64,000 bases of DNA from a virus, in the IMG/VR virus record IMGVR_UViG_3300036766_000194, positions 1-64,000 of that record, one strand, 5' to 3'. Positions 1 through 64,000 of the stretch are shown piece after piece. The position numbers and the translations under genes are program-made. Positions within the stretch are counted from its first letter, which is position 1. Each line of letters opens with the position of its first letter. Under the pieces are notes generated by a model. It did no database searches. It saw only the letters and a program-made list of their open reading frames with translations, and had not been told where the DNA came from.

Positions 1-226
1 ATGACCAAGGGAACAAAGTTCAGCGTGATCTGGCTGAATACGATGTTTTGGTGCGGGACTTAACCGGGCGGGAAATTCTCAAGAAGGTATTGGCGAAACA
101 CCCAGGACCGTTCTTAAACTCAACGACTCTACAGAGAAAGCCGTTTGGTCCTCGTACAACGGACAGATATTTTGACGAATCCCAAATGACCGCGTTGAAC
201 GGGTCATTGAATCTGGTGCCGTGTTT
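1..226 (+). repeat. Exact 226-bp direct repeat, unit 1
   Basis: Bases 1-226 are identical, base for base, to 1016-1241 (offset 1015). Identity stops abruptly at 227. It may extend left beyond the window. It lies inside the duplicated methyltransferase genes. Confidence 0.95.
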
Positions 227-656
227 GACAAAAGGCGGGAAGACTCTCTGGGTGGAATCTTCTAAAGTAGATGCCAACCAGGACGCCATAGGACTTTGGA
301 AAGTGGTAGTTCCCGCCGCGTCTGGCCCTACCCCGCGTCCTGATGCTCTAGGCCGATTCATCCTTCTAGGCAACACTGGTTGGATACTTCCGCCAGGTTC
401 CGTCTGTAGCGAAACCTATCTCGTGGTTTTCACATCTTTAGATGAGGAAGAAGCCAAACGAGCACTGGTTTTTGTTCGTTCAAAACTTTCTCAATTCCTG
501 TTGTATCTTCACGCTGGAGGTAATAACGTAAGTCAAAAGTCCTTCTCCTTCGTCCCTCTTATGGACCTCAGCCAATCCTGGGACGACGCCAAACTGGCGG
601 CCCATTTCAATCTCACAGCTGAAGAAGTCGCCTACATAGAAAGCAAAATCAAATGA
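1..656 (+). CDS. Eco57I-type DNA methyltransferase, C-terminal half (copy 1, cut by window edge)
   Basis: The frame is open from the first bases (codons start at base 3) and ends with TGA at 654-656, so the start lies outside the window. The protein matches the last two thirds of the next gene: the first 75 residues are identical, the middle (target-recognition part) diverges, and the last 30 residues match again, ending EEVAYIESKIK. The piece corresponds to the target-recognition region downstream of the NPPY motif in Eco57I/type IIG-like adenine methyltransferases. An apparent start at base 48 (TTG) is only an artefact of the truncation. It sits 7 bp before the second copy and is probably co-transcribed with it. 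Function is inferred from the paralogue. Confidence 0.75.
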   Translation, partial: DQGNKVQRDLAEYDVLVRDLTGREILKKVLAKHPGPFLNSTTLQRKPFGPRTTDRYFDESQMTALNGSLNLVPCLTKGGKTLWVESSKVDANQDAIGLWKVVVPAASGPTPRPDALGRFILLGNTGWILPPGSVCSETYLVVFTSLDEEEAKRALVFVRSKLSQFLLYLHAGGNNVSQKSFSFVPLMDLSQSWDDAKLAAHFNLTAEEVAYIESKIK

Positions 657-663
657 GGATCTT

Positions 664-1668
664 ATGAAGTTGAGCAGTTTCATCCGAGAGCAGCTATCCC
701 ATCCCAAACGAATCATTGTGGTTGGAAATCCGCCGTACCAGAAGGGCGCGGGGCGGCTTTCCACCACCCTCTATCACAAATTCATCGAAGCCGCACAGGA
801 GTTCGCGGAAGAAGTTCTCTTTGTGATCCCCTCCCGTTGGTACGCCGGGGGCAAGGGATTAGACGGATTTCGCAAAGCCACGCTCACCGAAGGCCACGTA
901 TACCAATTACGTGATTTCGCAGATGCGAGAGCCATATTTCCAAACGTTGACATCTCAGGTGGTGTTTGTTTTCTCCACTGGAAGAAGGACTACACGGGGC
1001 TGTGCAATTGGACGGATGACCAAGGGAACAAAGTTCAGCGTGATCTGGCTGAATACGATGTTTTGGTGCGGGACTTAACCGGGCGGGAAATTCTCAAGAA
1101 GGTATTGGCGAAACACCCAGGACCGTTCTTAAACTCAACGACTCTACAGAGAAAGCCGTTTGGTCCTCGTACAACGGACAGATATTTTGACGAATCCCAA
1201 ATGACCGCGTTGAACGGGTCATTGAATCTGGTGCCGTGTTTAACCGCCAGGGGGAAAATGCTCTGGGTTGAGGCCGTTAGAGTGGATTCTAATCAAGACG
1301 CCGTAGGTCTTTGGAAAGTGGTCACTGCTGCCGCTGGAGCAGCCAGCGGACGAGCCGGGAACGACGGCAAGTACAACATCATCGGTAACTCGTGCCACCT
1401 GTTGCCACCGGGAACGGTTTGCACGGAGACCTTTCTGGTGTTATTCTCTTCGGCGGAAGAAATCCAAGCAACAGTCTTCCTTGCGTACCTTCGCACCAGA
1501 TTTGCTCAATTCTTGTTGAGCTTGCGCGCCACCATGAATTTGAGCGCTTCCTCTTTCTCCTGGGTGCCGCTTCTCGACTTCACCCAATCCTGGGACGACG
1601 CCAAGCTCGCCGTCCACTTCGGCCTCACGCCGGAAGAAGTCGCCTACATAGAAAGCAAAATCAAGTGA
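664..1668 (+). CDS. Eco57I-type DNA adenine methyltransferase, catalytic NPPY + target-recognition half (copy 2)
   Basis: 334 aa. Motif IV NPPYQ is at residues 21-25, at the very N-terminus, followed by the family block VIPSRW...GGKGLDGFR. The rest is a target-recognition-like region ending in a short helical tail. Motif I (SAM binding, FxGxG-like) and motif X are missing here but are found in the next gene, so the enzyme appears split into two chains whose gene order is reversed relative to the usual N-to-C order. The ATG at 664 follows a GAGG ribosome site. The stop overlaps the next gene's GTG (GTGA). In the Eco57I family the enzyme makes N6-methyladenine; whether the two chains assemble is inference. 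Confidence 0.8.
   Translation: MKLSSFIREQLSHPKRIIVVGNPPYQKGAGRLSTTLYHKFIEAAQEFAEEVLFVIPSRWYAGGKGLDGFRKATLTEGHVYQLRDFADARAIFPNVDISGGVCFLHWKKDYTGLCNWTDDQGNKVQRDLAEYDVLVRDLTGREILKKVLAKHPGPFLNSTTLQRKPFGPRTTDRYFDESQMTALNGSLNLVPCLTARGKMLWVEAVRVDSNQDAVGLWKVVTAAAGAASGRAGNDGKYNIIGNSCHLLPPGTVCTETFLVLFSSAEEIQATVFLAYLRTRFAQFLLSLRATMNLSASSFSWVPLLDFTQSWDDAKLAVHFGLTPEEVAYIESKIK
1016..1241 (+). repeat. Exact 226-bp direct repeat, unit 2
   Basis: Second unit of the exact duplication with bases 1-226. It lies inside the second methyltransferase half-gene and covers the end of the catalytic block and the start of the target-recognition region. Confidence 0.95.
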
Positions 1669-2129
1669 TCCACACCAAACAAAAAATCGCAGATTTCGGT
1701 GAAGTCTTCACCTCGGCTAAGACCGTGGAAGAGATGCTCGATATGCTTGACTGGGGTGACCCCGGTAGTGTCTTTGTGGAAACTTCCTGCGGTGAAGGGG
1801 CTTTTCTAACGGCTATTTTACGCAGGCGCGTGGAGGCCCTAAAGACAAGTCATACCCTGCGCCAAGCTCTCAGCATCACCCTCAATACTGTGTGGGGTCG
1901 GGAGATACAACGTAAAAATGCTCAAGCCTGCCTCCACCGTCTTCACAGTGTGGTAGCTGAATATACCGATGATGAAGAATTTCTTCTCTACGCGGCGGCT
2001 GTCCTTCAGTATCAAATCAAGTGCGGGGACGGCTTAAAATTCAAGATGGGACCGTGCTTTGACCAACTTCCCGAAGATGTCAAAAAGCACAGGATAGACA
2101 AGATACGAACGCACAACCAGCGTCGCTAA
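1665..2129 (+). CDS. DNA methyltransferase N-terminal (SAM-binding) half
   Basis: 154 aa from GTG 1665, which overlaps the previous stop by 4 bp, showing translational coupling. Motif X-like FGEVFTSAKTV at residues 10-20 and motif I ETSCGEGAFL near residues 41-50 are the SAM-binding signatures of Eco57I-like enzymes. The block GREIQRKNAQACLHRL and a final CGDGL also fit the family just upstream of where NPPY would normally come. It ends there, so the catalytic motif must come from the upstream gene. The open frame could be extended upstream to 1392, but that part overlaps the preceding gene. Its stop meets the convergent hypermodification gene with a 4-bp overlap. Confidence 0.75.
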   Translation: MIHTKQKIADFGEVFTSAKTVEEMLDMLDWGDPGSVFVETSCGEGAFLTAILRRRVEALKTSHTLRQALSITLNTVWGREIQRKNAQACLHRLHSVVAEYTDDEEFLLYAAAVLQYQIKCGDGLKFKMGPCFDQLPEDVKKHRIDKIRTHNQRR

Positions 2130-3010
2130 TAATAATATCGAAGTTTGCGTAATTCACCTAGTCGTATTGCTTCATAACGATTAAACTCGCATAAACATCC
2201 CTGCATGTCTTGCGCATCTAGAACTTTTTCTAATTTCAATTCTTGACGTAATTGATTGACTTCATTTGCCCATTGAAGTTGTTCTGCTAGAGTCATATCT
2301 ATCATTCGCCAGAAACCACCCTTACTTCGTGTTCCCTGTTTTGTGGTACTCATGCTGGTTAGCCAAGGGAGGCCGTTTACTCGGTTCAATCCACGAACTG
2401 AGCCTGGACCGGGTACTACAAAAGTCCACCAATCTCTGGCCCCGCGTAACCACTTAGTATATTTCAAGTCAGCTATAATCTGAGAACTGAACCACGGGCC
2501 TATGTTTTTTGTTTTTGACAAACGTGCATGGTAACTAGCTAAGGCTTCATTTTCAACTGGCCGCAAATTTATTCGTTGCTCCCAAATTGGAGAGAGTACA
2601 ATATCTGCTAGCAGTTGAGATTGAGTACCCTTATGACCGGGCACCACCAGCTGGTAGGCTTGAGTATTTAGGGTCTTTTCACCCCGCGCTTTACGGTCCC
2701 TGAGAATTGTCTTAAATTTACTTGGATCCCATGGTACGGGATAACCGAGTTCCTCTAAAGTTTCAGTGTGATTAGTTCCCCGGCGAGCAACAAGGAGAGC
2801 AAACCACAAATCTGGGTCGTTTTCATGGGGATCACGCCAGTTGATTTTAATCCACTTAGAAACTTTGTCATCCTCTCGTCGTAAATTACAGAAAAAATGA
2901 TGCTGTAGTATCATATCTTCTGTCCAAGGTCGTGGCTCCCCAGCCTCCTTTTTGACCCGGATGCGTTCTCTTTCAACCATGAAGATTCGTAATGGTTCTA
3001 AATTTTTCAT
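2126..3010 (-). CDS. Putative DNA base hypermodification protein, copy 1 (5-hmdU kinase helical / aGPT-Pplase clade)
   Basis: 294 aa from ATG 3010; an upstream ATG at 3046 would overlap the preceding gene. Family signatures in order: MVERERIR, a W..DMILQHHFFCNLRREDDK block, a WWTFVVPGPGSVRGLNR block, and a C-terminal CLCEFNRYE. These resemble the family annotated as putative DNA base hypermodification proteins, studied with the thymine hypermodification enzymes of phages. Members install or process groups on 5-hydroxymethyluracil in DNA. It overlaps the SAM-binding half-gene upstream by 4 bp (ATGA), so it is the third gene of a leftward operon. The paralogue is at 5720-6646. Substrate is unknown. 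Confidence 0.72.
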   Translation of the reverse strand: MKNLEPLRIFMVERERIRVKKEAGEPRPWTEDMILQHHFFCNLRREDDKVSKWIKINWRDPHENDPDLWFALLVARRGTNHTETLEELGYPVPWDPSKFKTILRDRKARGEKTLNTQAYQLVVPGHKGTQSQLLADIVLSPIWEQRINLRPVENEALASYHARLSKTKNIGPWFSSQIIADLKYTKWLRGARDWWTFVVPGPGSVRGLNRVNGLPWLTSMSTTKQGTRSKGGFWRMIDMTLAEQLQWANEVNQLRQELKLEKVLDAQDMQGCLCEFNRYEAIRLGELRKLRYYY

Positions 3011-3405
3011 CCGACTATTTCTTTCTGACTGAGCCGATTTTGACAACCTATATTGCGTGAAATTATGATTTTTGCTCGTTTAATAGCTTTTGGATTTTGA
3101 GTTATGGATTGAACAAAAGTCAGTAGTCGTTTACGACAAGTCGTGATGTTTTTCTTTTGAATTTCTCCTGCAAATATAGTCTCAAGAGCAGTTAATACGG
3201 CTTCCTCCGTTCCTCCCAATGCTTGAGTTCGTTTCTGAAGCAATTGAATTACAATGGCCCCATCACCACAAGTTGGCTCAAGTAATATAGCACTTACATC
3301 TCCCCAGATTTTGACAGGTAATTGGTTGAGAGCTAAGGATACCAATGGATCAGGACTAAATACTTCCCCGAATTTTCGTACTTGTTTTCGTTTCCCCTGT
3401 TTCAT
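3007..3405 (-). CDS. DNA methyltransferase N-terminal (SAM-binding) half, second set
   Basis: 132 aa. RKFGEVFSPDPLV at residues 10-22 (motif X region) and EPTCGDGAIV near residue 43 (motif I) mirror the 1665-2129 protein, as does GEIQKKNITTCRKRL. It again stops before any NPPY motif. The ATG at 3403-3405 lies one base after the stop of the 590-aa gene, and its own stop overlaps the hypermodification gene. Its last nine codons contain the 25-bp direct repeat, so the C-terminus may be altered by recombination. Confidence 0.72.
   Translation of the reverse strand: MKQGKRKQVRKFGEVFSPDPLVSLALNQLPVKIWGDVSAILLEPTCGDGAIVIQLLQKRTQALGGTEEAVLTALETIFAGEIQKKNITTCRKRLLTFVQSITQNPKAIKRAKIIISRNIGCQNRLSQKEIVG
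3011..3035. repeat. 25-bp direct repeat, unit 1
   Basis: Bases 3011-3035 recur exactly at 5632-5656 in the same orientation. This unit lies between the SAM-binding half-gene and the start of hypermodification gene copy 1. The pair brackets the leftward methyltransferase cassette. Confidence 0.9.
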
Positions 3406-3406
3406 G

Positions 3407-5179
3407 TTATTCCGTCATCAAGGCAAGAATAGCCGGGAGTTCACTTTCAAGATCAAGGTGCTTTGCCGTTTCTGTGATACTCCAAGATCTGGCTAAATCA
3501 AAATAAGGTAGGATGTTAAATCGCTCCTGACACACATCTGTGGTCCCTGTGTATTGCTCAAGCGCGTAGCGAAAGATGGGATTGTTTATGATTGCGCGAC
3601 CATTTTCCATGCTCTGCGCAGACCCTTCTGCCAAAACTAAATACTCCTCACCACACCTAACGCCGGGGTTGAGTACCTTTGCGCCGTTATGACCTCGTAA
3701 AAGGCCTCTTGCCACTAAGGGGACTAAACCATAAGTACAGCTTCTTCCTATGATTAAAGTGGATTCACTTGGGGAAGGAAATTTGAATGCAGAATCAGCG
3801 ACAAACTGAATTGTCCCTCCTGTCAATTTACCAGCAGTGGTGAAAACTGGAGCAGTTCCTGGAGGAAGTTTGCTATAGCCGCATACATAGGGGTCGCGTA
3901 CCCCAAAGCGCGACAGACTGGCTCCGGCCCAAGGGCCATGACGTTCAACAGCGGCCAAAAGTTTCTTGATAATCGTAACAGCAAGAGTGGTATTGGGTAT
4001 TACCGGGAGTTCGTTCAAATTACGCTGCTCCGCCTGTTGTCCATATATACAAAATTCTGCTAGGGGGCGGCCTTGGTGATTTTTGTCCCAGTAAACAATA
4101 TCAAGCCCCAAATCAGGATTTGCGTCCAACCATTCTTTAGGATGGGGAAGATGTAGAATACGATACACGCCGGGAAGATACTTAGCTCGCACCTTTTCAT
4201 GCTGCAAACTCCAACGCCAACGGGCTGGGGCAATATCAACCATCATATCCGGGTTGTCTTTTAAGTCACGGTCAATAAAGCTCCACCATTGACCAAAGGG
4301 GTGGTTTTTTATGAGTATTAAGGGCATACTTGTTAATACCTGATTTGATTGGAGATGATCAATATCTATTCCCCACCTATCTAAAACAGAATACATGACT
4401 TGAGGGTATGTAAGTGGTTGGCGGTTTTTATCAGTAAGACCCCCAACTCGTAGCCGTGAAATGATTGAGGGATCAAGTTTTAATAATCCCAGGACAAACG
4501 CTCCGTCTCGCTCCGACAAAACTTGAATATTGCTTGTAGGTATGCGATCAACTAATCGGGTATCATCAAGCGCGACTGTTACAAGTTCCCGGCTATTCAC
4601 AGGATGTACTACAGCCTTCACTTGACCCCTATTTGCGCTACTTCTCTTTTTATTGGATGGGGCATAAATTTTAGATAATTCACTTTCAAAGGTTGGGTTT
4701 TGGGGCGATTTTGTGACACTGGAAGGTAGAAGCGAATCGGGGTTAATTAATTCGTAGATAAATCCCCGCACTGGATCTGCTTTATACTTCCAAAGTTCAA
4801 ACGGATAAGCTACGAAACTTCCGTTGGCATCTTGGTAAAAGGACCTTTGGAGTAATCGAACAAACCGGGAGCCATACCCTGTTGCCACAAACTTGATAGG
4901 GCCGCTTTTTCCGTATCGTTCTTGAATGCGTAGAAAGTATTCTTCTCCGCGTGCAGTGTGACCATCATCAAGGTCGTGTACCATGGCCTCAATGGGTCCG
5001 AAATTCTCTTTGTTTTTATAGAGAATATCTGTCCTACCCCCACCAGAAAGGGTAACTTCGCGCTCCCCCGTTTCTGCGCCCAAAATGGACAAGTGGCGTA
5101 GGATATGTTCTTGAAGATCATCTTCATTATAATCTGGAATCATTACGGGCATGGCAGCGAGTTGACGTAGAGGATCCAT
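3407..5179 (-). CDS. Large methyltransferase-like protein with N-terminal extension and altered motif IV (NHPF)
   Basis: 590 aa. The first 150 residues contain a possible nuclease-like stretch (GGGRTDILY, then GPIEAMVHD), which I cannot confirm as PD-(D/E)XK. The rest aligns by eye with the NPPY-half proteins: LILIKNHPFGQ replaces the VVGNPPYQK position near residue 290, then APARWRW, then a target-recognition-like region with FDLARSW near the end. The catalytic Pro-Pro is His-Pro here, so methylation activity is doubtful or the chemistry differs. It is the first gene of the leftward set 590-aa protein, SAM half, hypermodification protein. Confidence 0.65.
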   Translation of the reverse strand: MDPLRQLAAMPVMIPDYNEDDLQEHILRHLSILGAETGEREVTLSGGGRTDILYKNKENFGPIEAMVHDLDDGHTARGEEYFLRIQERYGKSGPIKFVATGYGSRFVRLLQRSFYQDANGSFVAYPFELWKYKADPVRGFIYELINPDSLLPSSVTKSPQNPTFESELSKIYAPSNKKRSSANRGQVKAVVHPVNSRELVTVALDDTRLVDRIPTSNIQVLSERDGAFVLGLLKLDPSIISRLRVGGLTDKNRQPLTYPQVMYSVLDRWGIDIDHLQSNQVLTSMPLILIKNHPFGQWWSFIDRDLKDNPDMMVDIAPARWRWSLQHEKVRAKYLPGVYRILHLPHPKEWLDANPDLGLDIVYWDKNHQGRPLAEFCIYGQQAEQRNLNELPVIPNTTLAVTIIKKLLAAVERHGPWAGASLSRFGVRDPYVCGYSKLPPGTAPVFTTAGKLTGGTIQFVADSAFKFPSPSESTLIIGRSCTYGLVPLVARGLLRGHNGAKVLNPGVRCGEEYLVLAEGSAQSMENGRAIINNPIFRYALEQYTGTTDVCQERFNILPYFDLARSWSITETAKHLDLESELPAILALMTE

Positions 5180-5221
5180 ATAGATATTCTACCGAACAGG
5201 ACGAAAAATAGCTATTCATTT

Positions 5222-5585
5222 CTACGCTGCTGTTGCTGAAGCAGCCAACCATCGTATCTTTTTGCAGAATTGACGCTGTTCTCTTAACCCCTTCGAAGTC
5301 ACCTTGTGCTCTTCCCGAGTGGGGTAGCAGGTGTTGCACTTGTCGGCTGCCAGTTTCTTGCGTTTCTTTGGTCCCCGAGTCTTTTTCTCAACGACCTTGA
5401 CTTCCGAGGCGGCAATCTCCCTGAGGTCACCCTTGCCCTTGCGAGCTTCCTTAGAACGTCCGTCTTTGCAAGCCTCTTGAGTTAATACTGGAATTTTGAC
5501 CTCGGGGTCGATTTTGCAAGGCTTGAAATTTGAACAATTGCCCGCTTGCTGGGAACTAACTCGCCGTGCGGAATGAACTTATCAG
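5222..5585 (-). pseudogene. Start-less basic Cys-containing ORF, gene remnant
   Basis: A leftward frame is open for about 100 codons, ending TAG at 5222-5224, with no ATG, GTG or TTG near its beginning. It encodes a Lys/Arg-rich middle (KKTRGPKKRKK) and CNTC plus a later Cys, suggesting the C-terminal part of a small zinc-binding protein. It lies in the 540-bp gap between the two cassettes, next to the 25-bp repeat, consistent with a gene broken during cassette rearrangement. No function can be given. Confidence 0.35.
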
Positions 5586-5631
5586 CCCTGCTCGGCACTA
5601 AGTGTGATAGCGCGAGCGTTGAATCTAAACG

Positions 5632-5656
5632 CCGACTATTTCTTTCTGACTGAGCC
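5632..5656. repeat. 25-bp direct repeat, unit 2
   Basis: Exact copy of 3011-3035, located about 65 bp before the start of hypermodification gene copy 2. At unit 1 the same bases are coding; here they are intergenic. Confidence 0.9.
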
Positions 5657-5719
5657 TACGGAAGTTAGTGAATCGCTAATGAAGAGGCTTTAGAAGGTAT
5701 TATAAAGTGAGGGAACGCT

Positions 5720-6646
5720 GTGTCGGATAATCAGTTACAAAGACTGCTGGATTTTATGGTAGAGCGGGAGCATATCCGAAAACTCAAGGATTCCGGACAA
5801 CTGTGGCCTTGGTCAAACGATCTCATCTTTCAGAATTTCTTCATTAGCAATCTCCGCTGTGAAGACGACAAAACAACGCGATGGCTGAAAACTAACTGGC
5901 GTGACCCCCACGAGGACAATCCTGATCTTTGGTTCTCAGAAGTCATCTTTCGACGTGGTATAAATTTCCCAGCCACTGCAGCAGAATTAGGCTTTCCCGT
6001 CCCCTGGAATCCTGAGAAATTCAAGAAAGTCGTAGAGGCTCGCAAGGCTCAAAAGCTCCCTTGGTGTAATGGTCGAGCCTATAAGCTGATGGTCGGACAC
6101 AAGAAGTCTTCTGGGGGTTTTCACGGTTCCCAGGAAGACATGTTAGTTCACTATGTATTCAATCCCGTTTGGGAATTGCGTAAGGATCTTCGTGTTCAGG
6201 TGAAAGAATCTATCGCTCACTATTTTGATCGTCTATCAAAAGCTCCCTGGATGGGTGGTTGGTACAGTTACCGTGTGATTTGTGACTTGAAATACACAAA
6301 ATGGTTGCGCGGCGCAGACGACTGGTGGAAATTTGTGGTGCCCGGCCCCGGTAGTATCCGAGGATTAAATAGAATTTTAGGGAGGCCCATTAACCAAAAT
6401 CTTCTACTCGCGCCACCTGGTCAGACAGGTGTTCTCCCAAGATTCACCGCAGCCGAACGCATTGCTTGGATTGAAGAAGTCAATGTTTTGAGATTAATAG
6501 TGGCGGCTTTGGGGTTCAATGAACCAGAACTCACCGGAATCACCGCTCAAACAATGGGTGGGGCACTTTGTGAGTTTGACAAGTATGAACGGATTCGTTT
6601 AGGAGACGGTGGTAAGGTTCGACCCTATTGTCACCAATCGCTGTAG
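5720..6646 (+). CDS. Putative DNA base hypermodification protein, copy 2
   Basis: 308 aa, GTG start after a GAGGGAA ribosome site. It is clearly paralogous to the 2126-3010 product along its whole length: MVEREHIRK, W..DLIFQNFFISNLRCEDDK, NWRDPHEDNPDLWF, DLKYTKWLRG, WWKFVVPGPGSIRGLNR, and CEFDKYERIRLG near the C-terminus. The family acts on 5-hydroxymethyl-pyrimidines in DNA; the reaction of this clade is not settled. Its last 48 bp overlap the convergent endonuclease gene. No 5-hmdU kinase P-loop is visible in the window, so partners would have to be encoded elsewhere. Confidence 0.72.
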   Translation: MSDNQLQRLLDFMVEREHIRKLKDSGQLWPWSNDLIFQNFFISNLRCEDDKTTRWLKTNWRDPHEDNPDLWFSEVIFRRGINFPATAAELGFPVPWNPEKFKKVVEARKAQKLPWCNGRAYKLMVGHKKSSGGFHGSQEDMLVHYVFNPVWELRKDLRVQVKESIAHYFDRLSKAPWMGGWYSYRVICDLKYTKWLRGADDWWKFVVPGPGSIRGLNRILGRPINQNLLLAPPGQTGVLPRFTAAERIAWIEEVNVLRLIVAALGFNEPELTGITAQTMGGALCEFDKYERIRLGDGGKVRPYCHQSL

Positions 6647-7324
6647 TACACGATCTTCTCTGGTTACACGATCTAATCCTAAAATCTTGTCAGAAAACGG
6701 GTTAGAGTTGAAGGTAAAGCACTTTCTCCAACCAAATTCAGCAGATTCTCCAGAAGGACGTTTGGCATTCATGGATGCGCCCACTCTCCTAAGTTCATTC
6801 CAATATTCAGCTTGCAAGCCCCTCATGGCTTCGGAGACAAGATCGGAACCCTGAGCAAAAGTGAAACGGGATAGTTTGCTGCTCGCGAAAACATAAATCG
6901 TGTTCCTTGCTGGGAGATTGTCGTTCAGGGTAGGACGCCCGTCCTTTGAAGACTTAATATCAATGAAGATTAGCTGTTTTCCAAAGATGAATACAAAGTC
7001 AGGAGAGGCCTGAGTTCCGAAGGGTTCCCTTACAAAGCCGTCGGGCAGCATCCACACACCTGAGTCGTGGTCGTTAAACGCCTTTTTCCAAGCCTTGGCT
7101 CTGTTTGCTTTTTTCCAACCCTTTTTGGGCGCTGGTCCCGGAGGAAAGGGAAATTGTTGTAATCCGAATCGCGCCGCCGTTTCTTCGATTACTCCTTCAG
7201 CTTGTTCACGGACCTTGCGCACCACCCCGTTATCTACCGAGAAAGACTGTTTCTGGAGGGTCTCAAAAATCTCCGTCAAAGCTGTTTTAGGTTGACCTGT
7301 TGTTATCACAGCGTTCCTCCACAT
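6599..7324 (-). CDS. PD-(D/E)XK restriction-endonuclease-like protein
   Basis: 241 aa. The central part carries a PD-(D/E)XK core: SPDFVFIFG (PD), ten residues later IDIKSSKDGRP (DIK), then LPARNTIYVFASSK, a layout typical of type II restriction endonucleases. The N-terminus has a basic segment (KKGWKKANRAKAWKK). ATG at 7322-7324, overlapping the end of the upstream Cas4-like fragment. It lies directly next to the methyltransferase and hypermodification cassettes, so a restriction partner is an obvious hypothesis, but it could equally be a host-DNA-degrading nuclease sparing modified phage DNA. Confidence 0.6.
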   Translation of the reverse strand: MWRNAVITTGQPKTALTEIFETLQKQSFSVDNGVVRKVREQAEGVIEETAARFGLQQFPFPPGPAPKKGWKKANRAKAWKKAFNDHDSGVWMLPDGFVREPFGTQASPDFVFIFGKQLIFIDIKSSKDGRPTLNDNLPARNTIYVFASSKLSRFTFAQGSDLVSEAMRGLQAEYWNELRRVGASMNAKRPSGESAEFGWRKCFTFNSNPFSDKILGLDRVTREDRVLQRLVTIGSNLTTVS

Positions 7325-7613
7325 CTAATCGGACCCTCAAATTATTGTGGCGAAAGGCGGCTTCAAAGATAACAAGCACTTCGAGGTCTTTCATGAGGTT
7401 GGCGGTTTCGGCCACTGCTTTATCAAAGTCTAAAGTCTCCACTAGTACCCCACCAGGAAAACTACTTCGCGCCAACGCACCCACGATATTGCCTTGCTCT
7501 TTGATGCCAATACCGATTTCTTCTCCCAGCTGAGGCTGATTGATTTGCAGCCACTCGCGCTTGAGGCATTGACGTCCTGCTATGAATTTTGACTTTGAGA
7601 TGTGAACCAACAC
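7287..7613 (-). pseudogene. N-terminal fragment of a DUF2779 / Cas4-RecB-like nuclease
   Basis: 108 aa from GTG. HISKSKFIAGRQCLKREWL at the N-terminus and the spaced GNIVGALARSSFPGG block resemble the start of DUF2779 (Cas4-like, RecB-family) proteins, which are usually several hundred residues long. The similarity ends at VRLDVEERC, where the full protein would continue into its catalytic core; the nuclease gene starts inside this end. A C-terminal piece of similar type may lie at 33303-33452. It could still be expressed as a small protein: a good TATAAT box and a GGAGG site precede it. Confidence 0.5.
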
Positions 7614-7618
7614 GAATC

Positions 7619-7637
7619 CTCCAAATTATACTCTACT
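7619..7637 (-). promoter_or_regulatory. Leftward -10 box and ribosome site for the endonuclease operon
   Basis: On the minus strand TATAAT (7625-7630) is followed at once by TTTGGAGGATTC and the GTG start at 7613. The short leader puts the Shine-Dalgarno GGAGG a few bases after the predicted transcription start. No clear -35 is seen. Confidence 0.5.
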
Positions 7638-7701
7638 CGGATGGAGTGAAAAGAGTTATTGATTAGCTGCTTTAACTTTCTAGCTCGTAGAATGAAGCCA
7701 C

Positions 7702-8649
7702 ATGAATACTCCTCTCATTGACGCCTCCTATAAGAAGAAGCCTCATCACAGTGCTTTCTATTTTCAAAAGTTTTCCGAAATGAAAGATCTTCTTGAGAAG
7801 TCTCTCTCCTCCAAACACATATGGAATGTTGAGTATGAAGAAATTAAGCACTTCTTCTCCTCTGTTTGCGAAGGAGCCATGGATCAAGTTAGTCAACAGT
7901 TCAACGATGCCAATCGTGATCCTAAATTCACTCGCTGGCCCGACGATCCACGCAACCTAATCCCTTACTTTTTTGGTCCTCACCTTGCCGAATCTTATCT
8001 CAAGCGTCTTCTCAAGTGGCAGAAAAAAGAGAACTATCCGAAGATGCAAGAGATGATTGATCTCTACACAGAAGTTGCCGCCATCTATGACCAATTGAAA
8101 CAAGTCAAGCCTTTTATCGAAAAGGGTCGCAAACCGGACCCCAATGCTCCTCCTCCTGATCTTACTCACACGGGTCAGTGTGGAATCTGTATGCGCGTCA
8201 TCAAATTGGGTCCGGGAAATTTTATGGTAGCTCATGGATTTCAAATTAGTGGAGGTTACGGACACTATTTTGGTTATCGCCAAGGAAACTGCTTTGGAGT
8301 TAAGTACCAACCGCTGGAACTTTCCAACAAGGCCAATATAGCATTTAAGAAGAACTTGGAAGGCCAACTTAAATCCAATGAAGAACATCTCTCCGATTTG
8401 AAGGCTGGTCATCCTTCTTTGCTTTGGGAAGGCTATAAGCAAAACAAGATTGTTAAGGAATGGACTACAGACACCGATCCTCGTTATGCGAAACTGCATT
8501 CAGACTCCATACGAAATACGGAGCGGGATATCAAATATCTCAAGGATTATATACAAGATCAAGAGAGAATCATAACGAATTGGGTGGCGACGCCGCTCAA
8601 GCACGGCGGGCACAGCGCAAAAGTTTTGTCTTTTCTTAAAAAGAATTAG
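7702..8649 (+). CDS. Unknown phage protein with Cys-rich central motif
   Basis: 315 aa. Not recognised. A central TGQCGICMRVIKLG block with a later NCFG resembles a zinc-binding knuckle within a region rich in Gly, His and Tyr (GYGHYFGYRQGNC). Flanking parts are helical and charged; the C-terminal half is a probable coiled coil (LKSNEEHLSDLK, later NTERDIKYLKDYIQDQE). TAGAAT stands 8 bp before the ATG and no strong Shine-Dalgarno is visible. It is the last protein gene before the first tRNA array. Confidence 0.7.
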   Translation: MNTPLIDASYKKKPHHSAFYFQKFSEMKDLLEKSLSSKHIWNVEYEEIKHFFSSVCEGAMDQVSQQFNDANRDPKFTRWPDDPRNLIPYFFGPHLAESYLKRLLKWQKKENYPKMQEMIDLYTEVAAIYDQLKQVKPFIEKGRKPDPNAPPPDLTHTGQCGICMRVIKLGPGNFMVAHGFQISGGYGHYFGYRQGNCFGVKYQPLELSNKANIAFKKNLEGQLKSNEEHLSDLKAGHPSLLWEGYKQNKIVKEWTTDTDPRYAKLHSDSIRNTERDIKYLKDYIQDQERIITNWVATPLKHGGHSAKVLSFLKKN

Positions 8650-8835
8650 CTTTTCTAGAAATCCACACGTAGAATATCTTTAGAAAAGCGATAATGAATT
8701 TGTGATTTGAACTTTTTCTGAGTATTATACAGTTGCTGAGTGGACTGGCCCTTTAGTCTAGCAAACCCAGAAATGGGCTGCTATGACGGTTTTATGTTTG
8801 GGAGCGCGTTGCAGTCAGCCTCTAATCTCCGTTTT

Positions 8836-8911
8836 GGGTGTGTAGCTCATCTGGGAGAGCGTCTCGCTTGCACCGAGAAGGCGGCAGGTTCAAGTCCTGT
8901 CACATCCACCA
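8836..8911 (+). tRNA. tRNA-Ala (TGC)
   Basis: Complete cloverleaf: acceptor GGGTGTG/CACATCC, D-stem GCTC/GAGC, anticodon loop CTTGCAC, T-loop TTCAAGT, encoded CCA. Confidence 0.95.
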
Positions 8912-8956
8912 AAAGTTTTTGCTTCCTGAGGCCGAAAGGCTTTTGGAAGCTCAGTG

Positions 8957-9134
8957 AAACTTGATTCCCGTACCAGGATCCGCGTCTGGTGAGTTAATCT
9001 GTTCAAGGGAATCCCACTTTTAGTCAGGTGGAGAACGGATGAAGTTGGGGATGTAGTCTGATGTCGTAAGATGTTGGGGAACACCATCGGGGGAGGTACC
9101 GCAAGGTACTTCCCTCGGCCAAAACGAGATTACT
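8957..9134 (+). ncRNA. Structured stretch, possible ncRNA or leader
   Basis: Several nested complementarities: GATTCCC (near 8963) with GGGAATC (near 9008) enclosing ACCAG/CTGGT, and a strong GNRA hairpin at 9091-9114 (GGGAGGTACC, loop GCAA, GGTACTTCCC). It ends just before a 36-codon ORF. It could be its leader or an independent RNA. I do not recognise a family. Confidence 0.35.
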
Positions 9135-9245
9135 ATGAAGACGATCACCAACTCGAACCGTTTCACCAAAGGAACGGTAGGAGTGTTTACGGGGATCGTC
9201 GTCGTCACCTTCGGTGGCGAAGATACCAAGGGTATTGAGGGGTAA
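9135..9245 (+). CDS. Small hydrophobic ORF (36 aa)
   Basis: ATG to TAA, 36 aa, basic N-terminus followed by a hydrophobic stretch (GVFTGIVVVTFGG) that could span a membrane once. It lies between tRNA genes after a strong hairpin. No ribosome site stands out, so it may be chance. Confidence 0.3.
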   Translation: MKTITNSNRFTKGTVGVFTGIVVVTFGGEDTKGIEG

Positions 9246-9287
9246 TACCCTCGCTACCCGGACCTACCCAAACAAATTTAACGCATT

Positions 9288-9362
9288 AGCCTGTTAGCTC
9301 ATCGGTCAGAGCGTCCGGTTTACACCCGGAATAGGGGGGTTCAATTCCCTCACGGGCTACCA
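9288..9362 (+). tRNA. tRNA-Val (TAC)
   Basis: Acceptor AGCCTGT/ACGGGCT, anticodon loop TTTACAC (TAC), T-loop TTCAATT, CCA encoded. Confidence 0.92.
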
Positions 9363-9400
9363 AGTTTTTGGAGTTTACTGTGGTTTAGTTTAGAAAGGAG

Positions 9401-9436
9401 TAAACTGGGGTAAACTGGGATAAACTGGAGTAAACT
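9401..9436. repeat. Four tandem 10-bp units of TAAACTGGxx
   Basis: TAAACTGGGG, TAAACTGGGA, TAAACTGGAG and TAAACT follow each other at 9401, 9411, 9421 and 9431. The same core recurs as a perfect inverted repeat at 39430-39473. The flanks (CCAAGTTTTTGGAGTTTA before, CCAAGTTTTTAGAGTTTA after) are near-identical, and GGTACCA at 9456-9462 may be the 3' end of a lost tRNA. Confidence 0.8.
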
Positions 9437-9479
9437 CAGTAGCTTGAGCAGGTATGGCGGTACCAAGTTTTTAGAGTTT

Positions 9480-9554
9480 AGTCGTGAGGCTCTCCGGGTG
9501 AGCACCGTCTTGATAAGGCGGCATGAGTAGGTTCGATTCCTACCACGACTACCA
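9480..9554 (+). tRNA. tRNA-Ile (GAT)
   Basis: Acceptor AGTCGTG/CACGACT, anticodon stem CCGTC/GGCGG with loop TTGATAA (GAT), T-loop TTCGATT, CCA encoded. Confidence 0.93.
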
Positions 9555-9570
9555 AGTTTTGGGATGATCG

Positions 9571-9640
9571 TGGGTCGTAGCTTAATGGTAGAGCAGCGGC
9601 GTTAAGCCGCTGGTGCGAGGTTCGACTCCTCGCCGACTGA
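9571..9640 (+). pseudogene. Degenerate tRNA, probably tRNA-Asn, with shortened anticodon loop
   Basis: D-arm (GCTTAATGGTAGAGC) and T-arm (CGAGG TTCGACT CCTCG) are intact. The anticodon region reads AGCGGC-GTTAA-GCCGCT, leaving a 5-base loop, as if CT had been deleted from a tRNA-Asn loop CTGTTAA. The acceptor has a mismatch (TGGGTCG against CGACTGA) and no CCA follows. It is either a dead tRNA or an unusual RNA. Confidence 0.6.
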
Positions 9641-9721
9641 AATGCGACCGGGATTCCTAAACACGGGGAGGAAGGATTGGCAGCGGCTCGCACCGTCTGT
9701 TGAACTGGACTCCTCGGCTTT

Positions 9722-9795
9722 CCCCTGGTAGCACAATGGGAGTGCCCTGGTCTGAAGAACCAGTTACGGTGGTTCGATTCCACCCCTTGGGACCA
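9722..9795 (+). tRNA. tRNA-Phe (GAA)
   Basis: Anticodon stem CTGGT/ACCAG with loop CTGAAGA (GAA), D-stem GCAC/GTGC, T-arm GGTGG/CCACC, CCA encoded. The acceptor CCCCTGG/CCTTGGG has two adjacent mismatches in its middle, unusual for a working tRNA. Confidence 0.82.
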
Positions 9796-9799
9796 ATTT

Positions 9800-9874
9800 A
9801 GGTGCGTAGCTCAGTGGCTAGAGCGTACCCTTGACATGGGTAAAACGAGTGTTCGATTCACTCCGTGCCTACCA
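9800..9874 (+). tRNA. tRNA-Val (GAC)
   Basis: Acceptor AGGTGCG/CGTGCCT, anticodon loop TTGACAT (GAC), T-loop TTCGATT, CCA encoded. With the TAC gene it covers all Val codons. Confidence 0.92.
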
Positions 9875-9877
9875 TAT

Positions 9878-9952
9878 GCGGGCATAGTTTAATGGCAAAA
9901 CCTCTGCCTTCCAAGCAGATGACCGCCGAATCGGTATCGGCTGCCCGCTCCA
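9878..9952 (+). tRNA. tRNA-Gly (TCC)
   Basis: Acceptor GCGGGCA/TGCCCGC, anticodon stem TCTGC/GCAGA with loop CTTCCAA (TCC), CCA encoded. The T-loop is ATCGGTA rather than TTCRANY, an atypical T-arm. Confidence 0.85.
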
Positions 9953-9988
9953 GAATTTTTGCAGTAGAATAAAACAGGAGTAAAATCT

Positions 9989-10054
9989 GCGGGAGTAGCT
10001 CAACGGTAGAGCGCATCGTTGCCAACGATGATACGTCGGTCCAACACCGCTCCA
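9989..10054 (+). pseudogene. 3'-truncated tRNA-Gly (GCC)
   Basis: The 5' half is a normal tRNA-Gly: GCGGGAG, D-stem GCTC/GAGC, anticodon stem CATCG/CGATG with loop TTGCCAA (GCC). About ten bases are missing from the T-arm and 3' acceptor: only GTCGGTCCAACACCGC then TCCA remains, so the acceptor stem cannot form. The next gene starts 15 bp later. Confidence 0.65.
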
Positions 10055-10068
10055 AAGAAGGTGATTGT

Positions 10069-10617
10069 ATGAATGTCTGGTTGATTCCGGATACCCATTT
10101 CAACCCGAACGGGATTGAAACGTATTGCATCCGGCCAGAAGGATATGGTGAGCGCATTCAAAAGTTGTGGCGCAACACCGTAAAGCCGGAAGACACGGTT
10201 ATCCACCTTGGTGACGTTATCATAGGGGGATATGACAAGGCCAAGGAAATCTTGGACAGTCTGCCGGGGAACAAGATTCTCGTCATGGGAAACCATGACT
10301 GGAGTAAGTCGGCAACCTGGTGGATGCGTAACGGTTTTTCGTTCGCTTGTCACGGAATGCTTTGGGGACGTGTTTGGTTGAGTCATTACCCGGTTGATTT
10401 TTTGCCACAGTACGCAAAGATCAACATTCACGGGCACTGTCACATCAACCGTCGTTCTTGGGCAGGCTTGAATCCGTTTAACAAGCTGTTCTGTCTTGAA
10501 TATGGGCTAGGTGGAAACGTAGCAAGCGCCTACAGTCCTGTCAAGCTGGAAAAGTTCGTGGATTCGAAGAAGATTACGGAATTGGGTGGTGATTACAAGC
10601 ATCCTCTTCCGTGGTAG
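10069..10617 (+). CDS. Calcineurin-like metallophosphoesterase
   Basis: 182 aa. Metal-binding motifs in order: PDTHF (D8, H10), HLGDV near residue 46, MGNHDW near 78, HYP near 107, and HGHCH near residue 121. This is the full set for a small YfcE-like phosphoesterase of the calcineurin superfamily, which hydrolyses phosphodiesters or phosphomonoesters using two metals. It is wedged between tRNA genes; an RNA-end-processing role is possible but unproven. ATG at 10069 follows AAGAAGGTGAT. Three further family members occur in the window (10972, 34016, 35192). Confidence 0.88.
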   Translation: MNVWLIPDTHFNPNGIETYCIRPEGYGERIQKLWRNTVKPEDTVIHLGDVIIGGYDKAKEILDSLPGNKILVMGNHDWSKSATWWMRNGFSFACHGMLWGRVWLSHYPVDFLPQYAKINIHGHCHINRRSWAGLNPFNKLFCLEYGLGGNVASAYSPVKLEKFVDSKKITELGGDYKHPLPW

Positions 10618-10687
10618 TAAAACGGCCCACAGAGAGCCGTGAGAGGGATAGATAAATCCTGTGTGAAATATGCCCTCTCATAATTTT

Positions 10688-10761
10688 GGCCTCGTCGTCT
10701 ATGGGTAGGATCTTGGGTTTTCAACCCAAGTAAGAGAGTTCGAGTCTCTCCGAGGCTACCA
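10688..10761 (+). tRNA. tRNA-Glu (TTC)
   Basis: Acceptor GGCCTCG/CGAGGCT (G1-T72 wobble), anticodon stem TTGGG/CCCAA with loop TTTTCAA (TTC), T-loop TTCGAGT, CCA encoded. Confidence 0.93.
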
Positions 10762-10772
10762 GTTTTAAGTTT

Positions 10773-10847
10773 GGTGCCATGGTCAAGCGGAACTGACGTC
10801 GCCCTGTCACGGCGAAAGCGCGGGTTCAACTCCCGCTGGCACCGCCA
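10773..10847 (+). tRNA. tRNA-Asp (GTC)
   Basis: Acceptor GGTGCCA/TGGCACC, anticodon loop CTGTCAC (GTC), T-loop TTCAACT, discriminator G and encoded CCA. Confidence 0.93.
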
Positions 10848-10855
10848 TTTTCTTT

Positions 10856-10932
10856 GGCGCGTTAGTGCAGAGGCCCAGCACACTTGGTTCTCAACCAAGA
10901 AATCACCAGTTCGAATCTGGTACGCGCTACCA
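10856..10932 (+). tRNA. tRNA-Glu (CTC)
   Basis: Acceptor GGCGCGT/ACGCGCT, D-stem GTGC/GCAC, anticodon stem CTTGG/CCAAG with loop TTCTCAA (CTC), T-loop TTCGAAT, CCA encoded. Confidence 0.93.
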
Positions 10933-10971
10933 ATATTACTCATTTCTCTCTCCACAGTAGTATATAAGAGT

Positions 10972-11715
10972 ATGAAACTTCAACTCATCTCAGATCTCCA
11001 CACGGAGTTTCATCAGGGACCAAAGCGTCTATTGGCGTCCCTGCCCATCGCTCCTAACTTAGACTTTCTGGTTGTAGCAGGGGACTCTGTAGTTATCCAG
11101 CGTCAGCATGAACAGGACATTCTTCCTTTCTTTAAATGGGCTTCAGCCCAAGCACGACATGTTCTTTGGATTGAGGGCAACCACGAATATTACGGCTCAA
11201 ACAATTCTCAACAAACAGACATTCAAATCGCCGCCTATGTTGGGAAGTACCCCAATATTCATTGGTTGCGAAATGAAGAAATAACTTTGGATGGAGTTCA
11301 TTTTTACGGTGGTTGTATGTGGTTTCCCAATGCCGACGGACTTAACAGTTTGTACGAGCGGGAACTGTCAGACTTTTCTCAAATCAAAGACATTCGTAAT
11401 TGGGTCTACGGTAGCAATCTACAGTTCCGTTTCAACGCAGATAGATTGGTACGAGAGGATACCATTGTTATCTCACATCATCTTCCCCACCCCAATTCTA
11501 CTCCTCCTATGTTCCGAGGGTCTAGCACCAATAGGTTCTTTGTAAGCGACGAATCAAACTTGATTTTGGAGAAGCAACCCCGACTGTGGTTTCATGGACA
11601 TACGCATGGGGCTTGTGACTATACATTGGGTAGAACCCGAATTATTTGTAATCCTTACGGCTATCCCAGTGAACGTGGCAGTTCTGAATACCCACAGATT
11701 GTGTTGGATGTATGA
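10972..11715 (+). CDS. Metallophosphoesterase
   Basis: 247 aa from ATG 10972; an in-frame opening reaching back through two tRNA genes is not coding. Motifs: SDLHTEFH at residues 7-14, VVAGDSV near residue 41, EGNHEYY near 74, SHHLPHP near 170, and HGHTHGACDY near 211. All the expected metal ligands of the calcineurin superfamily are present. TATATAA lies about 8 bp before the ATG and may be a -10 box. Substrate unknown. Confidence 0.88.
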   Translation: MKLQLISDLHTEFHQGPKRLLASLPIAPNLDFLVVAGDSVVIQRQHEQDILPFFKWASAQARHVLWIEGNHEYYGSNNSQQTDIQIAAYVGKYPNIHWLRNEEITLDGVHFYGGCMWFPNADGLNSLYERELSDFSQIKDIRNWVYGSNLQFRFNADRLVREDTIVISHHLPHPNSTPPMFRGSSTNRFFVSDESNLILEKQPRLWFHGHTHGACDYTLGRTRIICNPYGYPSERGSSEYPQIVLDV

Positions 11716-11730
11716 AACATCTTTTGTATA

Positions 11731-11862
11731 ATGCTGGGAATTTTTGTGTGTCTATTTTTAGCCACTTGGCTGTTCAGCCGTTTAACCCTATTTATATTTT
11801 GGACCCCTCCTCTTTCCGTATTACTTGTTCTTCTAGGGGTGGCTGTTTTTTGTAACGATTAG
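11731..11862 (+). CDS. Small two-helix membrane protein (43 aa)
   Basis: 43 aa, almost wholly hydrophobic, with two probable membrane segments (around residues 3-24 and 29-41) separated by TPPLS. ATG to TAG. Size and position before tail-type genes would fit a holin-like or small membrane protein, but nothing specific supports that. Confidence 0.45.
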   Translation: MLGIFVCLFLATWLFSRLTLFIFWTPPLSVLLVLLGVAVFCND

Positions 11863-11931
11863 ATCTATTAGAAAATTCTTCTCTTAATTTCCTCCACAAA
11901 ATAACTTCGGCTCCCAAATAGAGGGAGCACC

Positions 11932-12165
11932 GTGTTCAAGTCTAAGCTCTTTAAATTAGGGTATGGCTACGACATCAGTGGAGAAACTGGTTCTGGTGGG
12001 GGTACGTCCGGGCAACAGAAAGAAGTTAGCGATCAAGCCCAGCCGTGGACTCAACATCAAACTGGACCTAGTCCTGTAAATGTGATGCGGGATTCTGATG
12101 CTGAAGAAGAATTTCCTCAAATAGTTAAAAAACCAAACATCTTTCCTTCAAGGAACGTTAAGTAA
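11932..12165 (+). CDS. Unknown small hydrophilic protein
   Basis: 77 aa, GTG start preceded by GAGGGAG. Gly/Ser/Gln-rich and probably disordered (SGETGSGGGTSGQQ), ending in a basic tail. Its TAA shares one base with the ATG of the next gene (TAATG), so it heads the tail-protein run. Confidence 0.6.
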   Translation: MFKSKLFKLGYGYDISGETGSGGGTSGQQKEVSDQAQPWTQHQTGPSPVNVMRDSDAEEEFPQIVKKPNIFPSRNVK

Positions 12166-12620
12166 TGGGAACTTACAAAACAGTACTCTTCAATACTCTT
12201 ACAAATTTGATAGAAGTTGCTCCTATTGCTTCTACAGATTACCTAGGACAAACTGCTTCGGTAGGACCTATTGTTCTAACCACCCCGGTAGATAATGGAG
12301 TCTACAGAGTTTCTGTCTATGAAGAGTGTACCGTGGCAGGAGCGGCGGCGGGGGGTTCTCCCTATGGAACTGGTTTGTATGGTTCCGGAGTCTACAATCC
12401 CGCAAATGACACATTACAGACTACAATTTATTGGACAGATGAAGCTGGGACTAGATTTACCACTCCAATTATAACTCCTTTGGACTTAAGTGATACAAAT
12501 GCCTCTAGTGGCTCTACGGTTGTTCGTTCCGTAAGTGGACAGCCTATTTCATTTTCATCAACCTTAGTAAAGACTGGATCACCCACTTACGGGGTGTCGG
12601 TACGAATAGAAAGACTGTAA
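12165..12620 (+). CDS. Probable virion/tail-associated protein
   Basis: 151 aa, rich in Thr, Ser, Gly and Val with alternating beta-type residues, including a YGTGLYGSGVY turn-like motif, typical of phage fibre and decoration proteins. No specific family recognised. It overlaps the gene before by one base and precedes the tail-fibre gene. Confidence 0.6.
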   Translation: MGTYKTVLFNTLTNLIEVAPIASTDYLGQTASVGPIVLTTPVDNGVYRVSVYEECTVAGAAAGGSPYGTGLYGSGVYNPANDTLQTTIYWTDEAGTRFTTPIITPLDLSDTNASSGSTVVRSVSGQPISFSSTLVKTGSPTYGVSVRIERL

Positions 12621-12652
12621 TTTAACTTTTGGAACGTAATTAGGGGAATAAA

Positions 12653-13603
12653 ATGCCAACGTCAACAACCTACATGGGTCTCAGTAAGCCAAGTGTCGGA
12701 GGAGACTCCAATACTTGGGGAACCTTGATAAATGCCGATCTAGACTCTCTCGATGCTTTGTCAGTCTATAACGTAGTTTCTGTGAGTATTACCGGAGCAC
12801 TATCTGTCTATAACGGCCCCGCTCTTATTAAGGCCACCGGAGGAGTAGGAGGTATAACTCTGACCCTCCCCGATGCCACTATAACTGCCAATAAGGGTCG
12901 TGTATATATTATAAATAAGGTGGATTCAGCAGCAGGAACCATTACCGTTAACACTACGAGTGCCCAGACAATTTCCGGTGCTTCTAGTACTTCTATAAGT
13001 CAGCAGTGGCATGCTAAGATTGTTCAATCTGATGGAGCTAACTGGGTATCTGTAGGAACACATCTATCGGACACTACAACAGGCACGGGTTCAAACGTTC
13101 TCTCCGCTTCTCCTGCTTTTACAGGTACAGTAGGTCTCCCCATTGTAACTTTGACAGGTGCTGTTACAAACTACAATAGCATTGCTACGGTTTCTAACGG
13201 TGTTCCTTCTGAATATGCCACCGTTGATTTGACCGCTCAGACAGTAGCTAAAACTTCTACTTTGTTATATGCTGTTCCTTCTGGTTCTCCTCCTGTTTCG
13301 GATATGTATCGTATTTCGTGGTCAGCTGCTATTACTACAGCAGACAGTGGTAGTCCTCCTAGCTCAACTTTGGGTGGAGCTAGTGGATTTCAAGTTAACT
13401 ACACTTCTCCCACAGATAGCGTATCAAAGACAACTATTGCGCAGGCAGATTGGTCTAGCAGCGCAAATACGACAGGAACAGCTGTTGGTGGTACAGTTGT
13501 GGTGTATGCAAAAGCAGGTACCAATATTAATTACACGTTCGGATATACCTCTTCAACTAACACCATGGCTTATGAGTTACATATAAAGCTAGAGGCTTTA
13601 TAA
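12653..13603 (+). CDS. Tail-fibre-like protein
   Basis: 316 aa. The N-terminal stretch LSKPSVGGDSNTWG followed by LINADLDSLDAL is the common start of phage tail-fibre/baseplate-linked proteins. The remainder is Thr/Ser/Gly-rich with a central TGTGSNVLSASPAFTG segment, the usual fibre-repeat boundary (phrases like this recur in many tail fibres). The C-terminal part may be the receptor-binding or virion-displayed domain. A ribosome site (AGGGGAAT) precedes the ATG. Confidence 0.75.
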   Translation: MPTSTTYMGLSKPSVGGDSNTWGTLINADLDSLDALSVYNVVSVSITGALSVYNGPALIKATGGVGGITLTLPDATITANKGRVYIINKVDSAAGTITVNTTSAQTISGASSTSISQQWHAKIVQSDGANWVSVGTHLSDTTTGTGSNVLSASPAFTGTVGLPIVTLTGAVTNYNSIATVSNGVPSEYATVDLTAQTVAKTSTLLYAVPSGSPPVSDMYRISWSAAITTADSGSPPSSTLGGASGFQVNYTSPTDSVSKTTIAQADWSSSANTTGTAVGGTVVVYAKAGTNINYTFGYTSSTNTMAYELHIKLEAL

Positions 13604-13604
13604 A

Positions 13605-14090
13605 ATGAGTAAGTTTTTAACCGAACCAAGTGCTAAACCCACACAATCTTTTAGGTATTTTTTCTCTACAACCCATACAGACGCTGTGGCTGGGTGGAAG
13701 ACTTTTACAGTTCCTTTCCCGGTTTCTTTCTTTGATAGCAATTACACCCTAGTATTAGAGCTTCAAATAGATACAGCCAACATGGCTATTTGGCAAGCAA
13801 ATCACGCTTATACCACTAGTGACCAGGCTATTTATATTGGAAATGGACAAGTGGCCTATGTTACAGTAGGTGGTACTAGTGGAGGAACCGTTCCAACATG
13901 GCCTACTTCGGGAACCATAACCGACGGTAGCTTGTCCCCTCTCACCGCTGTTACTTGGCAGACTTATGGTTTTTCAACAGCGGTTTGGACGGGTGGTATT
14001 GTTTCTAAATCTTCCACGGGATTCGTGGAACAAATATCCACGCTAATCTATGCTCCTATGATTTTAAATGTAACAGCAACACACGACTAA
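13605..14090 (+). CDS. Probable tail-associated protein
   Basis: 161 aa, starting two bases after the tail-fibre stop. Composition is fibre-like, with AIWQANHAYTTSDQAIY and VTWQTYG stretches resembling small carbohydrate-binding or fibre-tip modules. Translationally linked to the fibre gene. Similar in style, not clearly in sequence, to the leftward proteins at 37304 and 37909. Confidence 0.6.
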   Translation: MSKFLTEPSAKPTQSFRYFFSTTHTDAVAGWKTFTVPFPVSFFDSNYTLVLELQIDTANMAIWQANHAYTTSDQAIYIGNGQVAYVTVGGTSGGTVPTWPTSGTITDGSLSPLTAVTWQTYGFSTAVWTGGIVSKSSTGFVEQISTLIYAPMILNVTATHD

Positions 14091-14110
14091 CTTTAGAGTA
14101 TTAACTCATC

Positions 14111-14275
14111 ATGAGTAGTTTTCAGTATCAAGAAGATTCAGACACTCGTAAAGAAGTAGAAATGGATTGCGAACATTACTACTTCGCAGAAGATCTAGGC
14201 ACAAAGATGCTTTGTATCTTAACCGCAGGACACCTGGGGTTACATTTAGATGCTACAGGAGTAGAATGGCCCTAA
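14111..14275 (+). CDS. Small acidic protein (54 aa)
   Basis: 54 aa, ATG 14111, TAA 14273-14275, overlapping the next gene's ATG (14266). MDCEHYYFAEDLGTKMLCIL and HLGLHLDATGVEW suggest a small metal-binding Cys/His protein; phages often carry such short zinc-binding proteins. Not further recognised. Confidence 0.5.
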   Translation: MSSFQYQEDSDTRKEVEMDCEHYYFAEDLGTKMLCILTAGHLGLHLDATGVEWP

Positions 14276-14937
14276 GAATCACAGTAGAATCATTGGGACT
14301 CCCGCAAAAAGATTTTTATCAAGTTAAAAACGAATTATTGTTAGTTGGTAAGAAATTCGATAAAGAAACTCTCCCTAGTATACCCTATTCTCAACTTCAT
14401 CTTTGTTCCCTAAGTTCTGCTAACTCCACCATTTGCTCTCTAAGATTAATTCAAGAAGAAAAACAATCTCGTCGTGAACGTTTCATTATCATGGATAGAG
14501 ATGAAATTTTACAGATGAAGAACTATCTTATCATTGAACGCATGTGGGATGATGTAGTCCAAGAACGTGCCTACAGGGTCCTCCCTCATTGGAATAATAT
14601 GAATGAGCGTCAACGGGTCTGGTTGAAACTCAATTGTGTATTCAATCATGTAGATGACCCAAACCAGAGGGGAGGAGAAATAATATCAGGATTAATAAAG
14701 TGTGGAGTAACTCGTCTTCTTCCCCCTGAAGTGGTGTTTAGTTTCTCTACTAAATTGAAGGATCTGTTGAAACTTTACCCAGTCAAGATTGCAGATAATA
14801 CGCTAAGAGATAGAATTTCTGTTTTGTCTGACGGTATACTACAATTTCTCCCCGAAGAAGAACGACAACTCATAGAAAATGAAGAAATACAAGAATATTC
14901 TTGTACTAGCGACTGTTACAGAGTACTTTTAGTCTAG
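14266..14937 (+). CDS. Unknown protein
   Basis: 223 aa from ATG 14266, which overlaps the preceding stop; the open frame extends further upstream but that would run across the previous gene. Mostly helical and charged, with no motif I recognise. A C-terminal CTSDC pair could bind metal. Confidence 0.6.
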   Translation: MALRITVESLGLPQKDFYQVKNELLLVGKKFDKETLPSIPYSQLHLCSLSSANSTICSLRLIQEEKQSRRERFIIMDRDEILQMKNYLIIERMWDDVVQERAYRVLPHWNNMNERQRVWLKLNCVFNHVDDPNQRGGEIISGLIKCGVTRLLPPEVVFSFSTKLKDLLKLYPVKIADNTLRDRISVLSDGILQFLPEEERQLIENEEIQEYSCTSDCYRVLLV

Positions 14938-14993
14938 AACAAACTAACCTTTTTCGTCTTATTCCGGTAGAATACCTGTGGAGGAACCCTACC

Positions 14994-15131
14994 ATGGAAG
15001 AAGTCAATCGCGACGAAGACGTGACCGGAACAGAAGAATGGCTGGCTTGTGAAGTATATGGTCACAATTACACAAATAACGAGGACGGTAGCCATACTTG
15101 CCTTGACTGTGGCGATCATTATCAGGTGTGA
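14994..15131 (+). CDS. Small zinc-ribbon-like protein (45 aa)
   Basis: 45 aa, ATG 14994 with GGAGG eight bases upstream and TAGAAT further up. The C-terminal half has Cys19, His24 and CLDCGDHY (36-43), which could form a single zinc knuckle. Acidic N-terminus. Function unknown. Confidence 0.5.
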   Translation: MEEVNRDEDVTGTEEWLACEVYGHNYTNNEDGSHTCLDCGDHYQV

Positions 15132-15165
15132 CTGAAGAGGGACAAATGGTATACGGCAACAACTA

Positions 15166-17934
15166 ATGTCTACTTCGGACAAACTCGTTACAATTAAGAC
15201 GGAGCCACTTAGCTTCGTTAAGAATTTGTCCGTAGAATATTCCCCCAATATTGAAGATCATTTTCCGTTTCCTACCGTTCGTGAAGCTCAGCGTCGTGCT
15301 ATGTCTGCTATTGTTCGCGCTAAGGAAGAGGGAAAGAAGTTTGTAATCATAGAAGCCCCTACGGGTATAGGAAAATGTCTAGGCCGGGGCACCCTAGTTT
15401 TGATGTTTGATGGATCTTTGCGGGAAGTTGAGGGTCTTCAAATCGGGGATCAGTTGATGGGACCAGATTCTAAACCCAGAACTATTTTATCTTTGACGCA
15501 AGGCACAGGTGAAATGTTTGAGATTTCTTCCGACACCAAAAAGAAAACGTCTCATTTTGAGTCCTATGTAGTGAACGGAGACCATGTCCTGGCATTGAAA
15601 TATTCTGGAGAGATAAGTCAAGGGCAGAGTTCCGACCTAGATACGGTTTATCATAGAAAATTTGTGATTGGGGATCACTTAGAACTTTCAGTCAGTGATT
15701 ATATTCAAAAATGCAAATGGTTCAAGCATTGTGTGAAAGGTTACAAAGTGGGTGTAGAATTTCCTGAAAGTCCCCTTACCGTAGACCCCTATTTTCTTGG
15801 TCTTTGGTTGGGTGACGGCTCCAGTGATTCTTCCGAAATTACGACCGCCGATGAAGAGATTAAGAAATACATTTACGAGGTCGCGGCTCAGTATGGACTA
15901 GGCGTGACCGTTGACGATAGGAAAGACGAAAGTGACTGCCCTTCTTATCACATATCGCGGGGAAGAAACAACAAAGAAGAAAATGGTCTCCTGATACAAA
16001 TGCAAAATTTGAAGGTGATTAACAACAAACATATACCCATGAACTACCTCATAAATTCGCGCTCAAATCGCTTGAAATTACTAGCCGGGTTGGTGGATTC
16101 AGATGGCTATGTTTCGAGCGGAACTTACGAGATAGCCACTAAGTGGGCGCATTTAGCAAATCAAATTAGGTACCTAGCCCGCTCTTTGGGTTTTGCAGCA
16201 CAATTTGAGATGAAGTGGGTTAAAAATCAATCAGAAAAGCGATTTAAGTCTTATGTACTCACTTTTTACGGCACCGGGCTAGAGGAACTCCCCGTTTTGC
16301 TTCCCCGTAAAAAGTCTCAGTCTAGGAAACAAATCAAGGATGCACTACGTTCGGGTCTGAACGTAGTTTCAAAAGGACTTGGAGACTATTTCGGTTTTAC
16401 CTTAAATGGTGACGGACTGTTTCTTCTAGGTGACTTTACGGTCACTCATAATAGCGGTATCGCTATTGCTGCCGCTTCCTGGGCTAAGACCTGGAATGCT
16501 CCAGGTTATGAACCAGGTGCTTATATTCTCACCCCTCAAAAAATTCTTGCTCAACAGTATATGAATGATTTTGCAAACTTTGGTTTGCTTGAACTTCGTG
16601 GTAAGGCTAATTATCACTGCGACACTTTTGACACCGATTGCGACAGCGGCGCGTTGATGAACGATTCTACTGAGGGTGGAGACAACCGTACCACCTGCCC
16701 CAGTTGTCCCTATAAACTAGCAAAGAAGGCTTTCATCGCCAACTCTCTGGGCACTACCAATTTTGCCTACTATTTGAATGAAACTCAGTATGCTGGGCAA
16801 CTTCCTCGTCGCAATATGTTGGTTCTGGATGAAGGACACAATACCGAGAGTAACCTACTTAATTTTGCCGACACGGTTATTTCTAAGTGGCGCATGAAGG
16901 AAATCGGACTTGGCGCTCTTCCTGTTTTCAAACCGGGTGAAAATATTGCCTGCCGCGATTGGCTGTTTCATACCTTCATCCCCCAATGCCAGCAGTTTAT
17001 GTCGGAATTGGAAAATCAGGTTGACGAAGCCAAGTTTGAAGGTCGTAAGGAAGATGCTTTGAAGTTGGTTAAGAAACTGGATAATTACGATAAATATATC
17101 TGCCGTCTGAATCGTTTTATGAATTCTGACGATCTCTCCAATTGGCTCTGCTTCACTACTGAAGACGATGAGAAGCGGGACACCCAGGCTGAGATTCTTA
17201 TCAAGCCTCTCACTGCTACTCTTGTGGCTGATGAGATTCTCTTCCGTAAGGCTTCCATGATTGTAATCATGAGCGCGACCATTCTTGACATAGCGACTTT
17301 TATGCGCAGCCTGGGGATAAAGGATGAGGAAGCCGTTGTTCTTACCCTCCCCAGCGAATTCCCAGTTGAAAATCGTCCCATCTATTACAAGCCCGTGGGC
17401 AAAATGAATTGGAACGAACGTGAAGCTACCATGCCCAGAATGCTAAAGTTCATTGAGAAGATTATGGATAAATATGAAGGCAAAAAGGGCATCATTCATA
17501 CTCACAGCTATGCCTTTAACAAGGCTATTACCGCTTACCTGCGTAACACTAAACATGCTAATAGGATTATCACACATACAGGGATACCTGGGTCTCGTGA
17601 TGCCGCTGTTGCGGAGCATTTTGAGCGTCCTGATGCCACGGTTTTGATTTCGCCCAGTCTGAATGAGGGATTGGATCTTAAAGAAGATCTGGCGCGGTTT
17701 TGCATCTTGATCAAGGTACCGTTTGCCTTCTTAGATCCCTATACTAAGGCTAGAATGCGTCGCGATCCTGCTTGGTATACTCTTCAAGCATCGCTTACTA
17801 TGATTCAAGCTACGGGGAGAATTATTCGTACCAAGGATGACAAGGGTCATTGCTTTATCCTTGACGCCGACTTTTCCAGTTTCCTTAATAGGGCAAGGCT
17901 ACCAACGTGGTGGACGGATGCCCTTGTTTTTTAG
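15166..17934 (+). CDS. DinG/XPD-type superfamily 2 DNA helicase, intein-containing precursor
   Basis: 922 aa precursor. Extein: EAPTGIGK Walker A (residues 63-70), interrupted directly by an intein (71-429), continuing SGIAIAAASWAK. Four Cys in NYHC, TDC and CPSC (about 485-525) fit the Fe-S cluster of DinG/XPD helicases. LVLDEGHN is the Walker B (DEAH-like) box. ATGRIIRTKDD near the C-terminus is the last helicase motif. Spliced length would be 563 aa. Such 5'-to-3' helicases act in repair and R-loop or recombination processing. The stop is TAG, after which the frame stays open for 21 more codons. Confidence 0.85.
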   Translation: MSTSDKLVTIKTEPLSFVKNLSVEYSPNIEDHFPFPTVREAQRRAMSAIVRAKEEGKKFVIIEAPTGIGKCLGRGTLVLMFDGSLREVEGLQIGDQLMGPDSKPRTILSLTQGTGEMFEISSDTKKKTSHFESYVVNGDHVLALKYSGEISQGQSSDLDTVYHRKFVIGDHLELSVSDYIQKCKWFKHCVKGYKVGVEFPESPLTVDPYFLGLWLGDGSSDSSEITTADEEIKKYIYEVAAQYGLGVTVDDRKDESDCPSYHISRGRNNKEENGLLIQMQNLKVINNKHIPMNYLINSRSNRLKLLAGLVDSDGYVSSGTYEIATKWAHLANQIRYLARSLGFAAQFEMKWVKNQSEKRFKSYVLTFYGTGLEELPVLLPRKKSQSRKQIKDALRSGLNVVSKGLGDYFGFTLNGDGLFLLGDFTVTHNSGIAIAAASWAKTWNAPGYEPGAYILTPQKILAQQYMNDFANFGLLELRGKANYHCDTFDTDCDSGALMNDSTEGGDNRTTCPSCPYKLAKKAFIANSLGTTNFAYYLNETQYAGQLPRRNMLVLDEGHNTESNLLNFADTVISKWRMKEIGLGALPVFKPGENIACRDWLFHTFIPQCQQFMSELENQVDEAKFEGRKEDALKLVKKLDNYDKYICRLNRFMNSDDLSNWLCFTTEDDEKRDTQAEILIKPLTATLVADEILFRKASMIVIMSATILDIATFMRSLGIKDEEAVVLTLPSEFPVENRPIYYKPVGKMNWNEREATMPRMLKFIEKIMDKYEGKKGIIHTHSYAFNKAITAYLRNTKHANRIITHTGIPGSRDAAVAEHFERPDATVLISPSLNEGLDLKEDLARFCILIKVPFAFLDPYTKARMRRDPAWYTLQASLTMIQATGRIIRTKDDKGHCFILDADFSSFLNRARLPTWWTDALVF
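15376..16452 (+). other. Intein with LAGLIDADG endonuclease in helicase Walker A
   Basis: 359 aa. Begins with Cys (CLGRGTLVLMFDGS), ends FTVTHN, and the next residue is Ser, all canonical. VVNGDHVLAL is block B. FLGLWLGDGSS and LLAGLVDSDGYV are the two LAGLIDADG blocks, so it is a full homing intein. It sits exactly after the Walker A lysine, a favoured intein site because deletions there kill the host protein. Confidence 0.9.
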
Positions 17935-18047
17935 GACGACCAATTTGATGATTTACAGGCAGACCCAAGAATTCTGCTTCCACCCTCTTCAAACGCTTGA
18001 GATATTTCTCCGATTTTAGGTATTTATTAGGTGAGAGAACAAATAGT

Positions 18048-18350
18048 ATGAGAAAGAAGCGTCCAATCTATCCCCGTAAACCGGATATTGATATAGTGCT
18101 TCGTGCTCTCCGATCATTGGTGCCTATGGATACTCCGCTTGAAATGTCTTGGAGGAATTCTCATGCAGGTAATCCGAATTTACGTGTAAAATCGTTAACT
18201 AAAAATATTGAGTGGGTAGTGGATGTATATCCAAGGAACTATTTTTATGTTTGCGTAGATAGACACTTCACCCAGGCGTGTCATTCAATTCCTTCTCTGG
18301 TAGGTTACATTTGTAGAATGCTGGGAGTAGTACCGAACCACCAGAGGTGA
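18048..18350 (+). CDS. Unknown small protein
   Basis: 100 aa from ATG 18048 (RKKRPIYPRKPD), preceded by GTGAGAGAAC. Basic N-terminus followed by a mixed alpha/beta region. The frame is open further upstream but the start with the ribosome site is preferred. No family recognised. It is the first of three short unknowns after the helicase. Confidence 0.55.
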   Translation: MRKKRPIYPRKPDIDIVLRALRSLVPMDTPLEMSWRNSHAGNPNLRVKSLTKNIEWVVDVYPRNYFYVCVDRHFTQACHSIPSLVGYICRMLGVVPNHQR

Positions 18351-18354
18351 CAAA

Positions 18355-18654
18355 ATGTGGGAAAATCTTCTCCTACTTTTACCGAAAAATTATCTTCCTT
18401 ACGAAGTGGAGTTCCACCGTTCAAGAAGTCTCCGTGTGTATAGACAAGTTGTTGACAATTTCTATGCCACGGGGTACCGTGATAAAGAAGCTGTGAAGAT
18501 GGCTTATGAAAAAATTCATTACAGTATGAATGTTCTACAAAGGACTGATCCAACTATTTGGAAGAAGATAAATGACACTCATAACAGTTTGATGAATTTA
18601 CGAGGGTCTGTATTTAAGGCGAATGTTGCCCATATGGTAGTATCTAGACCTTAG
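18355..18654 (+). CDS. Unknown small protein
   Basis: 99 aa, ATG five bases after the previous stop, with GAGGTG upstream. Mostly helical (YRQVVDNFYATGYRDKEAVKMA). Not recognised; probably co-transcribed with its neighbours. Confidence 0.55.
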   Translation: MWENLLLLLPKNYLPYEVEFHRSRSLRVYRQVVDNFYATGYRDKEAVKMAYEKIHYSMNVLQRTDPTIWKKINDTHNSLMNLRGSVFKANVAHMVVSRP

Positions 18655-18663
18655 AGACCCTCT

Positions 18664-19359
18664 ATGCCCGTAGCCACGATAGAAACTGTTCAAGATCTGT
18701 ATAGAATCCTAACGCTAAAGCGTATTATTAGCCGTCGCGCTAATGATGAATTATTGAAAATTGCGGGTGATCGTGTTCTAAAAAGTGTGAACCCTACAGA
18801 TGAAGAAACTCTTCAATTTATGAACGAAGAAAAAGGGCTTCTTCGTAAATATGCTAATTATCCTACATTGACTGAATGGGAACAGATGCCCCACTTACGA
18901 ATAGGAAGCAAATGGGGGAGTACTTTTGGTGTGACGATTTTAGTTGGAGAACTAGTGTTAGAAATTGTCAAAGAAGTCCATTCAGAATTCCCTACCTCTG
19001 TTCTACAGAAGATGTTATTTGGTATTTTAGGAGAATTAGATTCTCCTTCTGCTACCTATTTGATTGAACCCTTTGAAAAGATGATCACAATTAATGTAGA
19101 ACGTGTTGATAATAGAGAGATGACTCCTGAAGAAAAAAGTCAATTTGTTACTCGTGTATTGACTCATATTTTAGAGAGCTTTATGCTTGTGTTAGAAAAG
19201 TATGGATTAGTTGAAATCGATGGTGGAGTGGCAGTAGTAACCACTCTAGGAAGACGAGTATTGATGCATCTTAGAGATGCTAAGGAATTTGTTGACATAT
19301 TGAGTAAGGCCCATTCTCGACTTCAGTCTTCAAAAACGGATCTTACACTAGAGAACTAG
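18664..19359 (+). CDS. Unknown helical protein
   Basis: 231 aa, largely alpha-helical with many Leu, Glu and Lys residues. A C-terminal block (KYGLVEIDGGVAVVTTLGRRVL) has the look of a winged-helix wing: a helix, a short hairpin, then TLGRRVL. That would suggest a DNA-binding protein, but this is a guess from pattern only. It starts nine bases after the preceding gene. Confidence 0.55.
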   Translation: MPVATIETVQDLYRILTLKRIISRRANDELLKIAGDRVLKSVNPTDEETLQFMNEEKGLLRKYANYPTLTEWEQMPHLRIGSKWGSTFGVTILVGELVLEIVKEVHSEFPTSVLQKMLFGILGELDSPSATYLIEPFEKMITINVERVDNREMTPEEKSQFVTRVLTHILESFMLVLEKYGLVEIDGGVAVVTTLGRRVLMHLRDAKEFVDILSKAHSRLQSSKTDLTLEN

Positions 19360-19371
19360 TATTAACTCTGT

Positions 19372-20298
19372 ATGCTATTTACTGAGAGACCCTTAGCAGT
19401 GGTGTTTGATTGGGATAAAACATTAAGTAGTCATTATATGCAGAAGCCCATATTTCAAGAGTATGGAGTGGATGAGAAACAATTTTGGGTAACTAGTAAT
19501 TCTCAGGCTTATGCTAATTCCAGTTATCTGGGACTCCAATGCTTCATAGAACATGCGTATCTTAATTCTATCCTAGACCTTGTTCGTAACGGAACTCTAC
19601 CAGGATTAAACAATAAGAAATTAAGTGAACTGGGTAAGAAGATAGTAGTTTACCCTGGAGTTGAAGACTTATTTCATAGGCTGAAGACCCATGGAGTGGA
19701 AATTTATATTGTCACTTCGGGTATTCGTTCAATGCTTAAAGAAATACCTTTTGTTAAAGATTGTGTGACAGAAATTTTTGGCGCAGATTACACAGACTAT
19801 GTCTTTGACAAAGAAGGTAATATAATTCCCTGTGACACAATACAATCCTTAGTTAGAACTGTCATTCCTTCGGATAAAGTAAGAATTCTTAATGAGATAT
19901 CTAAAGGGTCCGTACAGGGGAAATTTGACGCCTGCGTATGGATACCAGAAAATGAACGTCGCATACCGTTTAAGCATATTATTTATGTAGGAGACGGAGT
20001 CAGTGATATATATGCTTTTGAGACGGTTCGTAGCGGAGGAGGTTATGCGGTGGGCGTCTACAGTCCCACAGATCCTCAGTTTGAACAAATTGAAACCATT
20101 CGTGAAGATGGCTTCCTAGACATTTTAGGGTTGGCTGATTTTGGTGTCAATTCTACAGTAGGTACTTGGATTATTAAAAAAGTAGAACAGCTTCAATTTT
20201 CTCTTCGTAAAGAAGAACAAACAGTCAAAGAGGATGAATTCACCCAAGTAAGAAAACATTCTCCTAAGATTATCCATTCTTGGGGAAAAACTAAGTAA
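19372..20298 (+). CDS. HAD-superfamily phosphatase
   Basis: 308 aa. Motif I FDWDKTLS (D13/D15), motif II VTSG near 121, a conserved-type Lys later, and motif IV YVGDGVSDIYAF near 205 identify a haloacid-dehalogenase-like phosphatase. A large cap domain sits between motifs I and II. HAD enzymes use an aspartyl-phosphate intermediate and hydrolyse small phosphometabolites or nucleic-acid 3' phosphates. In a genome with an RNA ligase and many tRNAs, end repair is one option; substrate is not visible in the sequence. Confidence 0.8.
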   Translation: MLFTERPLAVVFDWDKTLSSHYMQKPIFQEYGVDEKQFWVTSNSQAYANSSYLGLQCFIEHAYLNSILDLVRNGTLPGLNNKKLSELGKKIVVYPGVEDLFHRLKTHGVEIYIVTSGIRSMLKEIPFVKDCVTEIFGADYTDYVFDKEGNIIPCDTIQSLVRTVIPSDKVRILNEISKGSVQGKFDACVWIPENERRIPFKHIIYVGDGVSDIYAFETVRSGGGYAVGVYSPTDPQFEQIETIREDGFLDILGLADFGVNSTVGTWIIKKVEQLQFSLRKEEQTVKEDEFTQVRKHSPKIIHSWGKTK

Positions 20299-20316
20299 TA
20301 TATCTTTGGAGGCTCT

Positions 20317-20586
20317 ATGAGTACATTTCTTATTCTAGGATTAGCAGGATTGCTGACGGCTTTGATCTACATTTTTCGTAATGCTGTTGTCGCTGAAGTA
20401 GAATTGAAGTTCAATCAGGCACATGCTTGGGCTGTTTCTCAAGAGGCTGCTGTTGAACACAAAGTTGTGAATGAGTTAGAACATATTTGGACCGTAACGA
20501 TCACTTCGGCAGGAGTTGTTACCAAGGGCATCGGTGCCACCCTTACCGCTGCTGTAGAGAATCTCAAGTCTAAACTGTATGAGTAA
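20317..20586 (+). CDS. Small membrane-anchored protein
   Basis: 89 aa. An N-terminal hydrophobic helix (LILGLAGLLTALIYIF) followed by an amphipathic helical tail suggests a single-pass inner-membrane protein. GGAGG precedes the ATG. The stop overlaps the next ATG by eight bases. Role unknown. Confidence 0.55.
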   Translation: MSTFLILGLAGLLTALIYIFRNAVVAEVELKFNQAHAWAVSQEAAVEHKVVNELEHIWTVTITSAGVVTKGIGATLTAAVENLKSKLYE

Positions 20587-21349
20587 ATTCAGAACTGGTG
20601 TTGCCGCTGCTCCCGAATTTCCGACGACACCAGTTCTGTTATCTAAGGCGCGTTTTCAACGTAATAACATATTGGTTGGTAACGATCCTGTTCAAACTCG
20701 TTTCGCTGAACAATTTTTCGGAGTCCCTTGTAAAGAAGTAGATGTTGTTAGAGATGAAGACATTCTAAAAGACACTCCTACTTTGTATCAAGTTCTTATT
20801 TCAAAATCCATAGAAATCTCACCAGAACTCCGTCTAAAGACAGGTATATGGAGTTTATCTCCTGTAGTAAAGGGGAGTGCCTCGGCCACAGCCGTTATAA
20901 AGTCTGCCATGGAAATTTTAGATGTAAAACTAGACAAAGAATCCGTAAATAGAGCCTGTGATATTCTTACTGAGGAAGAAATCGGTGACGTAAGAGCCGC
21001 ATTGTGGAATGCGGTTTGGGTGATAGCAGGAGAAATCCCCGCTCAACCTGAATTCTGGAAAGCTCCCTGGTCTAAAGGAAACTGGATGCCTAAAGGGGTA
21101 GACCCTAAGTACAGACTAAATGCTCTGTATAGGGAATTGGTGGGTTACGTTCTGGTTAGAGATAATGATGAACCAGCAGCTAGACGATTCGGGATATCTC
21201 CAGCAAAAATTAAGAAATTGAAAGCTCTAGCTCTAGACCTAGATAGAGTGTATAATTCTATTTCAGAACTTTCTAAATGGCGACAACTAAAGTATGACCC
21301 CTACCTTTGTGCTTTGAAAATTGCTAGAATCTGGAAAATACAGTATTAA
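20579..21349 (+). CDS. Unknown protein
   Basis: 256 aa. Overlaps the membrane protein gene by eight bases. The middle includes WAPWSKGN-type tryptophans and the C-terminal half is helical and basic, somewhat like the helical collar of clamp-loader-type proteins, but there is no real motif to support that. Not recognised. Confidence 0.55.
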   Translation: MSKFRTGVAAAPEFPTTPVLLSKARFQRNNILVGNDPVQTRFAEQFFGVPCKEVDVVRDEDILKDTPTLYQVLISKSIEISPELRLKTGIWSLSPVVKGSASATAVIKSAMEILDVKLDKESVNRACDILTEEEIGDVRAALWNAVWVIAGEIPAQPEFWKAPWSKGNWMPKGVDPKYRLNALYRELVGYVLVRDNDEPAARRFGISPAKIKKLKALALDLDRVYNSISELSKWRQLKYDPYLCALKIARIWKIQY

Positions 21350-21391
21350 GAGTTTACTGGGCCAAATTTTTAAAAATCGAAAGGAAAATCA

Positions 21392-22141
21392 ATGAAATTT
21401 ATTAATTCAGTTATTGCTGTTCTCGCGCTAGTCCTCCTATCTGCAGGAGTAGCTTCCGCACAGAATGGTGTGTTTGCTCCTTATGTTAACGTTAATTTGT
21501 CTGTCACGGGAACCGGAGCGGCAATTGGTACTTCAAATCCTAACTATCGTATCGGTGGTGGTATTGAATCCAGCACCAAGCATTTGCTGTTCGATGCCAA
21601 TGGTCAGTTCGACTCAGCCAGTCTTACAACTCCATCTCTCATTTCTCTGGATGGTGGGGTGGTTAACAACCAAGGCGGTTACACAGGAACTTTCACAGCC
21701 TCGGCTTATTATAAGCTAGGTGGAGTAGTTCTTGTCGGAGCCGGAGTATCCTATTCAAATCAGGTGTTGACCGGACAGGCATTATTTGGTGAGTATGGGT
21801 TCAATCTTGGTCTCAATCGTAACCAGATTCGCCCATTTGTCGGAGTAGGATTGAACTTATCCCGCGATCGCATCATCGTCAATTATGTTCTGCCTGGTAA
21901 GGACCGTCTTAACACTGGGGGAGGAATCGTGGGAGAAGTCCTAGGGTCTAATGTTGTGACGGGTTTTAATGACCGCACAATTAACGTTCAGAACGAAATT
22001 ATTCTTGCTAAGAGTGGATTGTTCCATCATATCCGTTTAACGCAGAATGTTTCTGTTTCTACTTCTAATGTAGCGAGTGTATTTAAGTACATCCGTACAG
22101 AAGGTGTTACGGCTGGCGTTGGCGTCAAGTTCGTACTCTAA
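21392..22141 (+). CDS. Secreted outer-membrane beta-barrel-like protein
   Basis: 249 aa. Residues 1-23 form a clear Sec signal peptide ending ASA-Q. The mature part is built of alternating-residue beta strands with Gly and aromatic residues, and the final residues VTAGVGVKFVL match the C-terminal strand of outer-membrane barrels. It would be made in the infected Gram-negative cell and inserted in the outer membrane, for example to change surface receptors or permeability. A standalone unit: ribosome site AAAGGAAAA upstream, strong terminator directly downstream. Confidence 0.7.
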   Translation: MKFINSVIAVLALVLLSAGVASAQNGVFAPYVNVNLSVTGTGAAIGTSNPNYRIGGGIESSTKHLLFDANGQFDSASLTTPSLISLDGGVVNNQGGYTGTFTASAYYKLGGVVLVGAGVSYSNQVLTGQALFGEYGFNLGLNRNQIRPFVGVGLNLSRDRIIVNYVLPGKDRLNTGGGIVGEVLGSNVVTGFNDRTINVQNEIILAKSGLFHHIRLTQNVSVSTSNVASVFKYIRTEGVTAGVGVKFVL

Positions 22142-22156
22142 TTATTAACTCTATAA

Positions 22157-22190
22157 AAGGCCAGGGAGAAATCCCTGGCCTTTTTGTTTT
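22157..22190 (+). terminator. Rho-independent terminator
   Basis: Perfect stem AAGGCCAGGGA / TCCCTGGCCTT with GAAA loop, followed by a T-run. It ends the barrel-protein transcript. Confidence 0.92.
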
Positions 22191-22245
22191 TCAAGTATTA
22201 ATAACCACATATACCCCGTAAAGGGGAACACTAGGAGATAACCGT

Positions 22246-23082
22246 ATGACTACATTTCAAGATGACGATGAGCTAGACGCGCTACCTGCAGCAAAAACGG
22301 AGGCTACAACCAAGACCACCACAACCCCTCCTACCACAGCAACTGCCACCACTGCCACTGCTACACCCCGCCCGGCTCCCGCTGCTATGGATGAGGACCT
22401 GGACGTTGATTTTGGTGATGAAAAGATTACTTCGTATTCAGATGGTCTGGAGAAAGTCAATCCTGAAAAAGGAAAGTCCATACGGTTTTCTCTGCTTACG
22501 GACATGCTTAAAGCTAAAGCAGCTTACACCCATTACGTTGAAAATGGGGAAAAGAAAGGTAGCTATCGCTGCCTTCGCCCAACCAAGGGAACTCTTTCTG
22601 AGCAGCCTATTTGCTGCACAAAGCTGGATGAGTCCTACCTGTACGTTGTAGCTCTTGTCCTTCTCTACACTAACGCCGATCAAAAAGGTGGTCTTCCTAC
22701 CGACAGCGCCAAGAATCCTATCGTGGAATGGAAGGTGGGTTTCGTAAAGCTGGGACGTGGAGTATTCCGCACTATCAGTGAACTTGTCAGTGAGGATGCT
22801 GAGGAATCTCAGGATAAGGTTCCTGTTGAGATGTTGGACATCAAGATGACGCGTCTCGCTAACAATAAGTTTGAAGTGAAGCGCGTTAACAAGAAGGCTA
22901 TCTGGCGTCGTAACCCTGAACTGGTGGCTGAAGTCACAGCTGCTCTTACTCCTTTCAAAGACGGCAAAAAGCTGGAGTCTAAGCTAGGCCGTAAGTTGGA
23001 CAATCTTGGTTATAAGGCTCTTTTTGCTTCTACCAGCGTTAAGGCCGAAGAAGCAGATTTGTCCGACGTTGATTCGCTGTAA
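22246..23082 (+). CDS. Putative single-stranded DNA-binding protein (gp32-like)
   Basis: 278 aa. A Thr/Pro/Ala-rich N-terminal linker (about residues 15-46) precedes a compact core of strands with Tyr and Trp residues (KSIRFSLL, YLYVVALVLLYTNAD, VEWKVGFVKLGRGVF) and an acidic C-terminal end (EEADLSDVDSL). Core plus acidic tail is the plan of phage SSBs, and the position at the head of the recombination block between two terminators fits. I see no decisive motif, so this is a context-supported call. Confidence 0.5.
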   Translation: MTTFQDDDELDALPAAKTEATTKTTTTPPTTATATTATATPRPAPAAMDEDLDVDFGDEKITSYSDGLEKVNPEKGKSIRFSLLTDMLKAKAAYTHYVENGEKKGSYRCLRPTKGTLSEQPICCTKLDESYLYVVALVLLYTNADQKGGLPTDSAKNPIVEWKVGFVKLGRGVFRTISELVSEDAEESQDKVPVEMLDIKMTRLANNKFEVKRVNKKAIWRRNPELVAEVTAALTPFKDGKKLESKLGRKLDNLGYKALFASTSVKAEEADLSDVDSL

Positions 23083-23102
23083 ACCTCTTACCGATAAAAG
23101 GG

Positions 23103-23140
23103 GAGCCGGAGATCGTTTAGATCTCCGGCTCTAATTTTCT
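23103..23140 (+). terminator. Rho-independent terminator
   Basis: Stem GAGCCGGAGATC / GATCTCCGGCTC with a five-base loop and a T-containing tail, directly after the SSB-like gene, isolating it as a highly expressed single-gene unit. Confidence 0.85.
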
Positions 23141-23141
23141 A

Positions 23142-23870
23142 ATGATACTACTCCTACTTGACTTTGAAACCACAGGGCTTGATCCTCACACGCACTCCAT
23201 CTGTGAAGTGGGTGTGGCATTGTGGGACACCGTTATACAGAGAATTATCCGTGTAGCTGATTACCTTGTTTATGAACCCAATGCTGTCTGGGAAGCGGCA
23301 GCAATGGAGAAAAATGGTCTTACTCCTGAATTGTGTGAAAAATATGGTATGCCCACGGATAAAGCCTTCCGCCAATTAATGACTTGGGCAAATAGTGCTG
23401 ATGTTTTTGTGGCCTATAATGGTAAAAGTTTCGATTTCCCAATGTGGGACGCTTGGGCCGAAAAACAGGGTTCTATAGTTCCCAATAGACTTCGTCTAGA
23501 CCCTATGGTAGATATTCAATGGCCGAAAGATTATAGATCACGAGAGTTATTCTATGTGGCGGCTAAACACGGAATTTTAAATCACTTCATACACACTGGT
23601 GCAGGAGACGTACTCACCATGGTTACTCTCCTTAGTAGACAACCCGACTTGGGGATGATCCTTGAATATGCTAAAATGCCCGATATTATTATTGAGGGAA
23701 GGTGCTCCATTGATGATCGTCAACGGGTTAAGTCAAACGGGTTCAATTGGCTTTTCCCTCCTGGGTTGTCTAAAACTAAAAAATGGATTAAAACCATAAA
23801 AGAGGGTATGTTGGATAAAGAAATTCAATTAGGAAAAGAAGTTGGTTATGAGGTAAGGAGACTGACCTAG
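23142..23870 (+). CDS. DnaQ-like 3'-5' exonuclease (DEDDh)
   Basis: 242 aa. ExoI LDFETTGLD at residues 6-14 (D7, E9), ExoII YNGKSFDFP near residues 94-102, and ExoIII with HTGAGDVLTM (His then Asp, about 150-159) make the DEDDh set of epsilon-like exonucleases. It acts on DNA 3' ends in proofreading or repair. The C-terminal 60 residues are an extra domain of unknown role. It starts almost on the terminator of the SSB gene. Confidence 0.82.
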   Translation: MILLLLDFETTGLDPHTHSICEVGVALWDTVIQRIIRVADYLVYEPNAVWEAAAMEKNGLTPELCEKYGMPTDKAFRQLMTWANSADVFVAYNGKSFDFPMWDAWAEKQGSIVPNRLRLDPMVDIQWPKDYRSRELFYVAAKHGILNHFIHTGAGDVLTMVTLLSRQPDLGMILEYAKMPDIIIEGRCSIDDRQRVKSNGFNWLFPPGLSKTKKWIKTIKEGMLDKEIQLGKEVGYEVRRLT

Positions 23871-23967
23871 TTAGCGGGTAGATTTGTTTAACAAGTAGGT
23901 AGACGCCACACTTATCTACAAGACAGATTTTGGAAATGACTTCATGTTATAGAAATGGAAAGCCTTG

Positions 23968-24825
23968 ATGCCAAAAGAAAAACGTTCATTGGTTGACATC
24001 CCTCTGAGGATCCCTGAGAAGCACGATGTGGATTCTTGGGTAGTCCTTGGTATAGATCCATCCTTGTCTCGTACGGGTCATGCTTTGCTTTTCGTAGAGA
24101 GTTTACAAAACTGGACGATTGCTAATTGGTCAGATGTGGGGTCTGCAAAACCAGAAGAAACTAAAGACCCGGTTTGGTTGCGCAGTAAACTGATTTCTAT
24201 GTATCTTTGTAGTCTCTTACATGATTTAATTGAACGGGAAGGCCATACCTGGAAAGGTAAGATTGGGTTGATTATCAGTATGGAGCAGCCAACTCCCTAT
24301 GATGATTTTCTTAACCGCATAAATGCCATAATCCACTGCGCTCTCCTGGAAGAAATCAGCAGCTTTCCTTCTGCTGTTACTGGGGGAATGCCTTTTGAAT
24401 TTGCTGAAGTACACATCCTACAGACGAATGCTTCTACTTTGCGTTCCCTGATGGGTCTGACCCAGAGGGGAAATAAGAATAAGATAGAAAACCAAATCAA
24501 GGCTCATGAATATTTGGACGATGCTAAGGCATTCCCTCAATTAGATACCGATGCCTGTGATGCGGTTCTTCTAGCTGTTATGGGTAGATTTGCGGCTTCA
24601 ATTCTGTTAGGGAAAGAAGCGGAAGTTCCTCAAAGATTCAAACAAACCTTATGTTCCTCCGAAGTAGTGGTAAAAGGAAAAGGACGAAATCAGCGGACCG
24701 AAATCAAGGGATTGTTTTGGAATAAACGGTATTTTAATACATACACTAAGAAGGATTTTGTAATCTTGTTGAAGAATGCTCGGTCACCAAAACTCAGACT
24801 TGACAGGAAAACATATACCATATGA
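23968..24825 (+). CDS. RuvC-like Holliday junction resolvase
   Basis: 285 aa from ATG 23968 (a TTG one codon earlier is possible). RNase-H-fold signatures: LGIDPSLSRTG near residue 27, ISMEQP near 108, and DTDACDAVLLA near 196 supply the acidic residues D, E, D. This resembles RuvC-type junction-resolving enzymes of large phages, which cut branched DNA before packaging. It has a basic C-terminal extension (about 80 aa) beyond the core. The next gene overlaps by 4 bp, so it is coupled to the recombinase. Confidence 0.75.
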   Translation: MPKEKRSLVDIPLRIPEKHDVDSWVVLGIDPSLSRTGHALLFVESLQNWTIANWSDVGSAKPEETKDPVWLRSKLISMYLCSLLHDLIEREGHTWKGKIGLIISMEQPTPYDDFLNRINAIIHCALLEEISSFPSAVTGGMPFEFAEVHILQTNASTLRSLMGLTQRGNKNKIENQIKAHEYLDDAKAFPQLDTDACDAVLLAVMGRFAASILLGKEAEVPQRFKQTLCSSEVVVKGKGRNQRTEIKGLFWNKRYFNTYTKKDFVILLKNARSPKLRLDRKTYTI

Positions 24826-26141
24826 CCCCCATTAAAAAGGAAGAAAAGAAGAAAGCCACTGTAGCAGACAAGGATCCGCGTGAACTTACTCCTAAAGAAC
24901 GTCGCGATAAGTTTCTAGCTCTGAAGAAAGCCAACATTAAATCCGAGGACTGGCGCATTCAAAAATCCGAAGTAGCCGAAGAGAAAATCCCCTTCGGTAT
25001 GATTGCTTTGGACAACGCTATGCAACTGGGTGGTCTACCCCGTCGTGGTAGAGTTATTCAGTTTCATGGTCAAGAACACGGCGGTAAGTCTACCATGTGC
25101 TGTAAGACCGTTGCAAATTATCAGGCGCAGACTGGTGAACCTGCTATGATCTGCGACTTTGAAGGAACTTTGTCCTGGAACTACTTACAAGCTATTGGTG
25201 TTGACCCCGACCTGGCGGAACTTTACACTCCGGACTCCGTTCAAGCCTGCTGTGCTAAGGTTATGGAATTCATGTTGGCGGGAACTCGTTTGTTTGTATT
25301 TGACTCTATTCCCGCTATGAAGGAAAAGATTGAAGCCAAAGAAATCATGAAGGGTTCAAAGGGTAAAGCATTCGCGGCTAATTACGCTGCACATGCTAAG
25401 ACTATGCAGCGTTTCTTTGACTTGATGATTCCGCACGCCAAGGAACATAATTGTACGTTCCTTATGGTGAACCAGGTTCGTGACCGTATTGATGGTACGC
25501 GTGAAGCTGAAATGGCTCAAAAGTATCCTTCGTTTACTAACCTTCCCTACATTTTGCCTGGTGGCCGCGCAAGCCGTTACTTGATGTCTGCTATGATTGA
25601 AGTTAATGTCAAGAAGGCGTGGAAAGCAGGCAAGGCTTATACCAGAGATGGTAGGGTGAATGACTGGGTTCTTGGCCCCGAACTCCCTGTAAATCAACAG
25701 GGTGATTTCATTGCCACTGAAGTTGTAGCTCGTGTTCTTAAGAACAAAATGAGTGGAGGTGGGTACCGGGGTGGAACGCTTTGGATGCGTCCTGGTATGG
25801 GAGTTGATGACGATATGTCCGTTCGTCAATTAGCCTATGATTATGATCTAATTTCCAGTGTGGGTAAGAAGTGGATTGTAGGCGAAGCCGCTTCTCCTCT
25901 TACTACCTACAACACAAAGGCAGATGCTCTTGCGGACTTGGTAACTACGCCAAACCGTGAAATCTTGGACCGCCTCAAGCCTCTTGTTGCTAGTTATATT
26001 GATCGTGATAAGTCCACTCGTTTTGAATCTGATATTGATGACAATGTCCGTAGTTACATGGAAGGCGAAAAGGACTTTGTTGATCCTCTAGAAAATGATG
26101 ATGAAGTGATCGTTAAAAATATTGATGTTGAAGAGTTATAG
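24822..26141 (+). CDS. RecA/UvsX-like recombinase
   Basis: 439 aa. Walker A GQEHGGKST (about 83-91), Walker B LFVFDSIPA (about 157-165), and FLMVNQVRD (about 213, the RecA motif with Q). A DNA-binding L1/L2 region follows, and the C-terminus is acidic, as in RecA. The Walker A lacks the usual PESSGKT and reads QEHGGKST, a common phage variant. It polymerises on ssDNA for strand exchange. A basic N-terminal segment (KKEEKKK) precedes the core. Operon with the RuvC-like gene. Confidence 0.88.
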   Translation: MTPIKKEEKKKATVADKDPRELTPKERRDKFLALKKANIKSEDWRIQKSEVAEEKIPFGMIALDNAMQLGGLPRRGRVIQFHGQEHGGKSTMCCKTVANYQAQTGEPAMICDFEGTLSWNYLQAIGVDPDLAELYTPDSVQACCAKVMEFMLAGTRLFVFDSIPAMKEKIEAKEIMKGSKGKAFAANYAAHAKTMQRFFDLMIPHAKEHNCTFLMVNQVRDRIDGTREAEMAQKYPSFTNLPYILPGGRASRYLMSAMIEVNVKKAWKAGKAYTRDGRVNDWVLGPELPVNQQGDFIATEVVARVLKNKMSGGGYRGGTLWMRPGMGVDDDMSVRQLAYDYDLISSVGKKWIVGEAASPLTTYNTKADALADLVTTPNREILDRLKPLVASYIDRDKSTRFESDIDDNVRSYMEGEKDFVDPLENDDEVIVKNIDVEEL

Positions 26142-26153
26142 GTGAATCCTACA

Positions 26154-26576
26154 ATGAAAGACTACTTTCTTCTAAGGAGCAAGTCCTCGGGTAAGTACTA
26201 CCGGAAGGTCCCATCCTTGGGAGGAGTAATCGCTTCTCAGGATGGTGTGCTGGATAATCCCACTTCATTGTTACAGCTGTTCTTTTTTGAAACTCCCGAA
26301 CAAGCCTTCAACTTTCTTAAAACTACAGGTGGAGGACTACCTCAAGATGACACAGAGGTTGTTCCGGTCACCCTTACTGTAAAGAATGTAGTCCCTTTGT
26401 ATGAAGCCGTGTTTACTGTTGAAGAATCTTTCACTCCCACCATTGAGTTACCTATAGCTCCTTCCAGTTATCGTTGTAACAAATGTAGCAGAGAGTATTC
26501 TATTATGAAATTGGGAGAAGTATGCGGGGCACCAATAGGACATTCTCACACAAGTTGTGATGGCGTGATAAAATGA
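26154..26576 (+). CDS. Unknown protein with C-terminal zinc finger
   Basis: 140 aa from ATG 26154 (AGGTGA ten bases upstream); GTG 26142 directly after the recombinase stop is an alternative. The last 40 residues carry YRCNKCSREY and a later VCG / SCDG pair, a four-Cys zinc finger. The N-terminal part is a mixed fold. It overlaps the SbcC-like gene by four bases, so it may serve in the same repair complex. Not recognised. Confidence 0.6.
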   Translation: MKDYFLLRSKSSGKYYRKVPSLGGVIASQDGVLDNPTSLLQLFFFETPEQAFNFLKTTGGGLPQDDTEVVPVTLTVKNVVPLYEAVFTVEESFTPTIELPIAPSSYRCNKCSREYSIMKLGEVCGAPIGHSHTSCDGVIK

Positions 26577-27730
26577 AATTTAGTGGTAGGAATTTCCAGG
26601 CATGGGAAAAATTCGATCTAGATGTTCAGGGGCTTACGGTAATAACTGGCCCGTCTGATAAGGGTAAGTCAGCACTATTCCGCGCTCTAAAGGGACTATT
26701 CTACAATAAACTGTCCGAGTCCTATATTCGTGATGGACAAGAATCTTTAGAACTCACCGTAGAAATTGACGGCCATACCATAACAGCGAAGCGTAAACGT
26801 GAAAGTTCTTCTAAGTATACTGTGGATGGTAAAGAATTTGTTAAATTAGCCGGGGGTCGTCCCGAGACATTAAAGGCATTGGGAGTTAATGAGATTCGCA
26901 TAGGGGACACAGAACTTGATCCTATTTTTGCTTCTCAAAATGAAGAACAATTTCTAATTCAAGGAGTTTCCCCCGCTGAACTAAACAATATCCTCGGGGG
27001 ATTTGCTAGTACGGAGAAATTAGAACAAGGTAAACGTGAAGCTAATCTCCGCATAACGCAAAAGAATTCTGAGGCTCGCACTCTAGCTGTAGAGATTCAT
27101 GATGCTGAAGTACGCAAGGCTAAATTTGAAGAAAAAAGTATTTCTTTGATTCCTATCCTTGAAGACGTCACATTGATGGAAGAAATCGTCAAAAAATTAG
27201 AAGAAAGAGCTGACATAACCGAAATTGCCTTAGTTCACTTGTTAAACGTAAGATTATACCAAACAATACTTAATCGCATTGTCGTTCCCGATATTATACC
27301 TTTGGTCACTATGTTTCAAAGAGCCAAAACTGCTTACACTGCTCTATGCGCTTATGATGCCCAAACTCGTCACGTCTACCACCAGATGAAGATAGAAGAA
27401 ACCGTTGCTGCGTGGCGTGAAGTCAAGAAAATATACCTGGGTGTCCTGGCAGCCAGAGAAATTATAGTTGCTCAGAAAATTAAGAACCAAGCCGCTGAGT
27501 TGTCTAAGATAAACTTAAAGGATGAAACACTCATTGTTAAAATCCTTGACGGTATTAAGATTGCTAGAGAGTGTAGGTCTCGTCTAGCTGCTGTTGCTGA
27601 GCTAAAGAACTTTGAAATGGATTTGACTAATAAAATAGAAGAGCTATTGAATTCTGAAAAATGTCTCCACGAAACATTTTCTAAGGAAGTAATGATTTGT
27701 CCAAAATGTGGTGAAAGGTTTGTAAGATGA
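26573..27730 (+). CDS. SbcC/Rad50-like ATPase, N-terminal half ending in a CxxC hook
   Basis: 385 aa. N-terminal FQAWEKFDLDVQGLTVITGPSDKGKSAL contains the Walker A (GPSDKGKS, about 28-35), and EQFLIQGVSP is like the Q-loop. A coiled coil follows and the protein stops at CPKCGERF, which resembles the zinc hook of Rad50/SbcC. The second ATPase half (signature, Walker B) is missing, so it is half the usual length. It may dimerise through the hook or work with another chain. The SbcD-like partner is at 34016. Confidence 0.72.
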   Translation: MKFSGRNFQAWEKFDLDVQGLTVITGPSDKGKSALFRALKGLFYNKLSESYIRDGQESLELTVEIDGHTITAKRKRESSSKYTVDGKEFVKLAGGRPETLKALGVNEIRIGDTELDPIFASQNEEQFLIQGVSPAELNNILGGFASTEKLEQGKREANLRITQKNSEARTLAVEIHDAEVRKAKFEEKSISLIPILEDVTLMEEIVKKLEERADITEIALVHLLNVRLYQTILNRIVVPDIIPLVTMFQRAKTAYTALCAYDAQTRHVYHQMKIEETVAAWREVKKIYLGVLAAREIIVAQKIKNQAAELSKINLKDETLIVKILDGIKIARECRSRLAAVAELKNFEMDLTNKIEELLNSEKCLHETFSKEVMICPKCGERFVR

Positions 27731-28005
27731 ACTTCAAAGAAACCGAACAAGAAATACATGATCTTCAAGCCAGAGTAAAGGTTTTATCTACAAAGAGGGA
27801 TGGTATTATCCGCCAAGCTGGAAGCGAAGAGCAGAAGCTCCAGGAGGCTTACGCAAGATTGCGTGAGCTAGGTGTAGAGAATCCAGAGAAGCTCTCTACG
27901 GATGCCCTGGAGGGGTTAGCTGGCAGTTTACAGACGCAGTTAGGAGTAGCGGTAGCCGAACTTACTGCTAAGGTGGCGGAGGGAGAACGGCTGTTGTCGC
28001 AATAG
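27727..28005 (+). CDS. Small coiled-coil protein
   Basis: 92 aa, ATG overlapping the SbcC-like stop by four bases. Heptad-like pattern of Leu with Glu/Lys (ETEQEIHDLQARVKVL), so probably a coiled coil. It could be a leftover or separate arm of the missing second half of the SbcC-like protein. Confidence 0.55.
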   Translation: MNFKETEQEIHDLQARVKVLSTKRDGIIRQAGSEEQKLQEAYARLRELGVENPEKLSTDALEGLAGSLQTQLGVAVAELTAKVAEGERLLSQ

Positions 28006-28006
28006 T

Positions 28007-28564
28007 ATGAATTATCATGATTTGTATAACAAGCTGTTAGAAAAAACTCAAGCGGGAAGATGGGTTGTGGAAGAACCAACAGGACAATTGTTGATTCAAG
28101 GAGTAGGATTCAAGAAAATCGGGGAAGAAGAAACCGATTATGGAACGGGCGCGCATAGGGATAAACGACGTGGTAAGGGTGCGTTACAATTTGTTCCCTG
28201 GGATGCTATGTTTCTCGTCTCCCGCATCTATGAGGAAGGCAATATAGGACGTGGTCGCCCCGGAGAAAACGGGAATGACCGTAACTGGGAGAACGGGATG
28301 CCTATACAGGATCTTGTCCAGTCAGCTCTTAATCATTTGACAGCTTACTTGGCGGGGGACCGTAACGAACCTCATCTTCCTCAAGCTGTGTGGAACACCT
28401 TAAATGCTATTGCTATGAGTATCTGGGTATATATGGGGTGGCGTCCCGCGTCACTCAATAAATGTGTGAACCAACGGGGAGGAATGCCTGATGATGCTTC
28501 TCCGTGCCCATTGTCTCCACAAGAGATTGAGTGGTTGAAAGTGAAGGGGATTGAAAAGAAGTGA
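28007..28564 (+). CDS. dATP/dGTP diphosphohydrolase N-terminal-type protein
   Basis: 185 aa. The block TGAHRDKRRGKGALQFVPWDAM, IYEEGNIGRG, NWENGMP and SALNHLTAYLAGDR resembles the phage dATP/dGTP diphosphohydrolase N-terminal domain (DUF5664-like): the RD..GK entry, NW..G, and H-x-x-A-x-x-x-GD..N helices are all in order. Such enzymes shape the dNTP pool and are neighbours of base-modification systems. ATG one base after the coiled-coil gene. The next gene overlaps by 4 bp. Confidence 0.65.
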   Translation: MNYHDLYNKLLEKTQAGRWVVEEPTGQLLIQGVGFKKIGEEETDYGTGAHRDKRRGKGALQFVPWDAMFLVSRIYEEGNIGRGRPGENGNDRNWENGMPIQDLVQSALNHLTAYLAGDRNEPHLPQAVWNTLNAIAMSIWVYMGWRPASLNKCVNQRGGMPDDASPCPLSPQEIEWLKVKGIEKK

Positions 28565-28962
28565 CAAAACTAGAATGCGGCCTTGAGGTTCTGAGAATCT
28601 GCGCAGAGCATGACATATGCGAGATGGTTTGGTGGCGTACAGATGATGAGTACGCGCCTGTCACGTTCTTGGTCAACGTGAATGACCAATTCTACCCCGC
28701 TGCAGATGCCGAGGCTATCACACCAGAAAACTTAGATGTGTTTAAGCAGGCAGTTGCTGATTGCGCAGAATTGGACCGTCAACAGCCGCCCACCCCGGAA
28801 GACATCGGTAAAGGAACGGATGGATACGCCATCTCTCGTGCCGATGTACTGTTTGTGGCCCGGTTGCGAAAGACCCGGCTTTGGAAACGGAAGCACGAGA
28901 AGTATCCGACACGTCTACAGCCGTTGCTGTTGGCTGCCGGGGATACGGGATGCGGGTGGTGA
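28561..28962 (+). CDS. Unknown protein
   Basis: 133 aa, GTG overlapping the previous stop (GTGA). An N-terminal half with LEVLRICAEHDICEMVWW and YAPVTFLVNVND, then a C-terminal basic helix (KTRLWKRKHEKYP). Looks like a conserved small phage protein of nucleotide-metabolism operons, but I cannot name it. Confidence 0.55.
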   Translation: MTKLECGLEVLRICAEHDICEMVWWRTDDEYAPVTFLVNVNDQFYPAADAEAITPENLDVFKQAVADCAELDRQQPPTPEDIGKGTDGYAISRADVLFVARLRKTRLWKRKHEKYPTRLQPLLLAAGDTGCGW

Positions 28963-28968
28963 GGTAAC

Positions 28969-29871
28969 ATGAGCAATCGTAAAACTCTTATTTGGGCTTA
29001 CAACATGGAGACAGGACGGCAGACCCGCGTAGCCAAAGTCTCGGACATTCTACTTCCGTGGGTTCCTGGCCGAGTTCCTCTAAGGAACACTAAGTGCAAC
29101 GACTGCGGGATTGAACTCTCTGACAGAAAATTGAGTCCTTGCTTGGACAAAGTTCTTCGCTGTAAGGATTGTGGAAGTTTCGTGTGGACTTTGAAGCAAT
29201 ACGGAATGACATTGGAGGATTTTCAAAAGCTGTCTGACAAACAGGGGAGCAAATGTGCCATCTGTAAAGAACTCCCTAAAGATGGTCAAAGGCTTTGCGT
29301 GGATCATGACCACAGCACAGGAAAGGTGCGTGGGTTGCTTTGCCGTTCTTGTAATCTCCTTCTCGGAAATTTGAAGGACAAATTGGCCAATGCACGCGCC
29401 GTTGTTTCCTACCTTTTGCGTCACGACGGACGTAGAAGTTGGGACCATTATTTCTTGGATATTGCAGAAGCGACAGCAACAAGAAGCAAGGATACCTCCG
29501 CCCAAGTCGGAGCTGTGCTGGTTAGAGATAGACAGGTGCTCGCAACGGGATATAATGGATTCCCGTCTGGTGTGAACGATGCTGTGCCAGAACGCCATGA
29601 ACGCCCCGCAAAATATATGTGGACTGTCCACGCCGAAGTGAATGCAATTTTGCAAGCAGGCAAACACGGTATTAGCACAGACAAAGCTACCCTGTATGTC
29701 AATCCGCTTTCACCGTGTTTGAATTGTGCCAAAGCTATAGTGCAAGCAGGAGTTAGAGAAGTCGTTTGCCCGAATCCGGGATCACTTGGGACTGGTGATG
29801 CTGCGGTTGAATTGGGAAAAGCTCTAGAGCTTCTGGCAGCAGCAAAGGTGCTAATTAGAAAACCCGATTAA
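28969..29871 (+). CDS. Endonuclease VII-like HNH domain fused to dCMP deaminase
   Basis: 300 aa. Residues about 40-140: two CxxC pairs (CNDC, CKDC) then CAIC and VDHDHSTGKVRGLLCRSC, the signature of recombination endonuclease VII-type HNH nucleases. Residues about 155-300: deoxycytidylate deaminase with TVHAEVNAIL (catalytic His-Ala-Glu) and PCLNCAKAIVQAG (zinc Cys pair). The deaminase makes dUMP from dCMP for thymine or hydroxymethyl-dUMP synthesis. Both parts appear intact, so this is a genuine fusion or an HNH homing endonuclease that captured the 5' end. Confidence 0.85.
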   Translation: MSNRKTLIWAYNMETGRQTRVAKVSDILLPWVPGRVPLRNTKCNDCGIELSDRKLSPCLDKVLRCKDCGSFVWTLKQYGMTLEDFQKLSDKQGSKCAICKELPKDGQRLCVDHDHSTGKVRGLLCRSCNLLLGNLKDKLANARAVVSYLLRHDGRRSWDHYFLDIAEATATRSKDTSAQVGAVLVRDRQVLATGYNGFPSGVNDAVPERHERPAKYMWTVHAEVNAILQAGKHGISTDKATLYVNPLSPCLNCAKAIVQAGVREVVCPNPGSLGTGDAAVELGKALELLAAAKVLIRKPD

Positions 29872-29886
29872 AGAAAGAGGAGAATC

Positions 29887-30195
29887 ATGCCGACATTTCG
29901 AGAAGAAGTGAAGAGATTAGTGGGGCAGACTGCAGTGGGGTCGCCAACGGAAAATAGAGTGTTTTACCTTGTCCTTGACTCAACCGATCCCAACATTCTG
30001 GCAAGACTTATTGGGAATCTTTTCAAAACACTAGAAGAAAAGAAGATTCTAGCTCCCGCAGATATTGATGCTCTTTTGGCTGACAGCATTAGTCCTGAGG
30101 CTTCTGAACTTTTGAGAGGGAAGACTCTGGAGCAGTATCTTGAAGATTATCCAGAGGCCGCGCCGGGGAATAATCCGGTTGAGGCCCAGAGATAA
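29887..30195 (+). CDS. Unknown small acidic protein
   Basis: 102 aa, with AAAGAGGAGAA upstream of the ATG. Helical, ending in a Pro/Glu-rich tail. Its end overlaps by 107 bp with the convergent gene 30089-30475, so one of the two ends may be misread. Not recognised. Confidence 0.5.
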   Translation: MPTFREEVKRLVGQTAVGSPTENRVFYLVLDSTDPNILARLIGNLFKTLEEKKILAPADIDALLADSISPEASELLRGKTLEQYLEDYPEAAPGNNPVEAQR

Positions 30196-30475
30196 TCGCT
30201 CCCGCCGCGACCGCTAACTGTTCTAATCTCTTATACATGCCGTTGAAGCGCCACTCCGACAGACGCGGGTAGTGGCAGGCGTGAGTAACGCAGTATCCCA
30301 GCCAGAAAGAATAGGCTTCTTGGGCGACAATCTTGGCCTCGCCGTCTGCTACATCTACGATGTTTTTGAGGTAATCCGCGAAGGTATCTTCGGCCTCTTT
30401 GGTGAGGTCTTTCTCGATGCAAAACCAGTCCCAGGTTGCCCGGATGGCGACGCCCGTCTCGTTAGAAAGTTCCAT
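30089..30475 (-). CDS. Unknown protein
   Basis: 128 aa from ATG 30475 (a longer 133-aa start at 30490 is possible). Reads well as protein: MELSNETGVAIRATWDWFC, then a helical SFWLGYCVTHACHYPRL segment. The last 35 residues (SGPQPDYSPARPLDN) are low-complexity and lie in the overlap with 29887-30195. It is an isolated leftward gene just upstream of the TnpB element. Confidence 0.5.
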   Translation of the reverse strand: MELSNETGVAIRATWDWFCIEKDLTKEAEDTFADYLKNIVDVADGEAKIVAQEAYSFWLGYCVTHACHYPRLSEWRFNGMYKRLEQLAVAAGAIISGPQPDYSPARPLDNLQDTAPESSLSKVQKPQD

Positions 30476-30603
30476 GAACCCTCCGGTCAAAATATTGCCA
30501 TCTAATTTGAATACGGTATTACAGAAGTAGGAGGCAAATTGAGAACACCCGACGGGAAGTCATTTTATCCTATTGTAGCATATACCCTGGCTCCCAGCCC
30601 ATA

Positions 30604-31953
30604 GTGGCCGTGGACACAGAAACTGGTATGAAATTTTCTCCCAATAGGATTGATACCAACAAACCTCTCAAAGAGGGAGATAGAGTGACTGCGCCACTCG
30701 AAGTCATTAAGCAGTACGTGGAGAATCAGAAAATGTCTGACCAGAAGCGTGGCATAAAAGGACGAGTGTATTTGACACCAGAAGAGGTGTCTCCCGCTGC
30801 GCAAGCATTCGGCTGCGACCGCTTCGTCTATAACCACCTTTTGGAATTTGAGCAGAATAGGTATGCCACAGACCAGACCAAAACAAACAAGAAAGACAGG
30901 AACATCGAATTCAATCGTCTCAAGCAAGAATTTCCTTGGCTGTATGATGTCAACGCTCAGATGCTTCAGCAGTCCACGAGGAAACTGGATACAGCGTGGG
31001 ACAATTTCTTCGCCACCTGCAAAACAACGAAACATTGGAGACGCCCGAAGTTCAAAAAGAAAACGAACAGGCAGTCAGCACGGTTCACCAAAGGTTCATT
31101 CAAGTTCGAGAACGGCGTGCTCACCCTCTCCAAAATTGGAGACATCTCAATACCTTGGTATCGCCGAGTAAAAGGCGAGCCATCATCTGTCGTTCTTAGC
31201 ATGACGCCTTCGGGTCGATATTATGCGTCGTTTCAAGTCGAGCAGCCGTTGCGTGTAGTCGGCTCCGCAATCAATCAGGTTGCCTCAATTGACATCAACA
31301 CCAAGACTTTCAATTTCTTTAACGGCAGGACGTATTCGCATGTTGCTCTGCCCCGCCCGTTGCTCGGTGCTCTGTCGCGGCTCCGCACGGCACAGAAGCA
31401 CCTGAGCCGCTGCACCAAAGGCTCCAAGAATCGGGAGAAAGCCCGTCTCAAAGTCGCCAAGATTCACCAGCGGGTGTCAGACATCCGCACTGATTTTCTC
31501 CAGAAGTTAAGCACTCAACTTGTTCACGAGAACCAAGTGATAGTAGTTGAAACGCTTCGCACCAAGAACATGCTCAAGAATCGCCATCTGTCTCGTGCAA
31601 TTTCAGATGCAGGCTTCGGCGGCTTCCTCCGCATGTTGGAATACAAGTGCAAGTGGTATGGCAGAATGCTCGTCAAAGTAAACACGTTCTTCCCATCATC
31701 AAAGTTGTGCTGCATTTGTCGAGAGAAGAATGCAGACCTCAAACTCCAAGACCGCTGGCAGTGCCCGAATTGCAAGACGGAACACCAGCGAGACGAGAAT
31801 GCTGTCGTAAACATTTTCGTAGAGGGTTTGAGAATCTTAGCCGAGGGACGCTCGGTATCAGCCTGCGGAGGCACAGCAAGACCTAATCGCAAGATTAGGC
31901 GTGTGCCTGTGAAGCAGGAAACATCGTTGGAGACGAGCAGCAATGCTGCTTAG
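30604..31953 (+). mobile_element. tnpB: TnpB-type RNA-guided nuclease gene (IS200/IS605 family, IS1341-like, no TnpA)
   Basis: 449 aa as read from GTG 30604; the TnpB proper begins near residue 44 (MSDQKRGIKGRVYL), with CDRFVYNHLLEF as the usual N-terminal block. RuvC-like catalytic residues: D in SIDINTKTFNF, E in VVETLRTKNML, D in QRDENAVVNI. A zinc ribbon CCIC...CPNC lies between the last two. No TnpA gene is near, so it is a TnpB-only element. The first 43 residues (KPLKEGDRVTAPLEV) look like the start of another phage gene into which the element inserted. Confidence 0.88.
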
Positions 31954-31990
31954 TAACTCCAAAGAATCCCCCGCCTTTAGGCGTGGGAGT
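31861..31990 (+). ncRNA. Probable omega RNA / right end of the TnpB element
   Basis: The end of tnpB and its downstream flank contain three hairpins: CCTAATC-GCAA-GATTAGG (31882-31899), GCAGC-AAT-GCTGC (about 31937-31949) and CCCGCC-TTTA-GGCGTGGG (about 31968-31988). IS605-type elements produce a guide RNA that overlaps the 3' end of tnpB and ends at such a right-end hairpin. The guide would be the bases just after 31990. The exact boundary is inferred. Confidence 0.6.
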
Positions 31991-32187
31991 CTCACGACGA
32001 CGCGGACCAGTCGTGATGTCACGTAGTAAACAACTGAAAAGAAGAATTCAAAACCGACACCGTCGGAGGCAGAAAATTCAAAATTTCAAACGGCAACCCA
32101 AAATCCTAACCCCGTTACCAAGCCACAGCCTCTGGCTGTAAAATCTAACATCTGTAAACATAAGCGTTCCCGTAACCTTTGTGTCAT

Positions 32188-32349
32188 ATGTTCCGGCTGG
32201 TCAGTTTGCCTCTGGGTCCAGTGCGTTGGAGTTACAAACAGAGAGCCACTCTCCCCGGTGGTTATCCCAATGATGCGGATTGGGCAGCCCAGCAACTATT
32301 TGACGGCCTCCGGTGCCGTTGCATTCAACACGGAGCCAATGGCTTGTAA
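32188..32349 (+). CDS. Possible small ORF or gene tail after the IS
   Basis: 53 aa: MFRLVSLPLGPVRWS ... DADWAAQQLFDGLR. The sequence looks protein-like with phage-type codon use, but there is no good ribosome site; it may be the rear part of a gene split by the TnpB insertion. Its end overlaps the convergent gene. The rest of 31990-32187 shows nothing I can support. Confidence 0.35.
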   Translation: MFRLVSLPLGPVRWSYKQRATLPGGYPNDADWAAQQLFDGLRCRCIQHGANGL

Positions 32350-33095
32350 GGGAACTTCCATCCTGGCGTCGCCTTCAATGCTTTTTTGGCGATGGCTATA
32401 AAGTTGATTTTAGACCCAGTTGCCGCCGCCACCGCCGCCGCCACCGCCGCCGCCTCCGTCGCCGCCTCCGTCGCCGCCCACATCGCCGCTTCCGCCAACG
32501 CCAGGTCCGCCCTTGCCAGCCCCCCTTCCGCCGCCGTCGCCGCGCCCACCGCCGCCGCCTCCGTCGCCGCCTCCGTCGCCGCCCACATCGCCGCTTCCGC
32601 CAACGCCAGGTCCGCCCTTGCCAGCCCCCCTTCCGCCGTCGCCGTCATCGCCGCTTCCGTTGCCACCCGCGCCGCCCTCTCCGCCGTCCTCGACGCAGCC
32701 GCCGATCTATCGTTCCCCGACATCCAGTTGTCGGCCCAAACATTCCATTTTTCATCTTTGCAAACTTCTTTCACGCAAAGAATTGCAAACATCACCCGCT
32801 GGGTCGGCGTTATAATCGGCAAGGAAATGCGCTTCGTGGTGGTGAGCCGACGGCAACCGACCTTGAGGCCGTAATCGTTCTTGCCGATTTTTCCTTGGGC
32901 CTCCCACAGTTGGGGATTCTGGAAATCCGCGTGTATAGGGTTCAGCAAAACAGCCAGGAGAGGATGAGTGTAAGCATGTATCCATCCAGGTCCGCACAAC
33001 TCCCCCTTGCCAGTGCCGGAATGCGTCACGCCCTCGCCCCATTGAGTTTCATCCCGTGTCTGTCCGCGTTCATTGGTCAATTTATAGAGTTTCAT
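32325..33095 (-). CDS. Conserved phage protein with Ala-rich repeat tail
   Basis: 256 aa from ATG 33095 (a start at 33173 would add 26 aa). The N-terminal 110 residues (MKLYKLTNERGQTRDETQWG, LCGPGWIHAY, LLAVLLNPIH, LKVGCR) form a block common in phages and metagenomes, without known function. The C-terminal half is Ala-rich with two 35-residue repeats (GLARADLALAEAAMWAATEA), a probable long helix. GGAGAGAGAGAG precedes the ATG. The Pro-rich frame on the other strand is a shadow. Confidence 0.75.
   Translation of the reverse strand: MKLYKLTNERGQTRDETQWGEGVTHSGTGKGELCGPGWIHAYTHPLLAVLLNPIHADFQNPQLWEAQGKIGKNDYGLKVGCRRLTTTKRISLPIITPTQRVMFAILCVKEVCKDEKWNVWADNWMSGNDRSAAASRTAERAARVATEAAMTATAEGGLARADLALAEAAMWAATEAATEAAAVGAATAAEGGLARADLALAEAAMWAATEAATEAAAVAAAVAAATGSKINFIAIAKKALKATPGWKFPYKPLAPC
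32440..32639 (-). repeat. 105-bp tandem repeat in coding sequence
   Basis: Two units offset by 105 bp (35 codons), for example GCCCACATCG at 32476 and 32581, nearly identical over 90 bp. They encode the Ala-rich repeats of the 32325-33095 protein. Confidence 0.9.
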
Positions 33096-33262
33096 TTTCT
33101 CTCTCTCTCTCCTTTTCGGCGTCTCCCCGGTATCACCTTGATTTTGTGTTCCGTGTTTAGCTTTGCCAGCCATGGCAACGTTCCTCCACTCTTATTCTAC
33201 TGTAGAGGATGGAAAAGAGTTAACAACTAACCTTTCCCCGTAGAATGAGGGTGGAGGAACGC

Positions 33263-33385
33263 ATGGATAAATTAACGCAGTTGCTATCGGTGATGGAGAT
33301 GACGCCGTCGGCGGCTTATTTTCTTACCAGATGGGCCAGAGAAAATCCAGCTGCGTCGGGACCTCGCCGCGTACTGCGCGGTTGA
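33263..33385 (+). CDS. Possible small ORF (40 aa)
   Basis: ATG 33263 with GGTGGAGGAAC upstream and TAGAAT before that, ending TGA 33383-33385. The signals look real, but the ORF overlaps a different-frame remnant (33303-33452), so the original gene here may have suffered a frameshift. Function unknown. Confidence 0.3.
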   Translation: MDKLTQLLSVMEMTPSAAYFLTRWARENPAASGPRRVLRG

Positions 33386-33452
33386 CACCTTTGCTGTGGT
33401 AAAATTGCTGGAAAAGATAGAAGCTAGTTGTGTGGTCTCCCTCCCGTATTAA
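33303..33452 (+). pseudogene. C-terminal remnant resembling DUF2779 / Cas4-like tail
   Basis: A frame opened after a stop at 33300 reads LIFLPDGPEKIQLRRDLAAYCAVDT-type sequence and then FAVVKLLEKI, ending TAA. The YCxxDTxAxVxLL pattern is how DUF2779-family proteins end. With the N-terminal fragment at 7287-7613, it suggests an old nuclease gene broken and scattered. No start codon; weak evidence from a short match. Confidence 0.35.
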
Positions 33453-33458
33453 CAGAGT

Positions 33459-33623
33459 ATGACAACAAAATCCTACACGCCCGGACATGATTTTGAACTT
33501 GATCTAGCCTATGGTCAGACGGGAGAACGTTGGATGAGGCACCGCTCGGTCCACGTTTGGGATAAATGCGCCGACGAACCCTCCTCCCTCCTAGCCCGCA
33601 TCCAACTGGAGGTGCCGAAATGA
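33459..33623 (+). CDS. Small protein or nuclease fragment (54 aa)
   Basis: 54 aa, ATG 33459. YTPGHDFELDLAYGQTGERW resembles the first strand-turn of small phage nucleases that start with D..L.FGQ.GE, but the rest of such a fold is absent, so it may be a truncated gene. Stop overlaps the next ATG (ATGA). Confidence 0.4.
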   Translation: MTTKSYTPGHDFELDLAYGQTGERWMRHRSVHVWDKCADEPSSLLARIQLEVPK

Positions 33624-33871
33624 ATACCGGAAAGTATAATCGCGGGCATCGAACAGGGTGCCCTTCGGATGTACCAGAAGGCTGGTACGGTTGTGGGTGT
33701 AGTTGCCAATGGCTTGAATTAGTTGATGCCGCCAGAAAAGAATCTGGATTTCATTGGCAGGAAGGAGTTTATTTTAAGCGTTTGGCGAACAAAATGGTTC
33801 AGATGAGAATTTTCGGGTCATACAACGGCACGCCTAACGTATCGAAAGGCTTTACAGTTTCACGACCCTGA
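33620..33871 (+). CDS. Small Cys-containing protein (83 aa)
   Basis: 83 aa from ATG 33620, coupled to the previous ORF. GCPSDVPEGWYGCGCSCQWLE could bind a metal. The frame ends at 33871 but the neighbouring frame continues FEPEPAAAKEKPSPG to a TGA at about 33932, so a frameshift near the end is possible. Confidence 0.45.
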   Translation: MNTGKYNRGHRTGCPSDVPEGWYGCGCSCQWLELVDAARKESGFHWQEGVYFKRLANKMVQMRIFGSYNGTPNVSKGFTVSRP

Positions 33872-33887
33872 ATTTGAGCCAGAGCCA

Positions 33888-33907
33888 GCCGCCGCGAAGG
33901 AGAAGCC
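33888..33907. repeat. 20-bp direct repeat, unit 1
   Basis: GCCGCCGCGAAGGAGAAGCC here is exactly repeated at 42474-42493, where it provides the ribosome site of the repeat-protein gene. Confidence 0.85.
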
Positions 33908-33928
33908 GTCTCCGGGAATAAGTGTTTC

Positions 33929-34012
33929 ATGAACGCCGAAGTAGTATCTATTATTGAGGATGTTTGTTACGCAATAAACTGTATGAACTTTTCTACTGGG
34001 AATATGATATAG
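33929..34012 (+). CDS. Possible 27-aa ORF
   Basis: ATG 33929 to TAG: MNAEVVSIIEDVCYAINCMN and a short tail. Fills the gap before the SbcD-like gene. No clear ribosome site; may be chance. Confidence 0.2.
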   Translation: MNAEVVSIIEDVCYAINCMNFSTGNMI

Positions 34013-34015
34013 CCT

Positions 34016-35032
34016 ATGACCTCTAATACGAATTCAAAAGTTGTAAAACTTCCTCATATAAATGTAAATTTTACCTTCATTTCCGATTCTCATCTTTCTG
34101 CTGTACCTCCAGGTACAAGAAGAAGAGATGATTATGCTACTGCCATTCTTAATAAATTTGAATTTGTTAGAGAATTAACCGAAAAAATTCAAGGCGTGTG
34201 CTTACATGGAGGTGATTTTTGGCATATAAAAACTCCTCGTTCCCCAGCCAATAATCTTTCCATAATTTGTCGTGCTATCCGTTGCCTATCAAAATTTCCT
34301 ACCGGATGTATCTATACCACCCCCGGAAATCACGATTTGAGTCATGATTCTTTAGGGAGTTTGCCCCATCAACCCTTAGGAATACTAATGGCTGCTGGTG
34401 TTTGTCACGATTTATCAGTTACGTCCGTAATCTTTGAAAACAGTGATGGTTCCGTCCGTGTTCAAGTGGAGGCTTTTTCTTATGCAGACGAATCTGTCAC
34501 CATGGCCCGATTACTTGCCAGTGGTCCTCGTATCCCCGGATGTTACCGGGTGGGTATTGTTCACTCCTACGGATCTCCCAAATCTCACAGTCTCTGGGGA
34601 ATTGACACCCTCGGATACGATCAACTCATGGACTTGGACTACGACTTTTTACTTTGGGGACACGACCATTCAAGAGAAGAAACCATAACTGTAGGAAATG
34701 TGACTCATGTGCGATTGGGATCACTTTCTAGGGCATCCCTATCTACCGATGAAGTAGACCGCCCGGTTAGCGCCGCTGTGATCTCATTCACGACAGAAGG
34801 CATCAAGTACCAGGAGCGTCGCATCCCGGTTAAGCCTCTGGAATTGGCGTTTGTTACAGCCGATCATAACCTCGCCAACGTTGCCAAACTAGATGAAATC
34901 ACGACATTCTTTTCAGACATGGATCAGGCCGTCTCCGGAATTGAGAGTACGGACCCAAGAAATATCATTCAGTCCTTGACCGCAGAAGACCCCGCACTAA
35001 CGCAGATGATATTTGAATTATGCGAACTGTAA
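34016..35032 (+). CDS. SbcD/Mre11-like nuclease subunit
   Basis: 338 aa. Motifs: ISDSHLSA (about 23-30), LHGGDFWHIKTP (about 64-75), TTPGNHDLSHD (about 105-115), IVHSYG near 185 and WGHDHSREE near 218, the set of Mre11/SbcD phosphoesterases. Mre11-type proteins work with a Rad50/SbcC ATPase to open blocked DNA ends; here the ATPase is only a half protein 6 kb upstream. Additional C-terminal residues have no recognisable capping motif. Confidence 0.82.
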   Translation: MTSNTNSKVVKLPHINVNFTFISDSHLSAVPPGTRRRDDYATAILNKFEFVRELTEKIQGVCLHGGDFWHIKTPRSPANNLSIICRAIRCLSKFPTGCIYTTPGNHDLSHDSLGSLPHQPLGILMAAGVCHDLSVTSVIFENSDGSVRVQVEAFSYADESVTMARLLASGPRIPGCYRVGIVHSYGSPKSHSLWGIDTLGYDQLMDLDYDFLLWGHDHSREETITVGNVTHVRLGSLSRASLSTDEVDRPVSAAVISFTTEGIKYQERRIPVKPLELAFVTADHNLANVAKLDEITTFFSDMDQAVSGIESTDPRNIIQSLTAEDPALTQMIFELCEL

Positions 35033-35153
35033 TACGGATGTCCTTACAGATCAATATCTTATCTATGTTTTGCGCGATCCCAGAACTGGAGAGCCGCGCT
35101 ATGTCGGTCAGAGTTCGCGAGGATTAGAACGACCTCAAGAGCATCGATTTTGA
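35013..35153 (+). pseudogene. GIY-YIG endonuclease fragment
   Basis: A short frame overlapping the end of the SbcD-like gene reads QYLIYVLRDPRTGEPRYVGQSS then RGLERPQEHRF and stops. The LIYVL...RYVGQSS pair is the GIY-YIG motif, with the ER.QEH that follows it in the family. Everything after is missing, so this is the 5' piece of a homing or repair endonuclease. TTG 35013 is the only start. Confidence 0.6.
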
Positions 35154-35191
35154 GGAGCGTGAATCAACATCTGAATAACTGGAGAAGGATT

Positions 35192-35785
35192 ATGAAGAAC
35201 ATCTGGTTCAATAGCGATCTTCATCTGTCACATGCTAATATCATAAAGTATTGCAAGCGTCCCTTTGTGCGCACTGAATTCCCCGAAGACGATAAGCGTC
35301 ATTGGGATTACGAAACCATGGATGAGACTCTAGTAAAGAATCACAATGAACTTGTCGGATCTGATGATGATGTTTACAATCTTGGCGACCTGACTTTCGG
35401 TCGTGATGCGAACGTTGATCGTGCACGTCAACTGCTACGCCGCATGAACGGTAGGCACCATTTCATCTTTGGCAATCATGATAAAATAGCCACCCAACTT
35501 TCAGACATGTTTGTGTGGATGAAACACTATCATGAGTTCAAACAAGGTGAAATCACCATAATCCTCTTTCATTATGCCCTCCGGACATGGAATCATCAAT
35601 TCAAAGGTTCCATGCATCTCTATGGTCATAGTCACGGCACCCTACCCGAGGACAAGTCTCTGTCCTTTGACGTCGGTGTTGATACTCATGATTTTCGTCC
35701 TTATCACTTAGATGACATTATTAAGAAGATGGAGCGTAAACGTCGTGACAACTCAACCGGATTACCACCAGGCGACAGCAAGTAA
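35192..35785 (+). CDS. Metallophosphoesterase
   Basis: 197 aa from ATG 35192, with GGAGAAGG upstream. FNSDLHLSHANII (5-17), NLGDLTF near 63, FGNHDK near 91, LFHYALRTW near 122 and YGHSHG near 142 complete the metal site. This is the small calcineurin-like type often seen in phages next to RNA ligase and kinase genes. Overlaps the next ORF. Fourth family member in the window. Confidence 0.85.
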   Translation: MKNIWFNSDLHLSHANIIKYCKRPFVRTEFPEDDKRHWDYETMDETLVKNHNELVGSDDDVYNLGDLTFGRDANVDRARQLLRRMNGRHHFIFGNHDKIATQLSDMFVWMKHYHEFKQGEITIILFHYALRTWNHQFKGSMHLYGHSHGTLPEDKSLSFDVGVDTHDFRPYHLDDIIKKMERKRRDNSTGLPPGDSK

Positions 35786-36710
35786 ATTCGCCGAACAAAT
35801 CAATTCAACATTCTCGACCGAAGAGAGTCTAAAGACTCTCTTCGAATCGTATTTCCCAGGACTTCCATTTGATCGGACAGATCATTGGAACGGTATTTTA
35901 AACCGTGAGATCACTAAGGCATGGCAAGAAGCCGGACCCGCCGTCAAGACTAATCCCACCATGACGGACATTCTTAAGATCTTAAAAGCATTACATCCTT
36001 TGCTTGATTACAATCTCTACACCCAAGTAGCCCTAAATTTGCAGAGTTTCACTGGGTTTGCTTATCAATCTGGCGACGCAACTAAGGAACTGGAACATTT
36101 ACGCCATAAATGGGTAGACCGGACTCTCAGTAGCAGTTATATCCAAGACCCTTTCGAACCCAAAGCCAAGATGATGAAGGAAGCCAACACAGATTTAGAC
36201 TTTGAATATAATTCTGATCTATCTGCTATTAAGGCGCTGCGAATTATTGCTAACTTCGGTCCCTTGTCTAGCTTTCGTGTATCTCCCAAGGGCAGCACTC
36301 CGGCATTTGCCGACAGTAAGAACATTTCTATGATTGGGATTGGTGGAGATCGTTTTATCAAAACTTTGCCTAACTTGAAAGTTCACTACATCACCTGGGA
36401 GTCCGCTCCTAACATTCTCACCCTACAACCCGACGGATCTTTCAGTGCTCAGAATATACCTTACAATTTTGTTTCAAAAAGCGGGGGACAAATTCTTAAC
36501 GAGGTTCTTTTTTCTCGTTGGTTGGCGTACAGGGTTTATGGAGTTGTGGATATGGTACAGAAACCCCTCACCGTTATTCCACGTATGAACAGTGTTATGA
36601 TTGTGTCTACTCATGTCCCTGAAGTAGAAGAATTCGTTAAAGATTTAAGAGCTTCTCAAAGAATATTTTTACACGAAGGAGCGCGTCCCGCGAATGCTAT
36701 ACTTTCCTAG
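35742..36710 (+). CDS. Unknown protein
   Basis: 322 aa from GTG 35742; the frame is open from 35712, inside the phosphoesterase gene, and the true start is not certain. Mixed alpha/beta composition with no motif I can name. The last residues overlap the next ATG. Confidence 0.5.
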   Translation, partial: VVTTQPDYHQATASKFAEQINSTFSTEESLKTLFESYFPGLPFDRTDHWNGILNREITKAWQEAGPAVKTNPTMTDILKILKALHPLLDYNLYTQVALNLQSFTGFAYQSGDATKELEHLRHKWVDRTLSSSYIQDPFEPKAKMMKEANTDLDFEYNSDLSAIKALRIIANFGPLSSFRVSPKGSTPAFADSKNISMIGIGGDRFIKTLPNLKVHYITWESAPNILTLQPDGSFSAQNIPYNFVSKSGGQILNEVLFSRWLAYRVYGVVDMVQKPLTVIPRMNSVMIVSTHVPEVEEFVKDLRASQRIFLHEGARPANAILS

Positions 36711-37122
36711 CCGTGAATCTTGGACCACCTTCACTGTGTTTGACTGTCCTGAGGGAGATTACCTTGGAGGTCATGCTGTTGTGAGTAAGGGTAGGAATCA
36801 TTCTCCTCTTTCAGTAACTTATGGTTGGGCAGAGGACAAGGAATGTTACCTATTCGAAATTGCGTTAATATCCACTTCATCCCTCATATCTATAGCAGAG
36901 CATCCTGCCGAAGTTGCTCATGCTAAGGATGAACAAGAAGCCGTGAATATTGCTAACGATACGTCTGGTGGAGAAGCTGATATTGTAGGTGACGTTGCTC
37001 AAGGAGTGTTTGGAGTGAACGTGGTGTTATTAGACTATGGGGCGATGATAAATGTTGGGTTAGACCAACACGAAGATGCTATCGCTTGGTTAACCAGACG
37101 AATTAAAGAGTTGGTACAATGA
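36694..37122 (+). CDS. Unknown protein
   Basis: 142 aa. An N-terminal FPSRESWTTFTVFDCPEG and acidic middle; the C-terminal half has LLDYGAMINVGLDQHEDAI and a final helix. Overlaps both neighbours by a few bases, so it belongs to the same transcript. Not recognised. Confidence 0.5.
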   Translation: MLYFPSRESWTTFTVFDCPEGDYLGGHAVVSKGRNHSPLSVTYGWAEDKECYLFEIALISTSSLISIAEHPAEVAHAKDEQEAVNIANDTSGGEADIVGDVAQGVFGVNVVLLDYGAMINVGLDQHEDAIAWLTRRIKELVQ

Positions 37123-37223
37123 GCATAATTCTTAAATTGTTGCTTTGGAATCGTGATAGAGATTTCCTAGGGAAACAGGCGACGGATCGTGCCCACCAGG
37201 TCCACATGGAGAAGGGGAAATAG
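37119..37223 (+). CDS. Possible 34-aa basic peptide
   Basis: ATG overlapping the previous stop (ATGA), ending TAG 37221-37223. Short and basic with a hydrophobic start. Coupling supports translation; nothing else does. Confidence 0.3.
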   Translation: MSIILKLLLWNRDRDFLGKQATDRAHQVHMEKGK

Positions 37224-37303
37224 TAGCGTATTGTGACTCTCCACAAGTTTGTATTAAACGATCAGATGGAACCACATTTTGGTGGAGAGCGGACCTTATA
37301 GAA

Positions 37304-37828
37304 CTAGTAACTTTGAATCAAAACAGTAACCAAGTTTGAAGTCACTAAAAATTGAATCTGGTTAAGGGTTTGGGTATAAAAGGAACTAGGAGTAATTGCT
37401 ATTTGAGCATGATCTGCGGTAGGAATTACATAACTTACAATGTCCGCTTTTCTTCCTAAGGAGTCCGGAGCAGAATAGATGGTAACGGTAGAATTTGTGT
37501 ATACCCCCCAGAAAGTTGTAGCAGAAGCAGGAGTCTGATTAAGGTTGGTCCCTGCGTTTGCTAATGCGATGTAAGTTGTAGTTACGGCAGGAGATCCAGC
37601 AGTTACGTTTACAACCCGACCTTGAGTGTACACTGTAGAGGAACTCCAAACAGAAGCGGCTGAAGTAGGGGAACAACTAAAAGTAATCAGGTCTCTACCA
37701 GAAGCAACAAAGTAGTTTCCATTGATAGGATCAACGGTTGAGAATGCAAGATTTAGAGACGTTCCCGTAGCTGGTCCCGAAGCTAATATAGAGCTAAGGG
37801 GTACGCTAGTTAAGAGTGTGTATGCCAT
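37304..37828 (-). CDS. Virion-associated (tail/fibre-like) protein
   Basis: 174 aa, rich in Ser, Thr and Ala. It contains ASVWSSSTVYTQGRVV, a W-x-x-S/T-Y pattern often seen in carbohydrate-contacting or fibre modules (compare AIWQANHAYTTSDQ in the 13605-14090 protein). It is the second gene of a short leftward pair. Structural role inferred from composition. Confidence 0.6.
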   Translation of the reverse strand: MAYTLLTSVPLSSILASGPATGTSLNLAFSTVDPINGNYFVASGRDLITFSCSPTSAASVWSSSTVYTQGRVVNVTAGSPAVTTTYIALANAGTNLNQTPASATTFWGVYTNSTVTIYSAPDSLGRKADIVSYVIPTADHAQIAITPSSFYTQTLNQIQFLVTSNLVTVLIQSY

Positions 37829-37908
37829 GAAGTTTCCTCTTAATGGATCTTATAGTTTAGAAAATTTGACTTTCCGTCTGGTATTGCTACTGTTTGTATG
37901 CTCAGGGC

Positions 37909-38481
37909 TTACGGCGTAATAAGGTGGTACCACAAGGTAACTTTGACGCTTCCATCGCCGAGAGTAAAGTTCCCGTTGGAGGCGACAATGAAAACTCCTG
38001 CCCCAATGGTTGCGGCGTTGTACATCACGTTTCCCGAGGCTTGATTGTTGTTTGGGGAACCGAACCCAATGCTGCCCCCCGTGTTCACGGTCAAGTCAAT
38101 TGAGGCTTCGGCGTATGGACCAAAAGTAGCAGCGTTGTCCGTCTCGATTCCAAAAAACTGGCGTGCAGATGCACTTGCTGACGGAGTCGTATCGTATTGC
38201 AGGTTGAGTGTGTTGCCAGTGGCATTGCCGAAAGCGATGGGTCCGGGTCCAAGTTTGTACTGAGCGAGGCATCTCTCAACGAGGTAAAATTGTCCGGGAA
38301 CGGGCGGGAGACATTGCACAGACGTAGACAATGTTTTGAGTTGTGCCGATGACAAAGTCACGGAGATAGCAATTCCTCCTCCCGCATTATCAAGGATTTG
38401 TAGATTCTTGTTATCATCTAGATGTTCATCATCATTGTAAGCCGATAAAATCAGTCCAAGATTTTTTGTTGTATCAGGCAT
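37909..38481 (-). CDS. Virion-associated structural protein
   Basis: 190 aa. Begins MPDTTKNLGLILSAYNDDEHL and continues with beta-rich, Ser/Thr/Gly-heavy sequence (ATGNTLNLQYDTTP). This style is typical of decoration or fibre-tip proteins. It leads the leftward pair with 37304-37828. Confidence 0.6.
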   Translation of the reverse strand: MPDTTKNLGLILSAYNDDEHLDDNKNLQILDNAGGGIAISVTLSSAQLKTLSTSVQCLPPVPGQFYLVERCLAQYKLGPGPIAFGNATGNTLNLQYDTTPSASASARQFFGIETDNAATFGPYAEASIDLTVNTGGSIGFGSPNNNQASGNVMYNAATIGAGVFIVASNGNFTLGDGSVKVTLWYHLITP

Positions 38482-38579
38482 ATAGTGTTCCTACCAAGAA
38501 GGAAATAGTTAGAATTTTAGCTAAAAATGTAGACTATCCAGTATAGTATAGATATGAGATACATGCGACCAAATTCGCC

Positions 38580-38700
38580 GTGCCCCAGTTTGCTGGGCAT
38601 CTATACCACCGATTAACGCGGTATAGACACCCAGCGAGCCATCGTTTGGGTGTGTAGAAGTTCTTTCCGAGTAATAACCCCATACGATAATTAAGCGTCA
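38580..38700 (+). other. Three consecutive stem-loops
   Basis: CCCAG/CTGGG near 38585, CTATACC/GGTATAG near 38601-38626 and ACACCCA/TGGGTGT near 38628-38654 follow one another upstream of the tRNA-Pro genes. They may be a structured leader or small RNA. Confidence 0.45.
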
Positions 38701-38702
38701 CA

Positions 38703-38776
38703 CGGAGTGTACGTGGACGGACGACGGCAGGCGTCGGAAGCCTGAGCACCCGGTTCAATTCCGGGCACTCCGACCA
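38703..38776 (+). tRNA. tRNA-Pro (CGG)
   Basis: Acceptor CGGAGTG/CACTCCG, anticodon stem CAGGC/GCCTG with loop GTCGGAA (CGG), T-arm CCCGG/CCGGG, CCA encoded. The D-arm is short. Confidence 0.88.
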
Positions 38777-38782
38777 ATTTTT

Positions 38783-38861
38783 CGGGAAGTAGCGCAGCCT
38801 GGTCCAACGCGCCTGCTTTGGAAGCAGGAGGTCGTGGGTTCAAATCCCACCTTCCCGACCA
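38783..38861 (+). tRNA. tRNA-Pro (TGG), first copy
   Basis: Acceptor CGGGAAG/CTTCCCG, anticodon stem CCTGC/GCAGG with loop TTTGGAA (TGG), T-loop TTCAAAT, CCA encoded. Confidence 0.92.
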
Positions 38862-38875
38862 AGTTTTTAGTTTTA

Positions 38876-38949
38876 CGGGGACAAGTGTTAAGGCCGCATA
38901 TATGCTTTGGGAGCATAGGGTCGGAGTTCAATTCTCCGGTCCCCGACCA
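38876..38949 (+). tRNA. tRNA-Pro (TGG), second copy
   Basis: Acceptor CGGGGAC/GTCCCCG, anticodon stem TATGC/GCATA with loop TTTGGGA (TGG with G37, the usual Pro residue), CCA encoded. Different body from the first TGG copy. Confidence 0.88.
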
Positions 38950-39331
38950 GGAGCCGGAAGCCGTTGAAGAGTAAGCCTTGTAGAAGGCAACGGCAGGCTC
39001 CTCGTAATTTCTGTAGGGAGCAGCCGCCGTAAGGCGGAGGACGAGGCTGCAGTTGAAAGAGCCGTGGGGAAAGAGTGCCATTATCCTAACCCGTAAGGGA
39101 AGGACCTAAGTCCTGAGGGGAGCGTGGGTGAAACGCCTCCTGCTCACAGATTTTCGTTGTGGAAGATGCAGACCCCAACTTAATGGGGAGTCGGATTCGC
39201 ACAAGGAAAGATTCGGTCTAGTAGCCAAGTCTAACCGACCCAGGCGGATTTGCCGATAAACGGAGGAGCAGCTTTCCTGGAGCCTAGTGTTCCGTTGGAA
39301 GGTAAGACTTCACCGAACGCAACGGAAGTTT
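38950..39331 (+). ncRNA. Unassigned highly structured RNA candidate A
   Basis: About 380 bases between two tRNA-Pro genes with no plausible ORF. Many strong pairings: GGAGCC (38950) with GGCTCC (38996) around CCGTTG/CAACGG; CGCC-GTAA-GGCG near 39028; CAACGGAA near 39320 with TTCCGTTG near 39291. Not RNase P (that is at 41514), not tmRNA as far as I can see. No family assigned. Confidence 0.5.
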
Positions 39332-39332
39332 C

Positions 39333-39409
39333 GGGGACGTAGCGAAGCCTGTTATCGCGCACCCTTGGGGTGGGTGAGATCGCTGGTTAAAATCCAGTCG
39401 TCCCGACCA
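39333..39409 (+). tRNA. tRNA-Pro (GGG)
   Basis: Acceptor GGGGACG/CGTCCCG (G1-G72 mismatch, or C at 39332 pairs), anticodon stem CACCC/GGGTG with loop TTGGGGT (GGG), T-loop TTAAAAT, CCA encoded. The T-loop lacks the usual TTC. Confidence 0.82.
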
Positions 39410-39418
39410 AACTTGTCT

Positions 39419-40021
39419 GTGATATATCAAGTTTACCCCAGTTTATGTGATTGTGGCCTAAACTGGGGTAAACTTCGTATAGCCTTTTATAAATACGATG
39501 GTAGCAATCTACGCTGGGAGTGGGCACCCAAACGTGGCTGGTACAAGTATGGTACCCGGACGCAACTTTTTAATGAGACTGATCCGTTGTTCGGTCAGGC
39601 TATTCCCATATTCCAAGATACCATGGGAGCGGAAATAGCTCGTCGTTGTAAGGATGCCGAACGCGGAGTACAGAGAATTATTGTTTATACGGAATTCTTT
39701 GGACCTTCTAGCTTCGCCGGAGAGCATGAATTGGCGGAACCAAAGAAATTGAAGTTGTTTGACATTAAGTTGTACAAACGTGGAATAATGTCTCCGCGAC
39801 AGTTCGTAAAAACTTTTGGAGATTTGCCTTATTCAGCGCAAGTGACTTATGAAGGCAACCTTAACAAGCAATTTATTGATGATGTTCGTAAGGGAGTCTA
39901 TCCCGTTTGGGAAGGAGTCGTAGCCAAGGGGGATGATTTTATAATAAAGATAAAAACGGACATATACTTTAAAAAATTGAATGAAGTTTACGGAACCGAG
40001 TATAGGAACTATTGGGAATGA
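39419..40021 (+). CDS. RNA ligase (Rnl2/T4-type nucleotidyltransferase), start uncertain
   Basis: About 200 aa from GTG 39419 (TTG 39413 also possible). Adenylation motif FYKYDGSNLRWEW gives the KxDG lysine; VYTEFFG is motif IIIa-like; WEGVVAKG is motif IV; IIKIKTD is motif V. These are the nucleotidyltransferase motifs of ATP-dependent RNA ligases, which seal tRNA or other RNA breaks. The N-terminus before the motif is only about 25 residues, shorter than usual, and is encoded by a perfect inverted repeat, so the 5' end looks lost or rearranged. Located among tRNA genes and rnpB. Confidence 0.8.
   Translation: MIYQVYPSLCDCGLNWGKLRIAFYKYDGSNLRWEWAPKRGWYKYGTRTQLFNETDPLFGQAIPIFQDTMGAEIARRCKDAERGVQRIIVYTEFFGPSSFAGEHELAEPKKLKLFDIKLYKRGIMSPRQFVKTFGDLPYSAQVTYEGNLNKQFIDDVRKGVYPVWEGVVAKGDDFIIKIKTDIYFKKLNEVYGTEYRNYWE
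39429..39475. repeat. Perfect 17-bp inverted repeat
   Basis: AAGTTTACCCCAGTTTA (39429-39445) is the exact reverse complement of TAAACTGGGGTAAACTT (39459-39475), 13 bases apart. The unit matches the tandem TAAACTGG repeats at 9401-9436 in the other tRNA array. It overlaps the RNA ligase 5' region. Confidence 0.9.
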
Positions 40022-40080
40022 CTCAACGTGAGCGCATGAAGAATCGGTACCCTAAGAAGTTAGGCTTTGTAGTAAAGTAA
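40018..40080 (+). CDS. Possible 20-aa ORF
   Basis: ATG overlaps the RNA ligase stop (ATGA): a very basic peptide (MTQRERMKNRYPKKLGFVVK) ending immediately before a tRNA gene. May be chance. Confidence 0.25.
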   Translation: MTQRERMKNRYPKKLGFVVK

Positions 40081-40081
40081 T

Positions 40082-40158
40082 GGCTCTGTCGTATAATGGT
40101 CCAGTACGCCGCTCTCATAAAGCGGAGACGGTAGGTTCAATTCCTCCCAGAGCTACCA
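40082..40158 (+). tRNA. tRNA-Met/Ile2 (CAT)
   Basis: Acceptor GGCTCTG/CAGAGCT, anticodon stem CCGCT/AGCGG with loop CTCATAA (CAT), T-loop TTCAATT, CCA encoded. Could be elongator Met or a lysidine-modified Ile tRNA. Confidence 0.88.
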
Positions 40159-40177
40159 AAATTAAGTATCAAGTAGT

Positions 40178-40414
40178 ATGATCATAGAAGTGAAACCCTC
40201 TATAGGCCGTATCCCAGAATGGGGCGTCTTTATTGACGATGTTCTATTTGGGGTTAGTAAGCATAGTTGTGACGCGGATCTAGCTGCTTGGAAGTTACAG
40301 AGCATGTTTGCTGATGAGAAACCTGAAGTATTAAATCATCCTGAGAGAAGACAATTCCTTCTCCAGCAAATAGAAGAGATTAAAAAAGAAATAAAGAAAA
40401 CTACCCGAAAATAG
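40178..40414 (+). CDS. Unknown small protein
   Basis: 78 aa. A short beta N-terminus (VKPSIGRIPEWGVFIDDVLFG) then a helical Lys/Glu-rich C-terminus. Not recognised; no strong ribosome site. Confidence 0.5.
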   Translation: MIIEVKPSIGRIPEWGVFIDDVLFGVSKHSCDADLAAWKLQSMFADEKPEVLNHPERRQFLLQQIEEIKKEIKKTTRK

Positions 40415-40458
40415 AATTACAGGGTAGAATAAAAGAGCAGGAAAGAAGGAGAACATAG

Positions 40459-40611
40459 ATGCTCGTATTAAAAAGACCAATTAGGCCGTTGTGGCAGGCG
40501 CTGAGGTATCTAATTCCGCACCGTTTGACCATGTTTCATACGCCAACGATTTGGGCAATACTGTGGTGGAACTACTGGAATGAGCGAAAAGCTCTTTATC
40601 CACACAGTTAG
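40459..40611 (+). CDS. Small basic/aromatic protein (50 aa)
   Basis: 50 aa, with AAGGAGAAC seven bases before the ATG and TAGAAT further up. Basic N-terminus and a Trp-rich stretch (IWAILWWNYWNE) that may touch a membrane. It directly precedes the structured RNA stretch. Confidence 0.5.
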   Translation: MLVLKRPIRPLWQALRYLIPHRLTMFHTPTIWAILWWNYWNERKALYPHS

Positions 40612-41060
40612 GGTTAGGGGAAGTTCAAGCTCAACTTGGACTTCCCGTATTAAATTGCAGGGATAGGTATGGGGCGACAAAAGGGCAGCAAAACCATGCT
40701 GACTATAAATCGCCTGCCTTTTCGAGACGCCATAGCGCCTCGAAGGGAACCCAGCCTTTGATGGTTGGTCCTGCATGCGCACTTGAGCCGCTCTCCGGGA
40801 AGGCTCATGACGAAGAGAACTTCTTTCTTGAAGTTCTCTTCGACCCCGGTAAATTTTAAGGTGGCAGATCCGTCAAGATGTGAACGGCGACCGTTCCGGA
40901 TACTAATACCCAAAGGTCGAAAATCATGGGAGCCACCATGAAAATTGAACGTGCTGTGGTGTAATGGAGCACGCACGGTAGAATCCGTAATCCATCAGGG
41001 CTAAGAGGTCCCAGACGAGTCTGGGTAGCGCGTTCAATACTTTTAAATAAAGAAATAGGA
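40612..41060 (+). ncRNA. Unassigned highly structured RNA candidate B
   Basis: About 450 bases without a credible gene. Strong stems: GGGGAAGTTCAAG/CTTGGACTTCCC near 40617-40645; AAAAGGGCAG/CTGCCTTTT around 40679-40722; GCAGG (about 40657) with CCTGC (about 40771); the perfect GAAGAGAACTTC/GAAGTTCTCTTC at about 40814-40843; GGTGGC/GCCACC around 40860-40938; CCCAGAC/GTCTGGG near 41011-41026. Outer pieces TTGAAC near 40948 and GTTCAA near 41032 also pair. No known family recognised. Confidence 0.5.
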
Positions 41061-41067
41061 GACGACA

Positions 41068-41481
41068 GTGGCAAAAGCACAAAAATCGGCATTACCGAAG
41101 GGTGACAAGCCCGAGATTTCCAGAGAAGAGATGCTGCGTGTCGTCATTATGAACACGAAGCAGGGACTCTTTACCGGAAATGTTGACTATGTCAACGTTC
41201 TGGTGGAATCGTATGAAATGGAGAAGGATGCCGTCGCTACTCTTGCCCCGGCTTGTTCTGGACTGTTGAAGCGTGCCGAGACGGCGGAAGCAGAGGTTGC
41301 TTCTTTGAGGGAGGAAGTTCTCAACCTCCGTATGGAGGTCATGGGACTTCGGGCAGGTCTGAACAGCGGAATTGAAGCAGTCATGGAAAGGGTCGCTGCT
41401 CAAGAAGAGTCTCAGGACGGTATTGCAACTCCGGCTGGAGTAAGCGCATCGTTGAATGAGTGCGAAGCAACGGGATCTTGA
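41068..41481 (+). CDS. Unknown protein with coiled coil
   Basis: 137 aa, GTG start after AGGAGACGAC. A clear heptad stretch in the middle (AETAEAEVASLREEVLNLRM) suggests a dimeric coiled coil; the end is Ser/Glu-rich. It stands alone between structured RNAs and rnpB, so an RNA-binding role could be tested, but nothing in the sequence says so. Confidence 0.6.
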   Translation: MAKAQKSALPKGDKPEISREEMLRVVIMNTKQGLFTGNVDYVNVLVESYEMEKDAVATLAPACSGLLKRAETAEAEVASLREEVLNLRMEVMGLRAGLNSGIEAVMERVAAQEESQDGIATPAGVSASLNECEATGS

Positions 41482-41513
41482 AAAGATTTGACTGAAAGTT
41501 ATTCAGTCTAAAT

Positions 41514-41895
41514 GATTTGTGATGGACTGGACTGTCGCTGGCGACTGCTAGAATGAGTTGCGGGAGGAAGTTCGGGGCAGCATCAGAGCAACGTGCCAGG
41601 TAATAACTGGGCATCGGAGAAATCCGATGACGGAAAGTGGAACAGAAAATAACCGCCACGGCGCAAGCCGGGGTAAGGGTGCAAAGGTAGGGTAAGAGCC
41701 TACCAGCACGGCGGTAACGTCGTGGCTGCTAAACCCCACGTGCTGCAATGCCAAATAAGGATGGGATGATCTGCTCGATCGTTTTTCTCATCCGGGTAGG
41801 CAGCTTGAGATCATAGGTGACTATGATCCTAGACGAATGACAGTCACTCAGCATGGGCTGATGACAGAACCCCGGCTATAGGTTCATCACAAATG
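41514..41895 (+). ncRNA. rnpB: RNase P RNA (M1-like, bacterial type A)
   Basis: Long stretches match M1 RNA landmarks in order: GGAGGAAGTTCGGGGC (P4 5' side with its bulged U), GTGCCAGGTAA, GTGGAACAGAAAA, ACCGCC, GGGTAAGGGTGCAAAGG, TAAGAGCCTACCAGC, GGTAACG, TAAACCCC, GCAATGCCAAATAAGG, GGGTAGGC..CTTGAG, and ACAGAACCCCGGCTATAG (P4 3' side). P1 is closed by ATTTGTGATG (41515) and CATCACAAAT (41885-41894). It cleaves tRNA 5' leaders as the catalytic RNA of RNase P. The L15 loop has no obvious GGU for binding the CCA end. Length about 380, normal. Found in a phage-like tRNA island, unusual. Confidence 0.93.
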
Positions 41896-42180
41896 AAAAA
41901 TAGTCACAAACGTGAGTCTAAACAATTGGGAATAAATGTCCAAACGGCAACCAATCGTTTGGTTAGAATGCTGCTGTTCAAATTCGCCCTCGAAACAAAG
42001 AGGGAGAATTGGAATAAATTCCCAACGATTTGCTGATTTCTCTAGGGTATTGAAGTAGAAGGCTGTGGTGCGTGGAGGAATTCCACGACGTTACTTACCA
42101 ACTCTCTGTAAACAGAGAAATTTGGGAGTGGCAGTGAATCACTTTTTACTTCAATGTTTTTAGTTTTAGCAGTATTAGTA
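41896..42180 (+). ncRNA. Unassigned structured RNA candidates C
   Basis: Two structured blocks follow rnpB. First (41925-42040): TTGGGAAT paired with ATTCCCAA around CCAAACG/CGTTTGG and CCCTC/GAGGG hairpins. Second (about 42048-42165): outer stem ATTGAAGTA/TACTTCAAT enclosing GTGGAGGAATTCCAC and CTCTCTG/CAGAGAA stems, followed by a T-rich tail. No ORF. Confidence 0.45.
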
Positions 42181-42188
42181 GACTACAG

Positions 42189-42299
42189 CGCGGGGTGGAG
42201 CAGCCAGGTAGCTCGTTTGCCTCACGGAGAGGAATCCTAACGGGTTTCTCTTCGACCATAAGCAAAAGGTCGTCCGTTCAAATCGGACCCCCGCACCCA
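42189..42299 (+). tRNA. tRNA-Met, initiator-like (CAT), with 34-nt hairpin insert in the anticodon loop
   Basis: Acceptor CGCGGGG/CCCCGCA keeps the C1-A72 mismatch of initiators; D-arm GAGC/GCTC; T-arm GTCCG/CGGAC; CCA encoded. The anticodon arm is TTTGC...GCAAA, but the loop CTCATAA is broken by 34 bases. The insert folds into a 13-bp stem with TAAC loop (CGGAGAGGAATCC/GGGTTTCTCTTCG). It is not a group I or bulge-helix-bulge intron. The anticodon stem also lacks the three G-C pairs of initiators. Confidence 0.8.
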
Positions 42300-42473
42300 G
42301 AATTACTAACGGGAGAAGTTTCCCAGTTATCCGTTCCGCTTAAACGGTTTGCAAGGGTGGGCAATCCACCCACGATTTTGTGGTGCTGAGACTCAGATCT
42401 ACACCTAATTGAGCAATCCCGAAAGGGTCGTTTGGAGAGACCGCTCTCCGTCGAGGCTCGAACGGGATAAATC

Positions 42474-42493
42474 GCCGCCGCGAAGGAGAAGCC
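42474..42493. repeat. 20-bp direct repeat, unit 2
   Basis: Exact copy of 33888-33907; its GAAGGAGAAGCC is the ribosome site of the following repeat protein. Confidence 0.85.
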
Positions 42494-42886
42494 ATGATGA
42501 CACATGCCGACTACGAAGCGCAACGCGCACTGCTCTATGACGACTACGAGGCGCAATGCGCACCGCTTTATGCCGACCACAAGGCGCAACTCGCACTGCT
42601 CGATGACGACCACTACGAAGCGAAACACGCACTCGATGACGACTACGAGACGCAACTCGCACTGCTCGATGACGACTACAAGGCGCAACGCGCACTCGAT
42701 GACGACTACGAGACGCAACTCGCACTGCTCGATGACGACTACGAAGCGAAACACGCACTGCTCTATGACGACTACAAGGCGCAACGCGCACCGATCGATG
42801 CCGACTACGAAGCGAAACGCGCACTGCTCGATGACGACTACGAGGCGCAACGATCAGTAATCGAAAATCCGTTCAAAGTTTCATGA
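42494..42886 (+). CDS. Repeat protein of 11-12-residue DDYEAQRALL units
   Basis: 130 aa with about ten imperfect repeats of the type DDYEAQRALLYDD. The charge pattern predicts a long alpha-helix or coiled coil. GGAGAAGCC sits directly before ATG-ATG. The other frames that look open across the same DNA (both strands) are by-products of the repetitive sequence. Similar repeat proteins occur in metagenomic phages but have no known role. Confidence 0.6.
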   Translation: MMTHADYEAQRALLYDDYEAQCAPLYADHKAQLALLDDDHYEAKHALDDDYETQLALLDDDYKAQRALDDDYETQLALLDDDYEAKHALLYDDYKAQRAPIDADYEAKRALLDDDYEAQRSVIENPFKVS

Positions 42887-42924
42887 GTTTTGCTCCAAGC
42901 AGGGCGCACACGAGCCGATATTTG

Positions 42925-43002
42925 TGCGGGGATAGAGCAAAGGTAGCTCGGGAGTCTCATAAACTCCACGATGGCAGGTTTCGATACCGCCCCCCGCTAC
43001 CA
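42925..43002 (+). tRNA. tRNA-Met-like (CAT)
   Basis: Anticodon stem GGAGT/ACTCC with loop CTCATAA (CAT), D-stem GAGC/GCTC, acceptor GCGGGG/CCCCGC, CCA encoded. The T-stem has an extra A (GGCAGG against CCGCC) and position 1 pairs poorly, so it may be weak or non-functional. Confidence 0.75.
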
Positions 43003-43338
43003 ATTTGTAGCGTAGCATGTGATGGGCAGGAACTTCACACCTGACTCTTTTTATGTGGGACGCTACAAAACAGTTTGTAACGTGGTCCTTGTTGGTGTCC
43101 GTCGGAAAGCTGCCTGGCTTAACGGCCTTGCCTAAGATTTACTAGTAATCCCCGACGAGTAGACGATAAGGAAAGAGCGGCGGCTATGAGACCGTGCAGC
43201 GAATCTGGGGAAGCACAGGGCCAGGGAAATAAATGCTGGCATACCACGTTACTTTAAGTTTGGTTCGAGTCGAGATTTCCGGCGCATTGGTTGGTGCGCA
43301 GTTAACCGGATGGGGAACACTGCAGCCCCCGCTCACCA
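43003..43338 (+). ncRNA. Unassigned structured RNA candidates D
   Basis: Block 1 (43005-43072): TTTGTAGCGT/ACGCTACAAA closes an 68-base element. Block 2 (43079-43254): GTAACGTGGT/ACCACGTTAC perfectly closes a 175-base element containing GATTTACTAGTAATC and a purine-rich AGGAAAGAGCGGCGGC. Block 3 (43260-43338): GGCGCATTGGTTGGTGCGC resembles a D-arm and the end reads CCCCCGCTCACCA, tRNA-like but not foldable as a tRNA. No ORF and no known family. Confidence 0.5.
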
Positions 43339-43358
43339 AAGTTTTTTAGGATAAACTA

Positions 43359-43499
43359 ATGTCCACTCGTTTGACCTGCCCACGTTGTAGCGCAATAGCA
43401 AAAGATACCAGTAAAGAGCGGAAGCGTTTTTTGCTCAGACACTCAGTCTCTGGCCCATGTATTACTCCGGGCAGGAAGATTGTTCTTGAGAGTAATTAA
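43359..43499 (+). CDS. Small zinc-finger-like protein (46 aa)
   Basis: 46 aa. MSTRLTCPRCSAIAKDT at the start (CPRC) and a later LRHSVSGPC offer Cys-Cys-His-Cys ligands for one zinc ion. Lys/Arg-rich. Weak ribosome site (TTAGGATAA). It stands inside the RNA island. Confidence 0.5.
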   Translation: MSTRLTCPRCSAIAKDTSKERKRFLLRHSVSGPCITPGRKIVLESN

Positions 43500-43529
43500 G
43501 GTCTTATATGTCGGCTGAGACCGAACAGT

Positions 43530-43786
43530 ATAATAAGTGGTGGAGCTATATCCAACGGGAAACCGTTGAATTTATGGTCCTGCGTAACCGTTCACGCATG
43601 TAGTAGAGAACGGATGGCTGGACTATACCCAGGGAGTTCCCGTACACTCTGAAATGAATGGTACGGGTGGAAGGGTTCCGTTCCCTGGTGATGATTTAGA
43701 GCGGAAGGTGGCGGGTTGCGGCAATAGCCGTGTCTCCAAGAAAGGGAGGAACTTGGTAGGTGTCTAGTTCCTCCCTTTTTCTTTTT
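43530..43786 (+). ncRNA. Unassigned structured RNA candidate E, terminator-ended
   Basis: About 250 bases with hairpins AACGG-GAA-CCGTT, GCGT/ACGC, and GTTCCCGTAC/GTACGGG, ending in a strong intrinsic terminator (43741-43786). No plausible ORF. A transcript with this ending looks like a stand-alone small RNA. Confidence 0.5.
43741..43786 (+). terminator. Strong Rho-independent terminator
   Basis: AAAGGGAGGAACT / AGTTCCTCCCTTT perfect 13-bp stem followed by TTTTTCTTTTT-type tail. Confidence 0.92.
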
Positions 43787-43808
43787 AGGATTTCTCGGTT
43801 GTGGCGGA

Positions 43809-43970
43809 AAAGACGATTAATAAATAAAGACGCACCGGACTTAACACTCCGGGATTCTACGAGCTTACTGGTTTATGAGACCATCCGTACCCCGTGAGGG
43901 ATCGGGCGTAGGATTCAAGTCCAGGGTGGAGAATCGGGAATCCCTGGCAATCGAGAATAATTTTCAACTA
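43809..43970 (+). other. Further structured stretch F
   Basis: CCGGA/TCCGG, GATTCTACG/CGTAGGATTC and CCAGGG/CCCTGG pairings with tRNA-like flavour (a GGATTCAAGTCC segment at about 43911), but no complete cloverleaf. Possibly a decayed tRNA or another small RNA. Confidence 0.35.
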
Positions 43971-44008
43971 TAGACCTTCATACAGTCCAACAAAATTTTG
44001 GAGACTGT

Positions 44009-44296
44009 ATGCATAATAGAGAATGTTGTGGTTGTGAGAATGAAGTTCCTCAGCAGCAATGTAGTTGTAAATGTCATCGTCAATACGATTGTGAATATTG
44101 GGAGACTCTAGCATTTATTTGGATATGTGATGCTCCCGACGAATTCCGTCGTGAAGACGCCTGGCATAGATTTTGTCAAGCCTTCCCTGAATATGGGCAT
44201 GAAACTCATCATGAGTTTTGGAACCGTATTCTCCGCACTAAGTGGTATCATAAACAGGGACATCACCATCATCGAGGACATCAGCACGATTACTAA
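44009..44296 (+). CDS. Cys/His-rich small protein
   Basis: 95 aa. CCGCENE, then CSCKCHRQYDC at the N-terminus and a His tail (YHKQGHHHHRGHQH) at the end; a probable metal-binding protein of unknown use. ATG at 44009 follows GGAGACTGT. It directly precedes the ClpB-like gene. Confidence 0.6.
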   Translation: MHNRECCGCENEVPQQQCSCKCHRQYDCEYWETLAFIWICDAPDEFRREDAWHRFCQAFPEYGHETHHEFWNRILRTKWYHKQGHHHHRGHQHDY

Positions 44297-44348
44297 TTTC
44301 AACCCCATTACATAAGTTCTGCGCGATAAGAACACGGAGGTGGTAGAA

Positions 44349-45410
44349 ATGCCAAGACCCCCTGTTCGCCAGAAGCTCAACCCCGCCGCTCGTTCAGATG
44401 AAACGAGAGAATTTGGGGAGAATTTACGAGCCAAAATAGTTGGACAAGATGAAGGTGTTAAAGCACTTACGGACATCTACCAGGTATTCTGCGCTGGACT
44501 TAACTCACCAAATCGTCCTGTGGGAAATTTCCTATTCCTCGGTCCTACGGGTTCTGGTAAAACACGCATAGTAGAAGCTGCGGCTGAAATACTCTTTGGG
44601 GATCCTCGTGCGGTTATAAAAGTAGACTGCGCGGAATTCCAACACTCTCACGAAATTGCAAAATTAATCGGTTCTCCTCCAGGGTACCTAGGACATAAGG
44701 AGACTCATCCTCTTATCACGCAAGAAGCACTAGCTCAATATCATAAAGATGAGTTAAAATTATCCTTTCTTCTTTTTGATGAAATAGAAAAGGCTAGTGA
44801 CTCCCTGTGGCAATTGTTACTAGGAGTAATGGATAAAGCCACCTTGACTTTAGGAGACAACCGTAGAGTGGATCTTTCTGGTACCATAATATTTCTAACT
44901 TCAAATCTAGGTGGAGGAAGAATCTCTGAACTTATGAATGGTGGCATGGGATTTGTTCAATCGTCTGATACTAACCTGGACAATAAAATAGACTCCGCTG
45001 CTGTAGACGCGGCTAGACGAAATTTTTCTCCTGAGTTTATGAATCGTCTTGATAGAGTGGTCGTATTTCATCCACTAACTCGCATACAACTAGATGATAT
45101 TCTTAGTATTGAATTGGATCATGTACAACAAAGAATATTGGGCACGGCCAAGGGGCAATTCTTGTTACAAGTCACCCGGTCCGCCCGTGATCTTATTTTG
45201 AGAGAAGGTACTGACAGCCGCTTTGGGGCTAGACATTTAAAGAGAGCTATTGAACGTCTCTTAGTTCATTCCATAGCAAACCTCTTGTCCACTGAACAAT
45301 TAAAAGCAGGAGATGTTCTCTGTATAGATTGGGATCGTAAAAGTGATGATTTATTTTTTACACGTGAGGAACATAACGTATTAGTCAATCCAGAACAGCA
45401 TGATTTCTAA
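44349..45410 (+). CDS. Clp-type AAA+ ATPase (single ring)
   Basis: 353 aa from ATG 44349, with CGGAGGTGG before it. Walker A GPTGSGKT (about 72-79), Walker B LLFDEIEKA (about 140), sensor 1 LTSNLGG, Arg finger region FMNRLDRVVVF, and sensor 2 FGARHLKRAIERL match the D2 ring of ClpA/ClpB/ClpX-like unfoldases. Only one AAA+ module is present, without N-domain or middle coiled coil, and no ClpP-binding tripeptide is evident. It could remodel phage or host proteins. Confidence 0.85.
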   Translation: MPRPPVRQKLNPAARSDETREFGENLRAKIVGQDEGVKALTDIYQVFCAGLNSPNRPVGNFLFLGPTGSGKTRIVEAAAEILFGDPRAVIKVDCAEFQHSHEIAKLIGSPPGYLGHKETHPLITQEALAQYHKDELKLSFLLFDEIEKASDSLWQLLLGVMDKATLTLGDNRRVDLSGTIIFLTSNLGGGRISELMNGGMGFVQSSDTNLDNKIDSAAVDAARRNFSPEFMNRLDRVVVFHPLTRIQLDDILSIELDHVQQRILGTAKGQFLLQVTRSARDLILREGTDSRFGARHLKRAIERLLVHSIANLLSTEQLKAGDVLCIDWDRKSDDLFFTREEHNVLVNPEQHDF

Positions 45411-45520
45411 AACAACCCATATCATCCAAGGATGGTGGAGTAGAAAATCGCTAATGTAGGAAATTCTTGGTTATCCTTTCCCCCTTATGTAGGTCAAAAT
45501 GACCAATTTGTGAGGATACC

Positions 45521-46054
45521 ATGAAGAATGAAACTAAGAAGTCTCAAGAAGTAGCAAAAATAAAACTTAACAATGAACAAAAGCACTATGTAGAAGTGCT
45601 TCAACTTGTAGAGGATGATATAAAGAAGAAAACAGCTGCATTAGAACGTGCTGAGGCTCGCATCGCTAAAGCTCGTAAAGAAGTGATAGAGTTAAAAGGT
45701 TCTTTGAATAGCTTGGAACAGATAAAGAAGGGTGCTGAGGCTGTTCTTTCTAGCACCCCCGCCCCCCTACAGTGGGAGAATGTTTTCAAAACTGTGTACG
45801 AACATCACTACCATTATCACTATCCAAACACTCCCGTTTATTACCCCCCCTACATTACTCCCTGGTGGAGTACCATAACTTCGTCAGGGACAGTTAACCT
45901 GAACACGGTTACAACTCTTGTTACTAACACCACACCAACCGTAAATGGTACATTTACCTTGGAAATGCTTCCTACTCTTGTAACAAATTCATCTGTAAAT
46001 CCTAGTGTCTCTTTCAGTACAGGGACTACAATGTATAGTAATGGACCTAAATAA
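45521..46054 (+). CDS. Probable structural protein with N-terminal coiled coil
   Basis: 177 aa. Residues 1-75 form a coiled coil (ALERAEARIAKARKEV); then a His/Tyr patch (YEHHYHYHYPNTPVYYPPY) and a Thr/Asn/Val-rich beta region (VNLNTVTTLVTNTTPTV). The plan resembles a short fibre or spike with a trimeric stem. GAGGATACC precedes the ATG. A bidirectional terminator follows. Confidence 0.6.
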   Translation: MKNETKKSQEVAKIKLNNEQKHYVEVLQLVEDDIKKKTAALERAEARIAKARKEVIELKGSLNSLEQIKKGAEAVLSSTPAPLQWENVFKTVYEHHYHYHYPNTPVYYPPYITPWWSTITSSGTVNLNTVTTLVTNTTPTVNGTFTLEMLPTLVTNSSVNPSVSFSTGTTMYSNGPK

Positions 46055-46166
46055 ATAAGTTCTATCACGGGTGGCTCCCTTAATGGTTAAGGCCGACCTT
46101 GAGCATCCTCCGGGCGTCTCGCTTAAACGTTTGGGATACAGGGGGCGAATGTGGTACAGACAAAAA

Positions 46167-46199
46167 TGGCGGGCGTCTGAAAAACAGACCAACCCGCCA
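46167..46199. terminator. Bidirectional terminator
   Basis: TGGCGGG/CCCGCCA stem with inner TCTG/CAGA, A-run on the left and T-rich tail on the right, so it ends both the rightward fibre-type gene and the leftward sugar operon. Confidence 0.8.
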
Positions 46200-46207
46200 T
46201 TTGCGTT

Positions 46208-47164
46208 TTAAGAGACTTGTTCTTTGATCCATCTGTAGGTCGGGATAAGACCATCAGCAAGTAAGGTCTTGGGTTCCCATCCGAGGACTTGGCGGAGGAG
46301 ACTATTGTCACTGTTGCGCCCACGTACCCCTTGGGGCTTGGTAAGATCGTGCTTCTTCGTCAGGCTCTTTCCCGCGATACCACAAACGAGGTCTACCAGG
46401 CCATCTATTGTAACCAATTCATCAGTTCCCAGGTTGAGAGGTTTTTGGTAGTCGGACGCCATCAAGCGCAGAATACCTTCCACGCAGTCGTTAATGTACA
46501 TGTAAGATCGGGTTGCCTGCCCGTCACCCCATATTTCAATCTCTCCACCGTTTTGTGCTAGAGCCACTTTGCGGCAAATTGCCGCAGGAGACTTTTCCTT
46601 GCCACCTTCATAAGTTCCCAGTGGGCCGTAGACGTTATGAAATCGTACTATGCGGATGTTTAGACCATAGTCCTTAGCGTAGTATTCACACATCTGTTCG
46701 GCAAAGAGTTTCTCCCAGCCGTAGCCGGGTTCCGGGAGTGCCGGATAAGCGTCCTCTTCCTTGAGTGGTGTCACGTTAGCATCGCGCTGTTTGTCTTGGT
46801 TATAGACACAGGCCGAAGAGGTGTAGAGATATTTTCCCACCTTGAAATTCTTGGCTTCTTCCAGCATGTTGACGTTAATCAGAATGTTGTTGCGAGCGAT
46901 ATCGGCCAGGTACTGTGTAATGTAGCCGATTCCACCCATGTCCGCTGCGAGATTATAGACCTCGTCAAAAGTCTCGTCATTGAAAGAGTGAACCGCGTTA
47001 GCCGCATGACGTAGATCATAAATCCAAAAATCATCAGCAACAGTCCGCTCAAACTCGGGATACTTGATGTCAATACCCCGGACAAAGTTTCCCTCAGCCT
47101 TGAGCCGTTTGACAAGATGATGTCCAATGAAACCACCTGCTCCAGTTACAAGAACTTTCTTCAT
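46208..47164 (-). CDS. GDP-mannose 3,5-epimerase-like NAD-dependent epimerase
   Basis: 318 aa from ATG 47164. VTGAGGFIGHHL is the Rossmann NAD motif; YNLAADMGGIGYI and YGWEKLF (the YxxxK catalytic pair) are characteristic of GDP-mannose 3,5-epimerases, as are KSPAAICRKV and WGDGQATRSYMYI. The known reaction converts GDP-mannose to GDP-L-galactose and GDP-L-gulose. A longer start at 47191 would overlap the upstream gene. Four-base overlap with the dehydrogenase; last gene of the operon. Confidence 0.85.
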   Translation of the reverse strand: MKKVLVTGAGGFIGHHLVKRLKAEGNFVRGIDIKYPEFERTVADDFWIYDLRHAANAVHSFNDETFDEVYNLAADMGGIGYITQYLADIARNNILINVNMLEEAKNFKVGKYLYTSSACVYNQDKQRDANVTPLKEEDAYPALPEPGYGWEKLFAEQMCEYYAKDYGLNIRIVRFHNVYGPLGTYEGGKEKSPAAICRKVALAQNGGEIEIWGDGQATRSYMYINDCVEGILRLMASDYQKPLNLGTDELVTIDGLVDLVCGIAGKSLTKKHDLTKPQGVRGRNSDNSLLRQVLGWEPKTLLADGLIPTYRWIKEQVS

Positions 47165-48489
47165 TTGTCTTCTCCAACACCTAAAGGCCAATACTTAATC
47201 CCATTACACTCTGCAAGATTAGGTAATACACGCCAACAATCAACAACGATGCGGTCGGTTCCCGAACCGTCACGACGTTGCTCGGCAGTACGTGCCCAAG
47301 CGGTTGGTTCAAGAGCAATTACTTCAGGATAGGGAAGCATCACAATGACCAAATCAGTTTCTTCAATACATTGACGCAAATCAGTCATTCTTTTCACACC
47401 TCTTAGTATAGGACTAGAAAACAAGGGATCATAAACATAGAGGTCAACATATTTTTCATGAAGCGCAAGCATCATTTTCCAACCTGCCGATTCTTCAATG
47501 ACTTCGGATCCTATTTTGTAAGTTAATCCTATGATAGCTACTCGACGTCCTAGTGCTCGACTCATCACTCTTTTTACTAGTGAATCAACACGGTGAATAT
47601 TACTATTATGAACTTCTCTAGGAACAGAGACATCAACACCTAAAGATTCTCCCAGAGCCTTTAATGCAACATTGTCTCTCGGGAAACAGGGACCACCGAA
47701 GGCGACGCCACCCTTGAGGTATTTTATCCCGATACGACTATCGGCTCCAATTGCCGCCGCAACCACATCAACGTTGGCTCCCGATAATTTGTCACAAAAA
47801 TCAGCCAGCATGTTCGCATACGCGATTTTTGTAGTCACGAACGTGTTGACGGCAATCTTCGTCAACTCAGCCTCGACGGGCTTCATAAGAGCGATTATGG
47901 GAAAACTGTTAACAAATGTGCCATAGAATGTCTTCAGCGTGTCCCCGACACGGGAGTCGTCTGTTCCAATGAGGAGCAAGTCGGGGTTGTGTAAATCGTG
48001 AATCACGGACCCGAGTGCGATAAATTCCGGATTGTACGCAACACCGAAATCAACACCGTGTTTCTTTCCACTGGCGTGCTCAAGTGCCGCTGTGACCTCT
48101 GCTGTCTGACCAGGCATGACCGTGCTTGTCAAGATGATAGTGTGGTATGTGCTCTTTTGTGAGATGGCCGCACCGATACTTTCGCAAACGGGGAGCACAT
48201 ATTTAAGGGAAAATTTGCCATCTTCTTGTGAAGGCGTGGCGACAATGATGAAGGTCATATCGGTGTTGATAATTGCAGAACCCGTGTCAGTGGTGGCTGA
48301 GAGACGATTGGGTGGTAAAGAGCTTATAAGCTCTTCGAGTCCCGGTTCGCCGACGGGAGCATGACCGGAGTTAACGGTGTCACACTTGCTTGCATCGAGG
48401 TCCACGCCAATCAACATGTGGCCCGCCGCCGCGAAAACTGCACACATTGGAGAACCAAGTTTGCCGAGACCGATTACAGAAATTTTCAT
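47161..48489 (-). CDS. UDP-glucose/GDP-mannose 6-dehydrogenase family protein
   Basis: 442 aa from ATG 48489. VIGLGKLGSPMCAVF (NAD motif), ATPSQEDGKF, STVMPGQT, YNPEFIALG, GGPCFPRDN (catalytic Cys) and ESAGWKMM cover the three domains of nucleotide-sugar 6-dehydrogenases, which make uronic acids. Which sugar is not clear. Start at 48519 would add ten residues. It overlaps both neighbours by 4 bp. Confidence 0.85.
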   Translation of the reverse strand: MKISVIGLGKLGSPMCAVFAAAGHMLIGVDLDASKCDTVNSGHAPVGEPGLEELISSLPPNRLSATTDTGSAIINTDMTFIIVATPSQEDGKFSLKYVLPVCESIGAAISQKSTYHTIILTSTVMPGQTAEVTAALEHASGKKHGVDFGVAYNPEFIALGSVIHDLHNPDLLLIGTDDSRVGDTLKTFYGTFVNSFPIIALMKPVEAELTKIAVNTFVTTKIAYANMLADFCDKLSGANVDVVAAAIGADSRIGIKYLKGGVAFGGPCFPRDNVALKALGESLGVDVSVPREVHNSNIHRVDSLVKRVMSRALGRRVAIIGLTYKIGSEVIEESAGWKMMLALHEKYVDLYVYDPLFSSPILRGVKRMTDLRQCIEETDLVIVMLPYPEVIALEPTAWARTAEQRRDGSGTDRIVVDCWRVLPNLAECNGIKYWPLGVGEDK

Positions 48490-49256
48490 ATTGGCTCCGC
48501 TGTAATTAATAGATGCCAACCCAAAAATCGTTCAAGGATATGGAAGAGAACATTAGGCATCCAGCGGTAGTACCAGCATTTCACATATCGATGTTGAATG
48601 TAATCCGAAATCTTCCAAGGGAAAATATGGGTCTTACGAATCTCCGTGACCTTGAATCCCGCCTCATTTAACAGATCCTTAACTTCCTCCTTCGTCCATA
48701 CAGTAGCAATCGGACATCCAGCCTGAGCTTCCGGTTGTTGCATAGTAAGGTTCTTGATGCTCCACTTGGCATACAACATGATTTTAATCGTTGTGCCTTT
48801 GTGACAATATTTTCGCATTTCTTTAAGAACAGCTTCAGGATTAGGTGTGTGGTGAATGACACCAAACGAATAGATCAAATCGTAAGGTTCAACCGGGACG
48901 TACTTGGATAATTCTTCTGCATTGAGTTGGTAGAACGTGATCCAATCTTGAAGACTATAGACTTGCGAACGTTGGATTGAGAGCTTGAGAGATTCGTCGG
49001 ACAGATCAACGGCAGTGACCTTGCAGCCATACCGGGCGAAATTCATCGTATCGGTGCCAATTCCACATCCAACCTCTAAGACTTTGGAATCTTTGTGTTG
49101 AAAGAAATCTGCAAAGCCGGGTATGTGCGGTTCTACAAAATATTTTCGTTGCTCAACTTCATCAAAATATTGCCTGCTGCCAACGGGAGCTGTAGAGTGC
49201 CGTAGATTGCACGGCCTGGCATCCCAAAAATATCTAATAGTTTCAATTGTTGTCAT
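48486..49256 (-). CDS. SAM-dependent methyltransferase (class I)
   Basis: 256 aa from ATG 49256. VLEVGCGIGTDT is motif I, VTAVDLSDES the acidic loop, and YSFGVIHHTPNP motif IV/V of UbiE-like methyltransferases. Substrate is probably a sugar or lipid-linked glycan given the operon. Frame open further upstream to 49379, but that runs into the next gene. Confidence 0.8.
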   Translation of the reverse strand: MTTIETIRYFWDARPCNLRHSTAPVGSRQYFDEVEQRKYFVEPHIPGFADFFQHKDSKVLEVGCGIGTDTMNFARYGCKVTAVDLSDESLKLSIQRSQVYSLQDWITFYQLNAEELSKYVPVEPYDLIYSFGVIHHTPNPEAVLKEMRKYCHKGTTIKIMLYAKWSIKNLTMQQPEAQAGCPIATVWTKEEVKDLLNEAGFKVTEIRKTHIFPWKISDYIQHRYVKCWYYRWMPNVLFHILERFLGWHLLITAEPI

Positions 49257-49302
49257 CGCAACCCCTGATATCATTTTGGGTTGCGTAAAGCCTTTTAGAT
49301 GA

Positions 49303-50442
49303 TTAAATATCAGATTGTGTGGGGATAAAGAATTTTCCTTCATAGTTATACTTGAAACGTTCCATGATTTCCTGAGCATAATTCCATGAGAAGATGCAAG
49401 TGTAATCAGGTCGCGCTTCTAACCAATTCTTTGGATATAGAACCTCAGTTCTGGTTCCTGGAATAAATTTTTGAAATTTAGCCGGGGCATCATCTGCAAC
49501 TGCTTCAATCAAAGTGTGATCAATGTTGCAATAATTCATCATGACGGTTGCCTTAGCCGCCGCACCGAAACCCCATACTCGTTTGCCTTTTTCTTTTAAT
49601 TTAAGTAGGGTACTTTTTAGTTTGACGGCGATTTCATCTACTTGTTGTTGAAGTGTTGGCACTCCTTCTAGCCCCCACTCTTCAAACTGACAAGAAGTCC
49701 CGTTCTTGCTTGCTGTAATGCGCAGAGAACCCCCTTGTGATTCTAGATGCTCCACTTCTTGAATGTGAAGTCCATTTCGACCGAATAGGATGGCTAGAGA
49801 TTTGAAAGAAAAATAGAAAACATGCTCATGATAGATGGTGTCAAAATTGCCCTTACTTATTAAATCTCCAAAATAGGGAACTTCCACGATACAAACCCCG
49901 TCGGGCTTCAAAACTTCTGCGATTCCTGCAACAAAGTCATTGGTGCTGGGTACATGAGCTAAGACATTGTTAGCGTGAATCACATCGGCTTTGGGAAGTT
50001 GCTTCGCCAATTTCAGGGAGAAGAAATCTTGTACAGTGGGAATTCCTTTTAGGGCAGCTTCGTTAGCAGGTCCTCGCGCCGGATCTATTCCCAAGACCTG
50101 AATTCCTAACCCGTCATAGAACTGTAGTAAATAGCCGTCATTGCTTGCGATTTCTATCACCAAGGCATCTTCAGAGAGAGTTTTGCTAACCCGTTCTACC
50201 AAAGTTCGTGCCGCATTGACAACAGAATTGGACACTGTAGAATAGTAGAGATACTCCACAAACATCTTTTCAGGTAGCACAACGTCTCGTAATTGTCCTA
50301 GCGAACATGATAAACAATACATTACTTCTAGAGGATAGCACTCAAATGGAGAATCGGCGGTAGTCAGCAATTCGTTGGCAAGAGGCTGTTTCTTCAAGGA
50401 AAGAACTAGTTCAGTTGGCGCTCCACAACTTCTACAATTCAT
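49303..50442 (-). CDS. Sugar C-methyltransferase (Methyltransf_13/14 type)
   Basis: 379 aa. N-terminal CRSCGAP plus YCLSCSLGQ form the four-Cys zinc domain; IEIASNDGYLLQ is motif I; YHEHVFYFSF and VWGFGAAAKATVMMNY are the conserved blocks of NDP-hexose C-3-methyltransferases such as TylC3. It would add a methyl group to a keto-sugar nucleotide, giving a branched deoxysugar. Four-base overlap with the epimerase upstream. Confidence 0.85.
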   Translation of the reverse strand: MNCRSCGAPTELVLSLKKQPLANELLTTADSPFECYPLEVMYCLSCSLGQLRDVVLPEKMFVEYLYYSTVSNSVVNAARTLVERVSKTLSEDALVIEIASNDGYLLQFYDGLGIQVLGIDPARGPANEAALKGIPTVQDFFSLKLAKQLPKADVIHANNVLAHVPSTNDFVAGIAEVLKPDGVCIVEVPYFGDLISKGNFDTIYHEHVFYFSFKSLAILFGRNGLHIQEVEHLESQGGSLRITASKNGTSCQFEEWGLEGVPTLQQQVDEIAVKLKSTLLKLKEKGKRVWGFGAAAKATVMMNYCNIDHTLIEAVADDAPAKFQKFIPGTRTEVLYPKNWLEARPDYTCIFSWNYAQEIMERFKYNYEGKFFIPTQSDI

Positions 50443-51377
50443 AGACTTAACCCCTCAAGCATTTTGATGTTATAGTATTTTGGACTATCCCAATCGGAAA
50501 AACTCTCAACATTTGCCACCAATTCCTCCACTATCTGTTCCACCTTTTGTTGAGGATGGAATGACAAAATTGCTTTTGCTTTTGCCGTAGAAATCTTGTA
50601 ATTTCTAAGATCGGGACCCGATTTTGTTTTGACATTAACTTGGAGTATATCCGCAACTATTTTTCCAACTTTTCCCACCGTGTAGTTTTCAGAGGCAATG
50701 TTGAATGCTCCAGAAATAGCAAGATCGGCCTCTGTTGCTTTGATATATGCTTGAGTTGCATCGGAGATGCTTAGAATGGGTCTCCAAACCTCGGGGTTAA
50801 CAACCGTGATAGCCTTATCTTTCAGAGCTGATTTTACCATCGCATTCACAATAAGATCTAAACGCATGCGAGGACTATACCCACACACCGTTCCCATGCG
50901 GAATGCGATTACAGAAAAGATTTCATCTTGTAAGTGCAAAACTCCTTGCTCCCCAAGAAGTTTAGACATTGCGTAGGGGTGAGAACAAGAAGGGGAAAAA
51001 GTCTCTCTACACGATTCGTTTAGGGGAGCTTCATAGACTGAACAAGTGCTGGCATAGATAAATCGTTTAACCCCAGCCCGTTTGGCACAATATGCAAGAT
51101 AACTAGGAGCTGCCGCATTGAAGATGAAATTCTTTGCAGGCAAGATTTCAGCAGTAGGAACACTAGAAACTCCGGCCACAAAGATCACTTGATCGTACTG
51201 TTCTAGATCAGACTCTACTAGTTTGAAAACATCATTTTGGATTAGTTTAACGCTTGTGGGTAGGTAATTTCCAAACCAAAGTAGGTCTATGACATCTACG
51301 TCATATCCATGTTCCAACAAGGCTGGCACAAGCCGTGAACCAAGATATCCCGCTCCACCTGCAACTAGAATCTTCAT
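50439..51377 (-). CDS. NAD-dependent nucleotide-sugar epimerase/dehydratase
   Basis: 312 aa. VAGGAGYLGSRLV (NAD-binding), ASTCSVYEA and YAMSK (catalytic Tyr/Lys) are standard for extended short-chain dehydrogenases that epimerise or dehydrate nucleotide sugars. RFIYASTCSVYEAPLNES supports the family. Exact substrate not visible; with the C-methyltransferase it may feed a methyl-branched deoxysugar. Confidence 0.82.
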   Translation of the reverse strand: MKILVAGGAGYLGSRLVPALLEHGYDVDVIDLLWFGNYLPTSVKLIQNDVFKLVESDLEQYDQVIFVAGVSSVPTAEILPAKNFIFNAAAPSYLAYCAKRAGVKRFIYASTCSVYEAPLNESCRETFSPSCSHPYAMSKLLGEQGVLHLQDEIFSVIAFRMGTVCGYSPRMRLDLIVNAMVKSALKDKAITVVNPEVWRPILSISDATQAYIKATEADLAISGAFNIASENYTVGKVGKIVADILQVNVKTKSGPDLRNYKISTAKAKAILSFHPQQKVEQIVEELVANVESFSDWDSPKYYNIKMLEGLSL

Positions 51378-51415
51378 TCAATCTTCCCCTCTTTAGAGAG
51401 GGAAAGTCATGATTT

Positions 51416-51568
51416 TTAGAGATTTTCTAACTTTCCTGTACGCATCTTACGACCCCAATTGTCTTTAGCACATTCATCGCAAAGGACAATAACACTATCG
51501 TCGTAGCACCGTTCTTGGACGGTTTTGTCTTGCTTGGCGCAATATTGGCACATCAGTTCTTCAGACAT
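51416..51568 (-). CDS. Small zinc-ribbon protein
   Basis: 50 aa from ATG 51568. MCQYCAKQ and VLCDECAK give two CxxC pairs, a zinc ribbon. Overlaps the end of the glycosyltransferase-like gene by eight bases. Possibly a regulator or accessory of the operon. Confidence 0.55.
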   Translation of the reverse strand: MSEELMCQYCAKQDKTVQERCYDDSVIVLCDECAKDNWGRKMRTGKLENL

Positions 51569-52505
51569 TATGTGTTCTAAGACGAGCAGCCTGTTCAATG
51601 GCATTCACTCTATTTATGTATGTATGTTTTGCCGCAACTTCATCCATTAATTCATGCAAATCCTTGAGTGGAATTTGAGGCAGCTGTTCTTTTGCTGTAT
51701 AGAATAATTGGCGTGAATCTGAGTTGAAGATTAGACGGTCTTCAAAAACTGCATTAACATGTTTGGATGTTGTCACTCCATATTGACCATACGAGATATT
51801 CTTAAAGATTCGGCAAGGCGCATATCCTTGCATCTGAGAATTCGCGGGAATCGTTGGCGCGATATACGATTCCTGGACTAGTCTGATATTTTCTTCCAGA
51901 GTAACAGGAGGAGTACCAGAATAACCGCCTATAGCTCGGAACTCAATACCATTCTTTTGGCATTCATCAGCAAAAGGTGGAACGGTGCCACCGTTGTGTC
52001 GGGGTTCGTAAGTACCCACCCAATTGACCACTTTGCTTTCACTACGAAACACCCGATTGGGTTTGAGTGCTTCTATCTCGTGTGGAAGTAGATCAGTTGC
52101 CCATTGTATTTCCACCCCGTTTGGCGGGACAAAATAGGTGTTGATTGCAAGTTTGACGCAACCAGGCACACGGAGTTCACGATGTGTTCGTTCTTCTTCG
52201 TAATAATAGCACCAGAAATGGAGTTGAGGACAGTCTACAAGATATTCTCGGCACTTCGGGTCACCACCGTTGTAGTTAACATAAAGACAATCTTTACGCC
52301 GGGGGATATTAAGACATACATCATTTTCAGTTAGGAAGAGAGTGTTGGAAAAGTCAGAACCGTCATCTTCGTCAAGCCAGCGCACGTTCTTTCCCATGAA
52401 CTGAAGCGCCCTGTAGAACCCCGCGTGGATATAGGTGTGAGTATGCCAGTTATTCTTGAACCCCCAGATCACCCAGTTACAAGTGTCAAGGTTGAATTCA
52501 TTCAT
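51561..52505 (-). CDS. Glycosyltransferase-like protein (CgeB/YkvP-type)
   Basis: 314 aa from ATG 52505. Ends with NISYGQYGVTTSKHVNAVFED, resembling the phosphate/nucleotide-binding block of glycosyltransferase-family-1-like proteins that end in a DUF3880/CgeB style. The N-terminus (NWVIWGFKNNWHTHTYIHAG) reads like a glycan-acting enzyme. Overlaps the next gene by eight bases. Assignment by context and partial similarity. Confidence 0.55.
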   Translation of the reverse strand: MNEFNLDTCNWVIWGFKNNWHTHTYIHAGFYRALQFMGKNVRWLDEDDGSDFSNTLFLTENDVCLNIPRRKDCLYVNYNGGDPKCREYLVDCPQLHFWCYYYEEERTHRELRVPGCVKLAINTYFVPPNGVEIQWATDLLPHEIEALKPNRVFRSESKVVNWVGTYEPRHNGGTVPPFADECQKNGIEFRAIGGYSGTPPVTLEENIRLVQESYIAPTIPANSQMQGYAPCRIFKNISYGQYGVTTSKHVNAVFEDRLIFNSDSRQLFYTAKEQLPQIPLKDLHELMDEVAAKHTYINRVNAIEQAARLRTHNV

Positions 52506-53052
52506 GTGTCCACCAATCTTCAAAAGGAGTACGATTTTGATTCGGTCCCCAAGCTGGAGCAAGAACATCTGGCTTGATTAAGGTATAACCCGCACCAGAT
52601 AGAAGTTCCCGTTCTTTACGTTTAATTTCAGGTTCGTTATCGTGTTCTATCGTGATGACGTGAAATGAAAATCCAGCTTCTAATAATGCTTTCATAATGT
52701 CAGGTTCTTCGTCCATTAGGTCTAATGAAAGAAAGTCAATGATGCTGCCCAAGCCTGCTGCGGTTAATTCAGTTTTCCAATCAATGGTTAGCGCGTTTTC
52801 GCAAATGGCGTGGGTTATCCGCGAAGTGTTAAATTTTGCAACAATTTCAGGATTGTAGTCTACGCCAACCCCATGCCAACCGATTAGTTCCAAGCCATAA
52901 GTATTGTTGCAATCAAAAGGATCACCACAACCAATGTCTAAGAATGTTCCAGTGGAAAGTTTATGAGCCTTCGCCCAATCGTAGGCAAAACGGTCTTGTT
53001 CAACTTCTCCAAATGCTTTGTAGTTCATAAAGCTAAAACTTTCTTCAGCCAT
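52498..53052 (-). CDS. Methyltransferase-like protein (FkbM-like core)
   Basis: 184 aa. FLDIGCGDPFDCNNTY (motif I) and GVGVDYNPEI, then SIIDFLSLDLMDEEPDI, show a Rossmann methyltransferase fold; the LSLDLM position matches KMDIEG of the FkbM family. It overlaps the adjacent genes by a few bases in the compact operon. Confidence 0.7.
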   Translation of the reverse strand: MAEESFSFMNYKAFGEVEQDRFAYDWAKAHKLSTGTFLDIGCGDPFDCNNTYGLELIGWHGVGVDYNPEIVAKFNTSRITHAICENALTIDWKTELTAAGLGSIIDFLSLDLMDEEPDIMKALLEAGFSFHVITIEHDNEPEIKRKERELLSGAGYTLIKPDVLAPAWGPNQNRTPFEDWWTHE

Positions 53053-53831
53053 ATAGTTTTTTTGGCATGATAGTCATTTGATTGATGATTCCAATTAGAA
53101 CCGCTCACATAGTGTAGAATGGTAGGTGTGGTTTCTAACCAGTATTTCATGTAATTAGCAGGGGCAAAATCTACTTGAGGGTCATCGTAAATGCGTTCTT
53201 CTTTGACGTGAAGTCTAGTTAATTCTGGATGTGCTCTTAGATAGCAAAAGGTCTGACCACCTACATCTACTGGGATGCCTTCGGCTTTTCCACACCACCA
53301 ATTAATGCTTTCTGGTTCTGGAATTTGGCTTAAATCAGCTAAGAAAAAACCGCTATGCATATGTTCTGCACTTCTACCTACCGGAGTGTTGGAACTCTGT
53401 GGAACATAGATTATTTGATACTTTTGCAGATAATCTGTCAAACGGACAGGAGTCATCAGAAACATATCTGATTCAATAAACAATATCGGACCTTTTTCTT
53501 TTACAATGTAATTGTCCCAAGCCCAAGCGAGCGGATATGCGCAAGCAATACACGCATTGTAATATTCACCTGCTGAGGTAAATAGGGGGCAGGCTTCAAA
53601 ACTTTGGTAGTGATCTACTGTGGTTTGTTCTTTAATAACATCAATCATTGGAAGTCCCAGCCGTTCACACTCTGAGCGAATTTGTTTGGCGATTTGTTTA
53701 TCGTTGAGATCAAAGTGTGCGTTGTTAAGAATGGTGAGTATAAAATCTTCTTGCAGATGTTTTTGAAAGGACTTTAGTTGTAATTCGATAAAATCCGGTC
53801 GCTTATGTGAGGAAGTATAGATCTTTAGCAT
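53025..53831 (-). CDS. Glycosyltransferase (GT-A type)
   Basis: 268 aa. IYTSSHKRPDFIELQLKSFQ opens like GT-A nucleotide-sugar binding domains, and LFIESDMFLM supplies the DxD-like acidic pair near residue 118. HSGFFLADL and HYVSGSNWNH near the end are plausible acceptor-side loops. Specific sugar unknown. Confidence 0.65.
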   Translation of the reverse strand: MLKIYTSSHKRPDFIELQLKSFQKHLQEDFILTILNNAHFDLNDKQIAKQIRSECERLGLPMIDVIKEQTTVDHYQSFEACPLFTSAGEYYNACIACAYPLAWAWDNYIVKEKGPILFIESDMFLMTPVRLTDYLQKYQIIYVPQSSNTPVGRSAEHMHSGFFLADLSQIPEPESINWWCGKAEGIPVDVGGQTFCYLRAHPELTRLHVKEERIYDDPQVDFAPANYMKYWLETTPTILHYVSGSNWNHQSNDYHAKKTIWLKKVLAL

Positions 53832-53840
53832 CTTTGGTTC

Positions 53841-54506
53841 CTATTCGGTCAAACCCAATGAACGTAGTTTATTTCTCACATCCCAATACAAAGAGTTGCT
53901 TGTGGGCCATTCGGCATGGAACTCAACTTGCATTTGTTTGATATGATTTTTTAAAACTTCTGGTCCGGTGCTCATAATCACTTCGTGCTCTGCCCCTTCT
54001 ATATCCATTTTTACAAAATCCCAAATGGTGTCACCAAGAGCATCTGTAAGAGACACACAAGGTACCATAGTTGCGTCTGATATACCGCTTGTTTGAATTA
54101 GCCCATTACGACAAAAGTGTCCTCTTTCTGACTTGTGCCCACCACCTTGAAATTTTATTTCTCCTGTATATGTCCATATGGCCGCGTTGATGGCACTGAC
54201 CTTTAGACCAGTTTGCGTAAGCATATCGGTCAAGATTTTATAAGTTATAGGATCAGCTTCATAAGCAGTAACTTTAGCCCCATTAAGCGCCCAATACGCA
54301 GTAAGCAGCCCTGCGTTCGCCCCAATATCCAGGACGTTAGCTCCTGAAAATGGTTTGAAGTGTTGTTCATTATCGAGTATAAGAGTTTCTACGGACCATG
54401 GATTGTCTAAAGAGTCATGTTCATGTGTAAATTCAGGATGTTCCGAAGCCATTCGCGACCAGATCCTTAAACATGCTTCTTTGTGGGTTTCTTCTCTATC
54501 CTTCAT
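53841..54506 (-). CDS. FkbM-family methyltransferase
   Basis: 221 aa. VLDIGANAGLLTAYW and VTAYEADPITYKIL, then FVKMDIEGAEHEVI near 165 are the diagnostic FkbM signature (KMDIEGAE). Family members O-methylate sugars. Overlaps the next gene by 11 bases. Confidence 0.85.
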   Translation of the reverse strand: MKDREETHKEACLRIWSRMASEHPEFTHEHDSLDNPWSVETLILDNEQHFKPFSGANVLDIGANAGLLTAYWALNGAKVTAYEADPITYKILTDMLTQTGLKVSAINAAIWTYTGEIKFQGGGHKSERGHFCRNGLIQTSGISDATMVPCVSLTDALGDTIWDFVKMDIEGAEHEVIMSTGPEVLKNHIKQMQVEFHAEWPTSNSLYWDVRNKLRSLGLTE

Positions 54507-55866
54507 TGTTACCTTCTACATAAAATATTGTCTCTGTACATGCAGTGCCCCAAGCCTCGCCAACAATCGTCTCTTCTGTGTAACTTTGAAAATGCTTTGT
54601 CAAATCTTCTTTACGGAAAGAGAAAATCGGAATTCCAAATTCATCAAAACTTAGCAGCTGCGTTGTTTCTGCAAACGGGGTACAGATCACAATCGCGAGT
54701 TTCTTGCAAGATATCAATGCGTTTTTCAAGATAGCTTCCCACTCAAAATTATGTTCTAACACGTGGCGCAGAAGAATACCATAAGTGTTGGATTTGTGTT
54801 TTGCCAAGTCAGCGACTATATCGCAATAATCAGGTGTTCCATCCACCCCGGTATACTTATTTGTGACAAGTTTTTTCGCGTAAACTGTTCCGCAACCCCA
54901 ATCTTCCACTGGTCCGTGATCAATAAATGCTACAGATTTTCTATAGGTTTCTTCAACCCCATAGCACTCACCACCCATAGTGTCTTTTCTCGCCCCCATC
55001 CATCTGTTAAGCATGCTACGTTCCTCGGTAGGCCAGAGATCTGTGTGTAGGGTTCGCATTCTAGAAATCAATTCCTGTCGCTTTTTAGTTGCTTCTTGAA
55101 GCATAGACCCAGGCTTTTCTCGATAGTGAAAAAGACATTCAGGAAGAATTTTAATCTTATAACCTCGTTTCATAATGTCAAGCCAGAGATTCCAATCCTC
55201 ATAACCCGTTAAGTGCTTGTTATAACCACTTAAAGCCGGATTGTAGCCCCCAACTTCTTTCAACACTCCACGTTTAATCAAGGAGCAACAGGGAATATGA
55301 TTGTCTTCCATTAGCTGTTCAATAGTAGGTACCCATGTTTGCCACGTATAATCCCTAACACCAAACACAGCGGCCCAAGTTCCTACAACAGCCACGCGGT
55401 CTTTCATCAAGGGTACTACCTTACTCAGGTAATTTGATTCAATCCAATCATCGGCGTCAAGCGGGAGAATGAATTCGTGGAGTTCGGTAGAAGAAGCGTT
55501 GATCCCCGCATTTCGTGCTAAGGCAAGACCCATATTATTTTGTTTGAGGATTTTCATTTTTGGTGACCAATGAAGTTTCTCAGCAGCAGTTTGAGCTTCT
55601 TTTAAAGTCATGGGATTATCTTTATTTTTTTCTTCTCTATATTGTTGAGTGTAGTGAATTATCAGGGCATCAATAGTAGCCTGATAAACATATTCTATCT
55701 TTTTTAAATGAGACATGGCAACTTCGTAGGAATTATCAGTAGAACCATCATCAATGACAATTACTTCAACATTGGGATAGTCTTGACCGAGGGCTGATTC
55801 GATAGCCTGTGACAAATACTGTGCTTGATTGTAACAGGGAATGATAATAGATACCTTGTCTGACAT
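54496..55866 (-). CDS. GT2 glycosyltransferase with C-terminal methyltransferase-like part
   Basis: 456 aa. The first 270 residues are a GT2 enzyme: VSIIIPCYNQAQYLSQAIES, VIVIDDGSTDNSY, LPLDADDWI (DxD) and a GYEDWNLWLD motif. The last 130 residues (VEDWGCGTVYAKKL, LRHVLEHNFEWEAIL) look like a class I methyltransferase fold, giving a bifunctional enzyme. One base separates it from the neighbouring gene. Confidence 0.8.
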   Translation of the reverse strand: MSDKVSIIIPCYNQAQYLSQAIESALGQDYPNVEVIVIDDGSTDNSYEVAMSHLKKIEYVYQATIDALIIHYTQQYREEKNKDNPMTLKEAQTAAEKLHWSPKMKILKQNNMGLALARNAGINASSTELHEFILPLDADDWIESNYLSKVVPLMKDRVAVVGTWAAVFGVRDYTWQTWVPTIEQLMEDNHIPCCSLIKRGVLKEVGGYNPALSGYNKHLTGYEDWNLWLDIMKRGYKIKILPECLFHYREKPGSMLQEATKKRQELISRMRTLHTDLWPTEERSMLNRWMGARKDTMGGECYGVEETYRKSVAFIDHGPVEDWGCGTVYAKKLVTNKYTGVDGTPDYCDIVADLAKHKSNTYGILLRHVLEHNFEWEAILKNALISCKKLAIVICTPFAETTQLLSFDEFGIPIFSFRKEDLTKHFQSYTEETIVGEAWGTACTETIFYVEGNNEG

Positions 55867-56547
55867 TTATCGTTGTCCTCTCTTTTCTAATACCATAAAA
55901 ATGGGTTTGTATTGAGAAGCAGGCCAGCCGTAATTTCCTGTGTAACTCTCAGGATAGCAAAATGAAGGTGAAAGTACAAGAGCCGGAGGATGGTCAAATA
56001 AATAACGATTCAGATGGCTTTCATCATGCCAAACTGCGACAATGCCCTTGGCTTTGTCTGAGTCTACTCCTTGGCGAATCACTTCTGCCATCTTTAAATA
56101 GGCTTCGCTTGTTCCGCCGTTAAATCCCCCACAAAAGTATGTACACAGATGAGGTAGATAGGCAGCAGACTCAGGATTTCTTTCGGGTGAACCTTGCTGA
56201 TTTTGTACATGATATCCAGAATGAACCGTGGCTGTAATACCTTCTGAGAATATGTCTTCTTCTTCTACCGGAGCAACAAACAATGCGTCAGCATCGCCAT
56301 AAAAGATGTTATCGTATTTTGATAGTAAGTCTCGTTGGGATAGTACAATGTGGTAACGATAGAGTGTGGCATCCGGATAGCCTAGCGGCTCCTGTGTAAA
56401 CTGATAACACACATCAAAGGGTTCTTCTCTGTCCGTGAACAAGATAACGTCATGGGGCACAAAGAATTTCTTTGCTGAGGCAATTAGATCCTCTGCAAAT
56501 TTCCAGTATCGTGGTCTAGTTGCTATGATTATCAGAGCTGTACTCAT
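55867..56547 (-). CDS. GT6-family glycosyltransferase
   Basis: 226 aa from ATG 56547. FYGDADALFVAPV (DxD), ATVHSGYH, ERNPESAAYLP, FCGGFNGGTSEAYLKM, and GIVAVWHDESHLNRYLF are the classic GT6 (ABO-type alpha-1,3-Gal/GalNAc transferase) blocks, shared with bacterial and phage members. It lacks a membrane anchor, as bacterial forms do. Overlaps the fucosyltransferase gene by 4 bp. Confidence 0.85.
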   Translation of the reverse strand: MSTALIIIATRPRYWKFAEDLIASAKKFFVPHDVILFTDREEPFDVCYQFTQEPLGYPDATLYRYHIVLSQRDLLSKYDNIFYGDADALFVAPVEEEDIFSEGITATVHSGYHVQNQQGSPERNPESAAYLPHLCTYFCGGFNGGTSEAYLKMAEVIRQGVDSDKAKGIVAVWHDESHLNRYLFDHPPALVLSPSFCYPESYTGNYGWPASQYKPIFMVLEKRGQR

Positions 56548-57401
56548 AGCTTCAACCATCTTTCGGGAATAATGTCCATAGGGTCCGCCTCATCTGACCC
56601 GGCTACGAACCATGCTTTGGGCGCAATGATGATACGTTGTCCTAAAGTTTCTTTGGGCGATAGCCACGCGCCCCACCAAGAAAAGGTACTATTAGCAAGA
56701 ATACCATGATCACACAGACTCATCAAATACAAATCTTCCACCTCCCGTCCTTCATTGTTGCGGTGGATAATTCCGCTACTATCACAGATTCCGCTCATTG
56801 GATTACAATCAATCACGGTTGCATCTCTGTATTTCATGTTTTGTTTACACCAAGCAGCCTCGTCTGAGAACAGATAAAAATGGACATTTGAAATTTGTCC
56901 CCGGATAAGGTCCATTGCCGTTTTGTAATAGTTTTCGCCTAACTCTCCATGGAATACTCTGGCCCGTTGTGAAAGATTATCAGAACGTCTTATATGTAGG
57001 AAAGCTGATGGCCCTTGTTTGATCTTTTCTGCCACCTGTCTCGTTTCTTCGCTAAGTGGCATTCCTCGGAAAACTTCTGAACGAATTTTGTGTTGAACAC
57101 GTTTGAAGTATTGTTCACATTGCCAATATCCTTGTAGGAAAAGATCATTATCCATACCAAACTCTAGAATCTCTGGTTTGAAGCGAAGACTTCCTTCAAC
57201 AAATTTTGGACTCTCACACCGATGAACTAATTGTAAATTTGTTAATCCGAGTTTATCCAGCAGATAAACACGACCCATGTCATTATCAATCGCTGACATG
57301 TCATACTGAATGTCACCCGGCGCATTAATTTCCAATGAACGTCCAAGTGCATATTGGAACAATTGATTTCCAAGGCCTCCAGATAGTCCTATAGTTAACA
57401 T
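56544..57401 (-). CDS. GT11 alpha-1,2-fucosyltransferase
   Basis: 285 aa. LSGGLGNQLFQYALGR at the N-terminus, FLHIRRSDN (H-x-R-R-x-D GDP-fucose motif, about 132), and ANSTFSWWGAWL near 235 are the three GT11 hallmarks. It transfers L-fucose from GDP-fucose, alpha-1,2 to galactose. With the GT6 gene beside it this is the H-then-A/B-antigen order of enzymes, a blood-group-like motif. Confidence 0.9.
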   Translation of the reverse strand: MLTIGLSGGLGNQLFQYALGRSLEINAPGDIQYDMSAIDNDMGRVYLLDKLGLTNLQLVHRCESPKFVEGSLRFKPEILEFGMDNDLFLQGYWQCEQYFKRVQHKIRSEVFRGMPLSEETRQVAEKIKQGPSAFLHIRRSDNLSQRARVFHGELGENYYKTAMDLIRGQISNVHFYLFSDEAAWCKQNMKYRDATVIDCNPMSGICDSSGIIHRNNEGREVEDLYLMSLCDHGILANSTFSWWGAWLSPKETLGQRIIIAPKAWFVAGSDEADPMDIIPERWLKL

Positions 57402-57982
57402 ATGTTTCTCAAATCTTTAACTTGTGTGATTAGAATCGGGTTATTTGACTTATAGAAATTATAGCTTTGCACGATGTAGTCTGGAATTTCCTTGAAAAAG
57501 ATTCCTTCATTACCTAGAGTTTGACCTACCCATCTGTCTTCGGCCCAGTCGTTGATGGCAGCATCAATTAGGATCTTCATAGAACGTTCTGACAGCCAGT
57601 ATCCACCACCACTGGCATAATCAAATTTTATAGTACCAAGGGGAAGAGGAGGAATATTTAAATTGGGCATTCCCATGTCATTTTTGGGTATCCATATTCC
57701 CGCATAATCTTCATGAATAATTTTAAATCGTTCAACATTCAGGTAGGCATCATCGTCTAGTTTTAACAATCGTTTGTAACCGTGATCCAAAGCCCACTGA
57801 CATAAAGTCCTAACTTTTAAAGGGAGGGACATGTAGTCGTCGGGAACATTCAGTCTTTCACCATCAAATACTTCAACAGTATATCCGTATGCCTGCGCTT
57901 TAGGAATCCAGGTATCCTGTTGCGCCTGAACTCGGTGGGCATATTTCTTACAACTTACGATAGCAATAAGAGTATCACTCAC
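57395..57982 (-). CDS. GT31-like galactosyltransferase
   Basis: 195 aa. LIAIVSCKKYAHRVQAQQDTW, then LLKLDDDAYLN (DDD metal site), FDYASGGGYWLS and AEDRWVGQTL follow the beta-1,3-galactosyltransferase (GT31) order. Overlaps the next gene by eight bases. Donor sugar inferred from the family only. Confidence 0.75.
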   Translation of the reverse strand: MSDTLIAIVSCKKYAHRVQAQQDTWIPKAQAYGYTVEVFDGERLNVPDDYMSLPLKVRTLCQWALDHGYKRLLKLDDDAYLNVERFKIIHEDYAGIWIPKNDMGMPNLNIPPLPLGTIKFDYASGGGYWLSERSMKILIDAAINDWAEDRWVGQTLGNEGIFFKEIPDYIVQSYNFYKSNNPILITQVKDLRNIC

Positions 57983-58625
57983 CTAATAGTCCTGCGACCG
58001 TCGCCCAGGGAACAGGAGCATATTCTCTTCCTAACGATTTTTTACAGGCATTATTAGGATGAACTGACGCCACTATCAAGGTAGGATCATTAAGATCACA
58101 CCTTGATTCCTGAGGGATCTGTTTAAGAATGTTATAGTCTGCCCCTGCCAAAATACTATCAAAACGATTCCCTTCCCAATAAGATTTGCGTACCGCGATA
58201 CTCGCCATCCAACCGATAGTAGAAGGAGAAGTGTATTGAAAAGCTCTCTTATCTGGTGTGTAGTAGTACAGTGTGGTGGATCCGGTTATTTGGATAGAAG
58301 GATTTTCTATAAATGGAAGAATCTGACGAGAGATTCTGTTGGCAGCGTAAACGTCATCATCATCCCAGACTATCCCTATTTCTCCATTAGAAAGTTCAAA
58401 ACAACGATTCATTTTCTCCCCATGATTTCTCTTAGGAAGTTCATAGAAGTATTTAATTCGAGAATCGTCTGGAAGTAGATTTTTTATTGAGTCAGTGCCA
58501 TCATCAAGGATTACAAGTTCCACATACCAATCAGTAGGATATTGTTGGGATAAAAAACAAGAAATTGAACGAGGCACGAACTCTCGACGATTATAGGTTG
58601 GCATCAACGCTGATACAGTTACCAT
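57975..58625 (-). CDS. GT2-family glycosyltransferase
   Basis: 216 aa. VSALMPTYNRREFVPRSI, LVILDDGTDS, IGIVWDDDDVYA (DxD) and a GADYNIL motif; typical GT2. It is the first gene of the leftward sugar operon after the terminator, so its upstream (58626-58670) should hold the operon promoter. Confidence 0.8.
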   Translation of the reverse strand: MVTVSALMPTYNRREFVPRSISCFLSQQYPTDWYVELVILDDGTDSIKNLLPDDSRIKYFYELPKRNHGEKMNRCFELSNGEIGIVWDDDDVYAANRISRQILPFIENPSIQITGSTTLYYYTPDKRAFQYTSPSTIGWMASIAVRKSYWEGNRFDSILAGADYNILKQIPQESRCDLNDPTLIVASVHPNNACKKSLGREYAPVPWATVAGLLGE

Positions 58626-58671
58626 TCAATCACCCTCTTAACACATAGGATAGTATAAATACTCTTAAAAT

Positions 58672-58698
58672 GAAAAAGCCTCCTATTGTAGGAGGCCT
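58672..58698 (-). terminator. Leftward Rho-independent terminator
   Basis: Read leftward: GCCTCCT / AGGAGGC stem with a five-base loop and TTTTTCA tail, right after the small structural gene. It separates that gene from the sugar operon unless read through. Confidence 0.88.
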
Positions 58699-58721
58699 CT
58701 TCAAGAAATATTTATCCGGTT

Positions 58722-59123
58722 TTAGTTGGACATCACAACTGTTGCCATTGGGAGGTTCTCGAAGCAGGTAAGCGTCAAGGATCTGACATAGCTTGTGACA
58801 TTTGCTGGAGATCCAATAGCGTTATTGGCTACAAGGTTCATCCAGTAGATGAGTGCCACACCGCCATCAGCAGAAATTTCATAGGTGTTGGAGTTGGTAG
58901 TCGAACTAAGTATGGTTGCGTGAGTGCTCGGAGACGCGTTTGCCAGGACAACGAACTGAAAAATGTTGTTGTTGATAGAGATGGTTGGACACCCAACAAC
59001 GTACTGGTGGGCCTCAGCGGGGGATCCCGAAGTGTTAGCATTTTCGGCTATGTATTCGTTAACCAGTGCCGCACCGCCTGATGCAGAGATGTTAAAAAGT
59101 TTTCCAATGAATCCGTTTGCCAT
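58722..59123 (-). CDS. Probable virion surface protein with two related halves
   Basis: 133 aa. The halves share a motif: FNISASGGAALVNEYIAENAN and YEISADGGVALIYWMN, each with GSPA following. Ser/Thr/Asn/Gly-rich beta composition fits a decoration or fibre protein. It is immediately upstream of the sugar operon and in the same orientation, which suggests a possible glycosylation target. Confidence 0.55.
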   Translation of the reverse strand: MANGFIGKLFNISASGGAALVNEYIAENANTSGSPAEAHQYVVGCPTISINNNIFQFVVLANASPSTHATILSSTTNSNTYEISADGGVALIYWMNLVANNAIGSPANVTSYVRSLTLTCFENLPMATVVMSN

Positions 59124-59178
59124 GTATTTTCTCCTGGCGGTAATTTCCGCTCATTATGAAGTCTAGTATTAAGTGATT

Positions 59179-59541
59179 ATGGACGCAAACACCCTATGTC
59201 AAAAATTATATTCTTCTAAGTTTAACTTTTCCAATGAGTTAGAGCTACAACTTGGGATAGAACAACTTTTAATTTCTCTCCCCGTTCATTATCAAAAAGA
59301 AGTAATCTTCTCTCCAGAGGATAGAATAGACTTTTTAGTCGTTCTTGATACTGAAGTAAAAGTGGGGATAGAAGTCAAGGTAGACGGTTCATTAATTTCG
59401 GTGACTAGACAACTGTGGAGATATTCTCAGTCATCATTGGCCGATGTTCTGGTTTTAGTAACAACTCGAACCAAACATAGACATCAGCCTGTGGAAATAA
59501 ATGGGAAAACCATATTTGTCGTGGTCTTATGCTCCTTATGA
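59179..59541 (+). CDS. Small PD-(D/E)XK nuclease-like protein
   Basis: 120 aa from ATG 59179. DRIDFLVVL, then VGIEVKVDGS (E-x-K), VTRQLWRYSQ and ADVLVLVTTR form a minimal PD-(D/E)XK core, D...ExK...Q, as in small phage nucleases. No extra domain. It may be a homing, repair or restriction-type nuclease. Confidence 0.65.
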   Translation: MDANTLCQKLYSSKFNFSNELELQLGIEQLLISLPVHYQKEVIFSPEDRIDFLVVLDTEVKVGIEVKVDGSLISVTRQLWRYSQSSLADVLVLVTTRTKHRHQPVEINGKTIFVVVLCSL

Positions 59542-59550
59542 AAATCATAG

Positions 59551-59697
59551 ATCTATCAGGACAACAATAAAGGCTACACAAAAGAAAACTGCACTGTTTG
59601 CTGTAAAACTTGCAACTATGCCAAAGGGAATCGTTATACCTTTGAAGAATGGGTTGCAATGACAAAAGCACTTCGAAAAGTAAGATCCAAGTTTTGA
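59551..59697 (+). pseudogene. HNH endonuclease remnant
   Basis: Between the nuclease and helicase genes one frame reads DNNKGYTKENCTVCCKTCNYA, then KGNRYTFEEW, with no start and a stop at 59695. DN.KGYT..N...CC..CN..KG is the common end of HNH homing endonucleases. A TAG cuts it off upstream, so only the last third remains. Confidence 0.6.
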
Positions 59698-59738
59698 GCA
59701 GTATAAAGGAAGTCAGGATTTCAGGACCTTTGCAAATC

Positions 59739-62700
59739 ATGTCGAAAACCTACGGAACACTAGAATACGACAAGAAGAAACGGGTCTTCCTGATTGAGTG
59801 TGCTCCTCATGTTGCTATTAGGGTCAAGCGCGTATTCGCTAAGATAAACACTTACGAGTATGGTAAGCTGAAGTTATCTGCTACTCCTGAGAACGCCAGG
59901 GATCTTGAATGGTTCCTGGAACGCTATCCCATGGAAGTAAAGCACCCAGAAATTCTTAAGGAACTCGCCACCCAACAAAAAGAACGCGCCATCCTAGTTG
60001 AACAACTTTTGAATGGATATTCTGCTCGCCAATTCCCCTTGAAACTTCCAGCCCGAGACTATCAATCCTTGGCTGCTAATATGTGGTTAGTAGCAGGAGG
60101 ACTCCTTCTAGCGGACGATGTGGGTCTCGGGAAGGCTCAGACCCTTTCCGCTAAGATCCTCACTCCTACGGGATGGACTACCATGGGAGAAATTAAAGTG
60201 GGTGACGCCGTAGTCGATCCCGACGGCGGCATAGGGTATGTAGAGGGGGTGTATCCTCAAGGAGAGAAGGAAATCTTCCTCATGACAACTTCTGATGGGG
60301 TGGAAGTTGAGTGTTGTGACGAGCACTTGTGGTGGGTCCAAACTCACAATGACCGAATGCGTAATAGTTCGCGTGTTGTACCTTTGAAGGATTTTCGTAA
60401 TGATTTGTTTGGAAAGGAACACGATAGTTGCTGGCACGCCAAATGGTTTATTCCAGTAGTTCAACCTCTTGTTATGCAAAGAATTGAGTTTTCCTTTCCT
60501 CCCTACCTTTTGGGATGTCTTTTAGGAGACGGTTCCCTTAGGAACAGCATACAAACGTTGACCTGTTCGGAGTCTCAGATTATAGAAAAGATAAAGAAAT
60601 CACTTCCTTTGGATTTGCGGGTTAAGAATGCTAGCAACCCCATAGAATGGTCTTTTCCTAGAAAAATCTATAGCAACAAGCCGCACCCCTTTACAGTCCA
60701 ACTGCGCAAATGGGGTCTTTGGACAAAATACTCCTACGAAAAGTGGATCCCTCTCGATTGTTTCTTTTGGTCAGTGGAACATCGTATTGAACTTCTTCGT
60801 GGCTTAATGGATACCGATGGAGAATGTGGCAAATCCTATGGTGCGTATTTCTCTTCTACCTCTAAGCAACTCGCTGATGGATTGGCGGACTTAGTTCGTT
60901 CCTTGGGGGGACTAGCTAAAGTTAAGTATGTAGGGAAGGGAAACTATCGAAAGGAAGATGGTACTGTAAAGGTGTGTAGGGATTCTTGGAATGTCTCTGT
61001 TCAAACTTTATTTGTGCCTTTTCATTTGAAAAGAAAAACTGAACGTTGGCACAAGCCTAATATGGCTAGAGCGATAAAGAAAGTGGAGTCAATTGGTTAC
61101 AAAATCGCCAAATGTATCAAAGTTTCTACTAAGCGTCATTTATACATTACGGATGGATATCTTCCAACTCACAACACTTGCACAGCCATCGCAGGACTCA
61201 CGGACTCTAGGCTCCTCCCTTCCTTAATCGTATGTCCCACCCACTTACCCCCTCAATGGGAGAATGAGGTTCATAAGTTCACCGATCTTACGGTCCATCG
61301 TCTTCGTCAAGCCACTCCTTATGACATCACCAAATATACCAACGGTATATTCCCCGACGTGATAATTTCCAACTATCATAAATTGTCAGGATGGGCTGAG
61401 ACAATTGCTCCCTGCGTCAAGAGCATCATTTTCGATGAAGTTCAAGACTTACGTCATACAGGTTCTAACAAATATATGGCAGCTAAACACATAGCGGATT
61501 CATGTGAGTGGCGTCTGGGCCTCAGTGTGGGACCAGATTCTTTGTTGCTATTACGGGGTGGCCCCTTTGGGGGTGGGTGGCAGGGGACTATAGAACAGGC
61601 TTATCAGATGGTTTTAACTTCATCCAGGGTGATCTTGGAAGGTGGGTATAGTCTCCTACCTGTGAAACACTCGAATATAGAAAGTCGCGGTTGGGAACAA
61701 GATGGCTTTTGTTGGAAAACAGTTAAGACATTTATACGGCATAAGTGTGACAAGCCAGTCCGAGAAATAGAAGTAAGAGGTTCTCGTCTTCTCCTCACCG
61801 ATGATCACTCCTTGTTCAAAATTACTAAGGGGAAGATAGCATGTGTATCCAGTGAGCAGTTGAAACTTCATGACTGTTTGCCTTTGGATAATGGAAAGAA
61901 TTGGGAAATCGGGGCAAATAAAGAAGTCGTGTTAGATATTGCTTCTATCATAGATCCTCATAAAAAGGTTCAAGTCTTGGTGGACATTTCTGGTTTAACT
62001 CGTAAGGAGGTAGGTGTAAATCCTCAAAACTGGTATAATTTTAAGAAAGAAAGGAAATTTGGACCAAGAATACCGCTTAGATATTTTCTAACCCATCGTC
62101 GTAAATTACCAGCACCGCAAGGTTTATATTTTAGCCAAACTAGAGGCAAGGCTAGAGTGATTGGGAATCTGACTTTGCGGCTTAGTAATTGGGCCTATGT
62201 TTTGGGATTCTTTTTAGGGGCTGGTTGGCTTAATAGGGATAGCCGAGGTGTTATTACGAGTGTCAGCTTTTCTGTGGATGCACCTCATTACAAAAAATTG
62301 TGCACTGCCTTGGGAGCCATTAAAGAAACACCCCTGCGTATCCGAGAACGCTTCAGCACAGTTGCAATGGTTGAGATTGAGTGCGATAACAAATTCTTCG
62401 CAGAAATTTTGGCTTACGTTTTCAAGGGGGCAAAGAAATGTTGGGAAAAAGAACTTCCTACAGAATGGACAACTACTTGGTCCAGGAAAGCTCGTGAACA
62501 GCTATTGGAAGGACTTAGAGATTCAGACGGCGTAGCAGCTGGTTCTAATCCAACTACTAGTAGTGCCTATACAACCACTTCTCTGGCTTTAGCAAAATCA
62601 ATTCTTCTCTTGCTGAGGAGTCTAGGTATATCGGGGAGTTACAGTGAACACTCTCCGAGTCTTGGGGGGTGGGTTAAGGAAAAGGACGGTTCATTACGTC

Positions 62701-63917
62701 AGATACAAGGTAAAAGAATTTCCTACATAATTGGGTGGAGTGTTGGAACGGGTCATTGGGGTTCGGCTTTGCCCTATAAATCCCCCGAATTGTGGAATCA
62801 AGCCCCAATACATAGGATTAAGGATGTCGTTCCGCCATCACATGTATACGATTTAGAAATGGAAGGTCATCCTTCTTTTTGCCTTGAAGGAATTGGTATG
62901 CTAGGAAAAAATTCCGCGACTCCAATTTACAACTATGGAGGAGAGATGTTTAACGTTCTAGATGTTCTCTATCCAGGTTGCCTAGGAACTTGGGATGAAT
63001 TTAGCCGCGAGTGGGTTGCTTATGCTTTTGGGGATAAACCCAAGATAAAGGATCCTAAAGCGTTTGGTGTTTATACTCGTGAAGCTGGACTCATGCTACG
63101 TCGGACCCGTATAGAGGTACGCCGCGAATTGCCTGAGGTTACGGTCGTCCCACACAGCATTGATTGTGACACGGCCATCCTTGACAAGATGAAGGGCAAG
63201 GCTATTGAGCTTGCCAAACTGATCCTTGCGCAGAAGCAAGATTTTCGTGGGCAAAAGATGCAAGCTGCTGGAGAATTTGATTTGCGTATGCGTCAAGCTA
63301 CAGGTATTGCCAAGGCTCCCTATGTTTGCGAATTTGTAAAATTCTTGATACAAGAGAGTAACGAACCTATTGTATTGTTCGGATGGCACAGGGAAGTTTA
63401 CGAGATCTATCTAGAAAAATTGAAAGAGTTTAATCCTGTGATGTATACAGGGAGTGAGACAGCTGTACAAAAGGAAGAGTCTAAGCAGAAATTTATCAAA
63501 GGTCAGAGTAAGGTTATGATAATCAGCCTCCGCTCTGGGGCGGGGCTGGATGGTTTACAGGATATTTGTCACATCGCGGTATTCGGAGAGTTAGACTGGT
63601 CAAATTCTGTTCATACTCAGTGTGTGGGTCGTATTCATAGAGATGGTCAGGATGAACCTGTCATCGCCTATTATTTGCTGAGTACTGATGGCTGTGATCC
63701 TATTATGTGCGATGTCTTAGGGATCAAACGGCAGCAATCTGAAGGCATATTAAATCCGTTAGGTGAGTTCGTAGGAGAAAACATAATACGGGAGCAGTAT
63801 ATAAGGGACCTAGCCGCCGATTTTTTGACGAAACAGGGAGTTGACGTTGAGAAGATTGAAAAACCCAAAGAAATCTCTGAAACACAAGTTTCCTCAGATA
63901 GCCCAGGAATGGCATGA
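59739..63917 (+). CDS. SNF2-family helicase with two inteins
   Basis: 1392 aa precursor from ATG 59739 (the frame opens at 59649). Extein motifs: LLADDVGLGK Walker A (interrupted by intein 1), SIIFDEVQDL Walker B (DEVQ), RLGL-SATPIYNY motif III (interrupted by intein 2), then LFGWHRE, ISLRSGAGLDGLQ and QCVGRIHRDGQ (motifs V/VI). Spliced length would be about 582 aa. SNF2 helicases in phages act on replication or recombination DNA. Both inteins must splice for any activity. Confidence 0.88.
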   Translation: MSKTYGTLEYDKKKRVFLIECAPHVAIRVKRVFAKINTYEYGKLKLSATPENARDLEWFLERYPMEVKHPEILKELATQQKERAILVEQLLNGYSARQFPLKLPARDYQSLAANMWLVAGGLLLADDVGLGKAQTLSAKILTPTGWTTMGEIKVGDAVVDPDGGIGYVEGVYPQGEKEIFLMTTSDGVEVECCDEHLWWVQTHNDRMRNSSRVVPLKDFRNDLFGKEHDSCWHAKWFIPVVQPLVMQRIEFSFPPYLLGCLLGDGSLRNSIQTLTCSESQIIEKIKKSLPLDLRVKNASNPIEWSFPRKIYSNKPHPFTVQLRKWGLWTKYSYEKWIPLDCFFWSVEHRIELLRGLMDTDGECGKSYGAYFSSTSKQLADGLADLVRSLGGLAKVKYVGKGNYRKEDGTVKVCRDSWNVSVQTLFVPFHLKRKTERWHKPNMARAIKKVESIGYKIAKCIKVSTKRHLYITDGYLPTHNTCTAIAGLTDSRLLPSLIVCPTHLPPQWENEVHKFTDLTVHRLRQATPYDITKYTNGIFPDVIISNYHKLSGWAETIAPCVKSIIFDEVQDLRHTGSNKYMAAKHIADSCEWRLGLSVGPDSLLLLRGGPFGGGWQGTIEQAYQMVLTSSRVILEGGYSLLPVKHSNIESRGWEQDGFCWKTVKTFIRHKCDKPVREIEVRGSRLLLTDDHSLFKITKGKIACVSSEQLKLHDCLPLDNGKNWEIGANKEVVLDIASIIDPHKKVQVLVDISGLTRKEVGVNPQNWYNFKKERKFGPRIPLRYFLTHRRKLPAPQGLYFSQTRGKARVIGNLTLRLSNWAYVLGFFLGAGWLNRDSRGVITSVSFSVDAPHYKKLCTALGAIKETPLRIRERFSTVAMVEIECDNKFFAEILAYVFKGAKKCWEKELPTEWTTTWSRKAREQLLEGLRDSDGVAAGSNPTTSSAYTTTSLALAKSILLLLRSLGISGSYSEHSPSLGGWVKEKDGSLRQIQGKRISYIIGWSVGTGHWGSALPYKSPELWNQAPIHRIKDVVPPSHVYDLEMEGHPSFCLEGIGMLGKNSATPIYNYGGEMFNVLDVLYPGCLGTWDEFSREWVAYAFGDKPKIKDPKAFGVYTREAGLMLRRTRIEVRRELPEVTVVPHSIDCDTAILDKMKGKAIELAKLILAQKQDFRGQKMQAAGEFDLRMRQATGIAKAPYVCEFVKFLIQESNEPIVLFGWHREVYEIYLEKLKEFNPVMYTGSETAVQKEESKQKFIKGQSKVMIISLRSGAGLDGLQDICHIAVFGELDWSNSVHTQCVGRIHRDGQDEPVIAYYLLSTDGCDPIMCDVLGIKRQQSEGILNPLGEFVGENIIREQYIRDLAADFLTKQGVDVEKIEKPKEISETQVSSDSPGMA
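60135..61175 (+). other. Intein 1: Ala1, class 3-like, in Walker A
   Basis: 347 aa. First residue is Ala (AQTLSAKILTPTGW), not Cys/Ser; ends GYLPTHN followed by Thr. Block B has EHLWWV (Trp) and block F has CIKVSTKRHLYI (Cys): the W-C-T set of class 3 inteins. LLGCLLGDGSL and LLRGLMDTDGECG are LAGLIDADG blocks. Confidence 0.85.
61524..62912 (+). other. Intein 2: Ser1, ends Lys-Asn, in motif III
   Basis: 463 aa, from Ser (SVGPDSLLLLRGG) to GMLGKN, next residue Ser. It restores GLSATPIYN after removal. TDDHSLFKI is block B. The penultimate residue is Lys instead of His. LGFFLGAGWL and LLEGLRDSDGV are the endonuclease blocks; a third of the length is extra sequence. Confidence 0.82.
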
Positions 63918-64000
63918 TGAGAAGAACACTCCAATTACGCCCGAAACTATTTTTGCAAGTTCTAATTTTCGAGCTTGGTGGATCTGCGGGCGCGGTCACG
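63847..64000 (+). CDS. Treble-clef zinc-ribbon protein, cut by window edge
   Basis: From TTG 63847 (or 63841), overlapping the helicase end in another frame: EWHDEKNTPITPETIFASSN then FRAWWICGRGH. The WH..KN...P..I..SS...WW.C..GH pattern matches the repeat of treble-clef/DUF4379-type zinc-ribbon proteins. The gene continues beyond 64000. An alternative 28-codon frame from 63918 is less convincing. Confidence 0.6.
   Translation, partial: MRRLKNPKKSLKHKFPQIAQEWHDEKNTPITPETIFASSNFRAWWICGRGH

Follow-up and report, generated by a model that had tools for sequence, protein, structure and literature searches.

Complete class A RNase P RNA gene with an altered P4 helix in a tRNA island of a jumbo phage

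Few ancient ribozymes are almost universal in cells; RNase P RNA is among them and is regarded as a host housekeeping gene. T4-like phages use the RNase P of their host to mature their tRNAs, so the need for a phage copy is not obvious. An apparent RNase P RNA gene (rnpB) in the IMG/VR virus record IMGVR_UViG_3300036766_000194 (299,875 bp) raises the question of whether the gene belongs to the phage and, if so, what it does there. We analysed the first 64,000 nucleotides of this record (hereafter the window), together with the remainder of the record and other viral contigs.

In the window, cmscan identified a plus-strand match to RNaseP_bact_a (RF00010) at 41519-41894 that covers model positions 1-367 of 367 with 255.4 bits (E 4.6e-82), above the curated Rfam cut-off of 100 bits over the whole model. 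This is the single RNase P RNA match in the entire record. P1 comprises 13 bp (ATTTGTGATGGAC paired with GTTCATCACAAAT) and adds 4 bp beyond the covariance match, giving a gene extent of about 41515-41894. The predicted fold is 5.6 sd better than dinucleotide shuffles (z -5.6). Both P4 strands, P1, the J11/12 core, the L15 core and GNRA-type loops are present, and the class A periphery (P13/P14 and the P16-P18 region) is covered without loss in the covariance-model alignment. The initial annotation, made by reading the letters and open reading frames, had called an apparently complete rnpB at 41514-41895 from its P4, P1 and conserved loops, and had suggested a covariance score and a fold as checks; both agree with it, as do the coordinates. 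The locus is a complete class A RNase P RNA encoded by a phage. The promoter-like site seen upstream in a promoter scan does not exceed chance.

The annotation had also raised the concern that the contig might be bacterial chromosome, which it is not. Gene content, read from four stretches of the record, includes a tail sheath (phrog_2839), a prohead protease (phrog_18299), RIIA (phrog_612; 2.4e-119), RIIB (phrog_609), an RNA ligase/tail-fibre attachment protein with an intein-like insertion (phrog_562), an NAD-dependent DNA ligase and a tRNA nucleotidyltransferase (phrog_2244; CCA-adding enzyme at 115.4 kb of the record). The window itself encodes a phage-type helicase with inteins and a UvsX-like recombinase. 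Ribosomal protein S8 was not found in the record, and all control genomes were positive. Because the sheath, protease, RIIA/RIIB and other phage genes are present and S8 is absent, we assign the contig to a jumbo myophage; host contamination of the window was rejected on the same grounds. The rnpB gene is located in the phage genome, away from a prophage-host junction. Pfam Terminase_6N had no match in the record, and Portal_T4 matched neither the record nor any control. Elsewhere in the window are two helicase genes with intein and LAGLIDADG homing-endonuclease domains (15166-17934 and 59649-63917), an IS605 OrfB/TnpB-type protein with a Cas12f1-like TNB domain (30604-31953, +) and a sugar-nucleotide/glycan cluster encoding UDP-glucose dehydrogenase, epimerases, methyltransferases and glycosyltransferases (46208-58625, -).

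ARAGORN identified 16 tRNA genes in the window and an additional, interrupted one; they form two islands, at 8.8-10.9 kb and 38.7-43.0 kb, and CCA is encoded in 15 of the 16. The rnpB gene lies in the latter island with tRNA genes on both sides, between a tRNA-Met and an interrupted initiator-like tRNA (Table 1). This agrees with the proposed placement in a tRNA island next to an RNA ligase, although the adjacent ORF resembles phage RNA ligases weakly. The number of tRNA genes in the window is somewhat lower than the "about 20" of the initial annotation. The true start of the ligase-like ORF is probably after the tRNA-Pro (39333-39409) that it overlaps. Without its 34-nt insertion, the interrupted tRNA has the anticodon loop CTCATAA and aligns over its full length with E. 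coli tRNA-fMet, and ARAGORN -i labels it Val(cac) with a 34-nt intron. The insertion forms a strong hairpin, and an RNA ligase gene is near. Two further plus-strand segments beside rnpB (40944-41037 and 42050-42152) adopt strong tRNA-like folds with long closing stems and were uncalled by ARAGORN and cmscan. In the other island, a weak tRNA (9571-9641, +; 34.9 bits) lacks an encoded CCA and has the anticodon TTA, which would read the stop codon UAA.

Table 1. Coordinates in the window of rnpB, its conserved regions and the surrounding tRNA genes.
Feature	Position	Strand	Evidence
Other tRNA island, 10 tRNA genes, several 3-9 nt apart	8836..10932	+	cmscan, ARAGORN
Three tRNA-Pro (CGG, TGG, TGG), CCA-encoded, same island as rnpB	38703..38949	+	ARAGORN
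RNA-ligase-like ORF, about 1.5 kb upstream of rnpB	39287..40021	+	phrog_548, E 1.2e-5 (weak)
tRNA-Pro (GGG), CCA-encoded	39333..39409	+	cmscan, ARAGORN
tRNA-Met (CAT), CCA-encoded, upstream of rnpB	40082..40158	+	cmscan, ARAGORN
Full-length class A rnpB with its 13-bp P1	41515..41894	+	RF00010 match, P1 pairing, fold z
CR-I GAGGAAGTTCGGGGC (bacterial consensus GAGGAAAGTCCGGGC), covering J3/4 and the 5' P4 strand that holds the bulged U	41564..41578	+	direct sequence
L15 CCGGGTAGGC; GGU at 41795-41797 = E. coli G292-U294, tRNA CCA-binding site	41792..41801	+	same as E. coli M1 RNA stretch
CR-V ACAGAACCCCGGCTATAG, 3' strand of P4; bacterial consensus ACAGAACCCGGCTTA	41864..41881	+	direct sequence
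Initiator-like tRNA-fMet with 34-nt hairpin interrupting anticodon loop, downstream of rnpB	42189..42299	+	ARAGORN -i
tRNA-Met (CAT), encoded ACCA after it	42926..42998	+	ARAGORN

In bacterial RNase P, the tRNA 3' ACC pairs with G292-U294 (PMC9433436). E. coli G292-G293-U294 sits within CCGGGUAGGC, and L15 of the window carries the identical ten bases. The earlier statement that L15 lacks the GGU pairing with the CCA end was therefore mistaken, and an altered substrate specificity arising from such a loss is not supported, given the GGU and the CCA encoded in nearly all window tRNAs. The L15 site is intact, which fits the CCA that the phage tRNAs encode.

The search for rnpA (PF00825) in the rest of the genome, also suggested with the annotation, detected none in the record, nor in any of the other rnpB-bearing viral records (0 of 28 in total), and all ten expected controls were positive. 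The CCA-adding domain PF01743 was found in 13 of these 28 records, including 11 of the 12 above 250 kb. In this genomic context, the simplest reading, and a likely one, is that the phage RNA employs host RnpA and that the phage supplies CCA repair. Maturation of phage tRNAs is likely, though unproved, and is the best-supported role. Overall, we think it probable that the class A RNase P RNA of this jumbo phage is functional, belongs to a phage lineage of long standing, joins host RnpA and matures phage tRNAs; its expression, assembly, catalysis and substrates are what we infer. The gene would be transcribed during infection, with or near the phage tRNA genes, and the RNA, in a phage without a recognisable rnpA, would assemble with host RnpA. 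The hybrid enzyme could then remove 5' leaders from phage pre-tRNAs, whose encoded CCA would be recognised via the L15 GGU, and the phage CCA-adding enzyme and RNA ligase may act on those same tRNAs. Cleavage would rely on the usual two-metal centre at bulged U69, within a P4 that has changed in sequence and retained its pairing.

That P4 is altered yet base-pair-compensated was overlooked in the initial annotation. The bacterial 5' strand of P4 is GAGGAAAGUCC; in the window this strand reads GAGGAAGUUCGGGGC, and its 3' counterpart reads ACAGAACCCCGGCUAUAG. The near-invariant bacterial sequence AAAGUCC / GGCUU is absent, and G67, U68 and G71 occur with compensating partners: A67-U is replaced by G-C, G68-C by U.G and C71-G by G-C, and the bulged U69 is retained. 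All P4 pairs form, as A66-U, G67-C, U68.G, U69 bulged, C70-G, G71-C, G72-C, G73-C and G74-C; an alternative register, with U68 as the bulged base instead of U69, is equally possible. Among bacterial RNAs in which P4 was parsed (79, drawn from a search of 42 Pseudomonadota and 40 Bacteroidota and from two others), position 71 is C in 79 of 79 and position 67 is A in all but two. We further defined as invariant the 49 positions conserved in at least 97% of 85 bacterial RNAs, 42 of which the window rnpB retains. The seven deviations are G68U with C358G, C71G with G356C, C128G with G230C, and A180C alone. Six thus form three compensated pairs, two in P4 (68-358 and 71-356) and one in the P7 region (128-230), and the S domain has one uncompensated change (A180C, or else a one-base shift). 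The chance bound for three compensated pairs among seven deviations is about 0.001, even with all positions taken as paired, so the pattern is not that of a decaying copy. The catalytic ion touches the phosphates of 67 and 68 plus O4 of U69 (PMC9433436); thus, changed bases at 67 and 68 with retained pairing need not destroy the catalytic site.

The state of P4 also bears on whether the RNA could be a competitor or decoy, binding host RnpA or precursor tRNAs and lowering or redirecting host RNase P without efficient cleavage of its own. The altered sequence around the metal site would suit such a role, as would the missing rnpA in 28 of 28 records, since the RNA must then share the host protein or act alone. 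However, a pure decoy needs no paired changes in its catalytic helix, and here P4 pairing is kept by compensation alongside bulged U69, C70, the L15 GGU and J11/12. We therefore consider this alternative improbable.

The survey of other phages for rnpB suggested with the annotation yielded many carriers. The J11/12-J12/11 core pattern occurs at 24 loci in viral contigs, all RNase P RNA, and a 3'-end pattern brought further viral RNase P RNA loci. Besides that of the window, 20 viral records of at least 94 kb (94-481 kb) carry rnpB (L003, L004, L012, L013, L015, L021, L023, L024, L025, L041, L062, L065, L074, L078, L081, L082, L084, L085, L086 and L087, the last being the record of L044). L041 was recognised by conserved motifs, not by cmscan, and a further locus, L089, consists of the 3' end only. 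Related genes are found in independent phages (L003-L025 in part, L057/L087, L062, L065, L074, L078, L082, L084, L086 and others). Most phage rnpB genes sit within dense tRNA clusters (10 to 30 tRNAs at many loci), in contigs of up to 463 kb; around L003, L004, L012 and L041, tRNAs are sparse or distant within the stretch examined. Because it recurs in independent large viral contigs, mostly in tRNA clusters, the window rnpB is not a stray host gene. A jumbo phage with a ClpX-like gene 47% identical to that of the window has its own rnpB at a different location. In most of the large phage contigs, G-C, A-U or U.G stands in place of the C71-G pair, and L057, L062 and L065 are without P13/P14.

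RNase P also processes tmRNA, and tmRNA genes lie near rnpB in six phage contigs (L015, L024, L087, L088, L074 and L080). Permuted tmRNA genes and a GOLLD RNA occur beside divergent RNase P RNAs at L074 7151-7485, L080 2169-2416 and L086 5070-5488. The main substrates could accordingly be other RNAs (tmRNA, phage or host mRNAs), with the tRNA clusters merely a genomic home. The tmRNA neighbours favour this, but cmscan found no tmRNA in the window and the constant neighbour is a dense tRNA cluster. We regard it as a still less probable explanation than a decoy.

Several of these phage RNAs share the P4 of the window. Its 5' pattern identified three more RNase P RNAs in viral contigs (L062, L064 and L065), all in tRNA clusters; L063 was rejected as a chance match within coding sequence. 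A separate search with the 3' pattern gave eleven loci, with a matching 5' strand in all eleven (L080 with one inserted base). Of the resulting twelve variant RNAs, including the window, seven have G-C and five have C-G at pair 71-356, and pair 74-353 is represented by all four Watson-Crick types plus one mismatch. In about 85,000 prokaryotic genomes, the one exact 5' pattern had eight matches, 0 of them in rnpB, and these GAGGAAGTTC matches in eight bacterial genomes were rejected as rnpB candidates. L074, L075, L079, L081 and L086 score 66-93 bits, below the Rfam cut-off of 100, yet with E values of 7e-18 or better, so routine annotation misses them. By eye, the S domain is reduced in L064 and L075-L081. 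Two phage groups (L064, L075, L076, L077 and L081; L074, L079, L080 and L086) keep the catalytic domain and have a reduced or unrecognisable specificity domain. The window rnpB is one of a recurrent and diverse family in large phages, with a rebuilt active-site helix that did not turn up in sampled bacteria, although a search with one exact 5' pattern is not proof of absence. Large phages may even hold their own class of RNase P RNA, with a re-paired helix (G67-C, U68.G, U69, G/C at 71) and in some cases a reduced or unrecognisable specificity domain, forming hybrid enzymes with host RnpA or acting alone and tuned to phage tRNA clusters; we put this forward as a tentative proposal.

The best identity of the window rnpB to any sampled rnpB is 64%. 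In a maximum-likelihood tree, the window and most phage RNAs form a few phage groups that lie outside the sampled bacteria, and suspected prophage-edge copies (L005, L008, L009, L014, L016, L022 and L090) fall among bacteria. L025 lies beside an actinobacterial sequence, and Variovorax L096 among phages. At such size and divergence, RNase P RNA trees are weak and their long branches meet, and we used the tree only against a recent copy from a sampled host. Judged by these comparisons, the window rnpB was not recently copied from a sampled host. A recently captured, non-functional passenger copy of host rnpB is conceivable, as host rnpB does occur at prophage edges in some viral contigs (for example L005, L009 and L016, which group with bacteria, and L181). 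However, the low identity, the tree position with phage sequences, deviations compensated in pairs and conserved loops without decay make such an origin very unlikely.

Small viral contigs with the canonical CCGGG P4 (L005, L008 and L026-L040) were excluded because they are likely prophage edges. The window rnpB had no blastn match in INPHARED, where several other phage rnpBs matched only "Bacteriophage sp." gut metagenome records and host-DNA-like records. Acinetobacter phage MD-2021a was rejected as host-like DNA (a prophage beside coaD and rnpB), as was a contig filed among phages that is Salmonella DNA. The RNase P-like match of "Microcystis phage MaAM05" (L180, MW495066.1) is surrounded by fliM, glyS, mtgA, engB and fabI, and the record looks like bacterial chromosome. 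Such errors do occur, but an assembly artefact or misclassified bacterial contig is scarcely credible for the window, given the phage structural and RIIA/RIIB genes and missing S8 on the record, the flanking tRNA genes within 1.5 kb of rnpB and a like arrangement in many independent contigs.

No report of a phage-encoded rnpB was found in the open-access literature searched, with subscription papers and preprints mostly outside it, and we regard its novelty as provisional. Jumbo phages have been described with tRNAs, tmRNA, CCA-adding enzymes and synthetases, RNase P being absent from the main text (Al-Shayeb et al. 2020, PMC7162821), and one report on megaphages states that their only RNAs were tRNAs and a tmRNA (PMC8172020). 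If true, a recurrent phage lineage of rnpB would mean that viruses keep their own ribozyme for tRNA maturation, many copies of which score too low in Rfam to be noticed. The phage RNAs are also natural P4 variants, with pairing-compensated changes of A67, G68 and C71 beside the metal ligand U69, and could offer a direct test of which nucleotides are important by identity and which by helix shape only.

The window rnpB resembles E. coli M1 RNA and RF00010 in its full model length, its P1-P18 layout including P13/P14 and P18, the bulged U in P4 and the L15 GGU, and it shares the J11/12 ACAGAAA-ACCGCC and GGTAAGGGTG motifs with bacterial class A RNAs. Unlike these, it is encoded by a phage, has other pairs at P4 positions 67-359, 68-358 and 71-356 and at 128-230 in the P7 region, and is at most about 60-64% identical to the sampled bacterial RNAs. 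The same genomes contain a CCA-adding enzyme and many tRNAs, as do the translation gene sets described for jumbo phages (Al-Shayeb et al. 2020, PMC7162821). HARP, a protein-only form of RNase P known from some bacteria and archaea (reviewed in PMC6380272), likewise gives tRNA 5' maturation a second route that moves horizontally; HARP acts as a protein, whereas the phage agent would be an RNA.
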